Assembly (NCBI GenBank): GCA_951802425.1 | Contig: OX637802.1 | Location: 1,178,001-1,242,000, forward strand | Length of the DNA: 64,000 nucleotides | Origin: Clavaria fumosa | Taxonomy: Eukaryota > Basidiomycota > Agaricomycetes > Agaricales > Clavariaceae | Reading direction: 5' to 3' | The notes under the pieces: generated by a model | Database searches by the model: none | What the model saw: the letters and a program-made list of their open reading frames with translations, nothing else | What the model was told of the DNA's origin: nothing | Part shown: piece by piece, positions 1 to 64,000 of the stretch | Layout of the letters: the number at the start of each line of letters is the position of its first letter | How positions within the stretch are numbered: position 1 is the stretch's first letter | Made by a program: the position numbers and the translations under genes

Positions 1-1753
1 CTACCATCACCCATGTGACCACTCCTATGACCTTGCGACCTTAACACTCAAACATGCCACCAATGGTCAGCTGCATATACCCTTCAAATTATGTTTCCCT
101 TCCTCTCCTCAGTCATCTATAACTATGTTATGTATGATCCGAGAATCCCCCCATAGTTATAGTTATGTATATGATTATTTAACCAGGTCGTGACCCGTGA
201 CTGGTCATGTGTTAGGGCCTGTCCCATCTTGATAGTAGTGCCGGAGATCGACTTGTTGGTGACCTATGCTGGAAACTCGCTAAGACCAATCAACTGTTGA
301 GCACAGTCGAGAATGCTTGGTCCTGGAAGGTCGTGAAGACGTCTGAGAAGATGTAAGAGTGAAGAAAGACAAGTATAGAGGAGGAAGACGTCGTTGGGAA
401 GGTCACGAAGCGTAAAGGAGGAAATTGACGAGGAGGGGGGAAATGGGTGATGATGAGAGGGTTGCGAAGTCGACCGATGAAATGTGAAGAAAGGAATAGA
501 TGAGGTGGGAGAAATTGATAACGCTGAGAAGGTCGCGAGGTCGACCGACGAAGCGTAGAGAAGGAAAAAGACGAGGTGAAAGAAATAGAGAATGTTGGAA
601 GGATCGCGGTGGTTGCGATGGTGTTGAGAAATGTGTTGGTGAAGGCGATGACTTTGCCAACCAACAGGTGAACCTGTAGGGTTCCAAGATCAGTACCAAG
701 ATGAATAATAGAGAATACTTAGATCGCGCGAGTTGTAGGAGTGCAGAGGGTGAGTTAGAACAGAGTAGAGTGTGTCTTGGCAATCTTGTGGTCACCAAGA
801 GAGACAAGACCTATCAATCACGGTGGTTCCAAGCTCAAAGGGCATACTAGCCTCAAGCTTAAACCAATGTGCGTCAATATCAAGTCTAGAGTACCATAAG
901 TACATGCGAGACCTTATATACGTATGTACAGAGAGTATAACGAAAAAGGGAAAGTACAGAGGTCGCCAGGCAACAAGACTATAGTAGTACGGGGTATGTT
1001 TAGTCGTAAAGTGACTAGGCGCATGTTCTACTAAGGTCGCGAGGGGTTAGGTATGCATAGGTAAGGTCGCGAAGATGACCTGTCACGGGTCACAACCTAG
1101 TTAAATAAGTATATACGTTGCTATAACTACGGAGGGATTCTCGGATCATAAGTAACGTAATTATGGACGACTGAGGAGAAGAAGGGACACATATTTGAAG
1201 TGTTCATACAGCTGACCATTGGTGGCGCGTTTGAGTGTTAAGGTTGCGAGATCATAAGAGCGATCACGTGGGTGATGCTAGTGACGCAGGTGACCTATGG
1301 GTGGGTAGTCATGTGGGTAACGCTGGTAACGCAAGTAATGGTCGTAACGCTGGTAACGTATTGGCGCTGGTAGTGGTAGCGCTGGGGGTGCCGCGCGGCA
1401 AGTCACGTGCTGGTGGAAGTAGACACATATCGGTGTGTCGCGCGTAGAATTGGTGGGTCCGGGTGAAGTATGCGCATAGGGTGAAGTAGTAGGAAGCGTC
1501 GTGAGTACAGCATGGTGGTCGCGAGTGTCATGTGAGTGTGGGGGAGGTTGGAGAGGCTTCCGGAAGGAGACAGCAGGTCCCGGAAGTGTGTAGAGGGACT
1601 CGCAAGGTTGTAGAGGGTCGTCGGGAAGCTCGTGGATGTGGGTGAAGTCGGCTTGGGCAGGAAAAATGAATGGGTCCTGACATCATGCTCATGACCTTAC
1701 CTATGTGTTCCTAACCCCTCGCAACCTTAGTAGAGCATGCACCTAGTTACTAT
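1..1753 (+). mobile_element. Old family-A LTR (partial), interrupted by a solo LTR
   Basis: Positions 1-209 and 1688-1753 match family-A LTR sequence also present at 3266-4668 and in the LTRs of the 14774-25279 element (for example CCTAACCCCTCGCAACCTTAG). The LTR begins left of the window. It is split by a reverse-oriented solo LTR at 210-1682, and it stops abruptly at 1753 after CTAGTTACTAT. In other copies the next bases are ACAACTAAACATACC, which are found on the minus strand ending at 12433. This is therefore the 5' half of the 5' LTR of an old family-A element whose other half was moved by an inversion. Confidence 0.85.
210..1682 (-). mobile_element. Family-A solo LTR, nested in an older LTR
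   Basis: On the minus strand this is a complete family-A LTR, running TGTCAGGACCCATTC to CCTAACA. It is flanked by a perfect 5-bp target duplication, TCATG at 205-209 and TCATG at 1683-1687. No internal region is present, so an element inserted into an older LTR and then lost its interior by LTR-LTR recombination. The 70-134 residue open frames inside it recur in every LTR copy and are LTR sequence, not genes. Confidence 0.93.
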
Positions 1754-2635
1754 GGGACTCCATGATCACAGAAGACCCAGTCTCAAAGGATCCAAGCAGC
1801 ACCAAGTCCTGTGAGGTCAAGGCCAATCACCTTGATGAGAGTTCGTTTCATGAACTTGTCGACAATGACAAGGATCGCATTGTGACCACATGAGAGGGGG
1901 AAAGGCCCAAAAATGTCCCAAGAAATAACTGCCCAGGGGCCCTCAGGGACAGGGTGCGGATGGAGTGGGGCAGCACGCCTGGTATGGTTGGGCTTCACTC
2001 ATTGGCATGTCTCACATCCACCTGCATACCGATTAGAATCCTTCACCATGCCCACCCACCAGTAGGACCTCAACAGTGCCACCCTCAGCTTCTGTGGACC
2101 AGGGTGCCCAGCAATGGGGAGGTCATGCTCAAAGGTGAGCACTGCCTCATGTGCCTCTGTGGGCACCCATGTGATTTCCGCCTTCCACCAGAGTCCCATC
2201 TGATCTCTTGTCCACTCATTGTCAAGCTCCTCCGGCTTCTGCACATGTACCACGCTGTTTTTCTGGAGTAGCAACTCCATCTCTGATGTGAATGATGTCT
2301 GGATCTCAGCCTCTGGGAAGACCTGTACTGGCACATCCTCCTCCACCATCTCTCCATAGTCTGGCCTCTGTGAGAGTGCATCAGCTTTCATGTTTGACTT
2401 CCCAGTGCAGTACTTAATCTCAAAGTCAAAGCACTGGAGCTCTCCGACCCAATGGACCTGCCTTGGTTTCAACTTCTGGGGCTTCTGGAAGTACTGGAGG
2501 TTCACATGGTCTGTCCAGATCTCAATTGTCTCATCTGCTCCAATGAGGTATGCCTGCCACTCGTGAAGTGCCTGAATCATGGCCAAGAACTCCTTGTTGT
2601 ACTTGGGGGAGTGGGTCATCACAAGTGTGGCATGA
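1754..2635 (-). pseudogene. Gypsy pol fragment: RNase H to start of integrase core
   Basis: The minus-strand translation is colinear with the family-B-like gypsy pol at 57321-60869. It covers the end of RNase H (YNKEFLAMIQALHEWQAYL, IWTDHVNLQYF), the integrase zinc-binding region (GHPGPQKLR, CETCQ), and the core up to the residues before the second catalytic Asp. A TGA stop near 1783 breaks the frame. The fragment ends at 1754, exactly where the plus-strand fragment at 12434 resumes the same protein (…HGVP then QKVVSDRG). The RNase H edge near 2635 meets Helitron-derived sequence. Confidence 0.88.
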
Positions 2636-2639
2636 ACGA

Positions 2640-3217
2640 GTTCTTTTATACATTTCCTTTTTCATTTCTTTTTCATTCTTTTGATAATTGCATATTTTAG
2701 AGGCCTTCAGAAACCATCAGAACAATGTATCTTCCCAAAAATTCCAACTCAATCCTGTGCATACACTGCCATAACCAGTGCTCTTCCTCTGCAAGACCTC
2801 AGCTGCCCATTTGACATCAATCCAACATTTCCATCTGGTTCACATAGTGCTCCAGTTGTCCTTCCATCATGGTACCAAATTGTTCCCTACACTTGCACCT
2901 CTGGGGCCTGTGGGATAAGCTATTGGATCTGCAGAATGAAGTGCAAATCTAATATCATCCCTGACTTTTTCAAGAGACACTGAACCCTCCAGATGCTGTT
3001 TGAATCCTCTATCCAGAGCAGTAAGGTAGTGATTTCCAAAGTTTCTAAAGTGTCTTGACCAGGCTTTAGGATCCTTGGTCCAAATATGATATAAAATCAC
3101 AAGGAGTGAGTCATATGCACAGCTATAGTTATCTCCATCCCAAACAAGCCCAGTTGGCCCTTCAATATTATTTATAGCAGATGATGATGCAGATATCTTT
3201 TGCTTTTTAGAAGTTGA

Positions 3218-3249
<32 letters not shown>

Positions 3250-3265
3250 CATGCATTTGTTGTCT
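2640..3265 (-). pseudogene. Helitron C-terminal fragment with NYSCAYDS domain
   Basis: The minus-strand frame starts with an acidic run (nine Asp from an ATC microsatellite) and continues into GLVWDGDNYSCAYDSLL and ILYHIWTKDPKAW. From memory of the family, this module closes the Rep-helicase protein of fungal Helitrons. The Cys in NYSCAYDS resembles a cysteine-protease nucleophile, but that is inference only. The frame decays near 2867. It begins at 3264 with RQQMHAFDDD, which continues in frame from the helicase fragment ending at 7377 if 3266-7377 is inverted. Confidence 0.7.
3216..3245. repeat. (ATC)n microsatellite
   Basis: About ten tandem ATC units. On the minus strand they encode the poly-Asp stretch of the Helitron C-terminal fragment. 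Confidence 0.9.
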
Positions 3266-4668
3266 CATTCATTTTTCCCTTGCCCAAGCTGACTCTACCA
3301 CCTACGAACCTCCCGACAACCCTCTACAACCTCGCGAGCTCCTATACATACTTCCGGAACCCGCCATCCTCTTCTGGAAGCCTCCCCGACCTCCCCCGCA
3401 TTCACATGACACTCATGACCACTATACCATACTCACAACACCTCTCTTCACCTCACCTACATGTATACTTTGCCCAGACCCACCACCTCGACACGCAACA
3501 TGCTGTTGCGCATCTCCTTCAGCCAGCACATGACTTGCCATGCGGCACCCCTGGTGCTACCACTACCAGCACTAATATGTTACCAGCATTACAGCTGTTA
3601 CCCGCATTACCAGCATTACCCATGTGACCTCCCGCCCAAGGTCACCTGTGTCACTACCATCACCCATGTGACTGCTCCTATGACCTCATGACCTTAACAC
3701 TCAAACGCACCACCAACGGTCAGCTGCATATACCCTTCAAATTATGTTCCCCTTCCTCTCCTCAGTTGTCTATAACTACATTACGTATGATCCGAGAATC
3801 CCCCTGTAGTTATAGTTATGTATATGATTATTTAACCAGGTCACGACCCGTGACTGGTCATGCTCGTGACCTTACCTATGTGTTCCTAACCCCTCGTGAC
3901 CTTAGTAGAGCACACGCCTAGTTACTATACAACTAAACATACCCCGCACTACTATAGTTCTGTCACCTGGTGACCTCTGTACTTTTCCTCTTTCATTATA
4001 CTCTTCTGTATACATGTATATAAGTCTCGCATGTACTTCTCAGACTGTAGACTTGATATTGACACACTTTTGGTTTAAGCTTGAGGCCATGATGCCCTTT
4101 GAGCTTGGAACCATCACAATTGATAAGTCTTGTCTCTCTTGGTGACCTCAAGATCGCCAAGACACCTCTGCTCTATTCTAACTTGTCCTCCGTGCTCATA
4201 TAAACTTGCACACTTAAGTATTCTCTTCTATTCATCTTGGTACTGATTCTTCGAACCCCGTAGGTTCTCCCATTGGTTGGCAAAGTCATTGCCTTCACCG
4301 ACTTATCTCTCAACACTGTTGCAACTACTTGCGACCTTCTCAACAACATCTCTTTCTCCCACTTCATCTATTTCTCTTTCTACACTTCGTCGGTTGACCT
4401 TGCGACCTCTCAGTGGCATCTCTTCTCTCCCAACTTGTCTTTTTCCTCTTTACACTTTGTCTACCAACTTCATGACCTTCCCAGCAACGTCTTCCTTCTC
4501 CCTACTTGTCTATTTCTGTTCTTACACTCTTTCAGATGTCCTCACAACCTTCTGGGACTGAGCATTCTCAACTGTGCTCAACAGTTAATTGGTCTTAGTG
4601 AGTTTCCAGGATCAGTCACCAACAAGTTGACCTTCAGTACTATTTACAAGACGGGACAGGCCCTAACA
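3266..4668 (+). mobile_element. Family-A LTR lacking its first ~9 bp
   Basis: Runs from CATTCATTTTTCCC to CAGGCCCTAACA and is colinear with the 23793-25279 LTR. The terminal TGTCAGGAC is missing here but present on the minus strand at 7378-7386, directly next to the polypurine tract of the old family-A element. This LTR is therefore best read as that element's 3' LTR, moved by a small inversion. The five bases after it are CCCAG (4669-4673). The opposite target-site copy would lie left of the window. Confidence 0.85.
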
Positions 4669-7377
4669 CCCAGATGGACCATGTGAAATTTGTGTTGACC
4701 CAATCCAACCTGAAGTTGTACAATCAAGCCATGCTTGGAAGACAGCAGTGCAGGAACAGAGACAGAAGGTCCTTGAAGACAGAAGCAAGCATCACAGCTT
4801 AAGTGACCAAAAAGGACTTTCTGAATATACAGATCCTAATGCCAATGATGTCAGAATTGTAGACCAGTCTTACCTGACCAAAAACTTCAAGGCCAAGTCC
4901 AACTCTTCACAAATGTTCATTGATCAAATTTCAATTTAAAAAATGCTGAGCAAGAAAGAGCATTCAGAATCATTGCCAATCATGCTTCAACCCCTCAATG
5001 TGAGCAGTTGAATATGTATCTGGGTGGTATGGGAGGCACAGGAAAATCTCAAGTCATTAAGGCACTCATGTCATTTTTCAAGCACAGAAATGAGTCTCAT
5101 AGATTTGTTGTACTTGCACCTACTGGAACTGCTGCAGCTCTTTTTGGTGGCTCAACATATCATTCATTTCTTGGAATAAGATCAGGCAACACAAGTGCAA
5201 AAAATGCAAGTGTAACTATTTCTCAGCTCAGAGGAAGGGTTGAAGGTGTTGACTATATATTTTTGGATGAACTTTCAATGCTGTCCTGCCATGATATGTT
5301 TAAAATTAGCTCCCAGCTTGCCAAGGCCATGGTTGTCTCTCACTTGCCATTTGGTGGACTAACATGATATTCTCAGGTGATTTTGCTCAGCTACCTCCTG
5401 TTGGTGGTGCATCTCTATATAGTGGTGGTGTAGGAACACAACCTGACTCTGGATTAAGACCACATCTTCAGGAATCTGCAATTGGAAAGGCTTTGTGGCA
5501 TCAAGTAACTACAGTTGTCATCTTGAGAGAGAACATGAGACAAAAGACACAGACTCCAGAAGATAAGGCATTAAGAACTGCATTGGTTAATATGAGATAT
5601 GGTGCCTGTACACCTGAAGACATTAAATTTTTGAGATCAAGGATTGCTGGAATACAGCCTGGGCAGCCCAAAGTATCATCAAAGTACTTCAGGAATGTGG
5701 CAATAATATGTGGAATTCATACCCAGAAAGACATGATTAATCAGCTTGGATGTCAAAGATTTGCAGATGAAACAGGCCAAAAGCTCACCAACATTTACTC
5801 CATTGATAGATGGGCTCAAGATTCTGATCAAGTCAACAGGAGTAAAGGAAAGGCAAAGTCATCTTCTAGACTCAGACATACATCCAATGACATTAACTTT
5901 GATGATCAGCTGGAAATCTGGAAAGTCCGCCCTGGAGCAACTGAGCATTTTCCAGGCAAGTTATCTTTTTGCATAGGCATGCCTATAATGATTAGAAATA
6001 ATGATGCAACTGAACTTTGCATCACAAAGGGCCAGGAAGGATTTGTAGCTGGTTGGCAATCAACAGTGGGTCCACATGGCAAGCAAGTGCTTGACACTCT
6101 ATTTATCAAGCTAGATAATCCCCCTTTGACTGTCAACATCTCTGGATTACCTGAAAATGTGGTTCCAATTGTAAAAAGCAAGAAAACCATTCAATGCACT
6201 TTTCCAAGTGACTTGAGAGCATCTATTGAGAGACAACAAGTCTGGGCACTTCCAAACTTTGCAATGACTGCCCATGCTTCTCAGGGAAAGACCAGACCAT
6301 ACAATGTTGTCCATCTGAACAGTTGCAGCAATCATATGGCATATTACACTGCATTGTCTCGCAGTGCTAGTGCAGGAGGTACCATAATCATACAAGGGTT
6401 TGACCCCAGAGTGATTACAAAAGGTTGCTCTGGCTATCTCAGACAGGAATTTAGAGAACTAGAACTTCTTGATGAGATTACCAGACTCAGGTACAGTCAT
6501 CCACCGGTCCTTGAACCAGCACCGGTCCTTGAAACAAATTTTTTTAAACACTCATACAACAAACCTATGACCTCAAAAATGGTACTAGCTTGGCCTACAT
6601 AGTCTTGTACATACAGGTAAAATTGGATTTGCCAGTTGCATGCTTGGATCTCAAATGAGATTGAATTTATTGCATAATTTTTGTAAATTTGCATTCTTGG
6701 CCTCATAATAAGTTTTGAAAAAAATCATACATTGAACTGTGATAGTACTCTACATGGTCTACTGCAATTTAGACTAAGGAAACACTTCTACAGAGAGGGA
6801 GAGACCATCTCTTGCAAAGTGGCTGTTATCATGTCACATCACACTGACTCACTGTCACTCACTGGTGCATGCAGCATGATGCGGCATGCGTGACATGACG
6901 TCTGGTTCAAGGACTAATATTACTACTGATAACAAGTTTTTTCAGAGATTGGCCCCGATATTAGCCAATTTCAATCTGATTTAGACTAAAATGGGCAGTC
7001 ATGTGGCTTAGAGGGTACTAATTTGATAGGTATTACCCGATTTTATTAAACTAGAATACACATTTCGTGACACTTGCCTGAAAAATTCACTGGTGCAAGG
7101 ACCGGTGGATGACTGTATGAAGAAAGGCTTCCTGAACAAATTCAGGGTAGTACAAGAAGTGCAATTCTTCAGTTGTTTCAACAGTGTAATGGTGCAGACT
7201 ATGTTCCAGCCAAAATGGATGGGCTACTCAGATGGTCAGCTAAGGATCCCCTTGTATTAGACTCAGCAATAGATAGTCCATGGCAGATCATAGACAAGCA
7301 CAAAGGCAGCACTGGATCGCCTTTGAGGAAGGACAACACTTCATATGTACCTGCAAAAGGTAGTCAGGCCTTGAAGA
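4669..7377 (+). pseudogene. Helitron Pif1-like helicase region, disrupted
   Basis: This encodes the helicase half of a fungal Helitron protein. Motifs in order are Walker A GGMGGTGKSQ (about 5025), YIFLDELSML (5257), SGDFAQLPPVGG (5372), FAMTAHASQGKT (6260) and YYTALSRS (6343). A one-base loss near 5357 shifts the frame, so the sequence falls in two main open stretches (5008-5367 and 5364-6602). A 622-bp MITE at 6494-7115 interrupts the gene. Skipping it, with one TA kept, continues the protein in frame (LRYEERLPEQ, then GADYVPAKMDGLLRWS). The Rep part is absent here. The C-terminal part is at 2640-3265 in opposite orientation. Confidence 0.88.
6494..7115. mobile_element. Tc1/mariner-type MITE (622 bp) with TA target duplication
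   Basis: Terminal inverted repeats CAGTCATCCACCGGTCCTTG and CAAGGACCGGTGGATGACTG are perfect over 20 bp. They are bounded by TA at 6492-6493 and 7116-7117. The left end carries a second partial copy of the TIR (ACCGGTCCTTG). No coding potential is seen. Insertion into the Helitron helicase frame is exact. A TA target and the absence of a transposase indicate a non-autonomous Tc1/mariner-like element. Confidence 0.9.
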
Positions 7378-7499
7378 GTCCTGACATTACCCCTCCTTCA
7401 AGCCTTGAGCCCTGTGAGAGTGGAGATCATGTGACAATTAGTCAGCATGATGTTTGTTGATCAGGTCACAACACCTGAAAATTTTCTTGTCCAACCATC

Positions 7500-9525
7500 A
7501 TGGTCTCTGCCTTCATCAAACAACACGAACCCAAAACTGAGAAAGATGAAAACAAGGTCACGCACGAAATGCACATCTACAACGAAACGGAACCAGGCAT
7601 CAACCTGGGGATTTTGGAAGACACACTAGCCTGTCAAAAGGCTGAACAGGTGCAACATGCGCTTCTTCGAGCCAAAGCCCCGGGTCACAAGAAGGTGCGA
7701 GGCAATGTCACAAGCATGAGCGAGACAGCGGGCGACATCATGGGCTCAAGTGGGGCAGTGGAGGACATCGTGGGCCCCAGCAGGATGGGGGACAACGTCA
7801 CAGGCGAGACTGATCCATCGCCCATGGAGTTCCTGAGGTCGTGGAAGAAGATTGGGTTAACAAGGAGTGGAACAAGAGGGAGCAAGAGGTGTGTAATATT
7901 AGTTCTCATTTCCACTTCTTTTTCTGATCATTGAGCCATAGGACTGCAACAATTGTGTTGTGAAGGGTTGGCAGTACGAGTGCAGTGCTGCTGGCAAATA
8001 TCATCAGTGCACAGAGGACCACGGGAAATGTTCATGGGTCCAGGACTTTTGTCAGTGGCGCATCAAGAACAAGTATGGGTGGGATGACGTGCAGGTTGAT
8101 GAGGCGCTGAGGTGCGTGGAAGGGTCGGTGACAGCGGCAAAAAGTACGCCAGTGGTCGTGAGTTGAGTGGGGCCGAAATACCCCATGATACCGATCCCGG
8201 AGACTCTGACAAGGGCAGGATGGGGGAAACGAATGAGGGCAAGGTTGCGATCACCAACGCTGGGTCCGTTGACATTGAGAAGGTGAGTTGCAAGGTCATT
8301 GTCATTGAGGGGGTTGGTAGAGGAGGGAGAAAAGGTCACAGAGACTTTAGTCCCAAGAGGCAATCTCAAGAGAGAGCTCGCAACACTCTGGCAACAAGTC
8401 GCAGAGCCCACACAGAAGACAGGGTGGGTGCTGAAGTCCATGAGGGAGACGGAGTTGGAGGTGGAGTTGGCAGCGGTGAGGCGTGAATTGGAGGAGATGG
8501 AGATGAATTTTGAAATCCTCCGAGGGGAGTGGCAAAGTAAGTGATTGCTTTTTGTATTATTGCATTGCAGATTAAATTTTGCACCAACCAGAACAAGAGG
8601 TGAAGTTGAAGGAGGCATGCTGAGATTTGGAGGTAGTGAGGGGCAGACAGGCACAAAGGGGTGGAAAAGGTAAGTTTTCAATATTTCCTAGTATTCCGCA
8701 ACTTTACTAAAGTCACGAGTCTGTAGAGAAGGGCAGAGAGGTTGAGGAAGTGCATGTGGACTCAACGAAAGCATCCACATCTAGGGGAGTGCATGTGAAG
8801 GTTGCAGAGTTGACGGCATGGAAGGAGGAGGTGGAGAGAGATTTCGAGGCTCTCCATGGAGAATGGCAAGGTGAGTTTTATTTGTCTCTTCTGCATACTT
8901 ACACTTATTTCTCCTTTTTCTTTTTAGAACAAGAGGTCAATCTCCAGGGGACATGATGCAAGTTGGAAGAGGTGTGATGTGAGTTGGAGAAGTCGCAAGG
9001 AGATTACAAGGGTAAGTTTATTGGTTGTGATGGTCGAAATATATTGATTTTCACCTTCAGAATCATTGGTAATGTTGGAGGAGGCGTGGGGAGAGTCGCA
9101 GGAGATGAGGATCGCTTTAGAAGGGTCACGAGGACAGAAAGAACATGAGTGGCCAATCGAGGAATTAAAATAAGTTGATATTCAACGATTTATCAGGGAT
9201 GGACGAGGTTTCACGGGCATTGTGCAGATGGGTCAGCGAGTTCTGTGCATGGGGGCATCGCAGCTTGGAAGTCATGTTCTTTGGTTATGAAGAGCTACTT
9301 TGTAAGCTGTTGAGTGGGGTGGAGTTGTCATTGGTGACAAAGTGGGTGGAAAAAGAACAAGATCGATTATGGGCTGAATTAATGGGGTTCCCGCAAGTTG
9401 ATCAGACTGGACAGTTGTTGAAAGATGAGGAGGAAGGGAAGGAGGAAGTGGAAGGGATGGATATAGGGGGGGGAAAGGTGGTCGAAGGGTCGCGGAAGGG
9501 GAAGGAAAGGGCTTGCGACCAGTAG
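7500..9525 (+). pseudogene. Decayed copy of family-A antisense Cys-cluster/coiled-coil gene
   Basis: Colinear with the spliced gene at 21631-23676. It starts MVSAFIKQHE (intact copy MVSTFIKQHE), keeps ETEPGINLGILED, the Cys-rich segment around 7945-8040, the heptad-like RELATLWQQVAEP region (8360-8540), and the tail GSRKGKERACDQ ending at 9525. GT-AG introns occur at equivalent places, for example after GEWQ near 8536 and 8871. Two cluster cysteines are lost (QYE and KYH in place of QCE and KCR, both TGC/TGT to TAC/TAT), so the metal cluster would not form. This copy is a pseudogene but shows that the accessory gene belongs to the element family. Confidence 0.85.
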
Positions 9526-9659
9526 ATAGTCTTTTTCTTGTGATATTTTTCTTGTGTATATATGGTTGTGAATCTGAAATGTGAAAACGAGTGAAGAAAA
9601 AGGAGAGGCAAGGAACTTGAGAGGAAAAGGAATGAATTGCAGCCTGTGCGAGTATGGGG

Positions 9660-11648
9660 GTTGATTCGTTGCGACTCAGAGTTCCCCCAGAAACTCGTGA
9701 GTTGCTTCCTCATTGAACTCTTCATGTAGGTTGTCCATATTCTCTTCGACCTCTTTCACGACCTTGTAAGTTTCTTTGGAGTCTTCTTCTCCTTCCTCCA
9801 AGGTGAAGACAGATCATCCTGTTACTTGTTGGTCAGGGCATGCAGTGCTGAAATGGCCTGGTTTTCCACATCTCAAACACAGGTTTCCCTGATGGCATTG
9901 TTCTTGCTCTTCTTCGCTAAGTGGAACATACAACAGATTCGGATTCAGTTGGGGAGGCAGACTAAAAGGTTGCAAGGGGGTCGCGGGCATTCCTGCGGCT
10001 GGGTTAGGCGTCATAAGGTTGTTACCAGCAGGGGAATAAGGTCATGACATTGGTGAGAGGTTGGGGTTTCTGCCAGGTTGGGCAGGAGGACAAGGGGCTG
10101 GTGGGTTGGTACGGAATTGAGTCCGGCAGGTCTCGCTTTCGTATTCCCAGTGTCTCTGGTCAATCTGCATAGCCAAATCTCGTAGTTCCTGGTACATTGT
10201 GGGTCGCAGGATGACTTTCATAGCCTCCTTGATATGCGTGGACATTGAGCGATATAATTCTGATTGTAGAGCAGCTGAATTCCAGTTAGACTCGAAGGCA
10301 AATGACTCGAAGTGGATAATATGGTTCGAGAACTGCTCGTTTTTGCCCATCTGTAACCTACAGAGGTTCTGGTCTGCTTCAATCTGCATGTTTACCACTC
10401 CAAACATCCCTCCAAACTCACAAATGAATCCTTCCCACAAGTGTAAGGCTGGGTGCTCAGGATTGAATTGAAGGAGGGAGGTGTAGTGGCTCTGTGCAGT
10501 GTCTGTGAAGTAAGAGGCCACAAAAGTAACCTTCTCGTGGTCTCCCTGGAAGGTTATGGGCTTTGTGAAGAAAAGGTCATGAGGCATTCCATGATGAAGG
10601 GTTTCCATCTGGGCTGGTCGCAACCATTGAAGGGCCCGGGACATCTGCTCTCGAGTTTGAATTCTCGGGCAAGGGCATCTCAAGTCGATGGTACTTTGAT
10701 GGGAGGGGCCTGGTAATAGTAATGGTGATGGTGGGTACCAGGGGCCTCATCTTGAAGTACAGTGGTGATGTGTAGAGGCATAGGGTGGACCAGAGGGACC
10801 TGTGGAGCTTCAGCCTGAGATGGGGCATGAGATGCTGGTTGTGTCTCCATCGGAGGTACTGGTCATGCTTCCAGTTGAGAAATATGGAAGGGTTCGACCG
10901 GTATCTCAAGGTGGGGGGCAGGCTGAAGAGTTGCTTCGGTCCCTACAGGGTCACGGGGAAGTGCCCTACTTGGGGTAGCAGTTGGTTGTGTCCAAGTCAG
11001 CCAGCTGCTGCGAGGGGTGGTGTACCTAGGGATCCTGGAAATAATGGCGGGTTGCTTGTTGGGTGCAGCAGGATTCATGAAATTCTGCAGAGATTGAGCC
11101 ACTACCTGGAAAAGCGGGGCCATATCTCAGGGTCCTCTAGCAGGCTGAACCTGTCTCGAAGGTCACAAGGGAGTATCCAGGTCAGGAGGAGTCAGAACTC
11201 TGTGGTCAGTAGTTCCTGGATACTGACACTGACTCTCATATAATCAGTTCTGCTGATCTGCATGGAATCCATCCATCAATCATACCAAAGCCTCATAGAG
11301 GTTTGTGGTCTCTATGAGATACACTAGCTCTTCATCGAGGGTGCCTGTTTCATACTGGTGGCAAGTGTTCTTTAAAATCTGGTAAGTACAGAGGCGGGGA
11401 TGATCAAAGTGCAGGTAGCCAAGCTGTTCCACAAGGGACTTGGCTTCTTCACATGGGGACGAAGTGTGGCTAGGAGTGATTTGGGCGGTTTCTTCGGGTT
11501 GTGATTGAATGACAGATGCCGGTCGCTCCTGAACAGTAGTGGGCAGCTCGCAGGTGGTCTCCAAGGCCATTGGAGTAATCGCACAGCTGCCTGTGTGGGT
11601 CTGAAAGTGATGAGTAATGGGTTGGGGGGGAGTGTGACTGGTGGACAT
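9660..11648 (-). pseudogene. Family-A gag, decayed but with its N-terminal part
   Basis: The minus strand from ATG at 11648 (MSTSHTPPQPITHHFQ) through several in-frame stops to a zinc knuckle CLRCGKPGHFSTACP near 9850. It aligns with the gag of the younger copy (MAPLFQV…, FQGDHEKVTF, RSMSTHIKEAMKVI). It also holds about 125 N-terminal codons (11280-11648) that the younger copy has deleted, so it shows where gag really begins. Stops such as TGA at 11280 and in the 11100-11240 stretch make it non-functional. Confidence 0.85.
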
Positions 11649-11701
11649 AATATGGTGTTCCGGGTGTTGAGTGGTGGGGCGAGGGGGAGACTTGATATTA
11701 T

Positions 11702-12433
11702 GTTAGGGCCTGTCCTGTCTTGTAAATAGTACCAAAGGTCAACTTGTTGGTGACCGATCCTGGAAACTTGCTAAGACCAATCAACTGTTGAGCACAGTTG
11801 AGAATGCTCAGTCCCGGAAGGTCACGAGGATGTCTGAAAGAGTGTAAGAACAGAAATAGACAAGTAGGGAGAAGGAAGACATCGTTGGGAAGGTTGCAAA
11901 GTTGGTAGACAAAGTGTAAAGAGGAAAAAGACAAGTTGGGAGAGAAGAGATGCCGCTGAGAAGGTCGCGAGGTCAACTGATGAAGCGTAGAAAGAGAAAT
12001 AAATGAAAGAGATGTTGTTGAGAAGGTTGTGAGTAGTTGTGATGGTGTTGAGAGATAAGTTGGTGAAGGCAATGACTTTGCCAACTGATGGGAGAACCTA
12101 TGGGGTTCGAAGAATCAGTACCAAGACGAATAGAAGAGAATACTTAAGTGTGCAAGTTTATACGAGCATGGAGGACAAGTTAGAATAGAGCAGAGGTGTC
12201 TTGGCAATCTTGAGGTCACCAAGAGAGACAAGACCTATCAATTGTGATGGTTCCAAGCTCAAAGGGCATTGTGGCCTCAAGCTTAAACCAAAAGTGCATC
12301 AATATCAAGTCTACAGTATGAGAAGTACATGTGAGACTTATATACATGTGTACAGAAGAGTATAATGAAAGAGGAAAAGTACAGAGGTCACCAGGTGACA
12401 GAACTATAGTAGTGTGGGGTATGTTTAGTTGTA
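11702..12433 (-). mobile_element. Family-A LTR, 3' half
   Basis: The minus strand reads ACAACTAAACATACC… to CCTAACA at 11702 and is directly followed by the gag leader. Its broken upstream edge at 12433 is complementary in content to the edge at 1753. Together they make one full LTR. Confidence 0.87.
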
Positions 12434-13340
12434 CAGAAAGTTGTGAGTGACCGGGGAACCCAATTTGTGTCCAGATTCATGAGGGAGTTCTATGGGATGA
12501 TTGGGGTTAAGGCAAACCCGAGTACAGCCTTCCACCCACAAACAGATGGACAGACGGAATGAGTCAACCAGGAGGTTGAAGTGTATCTCTGGGCCTATGT
12601 TGACCATCTGCAGGATGATTGGGCGGAGTGGCTGTCTACAGCAGAGTTTGCACTCAATAACCATGAGCACTTGGCCACTGGATTCACGCCTTTCTATCTG
12701 GAGTATGGCCGGCACCCTTGGAATGGCAGTATCCGGCCACCTTCTGAGGTGAACCTGCAGTGGATGAATGGATGGCCAAGCTCACGGAATCCTGAAGAGC
12801 AGCCAGGGAAGCAATGGGGAAGGCAGCAGATGCCATGAAGGCCAGCTACAATAAGGGAAAGTGCCTGAGTCATGAATACTCAAAGGGGGACTTAGTCTGG
12901 CTGGACACTCGGAACCTGAAAATGGATCGACCCTCCAAGAAGCTTGACAACAAGTGTGCTGGACCCTTCACCATTGAAGAAAAGGTTGGACCAGCAGTGT
13001 ACCGGCTCAAGCTCCCTCGAGCATGGTGCATTCACTGGGTTTTCAACAAGCTGCTACTCACTCCGTATGTTGCCCCCTCTTTCCCTTCCCAGAACTTGCC
13101 TCCACCCCCACCCCCCATGATTGATGACGACCACTTGGAGTATGATGTGGAGGCAATTCTTGATGTCAAGAAGGTTGGACAGGGAGTGAAGTATTTGGTG
13201 AAGTGGTTGGGATACCCAGTGGAGGAGAACACTTGGGAACCTCGTCGCAACCTCACTAATGTTATGCTGTTGCTCTGAGACTTCTTCCAGCAACACCCGG
13301 ACAAGGCAAAGTTGGCAGGTCAAGATGCCCAGCCTTAAGA
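12434..13340 (+). pseudogene. Gypsy pol fragment: integrase C-terminal half and chromodomain
   Basis: Starts [13 protein letters not shown], continues [11 protein letters not shown] (the next residue is a TGA stop at a CGA position), AEFALNNHEH, DLVWLDTRNLKMDRPS, KCAGPFTIEEKVG and a chromodomain (YDVEAILDVKK, VKYLVKWLGYP, ENTWEP). A TGA at about 13276 breaks the last segment. The protein ends with GQDAQP and a TAA just before a polypurine tract AAGAGGGGGG. It completes the fragment at 1754-2635 on the other strand. Confidence 0.88.
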
Positions 13341-13351
13341 GGGGGGTGATG

Positions 13352-13700
13352 TCAGGATCGCTTACATAAGCAGGCAAGAGAAGTCAGCAAAGGATTGGGA
13401 AAGAGTTGCGGGAAGATCGCGGGAAGGTCATGTGACTGGTATGGCGCACAGATTAGGTAATTGTGTGTCACGTGACCCAAGCCTCTGGCGCATCACATGA
13501 TGCAAGGGGTCTGAGTGTTGGAATGCTGGCAACTCCCAGGGCTCTTGCTATATATACTACATCCTTTCCATACTTGTACCCTTTTCCCCTTATGTTAGTA
13601 TTGTCATCACTGACCTTACATTAAGTTGTGTGAGCATGAGACTGAGTCTGATATTAGAGTACCCTATACAATTACTGGACTCAGGCTGAGATGATGGTGG
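13352..13700 (+). mobile_element. 3' LTR start of the broken gypsy element (end not determined)
   Basis: TGTCAGGATCGCTTACATAAGC begins two bases after the polypurine tract AAGAGGGGGGTGA, the layout of a 3' LTR. A TATA-like GCTATATATACTAC lies at about 13546. The body does not match the 560-580 bp LTRs at 56750/62770 beyond the first bases, so this is a relative rather than a copy. I could not fix its right edge. Confidence 0.6.
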
Positions 13701-14084
13701 TTAAGGGTTAAGATGGATCATGTTGCAAATGACCAGTGAGCTGGCTTTATATACTAGTGATCACATGACTTTCACATGACTTTCACATGACTGACTTAGT
13801 CAGCACATGGGAAAACTATAGTAAATAAAGTAACTAGCTAAGTCATCAGACCATTAGTAATGAGAAGATTACTAATCAACAAAAGAGTCTTAGTAAGCAG
13901 AATACATGAGCTGAGTAATCACAATATAAATGCTGAATAAGCTATAGTTGAGATGAATAATCAAATGACAAATCATCCTGCTGTGTAATGTATGACAAAT
14001 CATCCTGCTGAGTAATGTCCATTACATTCCAGTAATGTTCCATAACATGTCCATGTGACTTCCTTGACATTCCATAAGGTTTAC

Positions 14085-14485
14085 ATAAGCTTCCATTAGC
14101 CTTCCCTGACCTTCTAGAACCTTCTATAAACTTCCATAACTTTCCTTGAGTTCCATCAAGTTCTAGAACATTCTACAATGTTCTACTGTTCTTCTTCTAG
14201 AACCTTCCATATACTTCCATAACTTTCTTTGAGTTTCCATAGCATTCCATAGCTTTCCATGACATTCCATGAGCTTCCTTCAAATTCTAGAATGTTCCAT
14301 AATGTTCCAAGACCTTCCATAACCTTCCATGACTGTCTTTGAATGATGTTCTATAGGCTTCCATAACATTCTTTAGCCTTCCATAGGCTTCCATGACATT
14401 CATTAGCCTTCCATAGGCTTATGTAACATGATCTTTGCCTTCCATAGGCTTATGTAACATGATAGACCTTCCATAGGCCTGTAGA
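14085..14485. repeat. Degenerate CTTCCATA-type tandem repeat
   Basis: About 400 bp of imperfect 10-22 bp units such as CCTTCCATAGGCTTC and CTTCCATAACATT. Units drift continuously, so no single period is clean. It contains no reading frame. The flanks 13700-14085 and 14486-14717 show no recognisable gene, apart from a short AAAAT run near 14550. Confidence 0.75.
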
Positions 14486-14717
14486 GGTACTCCATTTCCC
14501 TCATTTGACTTGTAACTGAATCAGAACATCATTATTGCCATAGAACAAATAAAATAAAATAAAATAAGGAGGTGAAGGAAATTACAAGTCATGGTAGAAG
14601 AGTTCAGATGTCCATTTTGTCTTCTCTTTGTCGTTACCCATCACAGGCAGCACAAGTACATGAGAGTGGATGGCAGGCATGCTGCACTGCACTGTGTCAT
14701 GAAGATCACACTCTGGG

Positions 14718-14773
14718 CATCAGTACTTGTACATGTGTCTTGTGGATTGACTTGTTGAGGACTTGTTGCCTTG
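14718..14773. mobile_element. Left part of a ~213-bp TIR element split by the gypsy insertion
   Basis: CATCAGTACTTGTACATGTGTC… to CCTTG at 14773. The rest continues at 25280-25441, after the gypsy element and its target duplication. The uninterrupted relative lies on the opposite strand at 30646-30858. Confidence 0.85.
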
Positions 14774-16246
14774 TGTCAGGACCCATTCATTTTTCCTTGC
14801 CCAAGCTGACTTCACCCACATCCACGAGCTTCCCGACAACCCTCTACAACCTCACGAGTCCCTCTACACACTTCCGGGACCCACTGTCTCCTTCCGGAAG
14901 CCTCTCCAACCTCCCCCGTGCTCACACAACACTCGCGACCACCATGCTGTACTCGCGACGCTTCCTAGTACTTCATCCTATGCGCATACTTCACCCGGAC
15001 CCACCAATCCTATGCGCGACACACCGATACGCATCTACTTCCACCAGCACGTGACTTGCTGCGCCGCACCCCCAGCGCTACCACTATCAGCGCCAATACG
15101 TTACCAGTGTTACGACCGTTACTTGCGTTACCAGCGTTACCCACGTGACTACCCGCCCATAGGTCACCTGCGTCACTAGCGTCACCCACATGATCGCTCT
15201 TATGACCTCGCGACCTTAACACTCAAACGCGCCACCAACGGTCAGCTGTATGAACACTTCAAATATGCATCCCTTCTTCTCCTCAGTCGTCTATAATTAC
15301 GTTACTTATGATCCGAGAATCCCTCCGTAGTTATAGCAACGTATATACTTATTTAACTAGGTCGCGACCCGTGACAGGTCATCTTCGCGACCTTACCTAT
15401 GCATACCTAACCCCTCGCGACCTTAGTAGAACACGCGCCTAGTCACTTTACGACTAAACATACCCCGTACTACCATAGTCTTGTCGCCTGGCGACCTCTG
15501 TACTTTCCCTTTTTCATTATACTCTCTCTACGTACATATATAAGGTCTTGCATGTACTTATGGTACTCCAGACTTGATATTGACGCACATTGGTTTAAGC
15601 TTGAGGCTAGTATGCCCTTTGAGCTTGGAACCATCGCGATTGATAGGTCTTGTCTCTCTTGGTGACCACAAGATTGCCAAGACACACTCTACTCTGTCCT
15701 AACTCACCCTCTGCGCTCCTACAACTTGCATGATCTAAGTATTCTCTATTAATCGTCTTGGTACTGATCTTGGAACCCTACAGGTTCACCCGTCGGTTGG
15801 CAAAGTCATCGCCTTCACCGACACATTCTCAACACCGTCGCAACCACCGTGACCCTTCCAGCATTCTCTATTTCTTTCACCTCGTCTTTTTTCCTTCTCT
15901 ACGCTTCGTCGGTCGACCTCGCGACCTTCTCAGCGTTGTCACTTTCTCCCACCTCATCTATTCCTTTCTTCACGCTTTGTCGGTCGACTTCACGACCCTC
16001 TCAGCGTCACCCATTTCCCCCCTCCTCATCAATTACCTCCTTTACACTTAGTTTACCGACTTTACGACCTTCCCAACGACGTCTTCCTCCTCTATACTTG
16101 TCTTTCCTCGCTCTTACATCTCCTCAGACGTCTTCGCGACCTTCCGGGACCGAGCATTCTCGACTGTGCTCAACAGTTGATTGGTCTTAGCGAGTTTCCA
16201 GCATAGGTCACCAACAAGTCGATCTCCGGCACTACTATCGAGACGG
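14774..16246 (+). repeat. 5' LTR of family-A element (3' tip deleted)
   Basis: Begins TGTCAGGACCC. It matches the 3' LTR base for base in length until GAGACGG at 16246, then jumps to ATTCCGAGC, which corresponds to gag-internal sequence around 11270 of the old copy. The bases GACAGGCCCTAACA that end the 3' LTR are missing. Confidence 0.93.
15537..15543 (+). promoter_or_regulatory. LTR TATA box (TATATAA)
   Basis: TATATAAGGTC in the U3-like part of the 5' LTR. It is conserved in the 3' LTR at 24556-24562. Likely core promoter of the element; the transcription start is not visible from sequence. Confidence 0.5.
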
Positions 16247-16391
16247 ATTCCGAGCTAACCCACAGAACCGGTTATACGAGAGTCAGCGTCAGTATCCAGG
16301 GACTACCGACCACAGAGTTCCGACTCCTCCCGACCTGGATACCCCCTCGCGACCTCCAAGACAGGTTCAACCCACCAGAGGACCCCGGGAT

Positions 16392-17870
16392 ATGGCCCCG
16401 CTTTTCCAGGTCGCGGCTCAATCTCTTCAGAATTTCGCGAATCCTGCCACGCCTGATGAGCGACCAGCCATTGTCTCCAGGATCCCAAGGTACACCGCCC
16501 CTCGCAGTAGCTGGCCTACGTGGACGCAGCCAGCCACTACTCCGAGTAGGGCGTTCCCTCACGACCCTATAGGGACCGAAGCAATGCTTCAACCTGCCCC
16601 TCGCCTCGAGATTCCGGTCGAGCCCTTCCACATTCCACAACCGGAAGCGCGACCAGTACCCCAGATGGAGATGCGACCAGCATCTCGCCCTCCGTCACAG
16701 ACTGAAGCTCTGCAGGTCCCTCTGGTCCCCCCTATGCCCCCACACCCCGCCGCCGCACTTCGAGATGAGGCACCTGGAACCCACCATCACCACTACTATT
16801 ACCAGGCCCCTCCCTCCGAAGGACCATCAGCCCGAGACGCCTTCGCTCGAGAATCCAAGCTCAACACCAGACGTCCCGAACCGTTCAATGGTCGTGACCG
16901 ACGCAAGTGGAAACCTTTCGTCACGGAATGCCTAATGACTTTCTTCACCAAGCCCGTAACCTTCCAAGGAGATCACGAGAGGGTTACTTTCGCCGCCTCT
17001 TACCTCACGGACACCGCGCAGAGCCACTACACCTCCCTCCTTCAATTCAATGCCAAACACCCGGCTCTACATTCCTGGGAAGGATTCATCCCCAAGTTTG
17101 GAGGGATGTTTGGAGTGGTCAACACGCAGATTGAAGCCGACCAGAACCTTTGCTTGTTGCAGATGGGCGAAAACGAACGGTTTTCGAACCACATCATCCG
17201 TTTTGAGTCCTTCACTTTCGAATCCAACTGGAATTCGGCCGCCTTGCAATCAGAGCTCTACCGCTCGATGTCCACGCGTATTAAAGAGGCCATGAAAGTC
17301 ATTCCGCGACCTACGACGTATCAGGAACTTCGCGATTTAGCCATGCAGATTGACCAGAGACACTGGGAATATGAGAGTGAGACTCGCCGAACTCAATTCC
17401 GCGCTAACCCTCCTGCTCCCCGTCCCCCTGTTCAACAAGGTGGAAATCGCCCCTTGGCTCAACAAGGCGGAAATCGCAACTACCAGATGACATTGCGACC
17501 TTATCCAGCCGCTGGCAATAATCCTACAACACCCCGACCAGCCGCAGGGAATCCCACAACTTCGCCGCGACCTGCTAATCCGCCCCATCAGCCGAATCCG
17601 AATCCGAATCCGCCCTATGTCCCCCTCAGCGATGAGGAACGAGAATGTCGTTGTCAGGGAAATCTTTGTTTGAGATGTGGAAAACCGGGACATTACAGCG
17701 TTGCATGCCCCGATCGACGATTAGCCGGACGAGCTGTCTTCACACTAGAGGAAGGAGAGGAAGAGATCCAGGAAGAGTACGAAGTTGAGGAAGAGGTAGA
17801 AGAGGATGTGGATGACCCGCACGAAGGGTTAAACGAGGAAGCGACTCAGGAGCTTCCGGGGGAACTCTGA
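16392..17870 (+). CDS. Gag polyprotein of family-A gypsy element (N-terminally truncated)
   Basis: Structural protein that packages element RNA. The first ATG gives 492 residues. The open frame actually continues upstream through 16245 (GFRANPQN) into the LTR because a deletion removed the original start (see 11648 in the old copy). Features are a Pro-rich N-terminal third, a capsid-like helical region (residues about 160-330, FQGDHERVTFAASYLTDTA, RSMSTRIKEAMKV), a zinc knuckle CLRCGKPGHYSVACP (CX2CX4HX4C, about residue 425), and an acidic tail. It ends at 17870. Pol is open in the -1 frame and overlaps this end. Confidence 0.88.
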   Translation: MAPLFQVAAQSLQNFANPATPDERPAIVSRIPRYTAPRSSWPTWTQPATTPSRAFPHDPIGTEAMLQPAPRLEIPVEPFHIPQPEARPVPQMEMRPASRPPSQTEALQVPLVPPMPPHPAAALRDEAPGTHHHHYYYQAPPSEGPSARDAFARESKLNTRRPEPFNGRDRRKWKPFVTECLMTFFTKPVTFQGDHERVTFAASYLTDTAQSHYTSLLQFNAKHPALHSWEGFIPKFGGMFGVVNTQIEADQNLCLLQMGENERFSNHIIRFESFTFESNWNSAALQSELYRSMSTRIKEAMKVIPRPTTYQELRDLAMQIDQRHWEYESETRRTQFRANPPAPRPPVQQGGNRPLAQQGGNRNYQMTLRPYPAAGNNPTTPRPAAGNPTTSPRPANPPHQPNPNPNPPYVPLSDEERECRCQGNLCLRCGKPGHYSVACPDRRLAGRAVFTLEEGEEEIQEEYEVEEEVEEDVDDPHEGLNEEATQELPGEL

Positions 17871-18052
17871 GTCACGACGATCCGACCCCCATACTCGCGC
17901 GGGCCGCGACTAGTTCCTCTTCCCCTCAAATTCCTCGCGACCTTTCTAATACTCCCATTGCTTCCCAGTCTTCCCAATCCTTCCTCATAAAGACACAAAT
18001 ACCAGATTTCAGCTCGATTCCCTTAAATACCCTCGTTGATTGCGGCGCATCA

Positions 18053-21000
18053 ATGAATTTCATCGATTTCACCCTTGCGAACTCCCGTCCAAACCTCCTA
18101 ATGCCACTTCCGCAACCTCTACCGCTTCAATACTTCGACGGAAGTTCCTCCAGCTCCAATATAACCCACTACGTCCACGCTAATACGAAATTCCCCGACG
18201 ATACTATCCAATCCATTAAGTTCCTCGTCACTAAAACTCATCCTCTCACTCCTGTGGTTCTAGGGCTCGATTGGTTGCGAATCTGGAACCCTAGGATCGA
18301 TTGGACCAACCTCACTTTTAGTTTCGGACAGACAGCCCGCTCCGCGACTATCCCTCTCACTCTTCTGGACACGAAACCCCTGAGTAAACCTTCCCCTGAC
18401 CTCGCGAACTCGACACTGAAACCCTCTAAACCCACGCGAGTTCAATTGGTCAAGGCCACCATGCTTCGTCGATTGGAACAACAAGGAGAATTTATAGGTC
18501 TCCTATACTTCCAACCCGCGAGCAACCCCTACAACGACGAATCCATACTCGCGAGTTCCGTGACCACTCAACCCCCTCTGAAACCTGAAGAAACAGTCCC
18601 GCACGAGTATCACGACTTCCTGGACGTCTTTTCTGAAGATCTAGCCCGGGAATTACCTCTGCACCGCGACTACGACCACCGAATTGAACTTGAGGAAGGC
18701 GAAACACCTCCTCATGGGAAGCTGTACAACATGTCAGAAGTGGAGTTAAAAACGTTGAAAGATTATTTGGACGACATGTTGGACAAAGGCTTCATTCGGC
18801 CGTCGAAATCCCCCGCAGGTGCACCGGTACTCTTTGCGAAGAAGAAAGATGGAAACCTTCGCCTCTGCGTCGACTATCAAGGTCTCAACAAAATCACCCG
18901 CAAAAATCGCTACCCCATTCCTCGAATTGAGACCCTTGTCGACCAATTGCGCTTGGCCAAAATCTACTCGAAGATCGACCTCCGTGTTGGGTATAACAAC
19001 ATGAGGATAGCTGAAGGAGACGAGTGGAAAACTGCGTTCCGCACTCGCTACGGCGCGTTCAAATATCTTGTCATGCCGTTTGGACTCACGAACGCACCCG
19101 CAACCTTTCAGCACCTTATGAACGATATCTTTCACGATCTGGTCGACGTCAATGTAGTAGTCTACCTCGACGACATCTTAATCTACTCGGACAACCTCGA
19201 ACAGCATCGCGACCACGTCCGAGAGGTCCTACGACATCTACGCAAGGCAGACTTACACGCGCGACCCGAGAAGTGTGATTTCCACACCACGACGGTCGAA
19301 TACCTTGGAGTTATAGTGTCCCCCGACGGAATTGCCATGGATCCTTCAAAAATACAGGCCATTCTAAGTTGGCCCATACCCATGAAGATCCGCGACCTTC
19401 AGAGCTTTTTAGGCTTTGCTAATTTCTATCGAAGATTCATAGATAACTATTCCAGCATCGTTATTCCACTTACGCGACTCCTCCGCAAGGATACGCCTTG
19501 GAAGTGGAGCCCACGATGCCAAGAAGTCTTCAATATCCTCAAACAAGCCTTTACCGAAGCTCCCGTCCTCCGGCATTATGACCCCGATCACCCCATTACC
19601 CTCGAATGTGACGCTTCCGACTACGTGATAGCGGCCATTCTCTCTCAAACCGATCCCGCGACTAACGAGCTACGTCCCATCGCTTTCCACGCACGTACAA
19701 TGATCGCTGCAGAGCTCAACTACGACATTTACGACAAAGAGCTCCTCGCGATACACGATGCGTTCAAGCAATGGAGAGCGTACCTCGAAGGCATGCGATA
19801 CCAAATTCAGGTCTTTTCAGACCACAATAACTTTCGTTATTTCACCACCACGAAGCAACTCAGCTGTCGACAAGCCCACTGGGCAGAGTACCTTTCCAGT
19901 TTTGACTATGTAATTCATTATCGAGCAGGAAAGCTAGGTGCGAAGCCAGATGCCCTCACACGACGACCCGACGTCTACCCGAAGAAATCTGACCAACCCG
20001 TGACCAATGCACAAAACAATAAGGTCGCGATACCACCGGAATTACTTCGAGCAGCCATCATCCTCAACGAAGAAGCCCTGATTTCGCGAATTCGACATGC
20101 CCCTCACGACTCCTACTTCTCCAAGAAATCAAGGGGCGCTTCACAAGGTCGCGACAAAGCATTCTCGCTCTCGCCCGACAGTTCACTATTACTTCGAAAT
20201 GGCAAAATATACGTCCCTGACCACAACTCTCTCCGATTCGATATCCTATGCTCCAACCACAACCATAAACTACAAGGACATCCAGGTATAAGGAAGACAA
20301 CCCAACTAATAAATAGGTTGTTTTTCTGGCCAGGACTCCGAAAGGACGTAACCATCTACGTTCGTGGTTGTCACACCTGCGCAAGGGCAAAACCCGTCCG
20401 GCACAAACCCTATGGACTCCTCAAGCCCTTGCCCATAGGCGAGCAACCTTGGTCTTCGATTTCGATGGACCATATTGAAGCCCTCCCCCTCTCCGCGACC
20501 TTTGACTCGATCCTCGTCATTGTCTGTCGACTTACGAAACAAGCGATTTTTATCTCTACCAATACTACTGACACCGCAAAAGAATTAGCCCAGCATTTCG
20601 TCACCCACGTCTTTTCAAAGCATGGGCTACCCGTGGATATAGTGTCGGATAGAGGAAGATTATTTGTTTCTAAGTTTTGGTCTTCGTTATGCCAAGCTTT
20701 GGATATTACTTCAAATCTCTCCACAGCTTACCACCCCGAGACCGACGGACAAACAGAACGAGTCAACCAGGTTCTAGAGCAATATATCCGAATATATACG
20801 AACTACCAGCAAGACGACTGGAATTACCAACTCCCACTCGCCGAGTTTGTATACAATAACACCCCTCATAGCGCGACTGGTGTCTCCCCATTCTTCGCGA
20901 ACAAGAGATACCACCCAAGACTCACGATTTCCCTCGAAGGGATACCCGCACATGAAGCCCACGTGGTCGTGACCGATCTCAAGACACTCCATCAGCACTT

Positions 21001-21529
21001 ACGAGATCAACTCAAGGTCGTGAACGAGGCCTACTCGCACTTTGCGGACAGGAAGAGAGAGGTTACACCAGACTGGAAAGAAGGAACGAAGGTGTGGTTA
21101 GACTTGCGGAATGTGAAGACGAAGAGACTGATGAAGAAATTGGACTCGAAACGAGCTGGACCTTTCCCCATACTCGCGAAAGTTTTGACTCACGCATATC
21201 GTCTCCAGTTACCGAAATCGATGCAAGAAATTCATGACGTTTTCCATGTTTTGTTACTCGAAAGGGTCTACGACGACGCTTTCCCCCAGCGGCAACAGCA
21301 ACCCCCGCCCCCTATCGAGGTCGACGGCAAACAACATTATGAAGTCGCCGACATACTAGATTCTCGAAGGAGGGGTAGGAAAGTGCTTTACCTCGTACGA
21401 TGGGAAGGTTACGGACCCAAGGACGACACCTGGGAACCAATAGAATCACTTTCCGGCTTGAAGGAACTCCTCAAGGACTTCCACGCTACCTACCCGGAAA
21501 AACCTCGCGCAACTCGCGCAACTCAATAA
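18053..21529 (+). CDS. Pol polyprotein: protease, RT, RNase H, integrase, chromodomain
   Basis: 1158 residues from the first ATG. The frame is open upstream through at least 17861, overlapping gag, so translation probably comes by -1 shift from gag. The protease motif LVDCGAS lies just upstream of and across the ATG (usual form D-S/T-G, here D-C-G). RT has LRLCVDYQGLNK, LVMPFGLTNAP and the catalytic YLDD (about 19160). RNase H has LECDASDYVI. Integrase has the zinc-binding GHPGIRK and CHTCARAK, then core residues in MDHIEA, VSDRG and DGQTERVNQ. The C-terminus has a chromodomain (YEVADILDSRR, VLYLVRWEGYG, DTWEP), which in this family steers insertion to modified histones. No internal stops, so it looks functional. 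Confidence 0.95.
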   Translation: MNFIDFTLANSRPNLLMPLPQPLPLQYFDGSSSSSNITHYVHANTKFPDDTIQSIKFLVTKTHPLTPVVLGLDWLRIWNPRIDWTNLTFSFGQTARSATIPLTLLDTKPLSKPSPDLANSTLKPSKPTRVQLVKATMLRRLEQQGEFIGLLYFQPASNPYNDESILASSVTTQPPLKPEETVPHEYHDFLDVFSEDLARELPLHRDYDHRIELEEGETPPHGKLYNMSEVELKTLKDYLDDMLDKGFIRPSKSPAGAPVLFAKKKDGNLRLCVDYQGLNKITRKNRYPIPRIETLVDQLRLAKIYSKIDLRVGYNNMRIAEGDEWKTAFRTRYGAFKYLVMPFGLTNAPATFQHLMNDIFHDLVDVNVVVYLDDILIYSDNLEQHRDHVREVLRHLRKADLHARPEKCDFHTTTVEYLGVIVSPDGIAMDPSKIQAILSWPIPMKIRDLQSFLGFANFYRRFIDNYSSIVIPLTRLLRKDTPWKWSPRCQEVFNILKQAFTEAPVLRHYDPDHPITLECDASDYVIAAILSQTDPATNELRPIAFHARTMIAAELNYDIYDKELLAIHDAFKQWRAYLEGMRYQIQVFSDHNNFRYFTTTKQLSCRQAHWAEYLSSFDYVIHYRAGKLGAKPDALTRRPDVYPKKSDQPVTNAQNNKVAIPPELLRAAIILNEEALISRIRHAPHDSYFSKKSRGASQGRDKAFSLSPDSSLLLRNGKIYVPDHNSLRFDILCSNHNHKLQGHPGIRKTTQLINRLFFWPGLRKDVTIYVRGCHTCARAKPVRHKPYGLLKPLPIGEQPWSSISMDHIEALPLSATFDSILVIVCRLTKQAIFISTNTTDTAKELAQHFVTHVFSKHGLPVDIVSDRGRLFVSKFWSSLCQALDITSNLSTAYHPETDGQTERVNQVLEQYIRIYTNYQQDDWNYQLPLAEFVYNNTPHSATGVSPFFANKRYHPRLTISLEGIPAHEAHVVVTDLKTLHQHLRDQLKVVNEAYSHFADRKREVTPDWKEGTKVWLDLRNVKTKRLMKKLDSKRAGPFPILAKVLTHAYRLQLPKSMQEIHDVFHVLLLERVYDDAFPQRQQQPPPPIEVDGKQHYEVADILDSRRRGRKVLYLVRWEGYGPKDDTWEPIESLSGLKELLKDFHATYPEKPRATRATQ

Positions 21530-21630
21530 TTTTCCTCGCCTCTTTCTCGTTTTTTCTTCACTTTCTCACTTCGGATTTCACAGCAATTCATATATACGCA
21601 ATAAAAATACAACAAGAAAATTTTTATTTA

Positions 21631-23676
21631 CTAGTCACGAGCTTTCTCCTTCCCTTTTCGCGACCCTTTCGCCTCGTCTACCTCCTCCACACTGGGACTC
21701 CTCTCCTCCGCCTGTCTTCCCTCCTCTTCCTCAATCAATCGTCCCTCCCCGTCCACTCGCGGGAACCTCGCGATCTCGTTTCGCAGATGGAATTGCTCCG
21801 CCATCACCCAGCTATACAACTTCAACTTTTCTTGTGACTTCTCGATTCTTCTCCACAAGTCGTCAAAACCGAAGTATACCGTTTCAAGGACGCGCCGCCC
21901 ACGAGCATGGGCAGCGTCGCGTTCTTCCGTAACGGCCTCCAGCATGCCATGAAGAGCTACAAGAATCATCAGTAATGATACCCTGATAATTCACCAAGCC
22001 ACTTACCTTGTTCCTCTCTCCTCATTGCCACTATTTCACTCCTCAACTCCTCGAACTCCTTACATGTCTCCTCTACCGCCGCCAACAACTCTGCGAATAC
22101 GACTTAGTTATTTCGTACTCGTGACCACAAAACTCACCTTTTTCCCCTTCCTGCGACTTTTTCAAGTCTTGTTGTACTTCCCTCAACTTCACCTCTTGGT
22201 CTAGACAAGATAGAAATGTCAATTCACCAACTAGAGAGATGACGAGATAATTGCTCACCCTGCCACTCCCCATGCAAAGCCTCAAACTCCCTCTCCGCTC
22301 CCTCTGCCCGTACTCTCAATTCCGCAACCGCTGGGTCCACAATCTTCGACGCAGGCACCTTCGACGATCTCTCCTGCGCCCCCTCTACTTCCTTGCCCTT
22401 CCCTAAAAACTCGCGAGTTCGGTAAAAAGTCACTGAACACAAAGAAGACTCACCTTTTGCGCTTTTCCGCGCCTCCTCCAACTCGCGTCTTGCCACCACC
22501 AGCTCTCCCTCTAACTCCACTTCCCTGTTAGATTTCTCCAACCACAACGTCTTCCTTGAGGGCTCCGCGACCTGCTGCCTCAACGTCGCGAGTTCCCTCT
22601 CCAACTCCTCTCTCGTCCCAGACTCTTGTGACGAGGTCGTCGCCTTCGCCCGCACCATCGTCATGACCTGCTTCAACCTCCTCACCTCCTCCTCACTCTT
22701 TTTCAGCCGCCCTTCCAACCAGCGCTCCTTCGTCGCCCTTGAAGAATCTTGACTTCTTCCTCACAGTCCATCACCTTCCGAAGCAGCCGCCCCTTCTCTC
22801 CCGGGGTTGCCAGAACCCGTGCCTTCTCCGCACAAACCTTCGCGACATTCGTTAGACGCACCGGCGCGTCTTCCTCCGTCTCCGTTTCCTCCTCCGATGG
22901 ACTCCCGACTCGCCTCTTCGACGTCGAAGGACCTGGCATCGGCGACCGCGACCTTGCCCTCACTCGTTTTCCGTGCCCTGCTTGCGTCGGGGTCCCCGGA
23001 ATCGATAGGGCGGGAAGTTTTCCCCCCACTCGGCTCGCGACCTTGGGCGCCCCTGTGCCCCCCGTTTCTGGCCCATCGATGCGCTTCAACGCCTCATCCA
23101 CCCGGGCATCATCCCACCCAAGCTGGGCCTTGACGTGCCACCAATGAAAATCTTGGACCCACGAACATTTTCCGTGGTCCTCTGCACACTGACGACACTT
23201 GCTGGCAGTACTGCGTTCGCACTGTCGGCCCTTCGACACGCAATTCTCACAATCCTACAATCCAGCAGTTAGAAGAACGAATAGGAACGAGAATTATTAT
23301 TACGCACCTCCCGTTCCCTCTCATTCCAATCCTTGTTCTCCTTAACTGACCCAATCTTCTTCCAAGCCTTCGAGAACTCCGCAGACGTTAGGTCCACCGT
23401 CTCCGTGACATTCTCTTCTGCCCGACTTGGGCCCGCGACGTTGTCCCTCGTTTCGTTGGGATCTGCGACCCTACTTCTCTTCTTTTTGCGCTTCTCGACT
23501 TCTTCCCAGGAACGCGCACATCGTGCCTGTTTGGCCTTTTGACGGGCCAGCGCGTCTTCCAGGATTCCCAGGTTAAGGCCGGGTTCCGTTTCATCGTATA
23601 AGCGCATTTTGCGCGCGACCTCGTTTTGGTCGTTATCGGTTTCGGTTTCGTGTTGTTTGATGAAAGTGGAGACCAT
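21631..23676 (-). CDS. Antisense accessory gene: Zn2Cys6-like cluster plus coiled coil
   Basis: Spliced gene opposite to pol. Exons I read: 23676-23308, 23254-22454, 22402-22259, 22200-22138, 22090-22007 and 21956-21631. Introns are 47-58 nt with GT-AG ends. Exon 1 encodes MVSTFIKQHETETDND… to ERERE. Exon 2 opens with DCENCVSKGRQC then KCRQCAEDHGKCSW, giving C-X2-C-X6-C-X7-C-X2-C-X6-C, the spacing of fungal Zn(II)2Cys6 DNA-binding domains. Then comes a Ser/Pro-rich linker and Glu/Lys-rich heptad-like sequence to a basic tail KGSRKGKEKARD. A frame change near 22730, without a plausible intron, means one indel in this copy. Function is unknown: possibly DNA-binding or a regulator of the element. 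The ATG lies 116 bp from the 3' LTR. Confidence 0.8.
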
Positions 23677-23779
23677 GGTGGTTTGACTTAGAGAAAAATT
23701 TCGGGTGTCGTGACTTGATCAACAAACATTGTGCTGACTAATCATCACGTGACCTCCACTCTCGCAGGGCTCGAGGCTT

Positions 23780-23792
23780 GAAGGGGGGGTAA
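23780..23792 (+). promoter_or_regulatory. Polypurine tract of family-A element
   Basis: GAAGGGGGGGTAA sits directly before the 3' LTR and is the expected plus-strand primer site for reverse transcription. The equivalent in the old copy is at about 7387-7400 on the minus strand. Confidence 0.8.
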
Positions 23793-25279
23793 TGTCAGGA
23801 CCCATTCATTTTTCCTTGCCCAAGCCGACTTCACCCACATCCACGAGCTTCCCGACGACCCTCTACAACCTTGCGAGTCCCTCTACACACTTCCGGGACC
23901 CGCTGTCTCCTTCCGGAAGCCTCTCCAACCTCCCCTGCACTCACACGACACTCGCGACCACCATGCTGTACTCGCGACGCTTCCTAGTACTTCATCCTAC
24001 ACGCATACTTCACCCGGACCCACCAATCCTATGCGCGACACACCAATACACGTCTACTTCCACCAGCACGTGACTTGCCACGCGGCACCCCCGGCGCTAC
24101 CACTATCAGCGCCAATACGTTACCAGCGTTATGACCATTACTTGCGTTACCAGCGTTACCCACGTGACTACCCGCCCATAGGTCACCTGCGTCACTAGCA
24201 TCACCCACGTGATCGCTCTTATGACCTTGCGACCTTAACACTCAAATGCGCCACCAACGGTCAGCTGTATGAACACTTCAAATATGCGTCCCTTCTTCTC
24301 CTCAGTCGTCTATAATTACGTTACTTATGATCCGAGAATCCCTCCGTAGTTATAGCAATGTATATACTTATTTAACTAGGTCACGACCCGTGACAGGTCA
24401 TCTTTGCAACCTTACCTATGCATACCTAACCCCTCGCGACCTTAGTAGAACACGCGCCTAGTCACTTTATGACTAAACATACCCTGTACTACCATAGTCT
24501 TGTCGCCTGGCGACCTCTGTACTTTCCCTTTTTCATTATACTCTCTCTACGTATGTATATAAGGTCTCGCATGTACTTATGGTACTCCAGACTTGATATT
24601 GACGCACATTGGTTTAAGCTTGAGGCTAGTACGCCCTTTGAGCTTGGAACCATCGCGATTGATAGGTCTTGTCTCTCTTGGTGACCACAAGATCGCCAAG
24701 ACACACTCTACTCTGTCCTAACTCACCCTCTGTGCTCCTACAACTCGCGCGATCTAAGTATTCTCTATTAATCGTCTTGGTACTGATCTTGGAACCCTAC
24801 AGGTTCACCCGTCGGTTGGCAAAGTCATCGCCTTCACCGACACATTCTCAACACCGTCGCGACCACCACGACCCTTCCAGCATTCTCTATTTCTTTCACC
24901 TCGTCTTTTTTCCTTCTCTATGCTTCGTTGGTCGACCTCGCGACCTTCTCAGCGTTGTCACTTTCTCCCACCTCATCTATTCCTTTCTTCACGCTTTGTC
25001 GGTCGACTTCGTGACCCTCTCAGCGTCACCCATTTCCCCCCTCCTCGTCAATTACCTCCTTTACACTTAGTTTACTGACTTCGCGACCTTCCCAACGATG
25101 TCTTCCTCCTCTATACTTGTCTTTCCTCGCTCTTACATCTCCTCAGACATCTTCGCGACCTTCCGGGACCGAGCATTCTCGACTGTGCTCAACAGTTGAT
25201 TGGTCTTAGCGAGTTTCCAGTATAGGTCACCAACAAGTCGATCTCCGGCACTACTATCGAGACGGGACAGGCCCTAACA
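23793..25279 (+). repeat. 3' LTR of family-A element (1487 bp)
   Basis: TGTCAGGACCC to CAGGCCCTAACA, with complete TG…CA ends, followed by the target duplication CCTTG. It carries the same TATA motif and the same tandem GTTACCAGCGTTAC block as the 5' LTR. Confidence 0.95.
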
Positions 25280-25441
25280 CCTTGTTGAGAACTTTTATGC
25301 TACTTTTGGTGGTCCCATCACCTTGATTACCTTGTACAAGAAATGGGACCTACTTGTTCAAGGCAGACAAGTCATTAAAAAGGTTGAAAAAGTCATGAAA
25401 AAGGTTAAAAAGGCAACAAGACATTTGTAAAAGTGCTGATG
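25280..25441. mobile_element. Right part of the split ~213-bp TIR element
   Basis: CCTTGTTGAGAACTTTTATG… to AAAAGTGCTGATG. Joined to 14718-14773, minus one CCTTG, it matches the reverse complement of 30646-30858. The 25442-26008 stretch beyond shows no gene or recognised repeat. Confidence 0.85.
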
Positions 25442-26008
25442 TGTCACATTTTCGGAAACTCATTGAGGTCAGACCTCAACGAAAATCTTATAGGAGTATG
25501 AGATCTAGATTTCTCATTCTGGATTCATGGCAGAAGCCACTGAACACCTCAATGCCATGTATGAAAACTAGAAAATCAAGATCTATTTTTTGGCAGGTCT
25601 TGCCACATGCAGAATTGGTGCCAAATGCACTCTAAGTGCTCTAACACTTACTGAAATTTCAAAATATATGACTAAGATCTGACTGTTTTAGTTTTGGGTG
25701 AAGAAATGTATCACCATGCAGCTGTCTCCAAACTTTCACAAAAACAGCTGTAATTCTCTTTGTATGCATATCTATTGTTTGAGTGTCAAATTTTCCAATA
25801 ACTGTGCAAACAAAGACAAAAAAACAAGGCAAGGGTTCTCAGAAGTTGACAGAGTTGGTATTTCCTTGTACACAATCCAGGCTCAAAACAGTGGGTGTTC
25901 ACTCCAACAGCACTTCACATCCAGGAGCATAGGAGTGCTCTGCGGACAATAGATTCAAGGAGTCCAAATCATCAACCTTATTACCAGGTCGTATATACAG
26001 GAAGTGTC

Positions 26009-27989
26009 CTAGCCATGCTTTGTCCAGCCTCCAAGCTCAATTGCAAAAGCAACAGCAAGCTTTGAAAACTGGAGCATGTGATCAAAACTAAATTCATCCG
26101 AAATATCAATGCGGCTTAAGGGAATTATATCAATCAATAAAATTTCCTGAGTGCGGCGAGAGTACTTACTCGCTTATACTATGGATATTCTTGTTGGCCT
26201 GCATAAATGTGCTCTCTGTTGCATGATGAGGGCGCGAAAGCAGTGGATAACGATATCGCGTACCGATAGAAAAAGCGCTGGGATAACCGGCTTGCATCCA
26301 AGAAGCGCTTGAACAAAGTCAGACAACCATTCATTCATGAAAAAGTTCGCTCACTGGTCGCTACAGGCGTAGCCGCATTTCGTTTCCACAAATGGGATAT
26401 CCAGATACAAGTCCACAAGTTGCTTGTTGAATTCCGTCAACCTGGGAGTTTCTAATTAGGTAATTTGCGGCTGCTAGTGAGCCGCATGACCGCCTACCCC
26501 TCGTCGGTAAAGTCGGTGATAATTCCCACTTGCTCTGGCGTCCCTCGTGCGACCCACGCCGTCATGTCGAACTTTTGGGACATCAGCAAGCAGAGATTTC
26601 GTTGGATATCGAAGGTTACATTACCTGGCTCATGGCAACAACCGTAGCCCCCCTGGATGAATAATTAAGGGCTACGGCTCGAGATCCCAGTAAACCACCC
26701 TCCTGCCATCGGTCTCCGGTTAGGCCGCCGTGCTTGTGAAAAAAGAGGTTCAATTTCACCTCAGCGGAGTACCAATGAAACTCGACCGTCCGAACCGGAC
26801 GGAAATCGGACGCTATCAAGGCGCGATACGCTTCCAGGATAGTGACGGTACCTGAGCCATCGTCGTCCGCACCTGGAGAACAAGGCCGTCACATAGGCTT
26901 CTTCACAAATGAGAGTCTATTCTAACCAGGAGCAGGCAAGAAGGGTATGATGTTGGTGCTGGAGAGGATGTGAGACCAAAATTCTACCCTCATAGGTGAA
27001 GATGCACCTGTCTTGGTGAGCAGCTATGATTACGACACTATTGTCCGAGGTGCCGTTTATCCGTACAATCTGTATGACGCATTGTGGGGAAGCAGCATTG
27101 CGAAATGACGTGGACTAACAATGGACTTTTGAAGCCAAGAATGGTGAAACTCTTCTATGCTGATCAGTTCTTGCATGGAAGGGGATGCCCACTTCTGAGT
27201 TATCTGGGCGGGAGTCTCAAGACAAAGCAACAAGATAGGACAAATTCGAGCCCACCTCCTGTATCCGAGACAACAGCCAGACCTGGCTTTTCCTTCCGGC
27301 CTGAGGATTACGGTAGATAATATGATGGCTTGACTGAAAGGGATATGCTTACGTCACTGCGGTAATCTGGCACACAAGTAAACTACGGCGCACGAGAGAA
27401 ATAAGAAAACATACGCCTTGTCCGAAAAGCAGTGGAAAAATGAAGCAGGTTTTTCCGCGGTCCTTCGGTCGACAGAAGCTTGAGAACAGGTCTCACCCTG
27501 TCTGCATTACTGGGATATGGAAAGGCGGCTTGAAGAGTTACAGTTTGGCGCGCGTTCCGGTATGCAGAAAAGACAAGAACATACTTTTGCCTTGCGTTCT
27601 CAAACGTGCGTAGTTCTCAAGCTCAGACGTCTCCGTGCTGGTATTGATAAACGAGTCAGAGAGGCATGGGCCAAGACTAAACGCTAAAAGTGGTTACATA
27701 TCCATGAACTTGACACCGTTTGCCTTAGCGTGTATCTACAGAATGTCAGCTCTTCATCACACAGTATGAGAACCAGATGCATACATACCTTTTCTAGCTC
27801 TGTCATCCACACTGGATCTCCCTTCTCGAACTGCACTAAACGTTGGGCGCTGAGGTCCAAGCTGAATCCTGGGAAGGACTCGTGCTGCAGGCCGCCAAGT
27901 TGGATTTGTTCATTTCCTGATGGGAAAAATAGCGGTGGCGTCGCAACTGCGAGGTGAACGACAGAGAGAAGCAAGACAGTAAACTTCAT
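26009..27989 (-). CDS. Secreted M28 family aminopeptidase (leucine aminopeptidase type)
   Basis: Zinc exopeptidase that trims N-terminal residues from extracellular peptides. It is not visible as one open frame but reads cleanly when about ten exons are spliced. Exon 1 (27989-27789) has the signal peptide [16 protein letters not shown] and ends at PVWMTELEK. Exon 2 is 27735-27698 ([10 protein letters not shown]), then [15 protein letters not shown]. Metal-site motifs are AAHQDS (about 27010-27022, His/Asp), GADDDGSG (about 26850-26870, bridging Asp), and HWYSAE joined to EGGLLGS across an intron (catalytic and metal Glu). Then come [23 protein letters not shown] (metal His, Cys pair) and a terminal ELGGWTKHG with TAG at 26009. 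All key residues are present and splice sites are GT-AG, so it is likely functional. Exon edges not listed are approximate. Confidence 0.88.
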
Positions 27990-28107
27990 GCTTTCTGTGT
28001 ATGATGCGACTGCGGAAGAGAATCGGACAGCCGCACCATTCGAAGTCACGTGGTGGCTCAGCCTGAACGCTTGCTGCATTTAGCATTAGTTGATTCGCCC
28101 ACTAAAC
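27990..28107. promoter_or_regulatory. 118-bp divergent promoter region
   Basis: Space between the start codons of the M28 aminopeptidase (minus) and mannose-6-phosphate isomerase (plus). Both promoters must overlap here or reach into the coding regions. I see no clear TATA box. Confidence 0.5.
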
Positions 28108-29641
28108 ATGGAGCCTGTGTTCCGCGTTTTGCCAACGATTCAGACGTATGACTGGGGAGTGCGCGGCCCGTCATCTCAAGTTGTACAGCTGGCGACTGGA
28201 TCCACGTTGCAGGACTACTGGACCTGGAATGGAGATACTTGCTATGCTGAGGTAGCCCCTCATGATGCGTCTTGCATTCCAAGCTCACTGGTTCCTTAAG
28301 TTATGGATGGGTACCCACCCATCCTCGCCATCCAGCGTACCTCCTTCCAATATTGCGCTTTCCGAAATTCTTCGTGCGCATCCCGAGCTTATAGGTGGTC
28401 AAGTCATCAACAAGTTCGATGCGAGCGACGGCAATCTTCCCTTTCTGTTCAAAGTCCTCTCTATCGAGAAAGCGCTTAGCATACAAACACACCCCGACAA
28501 GGAGGCCGCACGGCGGTTGCATGAACGATCCCCGAACATCTACAAAGGTGAACGCCGGATTTTCCGCACGATGAGTGTTGGTTTGTTGAACGCGGAGTGC
28601 AGATGCCAACCACAAGCCAGAGATGGCTATTGCTCTCACTCCGTTCACCGCCCTCTGCGGCTTCCTTCCTCTCCCCAAGATCGCCGAAAATCTCAAGTCA
28701 ATACCGGAGCTTTCTTCCCTTATTCCTTCTGACATCCTCTCAAAATTTTATGAACATGCCTCCAGATGGAGCCCTTCTACCATTGCTACCTGTGACGAGA
28801 AATCTATTCTCAGATCGTTGTTTTCGGCTATCATGACTGCATCGCCTGAGCAAGTGTCTGTGAACTTAACCGCCCTCCTAGCACGGTACTCAGACGGTGC
28901 ATGCGTTCACGAGACCGAAACAGAGGCTTATCAGCTGGCGAAGACGTTGAATACACAATTTCCCAATGATGTTGGCGTCTTCTGTGCTTTCTTATTTAAT
29001 TACATCAAACTCGTGCCTGGCGAAGCGATCTTTCTTGGGGCAGGTGAACCTCATGCGTACATCTCTGGAGGTTAGTTCTTTGACAAGCCCTTGTACCCCA
29101 AAACGAATTTGTGCATTTTGATTTACTGGCGCCCAACCCAGATATCATCGAGTGCATGGCCAACTCGGATAATGTCATACGTGCAGGACTCACCCCCAAA
29201 CTTCGAGATGTGCCCAATCTGATCGCGAACCTCACATACCGCTCTGGGGGGCGAGAGTCGCACGTTATCAAGGGCAAGCCGCACCGCGATCGCCGGGGCC
29301 CCAGTTGCTCTATAATCTACGACCCTCCAATCGCGGAGTTCTCCGTCCTACGGACTGAGCTTGGTGGTCCGGCGCCGAGGGTGAGCGTGCACGAGGGGAT
29401 TGACGGGCCGAGCTTATTACTCGTGGTGGAGGGGAGTGGAAGGGTGAGTTGGAGCCAGGGCCGTGATGGAGATACTGACGAAGAGAGCGAAAGGACGCTT
29501 ACGCTCCGGAAGGGAGACGTTTGCTTCGTCGGGGCTGGTTGGGATCTGGAGCTCTGCGAAGAAGCTGGGAACAAGCTAGTAGTCTATAGGGCATTCGTTT
29601 CTGGCAAGGATTATAATAGCAGCGACGGTTTGGACAAGTAG
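28108..29641 (+). CDS. PMI40: Mannose-6-phosphate isomerase (type I PMI)
   Basis: Cytosolic zinc enzyme converting fructose-6-phosphate and mannose-6-phosphate, feeding GDP-mannose for glycosylation and wall mannan. Four exons: 28108-28251, 28301-28547, 28603-29070 and 29143-29641, with introns of 49, 55 and 72 nt (GT-AG) that keep the frame. It starts MEPVFRVLPTIQTYDWG. Zinc ligands known for the family are all visible: Gln and His in SIQTHPDKEA, Glu in NHKPEMAI (created by splicing at 28547/28603), and His in GAGEPHAYISGD. The C-terminal cupin part runs to GLDK and TAG. Length, about 450 residues, is normal. It shares a short divergent promoter with the aminopeptidase. Confidence 0.95.
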
Positions 29642-29837
29642 AATCACTGATATCTACGCGCTACAGTTGGCATACATCGATTGAGTGTGATGACCTTACA
29701 AGTCATGCGACATGAAGGCAGCCCGCAACTTGGACTCCCTAAAGCTTGCGAAGGTGACAACAAACAATCCCAAGCTGAAAATGTAGAGCATGACTGATAT
29801 TGGTATTATATAAGAACTGGGGTTGGGAGAGTGCATT

Positions 29838-30301
29838 TAGTGAATTGCATGGGTACTGGTACCCACACAGGTTTGCTTCATGGGCATGGCTAGGTGTGGG
29901 TATGGGTAATGGATTCTGGACCCTTCCAAGACCTGTACCCTTCATAGGGGTACATGGGTAGCCAGTCAAGGGTGGATCCTATTGTCTCATGTCCAGAATT
30001 GGCTGTCAGCCCAGCCAACTCAGGCATTGATTTGCATTGGTATGTGGAGTAAGTTAGGTCTAGTGAAGGACAATGATGTTATGGGTGTCACAGTACTGAC
30101 TGAAGTTGAAGGAGTTGAGGAGGAGATGGCAGATGGGTGGGACACCATTGTAGTCTAGTATTTGTGCCTAGTTTAGTTAGAGGTACAAACCTGTACCTGT
30201 ACCCAGCAGTTTAGTGGACCCACACCCATGGGTAAGGGTACTGTCAGGTGTGGGTATGAGTACAGTCAAATTTACCCATGGGTAACCTGTGCCATTCACT
30301 A
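29838..30301. mobile_element. hAT-type MITE (464 bp)
   Basis: Ends TAGTGAATTGCATGGGTA… and (inverted) TAGTGAATGGCACAGGTTA, flanked by a perfect 8-bp duplication AGTGCATT (29830-29837 and 30302-30309). Subterminal GGGTAC/GTACCC motifs are repeated. 8-bp duplications and TAG-type termini point to the hAT superfamily. There is no transposase frame. It lies just past the PMI gene. 30310-30645 beyond it shows nothing recognisable. Confidence 0.88.
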
Positions 30302-30645
30302 AGTGCATTGTAGGTAACATATAACAGGGAAAAAATGAGAATGCCAGGATCTGTCAGCAACCAGCCACCAGCTCCACTGGTGTTGCAATGCGACTCAGTC
30401 TCAGGTGTCAGAGTCAAGGGAAGGGGAAATGAAATCTATAGGCAACTACAAGGAGTCCTACCTAAGATACAGGAACTGGTCAGGAATAGACCAGGTCAAA
30501 GACAAGGGAACTAGATGACTAAACAACTGACTACTTATACTACTCAGGCCTTATCTCCTTATCATGGCCCATGTGGTATACCTGCTTCTATTCCACTAGG
30601 CACAGGAATATGTGCCTAAGAAGTGGGGTCGCTGACTGTCTGCAG

Positions 30646-30858
30646 CATCTGCACCTTTACACATGTCTTGTTGCCTTTTTAACCTTTTTCATGACTTTTT
30701 CAACCTTTTTAATGACTTGTCTGCCTTGAACAAGTAGGTCCCATTTCTTGTACAAGGTAATCAAGGTGATGGGACCACCAAAAGTAGCATAAAAGTTCTC
30801 AACAAGGCAACAAGTCCTCAACAAGTCAATCCACAAGACACTTGTACAAGTACTGATG
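30646..30858. mobile_element. Uninterrupted ~213-bp TIR element (MITE-like)
   Basis: CATCTGCACCTTTACACATG… to …CAAGTACTGATG. The ends form an imperfect inverted repeat of about 26 bp (CATCTGCACCTTTACAC versus CATCAGTACTTGTACAA). It is the empty-site version of the element hit by the gypsy insertion at 14774. I could not find a clear target duplication, so its superfamily is open. Confidence 0.75.
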
Positions 30859-31272
30859 AGTCCATAGTGTCCTAGTGTGGTCTTTCATCAGTCACAGAAG
30901 TTTTCTGTGAGAGTTCCCTTGTTATTGTCACTGCCTGTGATCCAGACTTCATAGGAGTTGGTCCAGTCATGTGTAGGCTTAAGCACTGGTTGGCACTTAT
31001 GGTAGTTGCCCATTTTAGTGTGCCTAACACTTGGGCTTCTTGGACTAGGTGCCATACCTAGCTGGTCCTCAGCACAATTAGGGACAAGTTAAGTCCAATA
31101 GTGCACAGGTGTTCTATGGTCCATGCAAGCCATTAGTCACATGGCTTGATGTTCCATGTGGGCAAGCTGGGCTCAAGCCTTGCTTCAGTGGGTGCCAATT
31201 ATGCTTAGGTAATACCAGTGCTAATATGGGTGCTTAGTCATATTAGAGTGGACCTATTACTAAGCATGGTAT

Positions 31273-31397
31273 AGAATAGGCACCTGTGTTGGGTGCTTAT
31301 TATATTAGGTGCTCAAAGGGAGTGCTTAAGTAGTGGGCCAACACAGGTGCCTATTATATTAGGTGCTCAAAGGGAGTGCTTACAGTAAGTAGTGGGC
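31273..31397. repeat. Short direct and inverted repeats
   Basis: TATTATATTAGGTGCTCAAA with following GGGAGTGCTTA occurs twice (about 31300 and 31353, period about 54). GAATAGGCACCTGTGTTGG is repeated inverted as CCAACACAGGTGCCTATT around 31338. The surrounding 30859-31604 contains no gene that I can support. Confidence 0.65.
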
Positions 31398-31604
31398 ACT
31401 AAGTGCCTGGCACCTAAGGGTAATAATTATGTAAGGACAATGGAATTTCCTTACAGGATCTGCAATATGACTGGAAGGACCATCATGACAATGGAGCAGA
31501 TGCACCAGACAGTGCACTCTGGGGCAGACAGGAACTGAGTTGATGACCTGTCCTGCTTACTTGTTGTCACAAGAGTTTATGAAAGCATGGAAGAAAATTG
31601 GGAT

Positions 31605-31964
31605 TAGTGAATGGCAGGGGTTTTGGTAAACCTGGGGTGTTAGATATAGGGTGTTGGGGGGTAGGGGTAGGGTTTTGAAAATAGAAACCCCTCATACCCC
31701 CAGGGTTGAAAGGGTTATGACTAAGCAGGCCCATCATTACTATATGGGAATATAATTGAAAAATAATGTAACATGTTGGGAGAACAGAAATTGTAATGAT
31801 GTGAAAAATGGTAACCAAGCATAATACACCATGTTAAATTAGTAAAATTACTGCTTATGTAATAACCCTTTCAACCTCTACCCCTGGGAAAAGGGGTAGG
31901 GTTTTTGAGGGTGAGGGTAGGGGTTGATGGATTCAAACCCCTTTCCAACCCCTGCCATTCAGTA
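31605..31964. mobile_element. hAT-type MITE (360 bp)
   Basis: Starts TAGTGAATGGCAGGGGTT and ends with the inverted form CCCCTGCCATTCAGTA. The 8-bp flanks are ATTGGGAT (31597-31604) and ATCGGGAT (31965-31972), 7 of 8 identical, differing by one C/T change. Shares its TAGTGAATGGCA terminus with the MITE at 29838, so the same transposase probably moved both. The interior is rich in GGGGTAGGG and is not a telomere repeat. Confidence 0.82.
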
Positions 31965-32349
31965 ATCGGGATGTTGGCCAAGAACATTATTGTAAGTGGA
32001 ACAATTTTTTTTCTTATTTTGTTGTTTCACTAGCAGTCTACCCATGCTACACCATGGTTAAGTAATGCTCATTAGCAGTATAAGCATTAAAAATCATTCA
32101 AATCACATTCCATAATTGTTTAAAAGCCCCAAGTTTCATTTGGCATTTGGTGAATTTCTACATGATGACTACAAACAAAATTCCTGAGCCACTTGGCTGA
32201 GAGTCATCATCATGCTTATTCTTGCAATGCTTTGGGTTGGATGAATTGGTGTTTGAGAACCTGAATTTTAGCTTTTGGGGTTGAGTAGTAGAAACAGCTA
32301 CACATCTGCATTTATTATCAAACTAACAGACATGGCATTCAGAAGACTT

Positions 32350-32575
32350 ACATGCTGCAGACATAGTAGTTGGCGCAGCTGGGGGGCACTTGGTGCACAA
32401 TGTTTTCAAGGTCAATGACAAATTGTACCACATTTCCATTGTCATCCTTGATAGTGCAGGTTAGTGACCCTGTAAGCATCATGTATTGGCCATTTCAGAG
32501 GTTCAGTTTGTTCTTGTAGCGGGCAGATGTGAGGTCATAATTAGCGATGACAGGGAACCGATGACAGAGCGGGGC
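32350..32575 (-). pseudogene. Unidentified protein fragment
   Basis: The minus strand reads FPVIANYDLTSARYKNKLNL, one stop, GQYMMLTGSLTCTIKDDNGN, then VVQFVIDLENIVHQ and PPSCANYYVCSM before a possible GT donor. The pattern looks protein-coding (hydrophobic/polar alternation, conserved-looking CANYYVC) but I do not recognise the family. The neighbouring 31973-32349 and 32576-33690 have no supportable gene. A 185-codon hydrophobic frame at 32968-33525 (minus) has no recognisable motif. Confidence 0.35.
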
Positions 32576-33989
32576 CTGTAATTGGTCCGACTGTCAAATC
32601 AAGCAGATGCCAGAGAATGCGCACTCACTGATGGACCCGAGCCTAGATCTGGCCTCATGTTCACATGTGTGACAGGCTTGTTGTGCAATTGAATGTGCAT
32701 TAGGAGGATCTAGAGTGTATTCAATAGTTAATCAAATCTGAAGTCACAAAGAGCTATGCTAACCAGGATCAACCAAAGAGAGCAAAGGTGTTGTGAATGT
32801 CAAACGTTGTCACAAATTTTCATCCAACATGTTGCAAATCCACCGAGCATGCCTGGCCCGCTCCTGAAACTGTTGGAGATCTGCTAAGGACACTGGGTCC
32901 CTGGAGCAAAGAGTAAGAAAAATTCCAGAAGTAAGAAATAGAAATAAACTCACATTTAGAGAACCACCTAAGATGTTTTGGCCCATAAGAACAGAAGGAT
33001 GATGTAGACCAACATGTGTACCCACAGGCAGAAGGCTAAACAGACTCCGGAGCAGCGAAACCAACAGTCGTTAAGCATACAGAGACAGATAAGGAAAGGG
33101 ATTTCAAGAGAACAGAGTGAGTGTTTAAGTATCAAGCTAAAGTCATCGAGCAAAGAGAGTATCAAGCATGCATATATGCACTCAAAAGCAGTCCAAAGCA
33201 GTCCAAAGCAAAAGAGCGAAGTGACAAAGAGCATGTTAGAACCAGCACTAGGAGAAAAGCTCATTGAAAGCACATAGAGGATCTGATCAACGAAGCAGAG
33301 GGAAAGAGTAATGCCTCCAGAAGAGCGAATGCAAGACTGACCATGTGTCGACACATGATGAAAGGATGACTGCACATGACTCCAAAGGAGAAGTTGTAAC
33401 CACGTGAGATTGATGTTTATACCACATGACCTGTTTTCAATGTCAATTATAGTATTGATTGGTTCATGGGCTTGTGACCAATGTGTCATAAAAGATTGGA
33501 TATACAAGTCCAGCAATTCCAGCAAATGCTACCAATGCACAGGGAACCATGCCAGGTGCTTGGGGTGAATGAGTTTCATTGATGGCATGTCAAGAGGGAG
33601 CACAGTCTTGACAACATGGCTGTTGACAAGGCATTGGAGTATGTAGAGGGGCTGGAGGTGGCAATGAGGGTTGGTGGGGATGTCCAAGACACAGAGAGGA
33701 CTTGACACTCAGCCACCCATTCTGAGGGAGTCCATTGGAGTCCAACCAGCTCTATTGGTGCCAACAAGGACTTCATTGGAGCCAACAAGGACTTCATTGG
33801 AGCCAGCAAGGACTCCATTGGAGCCAACAAGGACTTTGTCAGACTTGGCCAGTCCAATGGAATTCCTTCCAGTGGAGTCCATAGCTGTAGCCATGGACTG
33901 GAGTCTAATCAACTCCATTGGAGCAGTCCAATTGGAGTTCATATAGAGTCCATTGGAGTCCACTGGAGTCCCAGTGTAGAAGAAAATGT

Positions 33990-34060
33990 CACCAGCTGGA
34001 GTTGAACCCAGATCTTTGTGTCACTTGCACATGCAATTACCAGCTATGCCATGCAGCCTG
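33990..34060 (-). repeat. tRNA-derived SINE-like module, copy 1
   Basis: The minus strand carries a perfect RNA polymerase III A box TGGCATAGCTGG (34051-34040) and a perfect B box GGTTCAACTCC (34008-33998), 31 nt apart as in a tRNA. The T-arm and acceptor do not pair well, so this is tRNA-like rather than a working tRNA gene. Confidence 0.65.
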
Positions 34061-34359
34061 AGCCCTCTGGAGTCCTGTGGAAATTGACTGGAGCCCTGAG
34101 GAGTCCTGAGGAGTCCAACTGGAACCTGACTGGAGCCCTGAGGACTCCTCCAGACACAAGGACTCCATGCAGATTGCAGGCAAAGTCTCAAGGAGTATTT
34201 GCAGTCAGTTATTACAGTCAGAATTGACTTTATGACTTTGTGCAGTTCCTCAGGACTCCAGCCAGACTCCTCAGGACTCCTCAGGACTCCAGTCAGACTC
34301 CACAGGACTCTACAGGGCTCAGGACAAGGACCTATAGGGATTATATTGGCTAAGATAAC

Positions 34360-34440
34360 TGTGGCTGCATGGCATAGCTGGTAATTGCATGTGCAAGTGA
34401 CACAAGGATCTGGGTTTGACTCCAGCTGGTGACATTCATT
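34360..34440 (+). repeat. tRNA-derived SINE-like module, copy 2
   Basis: A box TGGCATAGCTGG (34370-34381) and B box GGTTTGACTCC (34413-34423; a C-to-T change at the CpG of GGTTCGA), 31 nt apart. It matches copy 1 over about 65 bp and is inverted relative to it. Confidence 0.65.
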
Positions 34441-34620
34441 TCCTTCAGCTGTGCTAAAACTCCAGTGGAGTCCAATCACAGTCCAGTGAATCCAATCACA
34501 GTCCTGACACAGTCCAATCATAGTCCTGTCACAGTCCAGTGGGAATCTGTTCAGAGTCCTATGGAGCCCTGAGGAGTCTTGAGGAGTCCTGGGGAAACCA
34601 ATGGAGTCCATTGGAATGGG

Positions 34621-37600
34621 TGGACCAGTGTAATGTCTTGGACACAGACACCTAAGGTTGCAAGTGGGGCAGAAGTGGTGGAGGTACCTAAAGTTCCAGT
34701 ATGAACGATATACTCCAAGTAGATAAGGGTCAAATCAAGATCACTAACATCTAGACCATCAACATTGAAAGGAAGGTCATGGAGCCAGGACTCATCATCA
34801 CCAGACCCAGAGTGCAGGCACAGGACCTTGACAGAGGCAGAGGAGGAGAGGGCCTTGTTCCTTAGAAAGTTGAAGGTACAAAGAACATTCTGAGGAAGGA
34901 GGTGAGGGAATCTGTGAATTCCTGAGGGTGGAGGCATCATCAAGGAGGGCAAAAATGGCTGAAATGGCATGCAAGCCAAATTCAAGGAGGGGAGATGGTG
35001 AAATTGAGACAGCAGGTTGTGGAAGACATTGTGGGCAGACAGGTCCACAAGGGAGGAATTGGAGTAGAGGTTGGTGTATGTGGAGTAAGTGTTGGAGGAG
35101 CCTAGTGGGGCTGTGAAGGGTGAGTCTCAGTGTTGCCTGAGGGCTGCATAATCTGTATTGGTATTGTGGATCCTTAGATGGGGAGGAGAAGCAGAAGAGG
35201 GTACCTGCAATGAGGATAGTGGAGGCAGAAGTAAAGGAGACAATTTGGGAGGCTGATGTGAGGTGACTCAATTCTATTTATGACCAGATCCATAACAGAC
35301 TTCACTGACATCATCAAATCCAACAGCATTTGGAGATACAGGACAACTAGAGTCATTGCCAGATTCTATAGAAATAGCAACTGAGTGTCTAAGAGGTGAT
35401 ACACAGTGAATCTATTCTGAGGTAGGTAGTGGTGTGGCAGCCATACAGTATTTGGAGTTGATCAGACAGATTTGCCATTCTAGCTGGTTATGCTTGACAG
35501 GCATGACACATCAGCAAAACCATGTTTTTGAGCATCTATGAGTTACTATGACAGACTATGTAGTGCTCTATAGTTCACCATAGATAGTGATAGCAAGGTC
35601 AGGTCCATATAGGGCTTTATAGATGTGCCTTATCTATGGGTATTTACATAACTTTGTGTAGCAGAACCAGGTTTTGCTGATGCATAATTGGCAATGCCTG
35701 TGATGTGTGACCAGTAAATTGACAAATTTAGCAAAGGACTTCTTGTCACAGTCTTACTGATGGTCAAAGGACATTCACATTGGAAAAAAGTCTTTAGTGA
35801 CAAGGCTAAGGTAGTAACATGATGTAAAAGTAACTGTCCATTTATGCTGCCACATGTCATGTCCATTTATGGTACAGTTATGGGACAGTCACTGTACAGT
35901 TAATTCTTGTCACACTTTCTTGTCACACTTTCACATGCAGCAGCAACACATTGTGGGACCAGCACAAAAGCCATGCCACAAGTACAGCCACAAACTTGCC
36001 AAATCAGTGACCCACAAATGTTCTTGCCCATTTCTCAGTCAATTCTCAAGCAATTCTTATGATCTTTTTATTGATAAGACACTATTTGATCTGTAGATTA
36101 ATGTAGAGATGTTAAAAGAAAATATTTTCTGTACTAATCCACCAAAATAAAATGGGACTCAATTTAAAAAGTGACATTTCATGTATCCCAATGATGGCTT
36201 GTGCAATCTTGATTTCCAAGGCTCTGGAAATAATACTGGAGTGCTTATGGGTCTATGTGACTCACATTTCATGCAAAATTTTAAATTCTGTGCTGTTCTG
36301 AATATGCTGAGTACTCTGCTCCTTCAGAACATTGCTAATGCAGTAGCATAGTTGGAACCATTATTAAAATAGTTCAGAATGATGCAGTTGAGCTAGTACA
36401 TTGACCCTCCCTTGACCAGCTGATATTGATGCAAATTGCCTTCATACCAAACTTGAAACACAGGAGTATCAAGGCAGCTCTACCTTCAGGTGAATGTCTG
36501 ATCTTCATCAAAATCTTTGACTCTTACCTGAGTCAAAGTACTCAGATATTTTGACTGTTGAGGTCCGTTGCATTGCACAGTTGCCTCCACCTCCAGCTTT
36601 TCGGCTGCCATGCGTATAACTCAGTATGTTTAACCTATGAATGACCTGAGCTTACCTGCAGCCTCAATTTGATAGAATCAGTTCATGGATGATGAATACA
36701 CCAGTGAGTCTCTGAGGTGGAAGGTGAGCTTTTCAGAGTGGATCCAGTTTTTTACCAGTGTTTTCATGCACCATATGCGACTCATCCATCTGGACCTTGA
36801 CCTGTCAGCTCTTCACCCCAAATAGGCTCCTTACACTGTTCCCATCTGACATGTTGGTACCTAGATTACGCTGTATGGTGCACCCTCACATGGTGAGCAA
36901 ACTTTTCAGAATATAATCCATTGAACTGCCCTGCCTTCACTCCTTCCACTAGACACGTTCTCATTTCATTCATCCCTGACCTGTACCTCCAATTTCTGAT
37001 TGAAATTCTTTTCGTGCCTGGATCTCAACCTAGCATGAGTGTTTTTTTAAAAAAATCTATTCCAGAACATCAACACACTCATTTCTAATCGAAGCCCTCT
37101 CCCTGCCTGGTTTATGACCTTGTTGACCTGGTGTGAATTTTTTATTCCAGATTATTGCACTCCAAACCAGGTCATTTTTTTGAATAGATTTGTCCCATTT
37201 CCATGTCCTTTGAACTGTCATCACTTACCCTACATGTGAATGTGAGTGGCTTTACAGGTGGACCCTATCATTTTCACTGCCACATCAACTTCCTGATGCA
37301 CCTGCAGCAGAAGACTGTCAATATGACCCTTAGGCCCAATAAGCCTTGGAACAGCACAATTTGGTGTCTGGAAAAACATGAATGACTCCATCAGAAACTA
37401 CTTTTATATCTTCTGATGAGTAGGTGCATTCTCACCTTATCTAGCCTTGACACATGCGCTCTAGTATTTTCTTTCGAAGTCCACTGTCCCTCATTCCACT
37501 TTTTTCATTCATCAGACTTCCACACCAAAGGACACTAGAAGCTACATCAGAACCCCAACCCTGCAGGCACTAGGGTGCTAGGTACCATTGAACCAAATTT

Positions 37601-37677
37601 AGATTGCACTGTATTATTTATATGCCCACACTTTACCTTTGACATGCCCCCACTCTCTTTCACACCTTACACAACCA
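34621..37677. other. Region without supportable genes
   Basis: Overlapping minus-strand frames at 34551-35271 (157 and 165 codons) show no motif and disagree in frame. 35830-36010 resembles 44985-45180 (TGTCATGTCCATTTA, ACTGACCCAC-like words), so it is probably an old dispersed repeat. 36100-37677 is AT-rich with no recognisable feature. Confidence 0.5.
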
Positions 37678-40090
37678 TGCCACCTCGTCGTACCAAGACC
37701 CTGTCTGCTGCCAAGTATGTCTCACTCATGCCCTGCTCAGTGCCACTCATACACTGACCCTATTACCTTTCTAGAATGCCCATCAAAAATCAAAAACAAC
37801 AACAGCCAAAGAGCAAAGCTACTATAGACAGGTGCACCAATCATCCTCTGAAATAGTCTTTCACCCCTTCTTAATCCATGTTTTAGTGAAGCAGATATGA
37901 CATAAGTTTCATTCATCCACATCTTCACCTTCATTTCTTATGTTGCAATTAGAACCATCTCCATCTCAGATGATGCAGGTGAAACTAGGTTGGTACTACT
38001 ATCTCTCAGCTGGATATTTGAAATTTAATTCAAGTAAGCAGGAAGGCTACTCTTCCTCCATCTTCTCGTTCAAAAAGGTCTGCATAAGTCTTCCATAATA
38101 CAACATTCTACTCATTACTTTTGTATGTTACTTTTGTACTACTTTTCTTGCAGTTCGAAGCATCCAGTATCCTTACCTGACTCTGACGTCGTTGCAAGGT
38201 GAGCACACTACATTGAGTTTCACCCTACTTCAAGTTTCCTGATAACTTACCTTCAGTACTGCAAAACATTTTAAACTGTGCATCTATTTCAGAATTGATC
38301 AGCGTACATCTATCTGACTGGTACAGGATGACTTCCCCAGCGGGAGTCTCCGGAGTCTCGGGAGATGGCTCATAAGTCTTAGATAACCTGTAGACTGCAT
38401 GGCTATGTTTACTGTAATTTTTTTCACAGTGAGGATGACAATGGGACTGATTATGACAATTACGACTCTCCCACTCCTAGATCAAAAGCCAAGCTCAATC
38501 TGAAGAAGTAGGTTACCTCGTCTTGCCTTGTATCAGTCAGGCTCAGACTCCTTTCTCAGGGTGACTACATCTGCGAGAGTGGAGGTTGTGATGCCCAGGT
38601 GTGTTATGTTACTCAGTCTCATTTTAACTCATTCACTGTGCTCATCCAGGACATCTAGGGTTGTACATCCAGGTAGCGATGCTAAAGTTTCAGACAGACT
38701 TTTCAACAAGGTGTATGTGATTTTATTGATTTCACATCTTATGATGAATCTTGAGTGAAGTAGAGTGGCCTCTAAAGATGACATAGTCTTCCTGGATGAC
38801 AAGTCTGTGTATCTTGAAGACCTAACAGGAGAGTACGTCCACTTAAAATATAACCAGAGTTGTTCTGACCAGGTAAAAGATCTCAGGCCAAGCATGCTTC
38901 AGATAAGAGGCTTCCCTCCATCTGTGAGGTCACCGACCCTGCCCTGTTCGATCCTATGCTCAAGGACACATACAACAATCTTCCTAACCTCCGGTAAAGC
39001 TGTTTTTTTAGTCCTGTGACTTTCACCTGACTATGTGATGTAGCACTGGTGTACTTACCACAGTCAACAACAGTCTTAACCCAGTTGGACCCTTCTCACT
39101 CAGTAACATCCCTGATGTTTTCAGCATTGCTGATGTGACATATGTTTTTTCTCAAATGATTCAAAAAGTACAGTGGACTAAATAATTGTTAGTGCAATCA
39201 TGAGGGCAATCACATTCACAAGTACTGGTGTTTTCATAAATCCATCCTGCTCTTTGCCATATAGTGTCAAACCCCAACCATCAGTCTCTGACTCTCAGCA
39301 ATCTGTGACATATGCCCTTACCCTGAACACTACCCAATCATTCCAATATGCTGTATTCACTTCTGTGGTCACTGTGACAAAGGCTGATAGCGCTGATATA
39401 TTGGATTGTGACACATCAGCGATGTTTTGCCAGGTCAATGGTGTCCTGTGCAGGCAGGAATGGGAACGTTTCTGTTCATTTTTCTGCATGGTGTTTGGCA
39501 AGAAGGAACTATGAGCCCAAATTTATGAAGATGCTGTGGCTTTTAGTACTCGTGCCAGGCCTAGAGAAGGTATTATTCAAGCTACTACCTGTCAATTCCA
39601 GAAGAAAGACATCTGACTGCATTACAGATCAATGAAGTACAGCATCTGGCATTAGTGGTCTGTTTTCAGGGAACAGATCCAGCCCTTCTTCGCCTGTGAA
39701 AGTGTCTGGGGGTCTCTACTGTCAGGGGAGCACTCAATTTCGATGATGATGGTAAGTACATATGCGATAGATTCAAGGCAAAAACTGACATTCTTTCAAG
39801 TCCCTATCTACGATGGGAGGAAAGGCCAACTGAAGATGACTCACCTCCATAATTTGTGTCACAATCTGACCCCTTTCTGTCGTGATCCTGCTGGCTGTTT
39901 ATGTCTCATTGGTTATACAGCGAATACTTGGATGGGTAAGGACTACATTAAACAATTATCTTTCAATATTCAGTGGTTGGTTGTATTGGCTTCCAATTAG
40001 TTTAGCATCGATACAGGCAGCTGTACTTTCACTCCCCTATGTACACCCCAATTTTAAAAGTGGTGTTTCGTTCAACCTACCCCATTGATT
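37678..40090 (+). CDS. Possible multi-exon gene of unknown family (perhaps degraded)
   Basis: Starts MPPRRTKTLSAAK followed by a GT donor (37719) and a chain of short exons with many GT-AG pairs. Readable protein segments are EDDNGTDYDNYDSPTPRSKA (38430-38508), SKDDIVFLDDKSVYLEDLTGEYVHL (about 38770-38840), RLPSICEVTDPALFDPMLKDTYNN (38910-38985), the NTTQSFQYAVF to EWERFCSFFC segment (39335-39490) and VPIYDGRKGQLKMTHLHNLC (about 39800). I do not recognise the family. The acidic Asp/Tyr-rich N-terminus and YDGR motif recall proteins often seen near transposons in agaricomycetes (from memory, uncertain). Exon joins are not proven and some frames break. Confidence 0.38.
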
Positions 40091-40099
40091 CAAAGCTGT

Positions 40100-41132
40100 C
40101 AGTCCCCAACCATGGAAATAAGAGTTTCACTCCAACTCCATGCAGCACCACCAGCCCCACTCTCCCTGCTCAAACCAACCACCTCATTTGTGCTGCCTCC
40201 TGAGAAAACAGCCCAGGTCCCCATTGTCAGTCCATGACTGCAGTGGAGGCCATCACTGTCACCTGCTGCTGCTGTCATTGTCACGAGTGCCTTGTCCATA
40301 TGGGGTGGTGCAGACATAGCGGATCAGGATCAGGGACAGGATAATGACATACACATACATGCTGGCTGTGTACCCTGTGGATACTGGCAGCTACACATCA
40401 CCATTGCTGGCTAAGTGTTGCTGTCACCATCCCCCACACCCATTTTCATGAACACCACCTCCAGAGTTGTAGCTGTTGGACCTCACTTGCCAAAATCTAT
40501 CACCATCATCAGCTACTGTCCATCACCACCCCTGCTGATACTCATCATGCCTGCTGTCTGCTGCTCATCATTGTAACTGGATGCAAAATGCACCAGCAGA
40601 GGGATGCTCACACTGCAGTTCCCTTTGGCATTCTTGAGATGGAGATTCCATGCAAGCCCTTGGAGCCTAACAGCATGATGAGAAAAATTTGGCTGTGATG
40701 AGTGCAAGAAATGACAGAGGTTGTAATTTATATATCTGTCCACATTGAAGTTGAAGTTGTCACCCTTGAGGACAGTCTTCATCATCTTGGTCATCATCAT
40801 TGTCATCATCATTGTCTTCAGCATCCTTGACTTCACCCCTGGACCAGGACAGGTATGGAGAAGGGGAGGGGAGAGGGTGAGCCACTGTCATTGTCACAGC
40901 ACCTGTGTGGTGTAAACTGATAAATAATAAGACATGAAAAGAAAAAAAAAAGGAGCAGGAAAATGGAGAGAAGGGAATGGAGAGAAGGGAGAGGGAGAGA
41001 TGCTGGTTGTTGGTGGGGCATGGCACAATACCACTTTCTCTGGTTTATAGCCATCAACAACACAGAGAAGGTGAGTGCACAAGAGGAAAAGGCTTGAGTA
41101 AATGCATGTATAGTGGCAATTAGAATTGTATG
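40100..41132. repeat. Low-complexity region
   Basis: CAT/CAC-rich and CATCATC runs (40750-40830), a purine-rich stretch (40930-41000), no gene recognised. Open frames here are products of base composition. Confidence 0.6.
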
Positions 41133-41431
41133 AGGCACCACATGGCAAGTCATGTGCTGGCTGAAGAAGATGCACAACAGTGTGTCGCACATGGAATTGG
41201 TGGGTCCGGGCAGAATATGCACATGGGGTGAGGTAGTAGGAGGCGTCGTGAGTATGGCATGGTGGTCACGAGTGTCGCGTGAGTGCGGGGGAGGTTGGAG
41301 AGGCTTCTGGAAGGGGACAGCAGGTTTCGGAAGTGTGTAGAGGGGCTTGCAAGGTGGTAGAGGGCTGTCAGGAGGTTTGTAGGTGTCGGTAGAGTTGGTT
41401 TGGGTAGGGGAAAAATGAATGGGTCCTGACA
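41133..41431 (-). mobile_element. Family-A LTR 5' fragment
   Basis: The minus strand starts TGTCAGGACCCATTCATTTT at 41431 and follows the family-A LTR for about 300 bp to the CACATGACTTGCC block, then stops. No internal element sequence follows. It is probably a truncated old LTR. Confidence 0.82.
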
Positions 41432-41877
41432 TTGCATCAGTGCAAGAAGTCTAAAAGGTATGCAGGGTTTCAAATTTCAATGTGTTGGAAGCATTAAAGA
41501 GTGTGAGGTTTACAGACATTGGTGTTGGCAGGCATCAGCAGCTGAGGCCCAAACAATGAGCTTCTGTGGTGTCAATCAGCATGAGGGCTGTTGTTTAGCA
41601 ATGCTTGCATTTGTATCATATTGCCATGTTCTTTTGAGCTCAAGAAAAGAACCTCCCTACTAAGAACTTGAGTAACAAATAAATTCCAGAACATGTGTCA
41701 CAGTACACAAAATGAGATTGGATCAGAATCTGTCCCCGGCCCTGTTGTTGGTGGGAACATTGAATGCTCTCCATGCCAACACAAGCCATTAAGCTTGTCA
41801 AAACCACGAAAGCATCCTAACCTCAACTTTGGTATTTTTGAATGGATATTCGGTAACAATGATGTGTACAGACATGC

Positions 41878-44669
41878 TCAAGCCTGATTAGAAAAATTTG
41901 TGCGGGTGCTATCCGTAAGTGGCATTCGTTCAAATTCCTGCCTGATATGCGTTTTGATCAAAGGCAACGCAGTCATGATGATCTTGGTTGTCCTCGGCTC
42001 ATCTGACAGCAGATTCACATTTAAATTATTGGGCATGGAAATGGGTATCATACCAATTCTGGAAATCTTCCCATGTCGTTTGAGCTCCTTGAATCCAGAA
42101 TGAAAGGCTGGATGATCTGTTGGGATGACAACCAACGAGTGCTACACCTTCATCAATGAAGGTCCAATGTGACGTGCATCGAGAACGAACGCGGAAGTAC
42201 CACAGACGTAATTCATCCGAATGCTTCGGTACCGAAGGTATCTTCGAGTGTCCTACAATTTGTATGATGGATCTGACCATCTTAGCAACGCCATTGGCTA
42301 TGACGAACAGTCGGAACGTGTGACACCTCCATCTGACAGAGCACATACTTCGATGTTCAAGCAAATCTATTAATGATTGGCATGCCGACCCATGACCGAT
42401 CAGGATAATTTTTTCAGCACGAGAGAGTCTGTGTCATAGCGGGTAACTCGAGTATGTTAACAATGAAGGAATAACTCACGAGATGTAATTGTCCCAAAGA
42501 TACATCAAGACTTCTGTGGCTTGTTCGTGCAGTAGCCTCGGAGGAGACTATAAAACATGAACAAGATGTTAAATTTGAGCTCAAACGACTCACCGAGCTG
42601 GCATAGGGCCTTGCATACAAATTGACATCAAGTAGTGAGTAACCCTCTGCCGCAACCCAGGTCAAAAGTTGTTTGGCGAAATCAATCTGTTGGTTGATTG
42701 TGAGTGGCCACTAGACTAGATTGAGACTCCAGCTACCAGATATGAGCGTTCTAAATGCAAATTGCAAATGGCTGCATCTGCAAGCTCGACCCTCAAATTG
42801 CCACTAGCCATCCAGTCAGGAGTGGTGTTGGACATGCGGAAAACTGTGACTCACAATTCATGAGCCAAAACAATCAAAGTTCGATTATCCATGATATCCT
42901 GTCTATTGGTTGCTCAGTCACCGGAAGGAAAAAAATGTCTAGTCTCACGTGCACAGGACTTGAGCTCCATAACGGGCTTCATGGTCTGGCAGTAGTAGTG
43001 GGATCTGAAACATTTGATGTTCAGTGTACAGAAAATGTTGTCGGTGCGCCTTCAGGATCTCTGCAACGAGTTTCTGTAAGTAGCCACGCTGGATCCATGA
43101 GCATGCTGAGCCACACCTGGTATCGAGTGGGTGATTTCCGAGATGCCTTGTGGAGGATATCAGAGTCTGAGTGGCATAGAAGCTTAATGTTCGCACCTTC
43201 TCGAGGCTCACACGATTTGGGATCTATATTCCTCCAATATTTACTCTGCTCTTTCGCCACCAACCATACAGTCTCCGTACCAATCTCACTTGCTACCAAT
43301 GATGGTAGTATGTCAGGAGGCTCACCAAGGAGGACTTTAGTGACAGCCACTGCTGATACTGAGATAGAATCAAGATTATAACCTCCCTATGTCCTTGAGT
43401 CAGACAAATGCTTTCAGATCAAGACAATAGATTACCTCTAATGCGACAACAAGTCGGCCGCCTGCAAGACTAGCAAGCATATGTGTCATGTGTGCATATC
43501 CTTGGGGTGTGACAAAACATTCACCCAAGTCATCACCTTTGGCAGCATCGAAACCTGCGGAGACTTCGAAAGACACTTCATGTATCAGAGACAAACTGCT
43601 TGTCATATTTAGTACTTACTGATGACCAGCTCCGGAGCAAATTCAAGGCCAATAGGCATGACAATCTTTTGGAATGCATGTATATAATCTGCATCCCCCA
43701 TCCCTTTCTCAGGCCAAGGAATGTTTACAGAGCTGTCACGCAGAATCAGGCAATACCACACAATATGGGAGTAAAACCCACTATCCCAAGCCGGCTCCTT
43801 CTCCGCAGGATTCCACGCTGCCGAAAGGACCACAGGGATAAAATGCACCGTGTTCGTATCGATGTATGGAAACGTATAGGACAGATGGGTCGTCATTAAA
43901 AGCACGCTGCGTCCCATTGCCTACCATCAAAGTAAGGAGTGTGGTCGAATAGAAAGGGGGGAGCTAACCGTGATGGACATCCCAGTCCAATATCATGACT
44001 TTCTTTAGCCGTGTCAACTGCTGCACCACCCGTGTCGCCACAGCCACGTTATTGAAGAAACAGAATCCCATGTGCTCATCTGGTTCGGCGTGGTGACCTG
44101 GGGGTCTTACAATTGCGAATGCTTTTTTGAGCTCGTTCCGAGCAACCGAAAGACAGGCCTCGATTACACCACCACAACTCAGACGTGCAGCACGAGTAGT
44201 AGCACCCATGACATAGAGGGATAGTAACTCATAATATGCTTCGGATTGAATGATATCTTCCGTTGTCATATCTAGATTAAATTTCAGCAGGCTCCTCACG
44301 CCACCGACGCTAAAGCAATGACGCAGCTGTTGGTTACTCACATTGAATGTCCATCACCTTGTCCCAGTGGTCTTCACTGTGTACAAGGAGAGCCTCAGAT
44401 CGCTCTACGGGCCTGATCGCGAGTGCTTTCATCTTAAGATGATATTGGGCGTCTTTGATTGCTTGAAATATACGTGAAATACGTTCGGGCTGCTCTGGGT
44501 GACCATTCAAGCAAACATGACCCATCATTTCGGCAGAATACACATAACCGACTGTGTACTTTTCGAAGCGGAGCGGAACAGACGAGGCACGGCGTGGTAC
44601 CGGAGAAGGAGACCTGAGCGATGGCAAACCATCGTCTTCTGGCGAATTGCGTTCTTGCGCGGCGTTCAT
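41878..44669 (-). CDS. HDA1: Class II histone deacetylase, HDA1/Clr3 type
   Basis: Nuclear Zn-dependent deacetylase of histone tails, a repressor of transcription and a silencer of repeats. I chose ATG at 44669 ([13 protein letters not shown]); the frame further upstream has no Met. Deacetylase domain: [20 protein letters not shown], then after a ~70-nt intron MTTEDI. Catalytic [15 protein letters not shown] and zinc-site DWDVHHG are followed by an intron at 43968-43921. Then [20 protein letters not shown] (intron 43781-43733), [14 protein letters not shown] (intron 43619-43564), [11 protein letters not shown] (zinc Asp) and, after an intron, GGYNLDS (catalytic Tyr). The C-terminal ARB2 domain follows ([42 protein letters not shown]) to SNQA. 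All catalytic residues are present. Exon joins in the ARB2 part are approximate. Confidence 0.9.
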
Positions 44670-44984
44670 ATATCCTGACGAGTTTGGCGGGTCGATGTAC
44701 AAGAAATGGGTCCAGGGTGAGGGGGTTGATAATTATTTACACTTGTTTATGAATAAGTGACCCTCAATTTGGCAACCAGTACAGACAGGTGTCATTTATT
44801 GGGTACAGATTTTGCAAAAGACAACATGTTACATTCATCAGGCTGAAATTTGGCTTGCTTTCCTCAGGGAAATTCCCCCAAATGCATAGTGTACCACAGC
44901 CTTAGACTTTTTATCAGTTTTCACAAATTATCATGTGATCTAAGCATGGATGAATGTGGCCTGCCTTACACAACGTAAAACTAG

Positions 44985-45200
44985 GTGTCCATTTGCAGCA
45001 CCACATGTCATGTCCAGTTAATGGGACATTTACATGTCCATTTGCATGACACTGTCACATATTTCGCATTCTGCTTTAGTCAATGTGTGGGACCTGGCAG
45101 CATCGGCCAAAATCATGTGATGCATGCAAAGTGGCACACATGCCAAATTACTGACCCACTTTCCACTACCCAGTGTTCTGCCTTCTACAGACCAGATACA
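44985..45200. repeat. Diverged dispersed repeat
   Basis: Shares phrases with 35830-36010 (CACATGTCATGTCC, TGACCCAC preceded by CCAAAT). Old copies of one repeat; ends are not defined. 44760-44984 has nothing recognisable. Confidence 0.4.
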
Positions 45201-45244
45201 AAAAACTTTGAGTAGAAAAAGTGTTCCAAATAATTATTTAAGCA

Positions 45245-45354
45245 AATCCTTCAAGCTCAATTTTTTAAATTTTGCTTCATTCTTGAGATATGCCCCATGT
45301 ACATGCCATATCTCAACAATGAAGCCAAATTAAAAAATTCTGTCTTCAAGGATT
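45245..45354. repeat. Long hairpin (inverted repeat, ~48-bp arms)
   Basis: AATCCTTCAAGCTCAATTTT… pairs with …AAAATTCTGTCTTCAAGGATT around a centre near CCATGTACATG (45300). Arms are imperfect but nearly full length, as in a small MITE or a transcribed hairpin. Confidence 0.7.
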
Positions 45355-45649
45355 GTCTCAAATATATTATAGGAACATTTTGTCTCACCAAAACGAAGCT
45401 TGAATCATGCTGTGGAAGCCAAAACACCAGGTATGGGGAGTATGGGATGTGAGTGGACTAATTAGGTAATTGTGGCTGTGCACCCACTCCGGCACAAGAT
45501 AGATTTCGAGAATTGATGACTATGCCAGCTTTTCCATTGCCTGTCCTGAATCCTGATGTGTATAATATTGACGAACCCGAAGATATCACACTACGTGTGA
45601 CTGGAATTATCACCCACCACCATTTGCCTCCCATCTTGCAAACACTCAA

Positions 45650-46441
45650 ATGAGTTGTTTCAGGGAATGTGAGCTGCAACTCACCAAATCCTTCAACAGA
45701 GACCCGAAGAATGCAATTCAGGAAGTTACTATCACAGGCTTCAACACTCACAAATTCAAAGCGGCTATGGAAGGAATAGCAGCACTTCAAAATGTCTTCA
45801 ATAAGCATATCTATCCCACTCGCATGCTAGATTGGACACCTCGCATCATAAATGGCTGGAAGAGTCTCCAAGTTGGTAGCCGATACTTTACCACAGGCCC
45901 AGTATCTGCAGATGAAGTGATCATTCCTTTCCCTTCATCAGTCAACCCAGAAGGCATCTTGAGATTACTGGATAAATGGAGGTTCTGCCACACCATTGAA
46001 AATGATGTAGGTTACTTCAAGAGGGAGGTGAAGGGGGATCAGAAATTCAAGTACATCCTCAGCTTATCCCTTAATTCCAGGCTAAATGTCTCACTGACCT
46101 TTTAAAGGTATGAACCTACTAGCCCAGATGTATTTTCCCCAGGAGACATTGTGGAGATACAAATTTCATTTTGCGCCATCCCCCTCGGTTCGCAAACCAG
46201 GCATCTCAAAATGGGCATCATCCTGCAATCATTGGCTTTGATTGACAATTCCTTTACTGAAGTGAGTGTCATATAACTTACCATGGGAATGAAATTCATC
46301 AACTTTAAGGAAGCATCTGTCGCTCTCGCTCGTTCTCAATTGGAGCCCCAAGCCACAAAGTCACTAAAGAGAAAGCTGGAATTCTCAGACAATGATAGTG
46401 AATCTGATAGTAGGGAGCAACTCACAAGGATGAGGATTTAA
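45650..46441 (+). CDS. Hypothetical protein, three exons
   Basis: From ATG 45650 the frame reads ITGFNTHKFKAAMEGIAALQ, IIPFPSSVNPEGILRLLDKW, CHTIENDVGYFKREV. Introns at 46051-46107 (57 nt) and 46262-46309 (48 nt) restore a continuous protein: KFK joined to YEPTSPDVFSPGDIVEIQIS, ILQSLALIDNSFTE, then EASVALARSQLEP, and a Ser/Glu-rich tail ending RMRI and TAA at 46441. An upstream open stretch 45500-45650 in another frame (FPLPVLNPDVYNIDEPEDI) may be part of the gene or its 5' exon. The pattern resembles a basidiomycete protein group often found beside transposons (from memory). No domain is recognised. Confidence 0.55.
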
Positions 46442-46782
46442 CAAGTAGCATTGGTAGTGTGGCACAGATACTACAGATACATCTTGGACATCTAGCCAAT
46501 GGCACAGCTCCATCTTGAAGTTGTGACAGAAGTTGTGACAGAAATTGTGACAGTACTTGCATACTTGACTGAAGACTCCACACAGAGACTGTACATAACT
46601 GTCATCCATCCTCATTGATTATTATAAATGTTTGCAATAGCCCATATGGTCTAACTGCTCAGTCTCATTGACGAGTTTTCTCAGGTAGTTTATGGGTGAG
46701 TGACATGCAGAGTCTGCTTATGTAGGTATTGCATTGTGACAGCAATGACGTGGCGATGGTGGCGACAGGGCGCTGCACTTTC

Positions 46783-46802
46783 CCCCCCCCCCCCCCCCCC
46801 TC
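46783..46802. repeat. Poly-C tract
   Basis: About 18-20 consecutive C. The flanks 46442-47045 are purine/pyrimidine-biased with no gene. Length may be unreliable in the assembly. Confidence 0.8.
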
Positions 46803-47045
46803 CCCATTCTTTTTCTGGTCCTCACACTTTCCAGTCAAGCCATGACTGACATTGACAGTGACATTGACAGTGATGATGCCTGTGGTGATGACTGTGGAGA
46901 AGATTGGCGATGGTGACAATGGGGTGGCATTGTGTGTCTTCCCACCTTTTTTCTTTTTCTTTTTTCCCTTCCTCAGTCTTTTTCTGGCCTTCACACTTTT
47001 CAGTCCAGTGACGACAGCAACTGACTTTTTCCAGTCTCATGGCTG

Positions 47046-47890
47046 TGTTAAGATCTGATTCTTTGCTCCCAGAGGGGGGTAGGGTAGTGTAGAGGAGACC
47101 AAAAAAAGGTGGCAAAGGCGAAGCTGGAGCCACACAGAGTCCAGTCGGAGTCCGGATTGGAGTTGCACAAGGACTTCTCCTCTACACAAAAGGAGAAGGA
47201 CTAGAAGGGGGTCAAAGGGTGGGACTGTGGCCTCAACTTATGGGTTGTGCCACCACATGTATATGTGTCCCAATTTAACCTTGCTGGTACTTTGCTCTCC
47301 AGGACAAAGAAGGACAAAGTCTGAAGGGAAATCGCCTGGAGTCCATCAGAGTCCACCGGAGTTTTGCGGAACTCGTCGGGACTGTCAAGAACAGTGAGGA
47401 CGAAGTCCCTTAACGCACAGACCAAGTGACAAGGACCAGAAATAACATTAATATTTGAACTGAGGATCATGGAGATACATGGGGGCTTATATGCCACTAG
47501 GGTAGGGCATAGGGCAGACTGTGAAACATGAATATATCAAATATCTACAATAATTTCACCTGAGGAGTGAGAAAGGCATAGATGATACATGTAAGGCAAA
47601 GAATAAGTTCCCATGGGTAGTGGGCATCGTCCCAATGGTTACTAACCATGGACTAGCACCAAGGAACATGCTAGAAACAAAGTCCATTCAGTCTGAAGGA
47701 CCGATATCGAAGTCCGACAAAAGTCCAGACCAGAGTTTTGGACACCAGAGCAGAGTCAGAGTGGAATTGGAGCGGAGAAGGCAGAGTCAGAGTGCAGGTG
47801 CTGGAGTTGGAGTGGAGATGTGTCAGAGATGTATCAGAGGTATTTTGGAGGTATTCAAAGGTGGCTGGGTGACTGGATAGGACTGTGACA
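47046..47890 (-). repeat. 3' LTR of non-coding element (845 bp)
   Basis: Differs from the partner LTR by scattered C/T and G/A changes and by a 12-bp duplication near 47818-47835 (GTGTCAGAGATG). Confidence 0.88.
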
Positions 47891-47939
47891 GTATCCCCCT
47901 CTTAGGGTCGAGCCCTCGAGACCCTTAAAGTCACTGTAT

Positions 47940-48480
47940 TTCACTGTGTGGGTTGGAGAGAGTTGGAGCTGGAGGTGAGGTCAGAGAGGGTGGGACTGGA
48001 GCTGGAGTTGGAGTCAGAGGTCTGGAGCAGGCTGGACATGGTGCAGATGGTGTCAGAGATGTGAAGCAGAGGTGTGGAGCTGAGAGAATTGAAGTTTTTG
48101 GAGGTTCAGAGTTTTGGAGCAGAGGTGTGGAGGTGAGGAATCGGAGTCAGAGTGGAGGTGCAGAATCGGAGTTTTGGAGTGGAGTTGCAGAGGTGTGGAA
48201 TTGGAGTTTGTGCAGAGGAGTGGAGGAGCAGAGGTAGCGGAGTGGAGGAGTGGAGGTAGCAGAGTGGAGTAGTGGAGGTAGTGGAGTCAGAGTTGGAGCA
48301 GCAGAGCAGAGGAGTGGTGTGGAGGTAGTGGTGTGTGGAGGTGCAAAATCGGAGTAGGAGTGGAGGTAGCGGAGTCGGAGCAGCGGAGCAGAGGTGTGGA
48401 GGTATGGAGGTGCGGAGCGGAGGTGCAGAGGTGCAGAGCGGAGGTGCGGAGGTAGCAGAGTGTTGAGGGGGAGGCCAGAA
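47940..48480. repeat. GGAGGTGCAGAG-type degenerate minisatellite
   Basis: Purine-rich units such as GGTGCGGAGCGGAGGTGCAG and GTGGAGGTAGCGGAGTCGG are repeated through about 500 bp of the element interior. The pattern (GGAGTT, GGAGTCGG) continues more weakly to about 50110. The 312- and 127-codon frames on the minus strand are artefacts of this composition. Confidence 0.75.
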
Positions 48481-50203
48481 AAGGTCGGAGATGCTGGGAG
48501 GCTGTGAGGACCTATTGTGAGTTCACTCACCCCCCCTCCTACAAGAATTTTTTATCTTAAGAAAAAATTTTCTATGTTTTACTAAGGAATTGTGAAGAAG
48601 TGGGCTAGAGTGGACAGAAGAATAGAACAAAAACAGGAAACAAGGAGTGTTGGAGTTGTACAAAAGGCAACATTGTATGGAACAAGATTTCGGAGTTTTG
48701 AAAAGTGAGGGAATCAAAGTATCAAAAAATATGAAAAAACAGAGTTCTGGAGATTCGGAATTCATGGGGATTGGAATAACAGGAAGCATAAGGACATAGG
48801 AAGCATAACAATGTAGCAAAGGAACATAATTTTGGAATTTCGGAGTTTTTGGAGCATCGGAGGAGGATGAAATCTCGGAGTTTCGGAGATGTGGAGTCTG
48901 AGAATGTGAGTGCGGAGTGGTCCGGAGCTGTGTGGAGATGTGGCATGGAGGTCCAAGACCATGTCAGAGGAGTTCAGAGTAGTTCAGAGTAGCAAGGATT
49001 GTGTGAGCAACCTCGCTGGACAGATGTGTTCACAAGATAGCAATCCTGAGAACTGGTGATGCAACCACAGTGGGCAGCATCCAGAATTGGGTCCAGATTC
49101 GGACTTGCTGCAGCAAGGATAGAATCAGAGTCCCGGAGTCGGAGTTCCAGAGTAGGTCCAGAGTATGCACTAGCCAAGCGCCCATCAGAGTCCATGCCCG
49201 GATCGGGCCGGAGTCAGATCGGAGTTTCGGAGTCAGATTTCCATGAGTGCGGGAGTCCTCGAATTGTTAGGCATGTACACTGGACAATCAGCGGATTGTA
49301 TATGGTACAGCCAGGTGTCCAAAGGACCAAGTCACACAAGGGGTCAAGATCAGAGTTCAGAGGGCCATGTTGAGACAGGACAGTGGGCCACGAAGCAAGA
49401 CAAAGTGTCCGGAGTTCGGAGTTCTGGATTTTGGAGGTCCGGAGTTTGACAGTCTGGAGTTTGGAGGTCTGGGGTTTGGAACTTCCAAGCTTGGCATTTG
49501 GCATTTCCTGTCTTGGAGTTTCGCAATGTGGTAATCCACAAAGGAAATGAGCACAAGGACAGCTCAAAAAGGAGCAATATCGGAGTTCTGGAGTTCGGAA
49601 GTTTGGAAGTTTGGGGGTCTGGAGCTCGGAGTTTGGCATTTCCCATCTCAGAGTTTTGCAACATGGTAATCCATGCAGGAAATGAGCACAAGGAAAGCAC
49701 AAACAAGAGCCAGAGACTGGATATCCAGCATTCCCCATCTCAGAGTGGCCAGAGACGGAGTCCAGATATCTGGAGTTTGGAGTTTCCAGTCTCAGAGCCT
49801 CACAACATGGGATATGAAGGAGGCAAGCCAGGGAGAACCCAGGAACAGGGGGCCAGAGTTTGGAAGTCCAGCATTCAGTGTTTTCCTGCCTATATTCTCC
49901 CAACATGAAGGAGAAGAGCTGAGGAGCACTATGAATTATTGGCTGGAGTTTGGAAAATGTCCTAGTTGCATTGCCGTGGACAGATGGCTTGTGGCAAGTC
50001 CAGGTCCAGAGCAAATGCACACGAAGTGTGCTTGAATGGACTGGAGTTTCAGAGTGGAGTTCAGATCGGAGGTGCGGATCAGAGGTGTGGATCGGAGGTG
50101 CGGATCGGACCTTTGGCTTTTGTAGCAAGGAGCAAGGCAAGCAGCAGCACAAAGGGCAAGCAAAGGACCAGTTGTATACATGAGGTTGTTAGTTCAAATA
50201 TAC

Positions 50204-51036
50204 TGTTAAGATCTGATTCTTTGCTCCCAGAGGGGGTAAGGTAGTGTAGAGGAGACCAAAAAAAGGTGGCAAAGGCGAAGCCAGAGCCGCACGGAGTCCA
50301 GTCGGAGTCTGGATTGGAGTTGCACAAGGACTTCTCCTCTACACAAAAGGAGAAGGACTAGAAGGGGGTCAAAGGGTGGGACTGTGGCCTCAACTTATGG
50401 GTTGTGCCACCATGTGTATACATGTCCCAATTTAACCTTGCTGGTACTTTGCTCTCCAGGACAAGGAAGGATGAAGTCTGAAGGGAAATTGCCTGGAGTC
50501 TGTCAGAGTCTGCTGGAGTTTTGCGGAACTCGTCGGGACTGTCAAGAACAGTGAGGACGAAGTCCCTTAATGCATGGACCAAGTGACAAGGACCAGAAAT
50601 AACATTAATATTTGAACTGAGGATCATGGAGATACATGGGGGCTTATATGCTACTAGGGTAGGGCATAGGGCAGACTGTGAAACATGAATATATCAAATA
50701 TCTACAATAATTTCACCTGAGGAGTGAGAAAGGCATAGATGATACATGTAAGGCAAAGAATAAGTTCCCATGGGTAGTGGGCATCGTCCCAATGGTTACT
50801 AACCATGGACTAGCACCAAGGAACATGCTAGAAACAAAGTCCATTCAGTCTGAAGGACCGATATCGAAGTCTGACGAAAGTCCAGACCAGAGTTTTGGAC
50901 ACCAGAGCAGAGTCAGAGCAGAACTGGAGTGGAGAAGGCAGAGTCGGAGTGGAGGTGCCGGAGTTGGAGTGGAGATGTATCAGAGGTATTTTGGAGGTAT
51001 TCAAAGGTGGCTGGGTGACTGGATAGGACCGTGACA
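50204..51036 (-). repeat. 5' LTR of non-coding element (833 bp)
   Basis: Colinear with 47046-47890. On the minus strand it runs TGTCACGGTCC to CTTAACA and is followed by interior sequence beginning GTATATTTGAACTAACAACC. Confidence 0.88.
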
Positions 51037-51432
51037 GGCTGTGGCAAAGGTGAGTGATGGCTGCAAAAACCATGGGGGTGGTGATGATGGCCGCGACAGT
51101 GCATCCTCCCCTCCTCCTTTTTTCTTTTCTTCCACCCCTCACCCCCAGCCGAGTGAGGACAGCAACAGCAGCAGGTGTGACAGGTGACCACGGAGGTGGT
51201 GGTGATAGTGGCAACAGAGCAGCATGGTGCGTCTTTCTCCTGTTTTTTCTTCTCACCCTGGTTCTTTTTCATTCCTGCGACTTTGGCAACTATGACTCCA
51301 GCAAACACGACTGACGGTGGTAGAGACCACCGGCTGGGGAATGCGGGGGTTGTCGCGATGACAGCAATGGGGCCGCCAGGTGCTTCCTCTCCCATTCATT
51401 TTCAGGTTCTGCACCATGGGCTGGCTGTTTCT

Positions 51433-51748
51433 CCCTACCCTAGCCTTCAGCCCCTTAGGGGTGCATCCTGCAGACATGGCATGCTGGCGGGATTAAAAGC
51501 CATTCTGGCTTCCCAACCTTTCACACTTTTTTGAGGGTAGGGGGCTTCGCCTGGGACGTTGATGGGGTCCCTGGTTAGACGGACACATCCCCCTACCCTA
51601 GCCTTCAGCCCCTTTGGGGGTGCATCCTACAGATGCGGTGCACTGGCAGGATTAAAAGCCATTCTGGCTTCCTGACCTTTCACAGCCCTTTGAGGTAGGG
51701 GGCTTTGCCTCCATCGTCGATGGTGTCCCCTGGGTGGCTGGGCGTATC
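51433..51748. repeat. Two-copy tandem repeat, period ~158 bp
   Basis: CCCTACCCTAGCCTTCAG starts at 51433 and again at 51591, with matching text AAAAGCCATTCTGGCTTCC and GAGG(G)TAGGGGGCTT in both. No coding function is seen. 51042-51432 and 51749-52160 hold only composition-driven frames. Confidence 0.8.
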
Positions 51749-52149
51749 CCCCCCCCTCTTCTTTTCTCTTCGCTTGCCACCTTCCTTCTTTTCGCATTCA
51801 GCAGTCACTCCTGCCCTGCTGGCCCACACCCCTCAGCCAGCTATCTGTTTCCCATGACGCTCTGCAGCCTACTTGCCCAGTGCTTAAAGTGGCTTCCCCT
51901 GCCTTGCTTTCCTCGGCAACTTGTGTATTCACTTCCTGCTCCCCTGCTCTCCTGTGCTCCATGCTTGTGTTCTCCCCTGCACAGGTAGGACTCGAGTTTT
52001 TTCCCACCTACTGTGGCCCCCCACCTTGACTGCCCCGACTGCTTGGACTGACTCTTTCTCCTGCTGGTGGTCTTAATCTCTCTCACTAGGTGTAATCAGT
52101 AGTACCGCATGGCAAGGTTTTAGATAACGATATAGAATGTGGATCCCCT

Positions 52150-52325
52150 GGGCTGAGGGGGAATGTAAGAAGGAACTCATTGTAATTTAATAATTTAACT
52201 TTCGCAGTGAACTGTGGCTGTACTGATTTTATAAGCAAGCCATCGAACACTCTGTGTCGTTGAAAACAACACTATTGAAAAACACAATAACTCCTCTTGC
52301 CATGGTCACATCCATAACACATCCT
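52150..52325 (+). mobile_element. Possible LTR remnant with polypurine tract
   Basis: GGCTGAGGGGGAA immediately followed by TGTAAGAAGGAAC looks like a polypurine tract plus LTR start. A CA end may lie near 52320 (CATAACACA). No partner LTR or pol is found, so this is tentative. Confidence 0.3.
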
Positions 52326-52549
52326 TTATTGCTTATCCTGATCCTTCTCACTTATGTTGCTGACTCATGTCCTGTTGTGAGTCCAATCTGACTGCCTGCA
52401 CATGTATCCTGAGACATGTCACTGACAAACAGGTGGACCTTTGACAGTTGATTGGAGAGTAGCTGACAGGATGTCCTGTTAAACAAAGTTGCCATGGTGT
52501 GTTGTAACTTTTTATACTTCACTCTTATACTGAATGTTCAAACCTGTGA

Positions 52550-52735
52550 TAGGAGGAGGGCAAGAGAATAACATTGGCATTCAGCTTGTTGATTTTGACA
52601 TGTATGCTGGTGTGTCCTTGTTCACAGCTTCACTTGGCAAATTATGTCATGCCATCTAATAGGAGGAAGACAAGAGATCAATTTTGGCATCTGGCCTGTT
52701 AATTCGGACCTGTGCCCTAGTGTGTCCCAATGTCT
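52550..52735. repeat. Imperfect direct duplication
   Basis: AGGAGGAGGGCAAGAGAATA… (52552) and AGGAGGAAGACAAGAGATCA… (52662) share about 70 bp through TGGTGTGTCC / TAGTGTGTCC. No gene is present. Confidence 0.55.
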
Positions 52736-52839
52736 CTTTATATTCACTTCCATTGGTATAAATTCACATTTTCCTGCAGTTGTAGTCCCTTGGACGAAGA
52801 TCATTGGCGATTCTGCATGCAGTGTGAGTGATATTTGCA

Positions 52840-53047
52840 CTGCTTCTGCACCCCAGGGTTCATGGGTGTGTTATAACATCTGCCCTGCTTCTGCACCCCA
52901 GGGTTTTTGGGCATGATATAATGTTTGCCCTGCTTCTGTGCCCCAGGGTCTTTGGGCGTGTTACAATGTTTGCCCTGCTTCTGCGCCCCAGGGTTTGTGG
53001 GTGTGTTATAACATCTGCCCTGCTTCTGCACCCCAGGGTCTTTTGAA
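52840..53047 (+). repeat. 45-bp minisatellite, about 4.7 copies
   Basis: Units start CTGCTTCTGCACCCCAGGGT and contain GGGTGTGTTATAACATCTGC. 45 bp is 15 codons, so the plus frame encodes a repeated PASAPQGLWVCYN peptide at the start of the Helitron reading frame. Confidence 0.88.
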
Positions 53048-56000
53048 TAGTAATCTTTGCCCATCAGTAACTCCCAAAAGTGATGTCTTTTCAAAGGAGA
53101 GCCCTGTTACTGCAGCCCTAGGACATGTGCTGTTTGACATTTGCACAGATTCAGCATCTCAGGACTTACAAATATGCCATGATTACCAGGTTCCATGCAA
53201 GTTTCATTACTCAACTATGACAGGCTCGAAACACATGACCACATCATACAGACCACATCTCCCAATTGCTGAAAAAGAGACACAAGCCACTATTTCATGG
53301 TTGTACCTCCAGATTATGTTGAACTTACATAATATGTTGCCTCATATGATAAGTATGGAATGTACAATTAAAAGTACATGTAGATTGATCCATCTTTCTA
53401 TTATCCGTAGATGTATGCCAAAGCAGGACTATAAATTCTATGTAAGAAAGCCACACCAACCTTTAAATTCAAACAACATACTAATTTTTATGCGGGGTTT
53501 TGTAAAATTATTTGCACATGCTATACAAATTGCAAGGATGACTTATGGAATAATGGAGCAAGTATTACATAAAGTATTGTCATTGTTGAAAGTGCTCTAT
53601 ATGAAACAGGCTAATGAAACTTCTGCTCAGAATGCATACAATAGAGAAATGGGTGGTGGGATACATACATTTTCTTATGAAGAAATCCATCCATATGCTT
53701 TGGAAAGCATGGAACCTAACAAAGACTTATACAAGTTTAAGTCATACACCAAAATGACTGATGCATACCTGTATGACAATGCATGTGTGTTTCCAAAAGA
53801 AGAGTTGGTGAAGAAGCTAAATGTGGCTGAGCTCAGAGTGGTTGCAAACCAGCACAACATACACACAAGTACCAAAACTCAACATGATGTGATCCAAAAC
53901 CTTATCATCAATCACAAGTGTAATGATTGCCCTGAATTTGTGGCAGTATTTGAGCAAATAAAAGTGGATGAGCTTCTTAAAGCAACTAAATTAAGCAATC
54001 ATGAAGCTGTGAAGAGGTATCAAAACAAGATGGGTTCTCAGTACAAGACTATGAACTTAATATCAGTCAATAAATATCAGAAACATAATAGTACTGCATA
54101 CTGAAAGTCTAACCTGACATCTGTTGAAATGTATCAAGGTAGAGAGAGAAGGAATGAAATACCAAAAGGCCCATATAGCAGCAGTGTCAAAGTCAAGGAA
54201 AGAAAACCCTAAAAAGCATGTATTCCCTCCTCCTGCACCCACATATGAATTACAACACCAAATAATTTCTGATGCTTGCAATGACATGAAACCTGATGAG
54301 ATTCAGGAAATGGGTTGTGCTGTCTGTGGGGGGCTGACCCCTACAAGGGACCTGAGGTCACTGGTTGAAGTTAAGTCTAATCTTAATGTGTTAATCAGGC
54401 CAGGTGTAACACAGGCAGAATGCAAAAGCAGAGCAGAACCCATTACAGAGTTATCAGGACCTGTGTTGTTTCCAAATTCAGATAAAGTATGTGTGAAATG
54501 CCACACATCCTTAACCAGAGGAAAAATACCCATTTTGGGGCTTGCTAATGGAAACTGGATTGGAGAGGTGCCAAAGGCATTAGCCAATCCTTCATTTACA
54601 GAACAATTATTGATTGCAAGAGTACGCCACAACCAATGCATTGTTCAGGTTTCTTCTGGAATGCACAAAATGAGGGCAAATGTTATCACTTTTGCAAATC
54701 CAATACCCAAAGTGTATGATGTACTGCCTCCACCAATAGAGGAACTTGATGATGTACTAGCATTCATATACACAGGACCATGTCAACCCACAAAAGCTGA
54801 TTTTGAAAGGATACCTCTATTAGTCAGGCATAAGAAGGTTAGAGGTGCATTAGAGTGGTTAAAACTCAATCACTCAGATTATTATGATTTGGAAATATCT
54901 TTGCACAACCTTAATAAATACCCTGAAAATGAACCACCTGTTGTTGTAGATTACTGCTTGTCTTATGAGAATAAAGATCCACAGGCAACAGCTATTCATG
55001 ATCTTGAAGGAGAAGAGGGCATAGAAAGGGAGCCTGTCCATTTGTTGTGCATGGACTGACTGGAGAAGAATATACCACTAAGAATATAAAAGCTCTAAAA
55101 GCCATTGCTCTGGACCACCTTACCAAAAATAGGAAAGTATTGGCTATAGGTCATGCACCTCAAGCAGAGTCCATATACAACAACCCCCAATTATTTCCTC
55201 AGATGATGCCCTGGCTTTTCCCATATGGGTTAGGAGGTATTGGAAACAACCTGCAAGCAGGAAATTTGTCTGACAGAACATACAAGAAACACTTGTTAAT
55301 GTATCATGATAAAAGATTCCAAAAGGACCTTCACTTTCCTTTGATAGCTTTCAACCATGAGCAAATAAAGCAGAGCACAAGTGCAGGGTATTTACTGGCA
55401 GAGAAATCCAAATTTGATGACATCTCCAAATGCTTACTAGATGTAGACCCTACAGCATTATCAGGTCTTGCTTTAAGAATGGAAAAGGGTGAAACTGTAC
55501 TCCCAGTTGCAGATGAAGAAAAAGTGTGCTTTCAATTACTAAAGGATATTGATCATGTAGGAGGCCATGTGAAAGGGTCAATCACCAGTAAGAAATACAT
55601 GCACAATGAAATTTGGGCTTTAATATCTTTCATTGGAGCACCTTCATGGTTCACAACTTTTGCCCCTGCTGATGTGAAGCATCCTATTTCACTGTATTAT
55701 GCTGACACTCAAGAGACTTTCTCACCATGTGCCAGAGAATATGAGGAGAGATACAGGTTAATTGCTCAAAATCCAGTAGCAGGTGCAAGGTTTTTTCATT
55801 TTATGTCTGAAATGTTCATAACACATGTGTTAGGGATGGGAAAGAACCATCAAGGTGTGTATGGTGATACAGCAGCATACTATGGAACAGTTGAACAACA
55901 AGGTCAGCTGACATTACATATGCATATGCTCCTCTGGATTAAAGGGGCTTTATCTCCTCAGGACATTCGAGATAAGATTATGGATCCATCCTCTGATTTC

Positions 56001-56749
56001 CAGCAGAAATTAGTGGACTATCTTGAGGGTGTGCATTCTGGTGATTTTTTTTCAGGACCAATGAGTGAGGTGAAGGCTAACATAGAACAAAATACTAAAA
56101 TTTCTGGGTATCAAGATCCAACTCAGACACTTCCAAATTCTCCTCCTCCTTTTTGTCAATGTAATGAATATCCCAATTGTGCACACAGTAAGACATGGTG
56201 GGAGAAATATAAACAGGTTGTTGATGAACTTGTGTGTCATTCTAATGTACATTGCTGCACCAAAAATCGCCATGCCAGAGGATCCAATGGTAATGTAAGA
56301 CCTTCCTGTATTAACAAATATGGGCAGTGCAAAGCCAGGTTTCCACATCAATTGTATTCACATACTGAGGTTGACATGAAAACAGGTGCACTGAATATTT
56401 AAAAAGGAGAAGCTTGGATGAACACATTTACTCCACTTGTTACTTATCTTCTATGATGTAACACTGATGTCACTAGTCTGTTGTCAGGTACAGCCATTAA
56501 GGCAGTAGTAGCATACATTTCAGACTATATTACTAAGCCAGGGCTGAAAACATACAGTATTTTTGAAGCAATTAAGGGGGTGTTTAATCACAATTCCCAA
56601 TTGCTTGGAGGGACTATGAAACGCAAGGAAAAGGCACAATGTTTGATTACCCAAATCATGAATGCACTAACATCAAAGATAGAGATAGGAGGCCCAATGG
56701 CACCTCTTTATCTATTAGGCAACCCTGATCATTACACAAGCCATGTATT
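53048..56749 (+). pseudogene. Helitron Rep half (N-terminal, HUH and two-tyrosine domains), decayed
   Basis: Fungal Helitron transposase, N-terminal half. Stretches: 53048-54104 (SAP-like ELVKKLNVAELRVVANQHN, CNDCPEFVAVF), 54124-55059 (Cys-rich CAVCGG, CVKCH; PVLFPNSDKVC), 55047-56402 (WLFPYGLGGIGN; HUH motif LHMHMLLWIKG at about 55915) and 56481-56749 (two-tyrosine motif VVAYISDYITK at about 56510). These residues nick and join DNA in rolling-circle transposition. The frame is broken near 54104, by a one-base shift near 55040, and by stops at 56401 and 56456 (TGA where CGA is expected). It is interrupted at 56750 by a gypsy element and resumes at 63350. Not functional. Confidence 0.88.
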
Positions 56750-57309
56750 TGTCAGTCCGAGTCCCTCACAGAAGCGAGAAGGGGAAAGAAGCTCGATTTC
56801 AACATGAGGGCCTACACTCATTACAAAGACATTATATATACCGGGGGAAGGGGGCTGTGTAGGGGATGAGTCATAAGTAAGAGAAACGGGGCTATGCGCT
56901 CTGAGTCGTGCGGGATAGGGGAGGCAATGTAGGGAAAAGGGGATACCGAATAAGGAAGGTAGCGGTGAGGTACGGATGTGGGGAGGACGACAGAGGGAAT
57001 GCTTGGCGCGGTCTTGGCTGCCCGAGGGGAGACCTCAATTAGACCCGTTTAGGTTAGATTGATTGATGGGGGACGTCAGAGGCATTTTTGCTGATCCGCC
57101 TCCATCACAAATTGCAAAGCGTGGGAAATCGTAAGGAACGTGGATGGGGGCACATGATGGGTGCTGGGCGTGGGCCTATAGGCGCCTGGGGAGCCGCAAG
57201 TGTAGAGTTGAGGTCGCGGGTGGTCACGTGATCCCATGCTCGGTCCTCGTAACTAGATCCTAGCGCGTTGTGGACTCAGTGACGGTGGCTTACGTAATGG
57301 ATCCTGACA
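56750..57309 (-). repeat. 3' LTR of family-B element (560 bp)
   Basis: On the minus strand TGTCAGGATCCATTACG to GGACTGACA. Flanked outside by GTATT and inside by the polypurine tract. Confidence 0.93.
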
Positions 57310-57320
57310 TGGCCCCCTCC

Positions 57321-60300
57321 TCAAGGCTGGGCGTCTTGACCAGCCAATCGCGCCTTGTCCGGGTGCTTGAGGAAGAAGTCGCGGAGAAGAATTGCGGTGT
57401 TGGTAAGGTTCTGGTGGGGTTCCCAGGTATTTTCTTCAATGGGGTAGTCTAGCCACTTTACCAGGTACTTCACTCCTCATCCTACTCTCTTCACATCCAG
57501 GATCTCTTCGACCTCATACTCCAAATGGTCGTCGTCGATGGTCGGGGGGGGCGGAGGTGGTCGGGCTTGAGAAGCGAAAGAAGGAGGGATGAACAGGGTG
57601 AGGAGCAACTCATTAAATACGTCATGGATTCGCCAGGCCGGGGGCAGTTTGAGGCGATATCCAGCTGGCCCCACCTTTTCTATGATAGTGAAAGGTCCAG
57701 CGCATTTGTTGTCGAGTTTCTTGTTTGGGCGGTCCATTTTCAAGTTTCGCGTGTCGAGCCAAACTAAGTCTCCCTTCCCATACTCGCGGCTGGGTCGTTT
57801 TCCGCTGTCGTAGCTTTTCTTCATTGCTAGCGCGGCTTTCTCCATGGCCTCTTTGGCAGCATGTCGCGACTCTTCCAACTTCGCAATCCACTCATCAGCA
57901 GCTGGGTTCACTTCTGTCCGCGGGTGTATACCTCCATTCCAGGGGTGTCGGCTGTAGTCCAAGAAGAAGGGCGTGTAGCCTGTCGCGGAGTGTTCCCGGT
58001 TATTCAACGCAAATTCCGCTGTGCTCAACCACTCCGCCCAATCGTCCTGGAGATGGTCGACGTATCCCTGCAGGTAGGTCTCAATCTCCTGATTTACCCG
58101 TTCTGTTTGTCCGTCAGTTTGGGGATGGAAGGCAGTGCTCGGGTTAGCCTTTATCCCAATCATCCAGTAGAATTCCTTCATGAATTGAGAGACAAACTGT
58201 GGGCCACGATCACTGATGACCTTCTGGGGGATTCTGTGGTTCCGGAATACTCGGTTGCGGAGGATCCTCACTGCTCCCAGGCTCGTCAAGTCGAAACCGA
58301 TTGCTTCGATGAGAGTGCGCTTGGTGAACTTGTCGACGATCACAAGGATGGAGTCAAACCCGCGGGATTGCAGTAACGGTCCTACTATGTCCCAGCTGAT
58401 CGCCCACCATGGGCCGTTTGGGACTGGGTGTGGGTGTAGAGGTGCGGCGCGTTTGGTTCGATCAGGCTTGGTTCTCTGGCAACCTTCGCACCCGGACACG
58501 TACTTCTCCACATCCTTCACCATCTCGGGCCACCAGTAGGCCTTGACCATCGCGGCCTTCATTTTCTTTATTCCGGGGTGTCCTGCAATGGGGAGGTCGT
58601 GCTCGTAGTTGAGCACCACCTCGCGAATGGTTGCGGGTATCCACACAGTGTTGTTTCTCCACCAAAGCCCAAGGCGGTCTTGCGTCCAGCTGTCATCAAT
58701 CTCCGTGGGCTTCGTGACGTGTTCCGCGCTCTTCTTCTGGAGGAGCGTCTCCATTTCCGAGGTAAAGCTGGTGCATACGTCCATGTCGGTGGGGAGCACC
58801 TGGACGGGGGCATCTTCCTCGGCAGCATCTCCGTAGTCTGGCCTTCGCGAGAGGGTATCAGCTTTGGTGTTGCTTTTGCCAGTCCGATACTTGATCTCGA
58901 AGTCGAAACTTTGGAGTTCTCCATACCAGCGTATCTGTCATGGCTTCAGTTTTTGGGGCTTCCTGAAGTACTGCAGGTTGGCATGGTCCGTCCAAATTTC
59001 GAAGGTCTCATCCACTCCCACGAGGTACGCTCTCCACTCTCTTAAGGCTCTGATGACTGCGAGGAGCTCTTTATCATAGACATCATAATTCCTCTCGGCA
59101 GCTGTGAGGGCCTCGGAGATGTAGTCAACCGGTCTCCAGGTTCCATCAGGCTGCTGCTGTGAAAGAACACCACCTGTTGCGAGGTTACTCACATCCGTTT
59201 CTACCTTCCATTTGCCCATGTCCTGGGGTAGGGTGAGGACCGGGGCTGAGATGAGCGCTCCTTTCACATCCAGGAAAGCTGCGACCTGTTCGCTCTGCCA
59301 ACACCAGGGGACGTTGCCAGTGAGCTTAAACAGGGGTTTGGCTCGCGTGGACAGGTTGGGGATGAATCTCCGCAAGTGGTTGACCATACCCAGGAAGTGT
59401 TGGAGTTCTTTGACGTTTCAGGGCACGGGCCAGTTTCGGATGGCTTCCACCTTGGCCGGGTCATGCTCAAGGCGGTTGTGTGAGAGCCTGAGCCCAAGGT
59501 AGAACACCTCAGCCTTCTCGAACTCACATTTACTCAGCTGGAGGCACAGCCCATTCTTGCGGAATCTCTGCAGGACTCGGTCCATCAAGTAATGGTGGGT
59601 CACAAGGTCATCCGCGAAGATGATGACGTCATCGATGTATGTGAGGACATGTCCGCTGGCAATCTCTTCTCTCAGAATGTGGTTCATGAATCTCTGAAAG
59701 GTCGTGGGGGCATTCTGGAGTCCGAACCACATTACCGTAGGTTCGAACAAGCCTTGCGATGTTAAGAACGCGCATCTCTCTTGGTGCCCCTCCCACAGCC
59801 TCATAGACGGAAATCCCCCCTTCGCATCGATCTTGGAGAAGATTCTGGCTCCACGCAACTTGTCTACACAGTTGCAGATACGTGGCAGTGGGAACTTATC
59901 TTTGATCAGAAATGAATTAAGGCATGAATAGTCGATGATCGGTCAGAGTTTGTCCTTTTCTCGCTTGAAGAAGAACGGACTGGCATAGGGCGATTTCGAA
60001 GGTCTTATCCTCCCTGATGCGAGCTGTTCGTCGATCCACCTGTTCATCTCAACCGTTTCTTCTCTTGTCAGCGAGTATAGTTTGGAGGATAAGTGGCCCG
60101 GGTCCTTGCGGAACTCGATCTTGATGTCAAAATCGGGTCGCGGCTTGGGTAACTCATCCCACTTCGCTTCGCTGAAGACTGTTGGGTATAGCGACGGCCA
60201 GTCGGGTACATCTCCAGAGTCCGAAAAGCGGATTTCCATAGTTGTTTGTAGCGCATTATCCCATATACTGCCTTTCGGGTAGGCCCAAGGACTCGCGAGG

Positions 60301-60869
60301 CACGGGTCGAAGTGGCAACTTTGGGGGCAGCGTTTGAAGGAGACCTTCCCTAGTGGCCAATCGATCTCGGGGTTGTGTTTGGACAGCCAGTCATGCCCCA
60401 AGATGATCTTGTGCGATTTGGCAGCTCCGAGCAAGAAGTGTATTCGCTCCTGGTGGTCCCCTATTGTTAGCAGGAGGTCGATACCATAGCGGATCGGTCC
60501 GTTCTTGTTTGCCGAGCTGTCCACGTTATACACTTTGATCGGGTTTTGTAGTGGGACAGGTTCCAGTCCAAGTTCCTTACACCAGGCCAAGTCCATAAAA
60601 CAATTGGTACAACCTGAGTCGATCAAGACCTTAACGCCTCCCCATTCAGCCATAGTCAGAGTCTCAAAGTGCGCTGGTAAGGTCAACTCCCTTTTCTGCC
60701 TCTTTGATTTCTCTTCCGCAACTTTTGTTGTTCTGTTGTCCTCAAGTTCATTTGTGCCCCGAGCATGTCTCCGTTGCAAGATTGTGTATTTGGGTATACT
60801 TGCTACGGGTACAGGGGTGGGGGCGGGAACGTTGCTCGTATTATTACAGAGATGTGAGTTCAGACTCAC
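57321..60869 (-). pseudogene. Family-B pol: protease to chromodomain, with four TGA stops
   Basis: Single frame on the minus strand from 60869 (MSLNSHLCNN), overlapping the gag stop by 4 nt, to a TGA at 57321-57323. Protease VLIDSGCTNCF; RT SKIDAKGGF, catalytic YIDDVIIFAD (about 59640); RNase H WKVETDVSN, YDVYDKELLAVI; integrase GHPGIKKMK, CEGCQRTK, WDIVGP, ISDRGPQFVS, DGQTERVNQ; chromodomain YEVEEILDVKR, VKYLVKWLDYP, NTWEP. Internal stops fall in KL*P (about 59940), VP*N (about 59416), KP*Q (about 58935) and VG*G (about 57475). Each is TGA where Arg CGA fits, so this looks like C-to-T decay of a once intact gene. Confidence 0.92.
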
Positions 60870-62750
60870 TGCGTCTCTTCTCCAAAACCCTGCTCCTGGG
60901 TGGGAGCCGGCGGGAGCTGCTGTTGTTGTTGCTGGGCCTGCGAGGCACCAGCCATCTGTCTCTCTCTCTCATATATCGCGAGCCTGTTGCGGAGTAACGC
61001 GAGTTCGTTCTCATATTCTTCCACCTCTACTGGGCCAGGGACCATTGCACGAACCTGCGGCCTCGGGACATAGGGTCGCGAGTCCGGGAGGTGGCAGTTT
61101 CGGGCGATGTGACCCACCTGGCCACAGCGGAAGCATCGACGTTCAGCCGCAGGAGCCCGCGTCTGGTCCACGATCATCCTGTCACTGGAACCAGCGGGAT
61201 GGGGCATAATCTGTGGGGCTGGGGCATGTTGCTGCTGCTGCGGAACGGAAGGAAAGCGAGGCGCGGGTCGCGGGGGGTTCGGATTTGGATAGCGCGGGGG
61301 TGTGGGTGGCGCTCGCGACTGTTGGAACTGAGGTGGGGCCGGGCGGCTGGCGTTCTGCTCGCGGATGATCGCATCAAGCCGTCGTTGCTGAGCATCCAGG
61401 GTCTCGACCAGATGCTTCCACTGGGCATAGGTAACTGGCATGGGGTTGACGTTATACATGTGCGTGGTGAGTCTCTGGTTGAGGTTTGATTCCAGCCAGT
61501 GGATAAGCACATCAGAATCGTCGACCGGGTCCAATTCCGCTTTACACATGAGGGTCTCGAACAATGCGAAGAACTCCGCAGCTTCTAGTGCGCCCTGTTT
61601 CAGCTTGGCGATGTCGTTTAGAGCAGTCGCAGTGATGTTAGGGTCATCGAAGGCCCTTCGCAGGTCCACAACGAAGTCTTCCCAAGTTCCTGCCACTCCA
61701 GCATTCAGGATCTCGTCACCCCGCATGTTCGCCCATTCCGCTGCGAACCCTTCTCCTGTAATCTTACTCAGCGCAAATAGGATCTTGTTCAAGTCACTGG
61801 CATAGAGCCCCTGGTTTCCCAGGAACTGTAGTCGGAGGGACCTGAGGAAGGTCTGGAAGTTCTTCTTATTTCCATCAAAGGATGGAACGGCTAGGTCCAG
61901 CCTCGGCATTGGGGCTGCGGGGACGGCGTCTGCCATTTCGGGTGCGGGCGAGGGCGGCGGCGAGGGTTCTGGCAGCGATGGATTCGCGGGTTGGGGTCGT
62001 GGTTCCGGCTCTGGAGTCGCAGGTGATTGTGGTGGTGGTGGTGGCGACGGTGCTTGCCAGGCTAGGCGCTCGTCTAAACTCACAAAGTCTACGGGGGGTT
62101 CGGTATGAACTGGTGGTGCTGGGGGGGATGGGGTTGATAGAACGGGGGATGAAAGCGAGGGGTCGGTATTCGTGGATGATGAACTGTTCGACTCCGAGGA
62201 GGGTAAGCTCTGTCTGGATCTCCACGGAAACGTACGCGGGTTCGTTCGTCGACTTGTCGTTGTCGCTGTTTACGTAGTCCTCGAGGTCATCGAGGTTAAC
62301 GTCGATGGTGCTGTGTGCGGGCGATCTCGTGCCTGAGGTCGCGGAGTCTGGTAATGCAACTGCTAAGGCTTCTCTCAACCTCTGCTCTCGTCTGCTCTGT
62401 TCCTGTGCGTATAGCCTTCCGAAATAAGGCGCAAGTCTTCTCTCCTCCTCAATAATCCACAACTCGAAGGGGCGCAGCTCTCACGGTCTTAGTACTGCAG
62501 TTTCCATCTCTGAGACGTCGGATTCCGTAGGTGTGTCTGGGTAGAATTCAGTTCGTATGCGAGTGTCAAAGTACCTCACCCAGTATCCGTCTTCTCCAAA
62601 GTCTAGGACCGTGGTGAGCCACTTGTCCGTTATGTCCTCGTTACGCGTCAGGTATGCCAGGGTGATTCTCTCGTCGTTCTGTTGCACACAATGGGCAGGG
62701 AGTAAAGAAGAGGCTAGGCTGACCGGGGGTTGACAGGGTCGAGGTAGCAA
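60866..62750 (-). pseudogene. Family-B gag with one stop and one frameshift
   Basis: N-terminal part from 62750 (MLPRPCQPP) reads through a TGA at about 62481 (P*ELRP, CGA expected) to near 62120. A length change in a run of seven C (ATCCCCCCCAGC on the minus strand) then shifts the frame into the 62083-60866 open stretch. That stretch has Pro-rich sequence, a retrotransposon gag domain (FDGNKKNFQTFLRSLRLQF, GTWEDFVVDLRRAF) and a zinc knuckle CFRCGQVGHIARNC, and ends FGEETQ. Repairing neither break is implied; the copy is defective. Confidence 0.88.
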
Positions 62751-62769
62751 GGGGTGGACGTTGAAATTG

Positions 62770-63349
62770 TGTTAGTCCGAGTCCCTCACAGAAGCGAGAA
62801 GGGGAAAGAAGCTCGATTTCAACGTGAGGGCCTACACTCATTACAAAGACATTATATATACCGGGGGAAGGGGGCTGTGTAGGGGATGAGTCATAAGTAA
62901 GAGAAACGGGGCTATGCGCTCTGAGTCGCGCGGGATAGGGGAGGCAATGTAGGGAAAAGGGGATACCGAATAAGGAAGGTAGCAGTGAGGTACGGATGTG
63001 GGGAAGACGACAGAGGGAATGCTTGGCGCAGTCTTGGCTGCCCGAGGGGAGACCTCAATTAGACCCGTTTAGGTTAGATTGATTGATGGGGGACATCAGA
63101 GGCATTTTTGCTGATCTGCCTCCATCACGAATTGCAAAGCGTGGGAAATCGTAAGGAACGTGGATGGGGGCACATGATGGGTGCTGGGCGTGGGCCTATA
63201 GGCGCCTGGGGAGCCGCGAGTGTAGAGTTGAGGTCACGGGCAGGCGCTTAAGGTTGCGGGTGGTCACGTGATCCCATGCTCGGTCCTCGTAACTAGATCC
63301 TAGCGTGTTGTGGACTCAGTGACGGCAGCTTACATAATGGATCCTGACA
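62770..63349 (-). repeat. 5' LTR of family-B element (580 bp)
   Basis: Same sequence as 56750-57309 plus 20 bp near 63240. The minus strand starts TGTCAGGATCC and ends CGGACTAACA. It is followed by the target duplication on the right (63350-63354). Confidence 0.93.
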
Positions 63350-63354
63350 GTATT

Positions 63355-63926
63355 TGTCCCAATATATTGGAGGCAGTATGTGAAAGAAGCTTTGAAACCT
63401 TGGAACCCAGAAGTGCAAGTAGATGTAGAGATGGGAGACACAGAAAAAGTCATGTTACAACATGTCCAAAATCATTATGTTGGAGTGTCATCTGTACATG
63501 ACTATTTATATAGACCTACTGCATATGAAGGCATTACTTTATATGAGTGGGTCCAAAAAGCCAAAAGAGTCAAGCAACCCTCATCACAACAGCAACCTTT
63601 GACAGAGACTGATGATGAGCTCAATCTGTTTGAAGACCAACACATGCAATACAACAACAACATTGGCATACAACAAATGCCAGAACCATTACAAGATTCA
63701 GAAGAGAGTGATGAGAGCAATGATGAACTAGATGTTATAGACATAGGCACACATGAAGTTGATCATGAACCAATCTACTTGACATCCAATAGTGAAATGA
63801 TGCAAAGCAAAGAACAGGAAGCTGCTTCATGGAAGTGGTACCTCAAGGAACACCCCCTGCAAAAAATCTCATATGGCAGTATTGTTGGAGTAGGTAATCT
63901 CATCCATCGATTAGATATGATGTAAT
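63355..63926 (+). pseudogene. Helitron continuation after the gypsy insertion
   Basis: WRQYVKEALKPWNPEVQVD resumes the Helitron protein left at 56749 (…DHYTSHVF). It continues NHYVGVSSVHDYLYRP, GITLYEWVQKAKR and an acidic Glu/Asp-rich segment to GNLIHRLDMM and a stop near 63925. In related Helitrons the Pif1 helicase follows, but it is not reached here. The last 75 bases of the window (to 64000) share words with 13830-13870 (GTCATCAGACCATTAGTAA-like) and may be another repeat. Confidence 0.8.
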
Positions 63927-64000
63927 ACTCTTTAGTCATCGGACCAGGCCCCTTAGTAAGAATGTCATGTGATTATGTAGAGGCACTAATGCCATTGGTA

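What the first reader, a model, noticed from the sequence alone, without database searches (positions are those of the whole stretch)
21631..23676. Opposite-strand, intron-containing gene with a Zn2Cys6-type cluster inside a Ty3/gypsy element
Between pol and the 3' LTR, on the strand opposite to gag-pol, I read a gene with at least five GT-AG introns. It encodes C-X2-C-X6-C-X7-C-X2-C-X6-C followed by a Ser/Pro linker and long charged heptad-like sequence. That cysteine spacing is the fungal Zn(II)2Cys6 signature (established). Introns show it is expressed from its own promoter, not from element genomic RNA, whose sense strand would not splice it. A DNA-binding, dimerising protein encoded by a retroelement could regulate the LTR, guide integration, or counter silencing (inference). 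I know of no description of this arrangement in fungal gypsy elements, but cannot search.
Basis: partly seen in the sequence, partly recalled or inferred. Interest (0 to 1): 0.88.

Follow-up and report, generated by a model that had tools for sequence, protein, structure and literature searches.

The report
Hypervariable antisense gene in fungal retrotransposon
A family of fungal jumping genes carries, on the strand opposite its replication genes, a gene split by five to eight predicted introns and kept by natural selection; its protein is predicted to be a zinc-cluster, coiled-coil DNA binder that would likely regulate the element, and the gene differs between copies far more than the DNA around it.

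Summary
Of the 40 best pol 3' ends scored in this genome, 39 have the gene within 1.5 kb on the opposite strand. All five introns keep GT-AG ends in 12 of 20 aligned copies. Three of ten further loci, picked for open frames, give open 8-9-exon models. omega is 0.21-0.30 in 17 of 17 between-subfamily pairs and about 0-0.03 in the six-cysteine cluster. The cysteine spacing fits Zn(II)2Cys6, but PF00172 scores below cut-off and no structural match was found.

Unexpected: five elements 91-96% identical to the window's at the pol end carry gene exons only 52-83% identical to its own. Divergence starts and stops with the coding region, and gene and pol trees conflict (AU p 0.00015).

[quoted passage not shown] fungal Boty brtn), so the arrangement is not new. 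I found no description of many introns, a zinc-cluster coiled-coil product or a hypervariable cassette. LTR regulation is inferred; no RNA data are held.

The parts
14769..14773 (.). target-site duplication CCTTG, 5' side
   Evidence: read; same five bases at 25280-25284
14774..16260 (+). 5' LTR (end approximate)
   Evidence: 96% identical to the 3' LTR
16191..17870 (+). gag open frame (stop to stop)
   Evidence: Retrotrans_gag and CCHC knuckle listed but below cut-off
17816..21529 (+). pol: RT, RNase H, integrase, chromodomain
   Evidence: RVT_1 1.7e-36, Chromo 8.6e-14
23308..23676 (-). antisense gene exon 1 (ATG at 23676)
23255..23307 (-). intron 1 (GTGCGT..TTGTAG, 53 nt)
22454..23254 (-). 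exon 2: zinc cluster, Ser/Pro basic linker, start of coil; 16 bp missing at 22741/22740
23165..23251 (-). six-cysteine cluster C-x2-C-x6-C-x7-C-x2-C-x6-C
22740..22741 (-). junction of the 16-bp deletion that breaks the frame of this copy
   Evidence: 5 of 5 other copies aligned there have the bases
22403..22453 (-). intron 2 (51 nt)
22259..22402 (-). exon 3 (144 nt)
22201..22258 (-). intron 3 (58 nt)
22138..22200 (-). exon 4 (63 nt, 21 aa = 3 heptads)
22091..22137 (-). intron 4 (47 nt)
22007..22090 (-). exon 5 (84 nt, 28 aa = 4 heptads)
21957..22006 (-). intron 5 (50 nt)
21631..21956 (-). exon 6: C-terminal part and stop; 45% identical to the L037 last exon, which is modelled as a helical hairpin
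23677..23792 (-). 116-nt leader between the gene and the 3' LTR, with the purine tract of the element; candidate site of the antisense promoter together with the LTR edge
   Evidence: position and sequence only; the 100-bp bin from 23700 is 90-96% identical between the window and seven other copies, five of them with a strongly diverged gene
23793..25279 (+). 3' LTR
25280..25284 (.). target-site duplication CCTTG, 3' side

Best explanation
The region is an accessory gene of a chromodomain Ty3/gypsy retrotransposon family, encoded opposite gag-pol between pol and the 3' LTR and kept by purifying selection, and its spliced product is predicted to be a zinc-cluster, coiled-coil protein that likely binds element DNA as a dimer and regulates transcription from the LTR. 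Shown: location, strand, intron structure, spread in this genome, selection, near-invariance of the cluster, heptad register of the coil, and different gene versions on near-identical elements with conflicting gene and pol trees. Inferred: an antisense promoter at the inner edge of the 3' LTR makes the mRNA, which is spliced; introns survive each round because the genomic RNA carries them in reverse complement. Also inferred: the near-invariant cluster reads a site shared by all the elements, while the coil and C-terminus, which vary, set the dimer partner or cofactor. The closest functional analogue would be the spliced antisense regulator HBZ of HTLV-1.
For: Gene within 1.5 kb of pol on the opposite strand at 39 of 40 scored pol ends. 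All five introns with GT-AG in 12 of 20 aligned rows, the other 8 being truncated, lacking an end exon or missing one site. Three open models of 8-9 exons (L037, L039, L045). Internal exons of 63, 84 and 42 nt are whole heptads and keep the frame, so their number can change without breaking the coil; exon 3 (87, 99 or 144 nt) keeps the frame but is not a whole number of heptads. One a/d register holds 64, 64 and 56% hydrophobics against 41-43% in shuffles, reached by 0, 0 and 1 of 2000. omega 0.21-0.30 in 17 of 17 between-subfamily pairs, 0.35-0.63 in 4 close pairs. In six of those pairs, sense-strand shifted frames give 0.85-1.24 and two reverse frames 0.90-1.47; dropping CpG changes leaves 0.18-0.26. 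Cluster dN 0-0.028 with dS 0.75-0.91 in three pairs. PF00172 is the best Pfam match to the bare cluster, E 0.2. The model puts short helices just after the first and fourth cysteine, as I recall for Gal4-type clusters. An unnamed ENA protein, P0001, has the cluster with the same spacing, 63% identity over residues 101-240.
Against: No RNA, binding or nuclear-localisation data. PF00172 stays below its cut-off and is not reported on longer pieces. Foldseek finds no match for a low-confidence model (pLDDT 58). Profile search of solved structures finds nothing. LTR divergence does not follow gene type: the window LTR is 95% identical to that of L037, whose gene exons are 53-74% identical. That argues against type-specific LTR recognition, though not against a shared site read by the cluster. 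CGG/CCG pairs, the usual Zn2Cys6 sites as I recall them, are not enriched in the LTR. One reverse frame also has low omega (0.34-0.43), which I read as the mirror of the true frame's third positions; it holds 2-4 stops. None of the 20 copies is open to the family stop.
Confidence: 0.42

Rival explanations
1. It is a counter-defence protein: a nuclear factor that blocks host silencing of the element, diversified by an arms race with the host.
For: The gene is far more diverged than pol and LTR. The window DNA at 25300-56700 is strongly CpG-depleted (o/e 0.36) while the element is not (1.12), which suggests a CpG-directed mutational or methylation pressure. Accessory genes with extreme diversity are often counter-defences (general knowledge).
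Against: omega 0.21-0.30 between subfamilies and below 0.4 in each of five domains in three pairs shows constraint. No similarity to known suppressors in the libraries searched. The cluster is near-invariant.
Confidence: 0.2
2. It is an element-versus-element recognition module: old gene lineages are kept by frequency-dependent selection because elements of one type repress or exclude others of the same type, as immunity repressors do in phages.
For: Near-identical elements carry deeply diverged versions (between-type dS 0.7-1.2). Gene and pol trees conflict (AU p 0.00015). Four combinations of exon-1 and last-exon types exist, one of them in a single copy.
Against: LTRs, the expected operators, do not sort by gene type. 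Simple recombination between old families without selection for diversity gives the same pattern.
Confidence: 0.13
3. It works after transcription or at integration: a coiled-coil nucleic-acid-binding protein that packages RNA or tethers the integration complex to chromatin.
For: Long coil and zinc cluster; a strand-biased motif TCGCGAC, 22 on the plus strand against 5 in the element, could be an RNA signal.
Against: Made, if at all, from a separate antisense mRNA; gag already has a CCHC knuckle candidate (below cut-off) and pol a chromodomain.
Confidence: 0.1
4. It is a captured host gene riding as a passenger.
For: Introns and the fungal-type cluster look host-like; a free-standing open copy without a nearby LTR exists (L045).
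Against: Present at 39 of 40 scored pol ends, old diversification with omega about 0.25. L045 still has 226 bp of the pol 3' end behind it, so it descends from an element. None of the 16 PF00172 places in this genome is among the gene places listed, whose lists are cut.
Confidence: 0.05
5. Only the antisense RNA matters (duplex formation with genomic RNA); the open frame is incidental.
For: Antisense transcripts of elements can feed RNA silencing (discussed in PMC7264820).
Against: Codon-level constraint in the gene's frame, conserved cysteines, heptads kept across introns.
Confidence: 0.03

Closest known systems
brtn of Boty-like Ty3/gypsy elements (Botrytis, Sclerotinia), Zhao et al. 2011, Virology 417:248
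   Same: Fungal chromodomain gypsy element with an additional antisense gene between pol and the 3' LTR. I saw only the title in reference lists and short passages in PMC7264820, PMC8365987, PMC4227169 and PMC5987419; the paper itself is not held.
   Different: Sequence, intron content and domains of brtn could not be compared. I recall no zinc cluster or exon-built coil reported for it (unchecked).
Retand antisense genes with the TRP28 domain (PF04195), PMC11963269
   Same: Antisense, between pol and 3' LTR, nearly always present, proposed DNA binding and regulation (abstract and passages).
   Different: Plant non-chromovirus elements; TRP28 domain, not listed for the proteins scanned here; the word 'intron' does not occur in that paper's main text.
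Grande gene23 (maize)
   Same: Antisense accessory gene with its own promoter and a nuclear product (passages of PMC7264820 and PMC11963269).
   Different: No shared domain known to me; different host kingdom.
HBZ of HTLV-1
   Same: Antisense gene with its promoter inside the 3' LTR (passage of PMC7264820); nuclear, critical in the virus life cycle (passage of PMC11963269); spliced bZIP regulator (recalled).
   Different: HBZ is a bZIP (recalled); here a zinc cluster plus coil, with five to eight predicted introns, in an element with no env found between pol and LTR.
Fungal Zn(II)2Cys6 regulators (PF00172, Gal4 type)
   Same: Cysteine spacing, basic residues in the loops, cluster followed by linker and coil (general features recalled).
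   Different: Below the Pfam cut-off (12.3 against 21 bits); no match to a solved chain; a long exon-modular coil and a C-terminal helical part follow.

Membership tests
Ty3/gypsy chromovirus (host element) | RT-RNase H-integrase order with chromodomain at the pol end, LTRs and 5-bp target duplication | tested here: met
   (RVT_1, RNase H, H2C2, Chromo above cut-off; rve core at 28.6 bits just below its cut-off of 32.6)
Antisense additional gene between pol and 3' LTR (aORF-3R kind) | opposite to gag-pol, between pol and 3' LTR | tested here: met
Antisense additional gene between pol and 3' LTR (aORF-3R kind) | present in most copies and conserved as protein | tested here: met
   39 of 40 scored pol ends (40 of 197 candidates were scored); omega 0.21-0.30 between subfamilies
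TRP28 (PF04195) antisense genes of Retand | TRP28 domain | tested here: not met
   not listed in Pfam scans of window pieces, the L027 product and P0001
Boty brtn | sequence homology to brtn | not testable with these tools
   brtn sequence and paper not held
Fungal Zn(II)2Cys6 cluster (PF00172) | C-x2-C-x6-C-x5..12-C-x2-C-x6..8-C | tested here: met
   (spacing limits recalled)
Fungal Zn(II)2Cys6 cluster (PF00172) | profile score above the curated cut-off | tested here: not met
   12.3 bits, cut-off 21, on a 38-residue piece of L037; not reported for longer pieces
Fungal Zn(II)2Cys6 cluster (PF00172) | two-helix binuclear fold | tested here: inconclusive
   helices at residues 3-8 and 21-27 of exon 2, mean pLDDT 58; no Foldseek match; second look unhelpful
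Fungal Zn(II)2Cys6 cluster (PF00172) | zinc and DNA binding | not testable with these tools
   needs protein
HBZ-like antisense regulator | transcribed from the 3' LTR and spliced | not testable with these tools
   position and splice sites fit; no RNA data
HBZ-like antisense regulator | bZIP domain | tested here: not met
   no bZIP model in the Pfam listings

The most novel reading that the evidence does not exclude
A retrotransposon carries a hypervariable, recombination-swapped regulatory cassette: one near-invariant zinc cluster joined to many old coiled-coil versions assembled from whole-heptad exons. Near-identical elements keep different versions because dimer compatibility decides which elements control, exclude or escape one another (or the host), a self/non-self system inside a transposon population.
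Probability: 0.2. Interest if true: 0.88.

Novelty: new variant of a known kind. Interest (0 to 1): 0.68.

Why it matters
Antisense accessory genes of LTR elements have been known for years without an assigned role (passages of PMC7264820 and PMC11963269). This family offers what would make the role testable: a recognisable metal-cluster signature under near-absolute constraint, a coil with symmetric whole-heptad exons, conserved introns that make antisense transcription easy to detect, and many natural gene versions on almost the same element backbone. That makes the question 'what does an antisense gene do for a retrotransposon?' directly testable. The sharp limit of divergence at the coding region suggests that retrotransposons can keep and trade old alleles of one gene, which a specialist would not expect.

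Tried and rejected
Rejected: chance pattern (0 of 5000 shuffles); two-copy curiosity; recent host-gene capture; non-coding explanation.

Tried without result: Pfam, NCBIfam and PDB sequence searches gave only weak coil matches and the sub-threshold PF00172. Foldseek on the exon-2 model found nothing (the VIA second look had only 3 chains to align, so absence there means nothing); on the C-terminal model it gave 289 hits at E <= 10, none at 0.001. Homolog searches found one relative, P0001 (the C-terminus gave none). P0001 seems to read through intron 1, so that collection's gene calls may miss spliced fungal proteins; distribution over species is open.

CGG/CCG pairs are not enriched in the LTR; CACGTG (3 against 0.3) and GCGAC (10 against 1.1, single-base shuffles) are. 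LTR divergence does not track gene type.

Counting limits: the genome search scores only part of its candidates, so copy numbers are lower bounds, and matches are exon pieces, several per locus; the lists are cut. The ten loci were picked for open frames, so '3 of 10 open' is not a genome rate. The predictor was trained on six family copies; its models of L009, L028, L038, L040, L041, L042, L043, L044 and L046 contain some implausible introns and are not claimed as real throughout. L038, L041 and L042 were still used in the omega pairs (L041 also), with short mispredicted stretches in them. The 'Bw' gene combination rests on one copy, L012, next to a nested LTR; L014 and L019 were set aside there because their last exon is unrelated. 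Of the gene places first seen, longer flanks were fetched for 20 and gene-sized pieces for 8 more. Novelty searches: (open-licence papers only).

Full report
Check of the observation. A Ty3/gypsy element lies at 14774-25279, with LTRs 96% identical and a CCTTG target duplication. Its pol carries RT, RNase H, integrase zinc domain and chromodomain; gag domains are listed below cut-off. On the opposite strand, between pol and the 3' LTR, I confirm a gene of six exons with five GT-AG introns, the six-cysteine spacing, a Ser/Pro-rich basic linker and heptads. This copy is broken: 16 bp are missing in exon 2 relative to five of five other copies aligned, between two copies of an 8-bp direct repeat, and the frame is lost after about residue 305. 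L032 breaks at the same place; L033 has the same exon lengths and first stop.

Spread. The 2.1-kb region gave 61 DNA match pieces from 40 scored of 203 candidates. By protein, exon 2 gives 192 matches (144 of 230 candidates scored) and exon 1 153 (150 of 186), several pieces per locus. The 821-bp pol end was searched and 40 of 197 candidates scored; 39 of those 40 have a gene piece 484-1455 bp away, every time on the opposite strand. The one without a listed gene is at C13:291861. Another gypsy element in the window (56750-63349, pol on the minus strand) has its LTR within about 170 bp of the pol frame and so no room for such a gene.

Gene structure. In 20 aligned copies, 12 have all five introns with GT-AG ends; the rest are truncated, lack an end exon or miss one site. 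Intron lengths drift without regard to three, while exons 3 and 4 stay at 144 and 63 nt in 16 and 18 of the 20. None of these 20 is open to the family stop; L027 runs to a stop about ten residues early. Among ten further loci that I chose for open frames, L037, L039 and L045 give open models of 9, 9 and 8 exons with proteins of 558, 558 and 575 residues by their exon lengths. Introns after exon 2 in L037 and L045 are all in one phase by the printed exon lengths. The internal exons of 63, 84 and 42 nt encode 21, 28 and 14 residues, whole heptads, so their number can vary without losing frame or coil register; exon 3 (87, 99 or 144 nt by subfamily) keeps the frame but is not a whole number of heptads. 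A single heptad register puts hydrophobics at 64, 64 and 56% of a/d positions against 41-43% in shuffles.

Selection. Nei-Gojobori omega is 0.21-0.30 in all 17 between-subfamily pairs and 0.35-0.63 in four close pairs, one of which has an interval reaching 1.09. I read this as selection during element life followed by decay after insertion. Controls on six pairs: sense-strand shifted frames give 0.85-1.24, two reverse frames 0.90-1.47; one reverse frame gives 0.34-0.43, which I take as the mirror of the true third positions, and it holds 2-4 stops. Dropping codons with changes at CpG leaves 0.18-0.26. By part, three pairs: cluster about 0-0.03, C-terminus 0.17-0.22, coil 0.22-0.26, linker 0.25-0.32, exon 1 0.27-0.39.

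The protein. The cluster has all six cysteines plus K8, K19, R21 and K29 of exon 2 invariant in nine sequences including P0001; L046, not in that alignment, has lost the fourth cysteine. PF00172 is the best Pfam match to the bare cluster, nearly full length but 12.3 bits against a cut-off of 21. Longer pieces, PDB sequences and Foldseek give nothing usable. The model of exon 2 has pLDDT 58, with helices at 3-8 and 21-27, just behind the first and fourth cysteine, as I recall for Gal4. So 'works like a Zn2Cys6 protein' is plausible; 'is a member' is not established. The last exon is modelled as a helical hairpin (pLDDT 71 overall, block means 80-93 over residues 1-70) without a significant match. 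P0001, 385 residues, 46% identical over 65% of the L027 product, shows the same exon 1 - readable intron 1 - exon 2 order and ends where intron 2 would start (the intron reading is mine).

Hypervariable cassette. Comparing the window with L037 in 100-bp bins, pol and the stretch behind it are 94-98% identical, identity is 40-89% in the bins from 21600 to 23600 that hold the gene, and 94-97% in the leader and LTR edge. LTRs are 95% identical, pol ends 96%, yet exon 1, exon 2 and the last exon are 74, 67 and 53% identical. L038, L039, L041 and L027 show the same shape with pol ends 91-93% and gene exons 52-83%; their LTRs are 92% (L038), 90% (L027) and 83% (L041), and that of L039 was matched over 384 bp only, at 90%. 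The LTR-edge bin of these copies is lower (0.65-0.83), partly because the loci end there. L028, with pol 86% and LTR 80%, is diverged throughout. L009 is of the window's type throughout; L011 differs mainly in the linker. The last-exon tree groups window, L009, L010 and L011 (100/100), while the pol tree rejects that group (AU p 0.00015). Four combinations of exon-1 and last-exon type occur, one in a single copy. So old versions of the gene appear to be exchanged between elements by recombination, most simply by template switching between co-packaged RNAs (inference).

Mechanism. I commit to LTR regulation by a dimeric zinc-cluster protein made from an antisense promoter at the 3' LTR edge. 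Consistent with it: cluster constraint, coil, basic linker, position. Inferred: promoter, nuclear entry, DNA target. A candidate target is TCGCGAC, seen 22 times on the plus and 5 on the minus strand of the element and once in 31.4 kb of other window DNA, with ten GCGAC sites in the window LTR against about 1.1 in single-base shuffles. Its strand bias also fits an RNA signal. Against type-specific repression: LTRs do not sort by gene type; CGG/CCG pairs are not enriched.

Known relatives. Plant elements have antisense genes at this place (Grande, RIRE2, Retand, PvRetro13; passages of PMC7264820). Retand's TRP28 proteins are predicted DNA binders (abstract and passages of PMC11963269). In fungi, Boty carries brtn (title and short passages in PMC7264820, PMC8365987, PMC4227169, PMC5987419; original not held). 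The main text of the Laccaria bicolor element survey PMC3411680 does not contain the word antisense (term search and passages). The arrangement is therefore known. Multiple introns, zinc cluster with exon-modular coil, and the swapped hypervariable cassette did not turn up in listings of open-licence papers. New variant of a known kind.

Noticed in passing
14774-25279: Strand-biased motif TCGCGAC: 22 on the plus strand, 5 on the minus, against 0 and 1 in 25300-56700; CTCGCGAC occurs 19 times in the window against 0.44 expected. Ten GCGAC sites in the 3' LTR against 2 in the other orientation. Possible binding or RNA signal.
   Followed up: partly
L045 (G000:C2:4888150-4890600), with near-identical scores at C1:5283927, C4:9590 and C11:2832838: Free-standing open copy of the antisense gene with 226 bp of pol behind it and no LTR match in the 3.6 kb upstream; a 51-bp LTR-like piece lies about 2.2 kb into the other flank. 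All four places are within about 155 kb of a contig end, two within about 10 kb; only the C2 copy was fetched. Candidate for host use or spread with subtelomeres.
   Followed up: partly
L048:731-1522 minus strand: Next to L045, another open frame with C-x2-C-x6-C-x8-C-x2-C-x6-C and coil-like sequence, not recognised by Pfam as a zinc cluster: possible host relative of the cluster-plus-coil architecture.
   Followed up: no
L014-L021, L024-L026: Eleven copies, several near contig ends, with gene and LTR but no window-like pol upstream of the gene, and an RT-like piece beyond the LTR. In L014, L019 and L024 the last exons are replaced by other sequence: possibly a composite or non-autonomous derivative.
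   Followed up: partly
7500-8325 (+): Second, broken copy of the antisense gene in the window, plus strand, opposite the gag remnant at 9676-11273.
   Followed up: partly
window: CpG observed/expected is 1.12 in the element and 0.36 in 25300-56700: this suggests a recent insertion in a genome with strong CpG loss; some stops in old copies look like CpG transitions (by eye).
   Followed up: no
22740 and L032: Same frame break and exon-2 length in a copy only about 77% identical to the window region, at an 8-bp direct repeat: recurrent slippage or recombination.
   Followed up: partly
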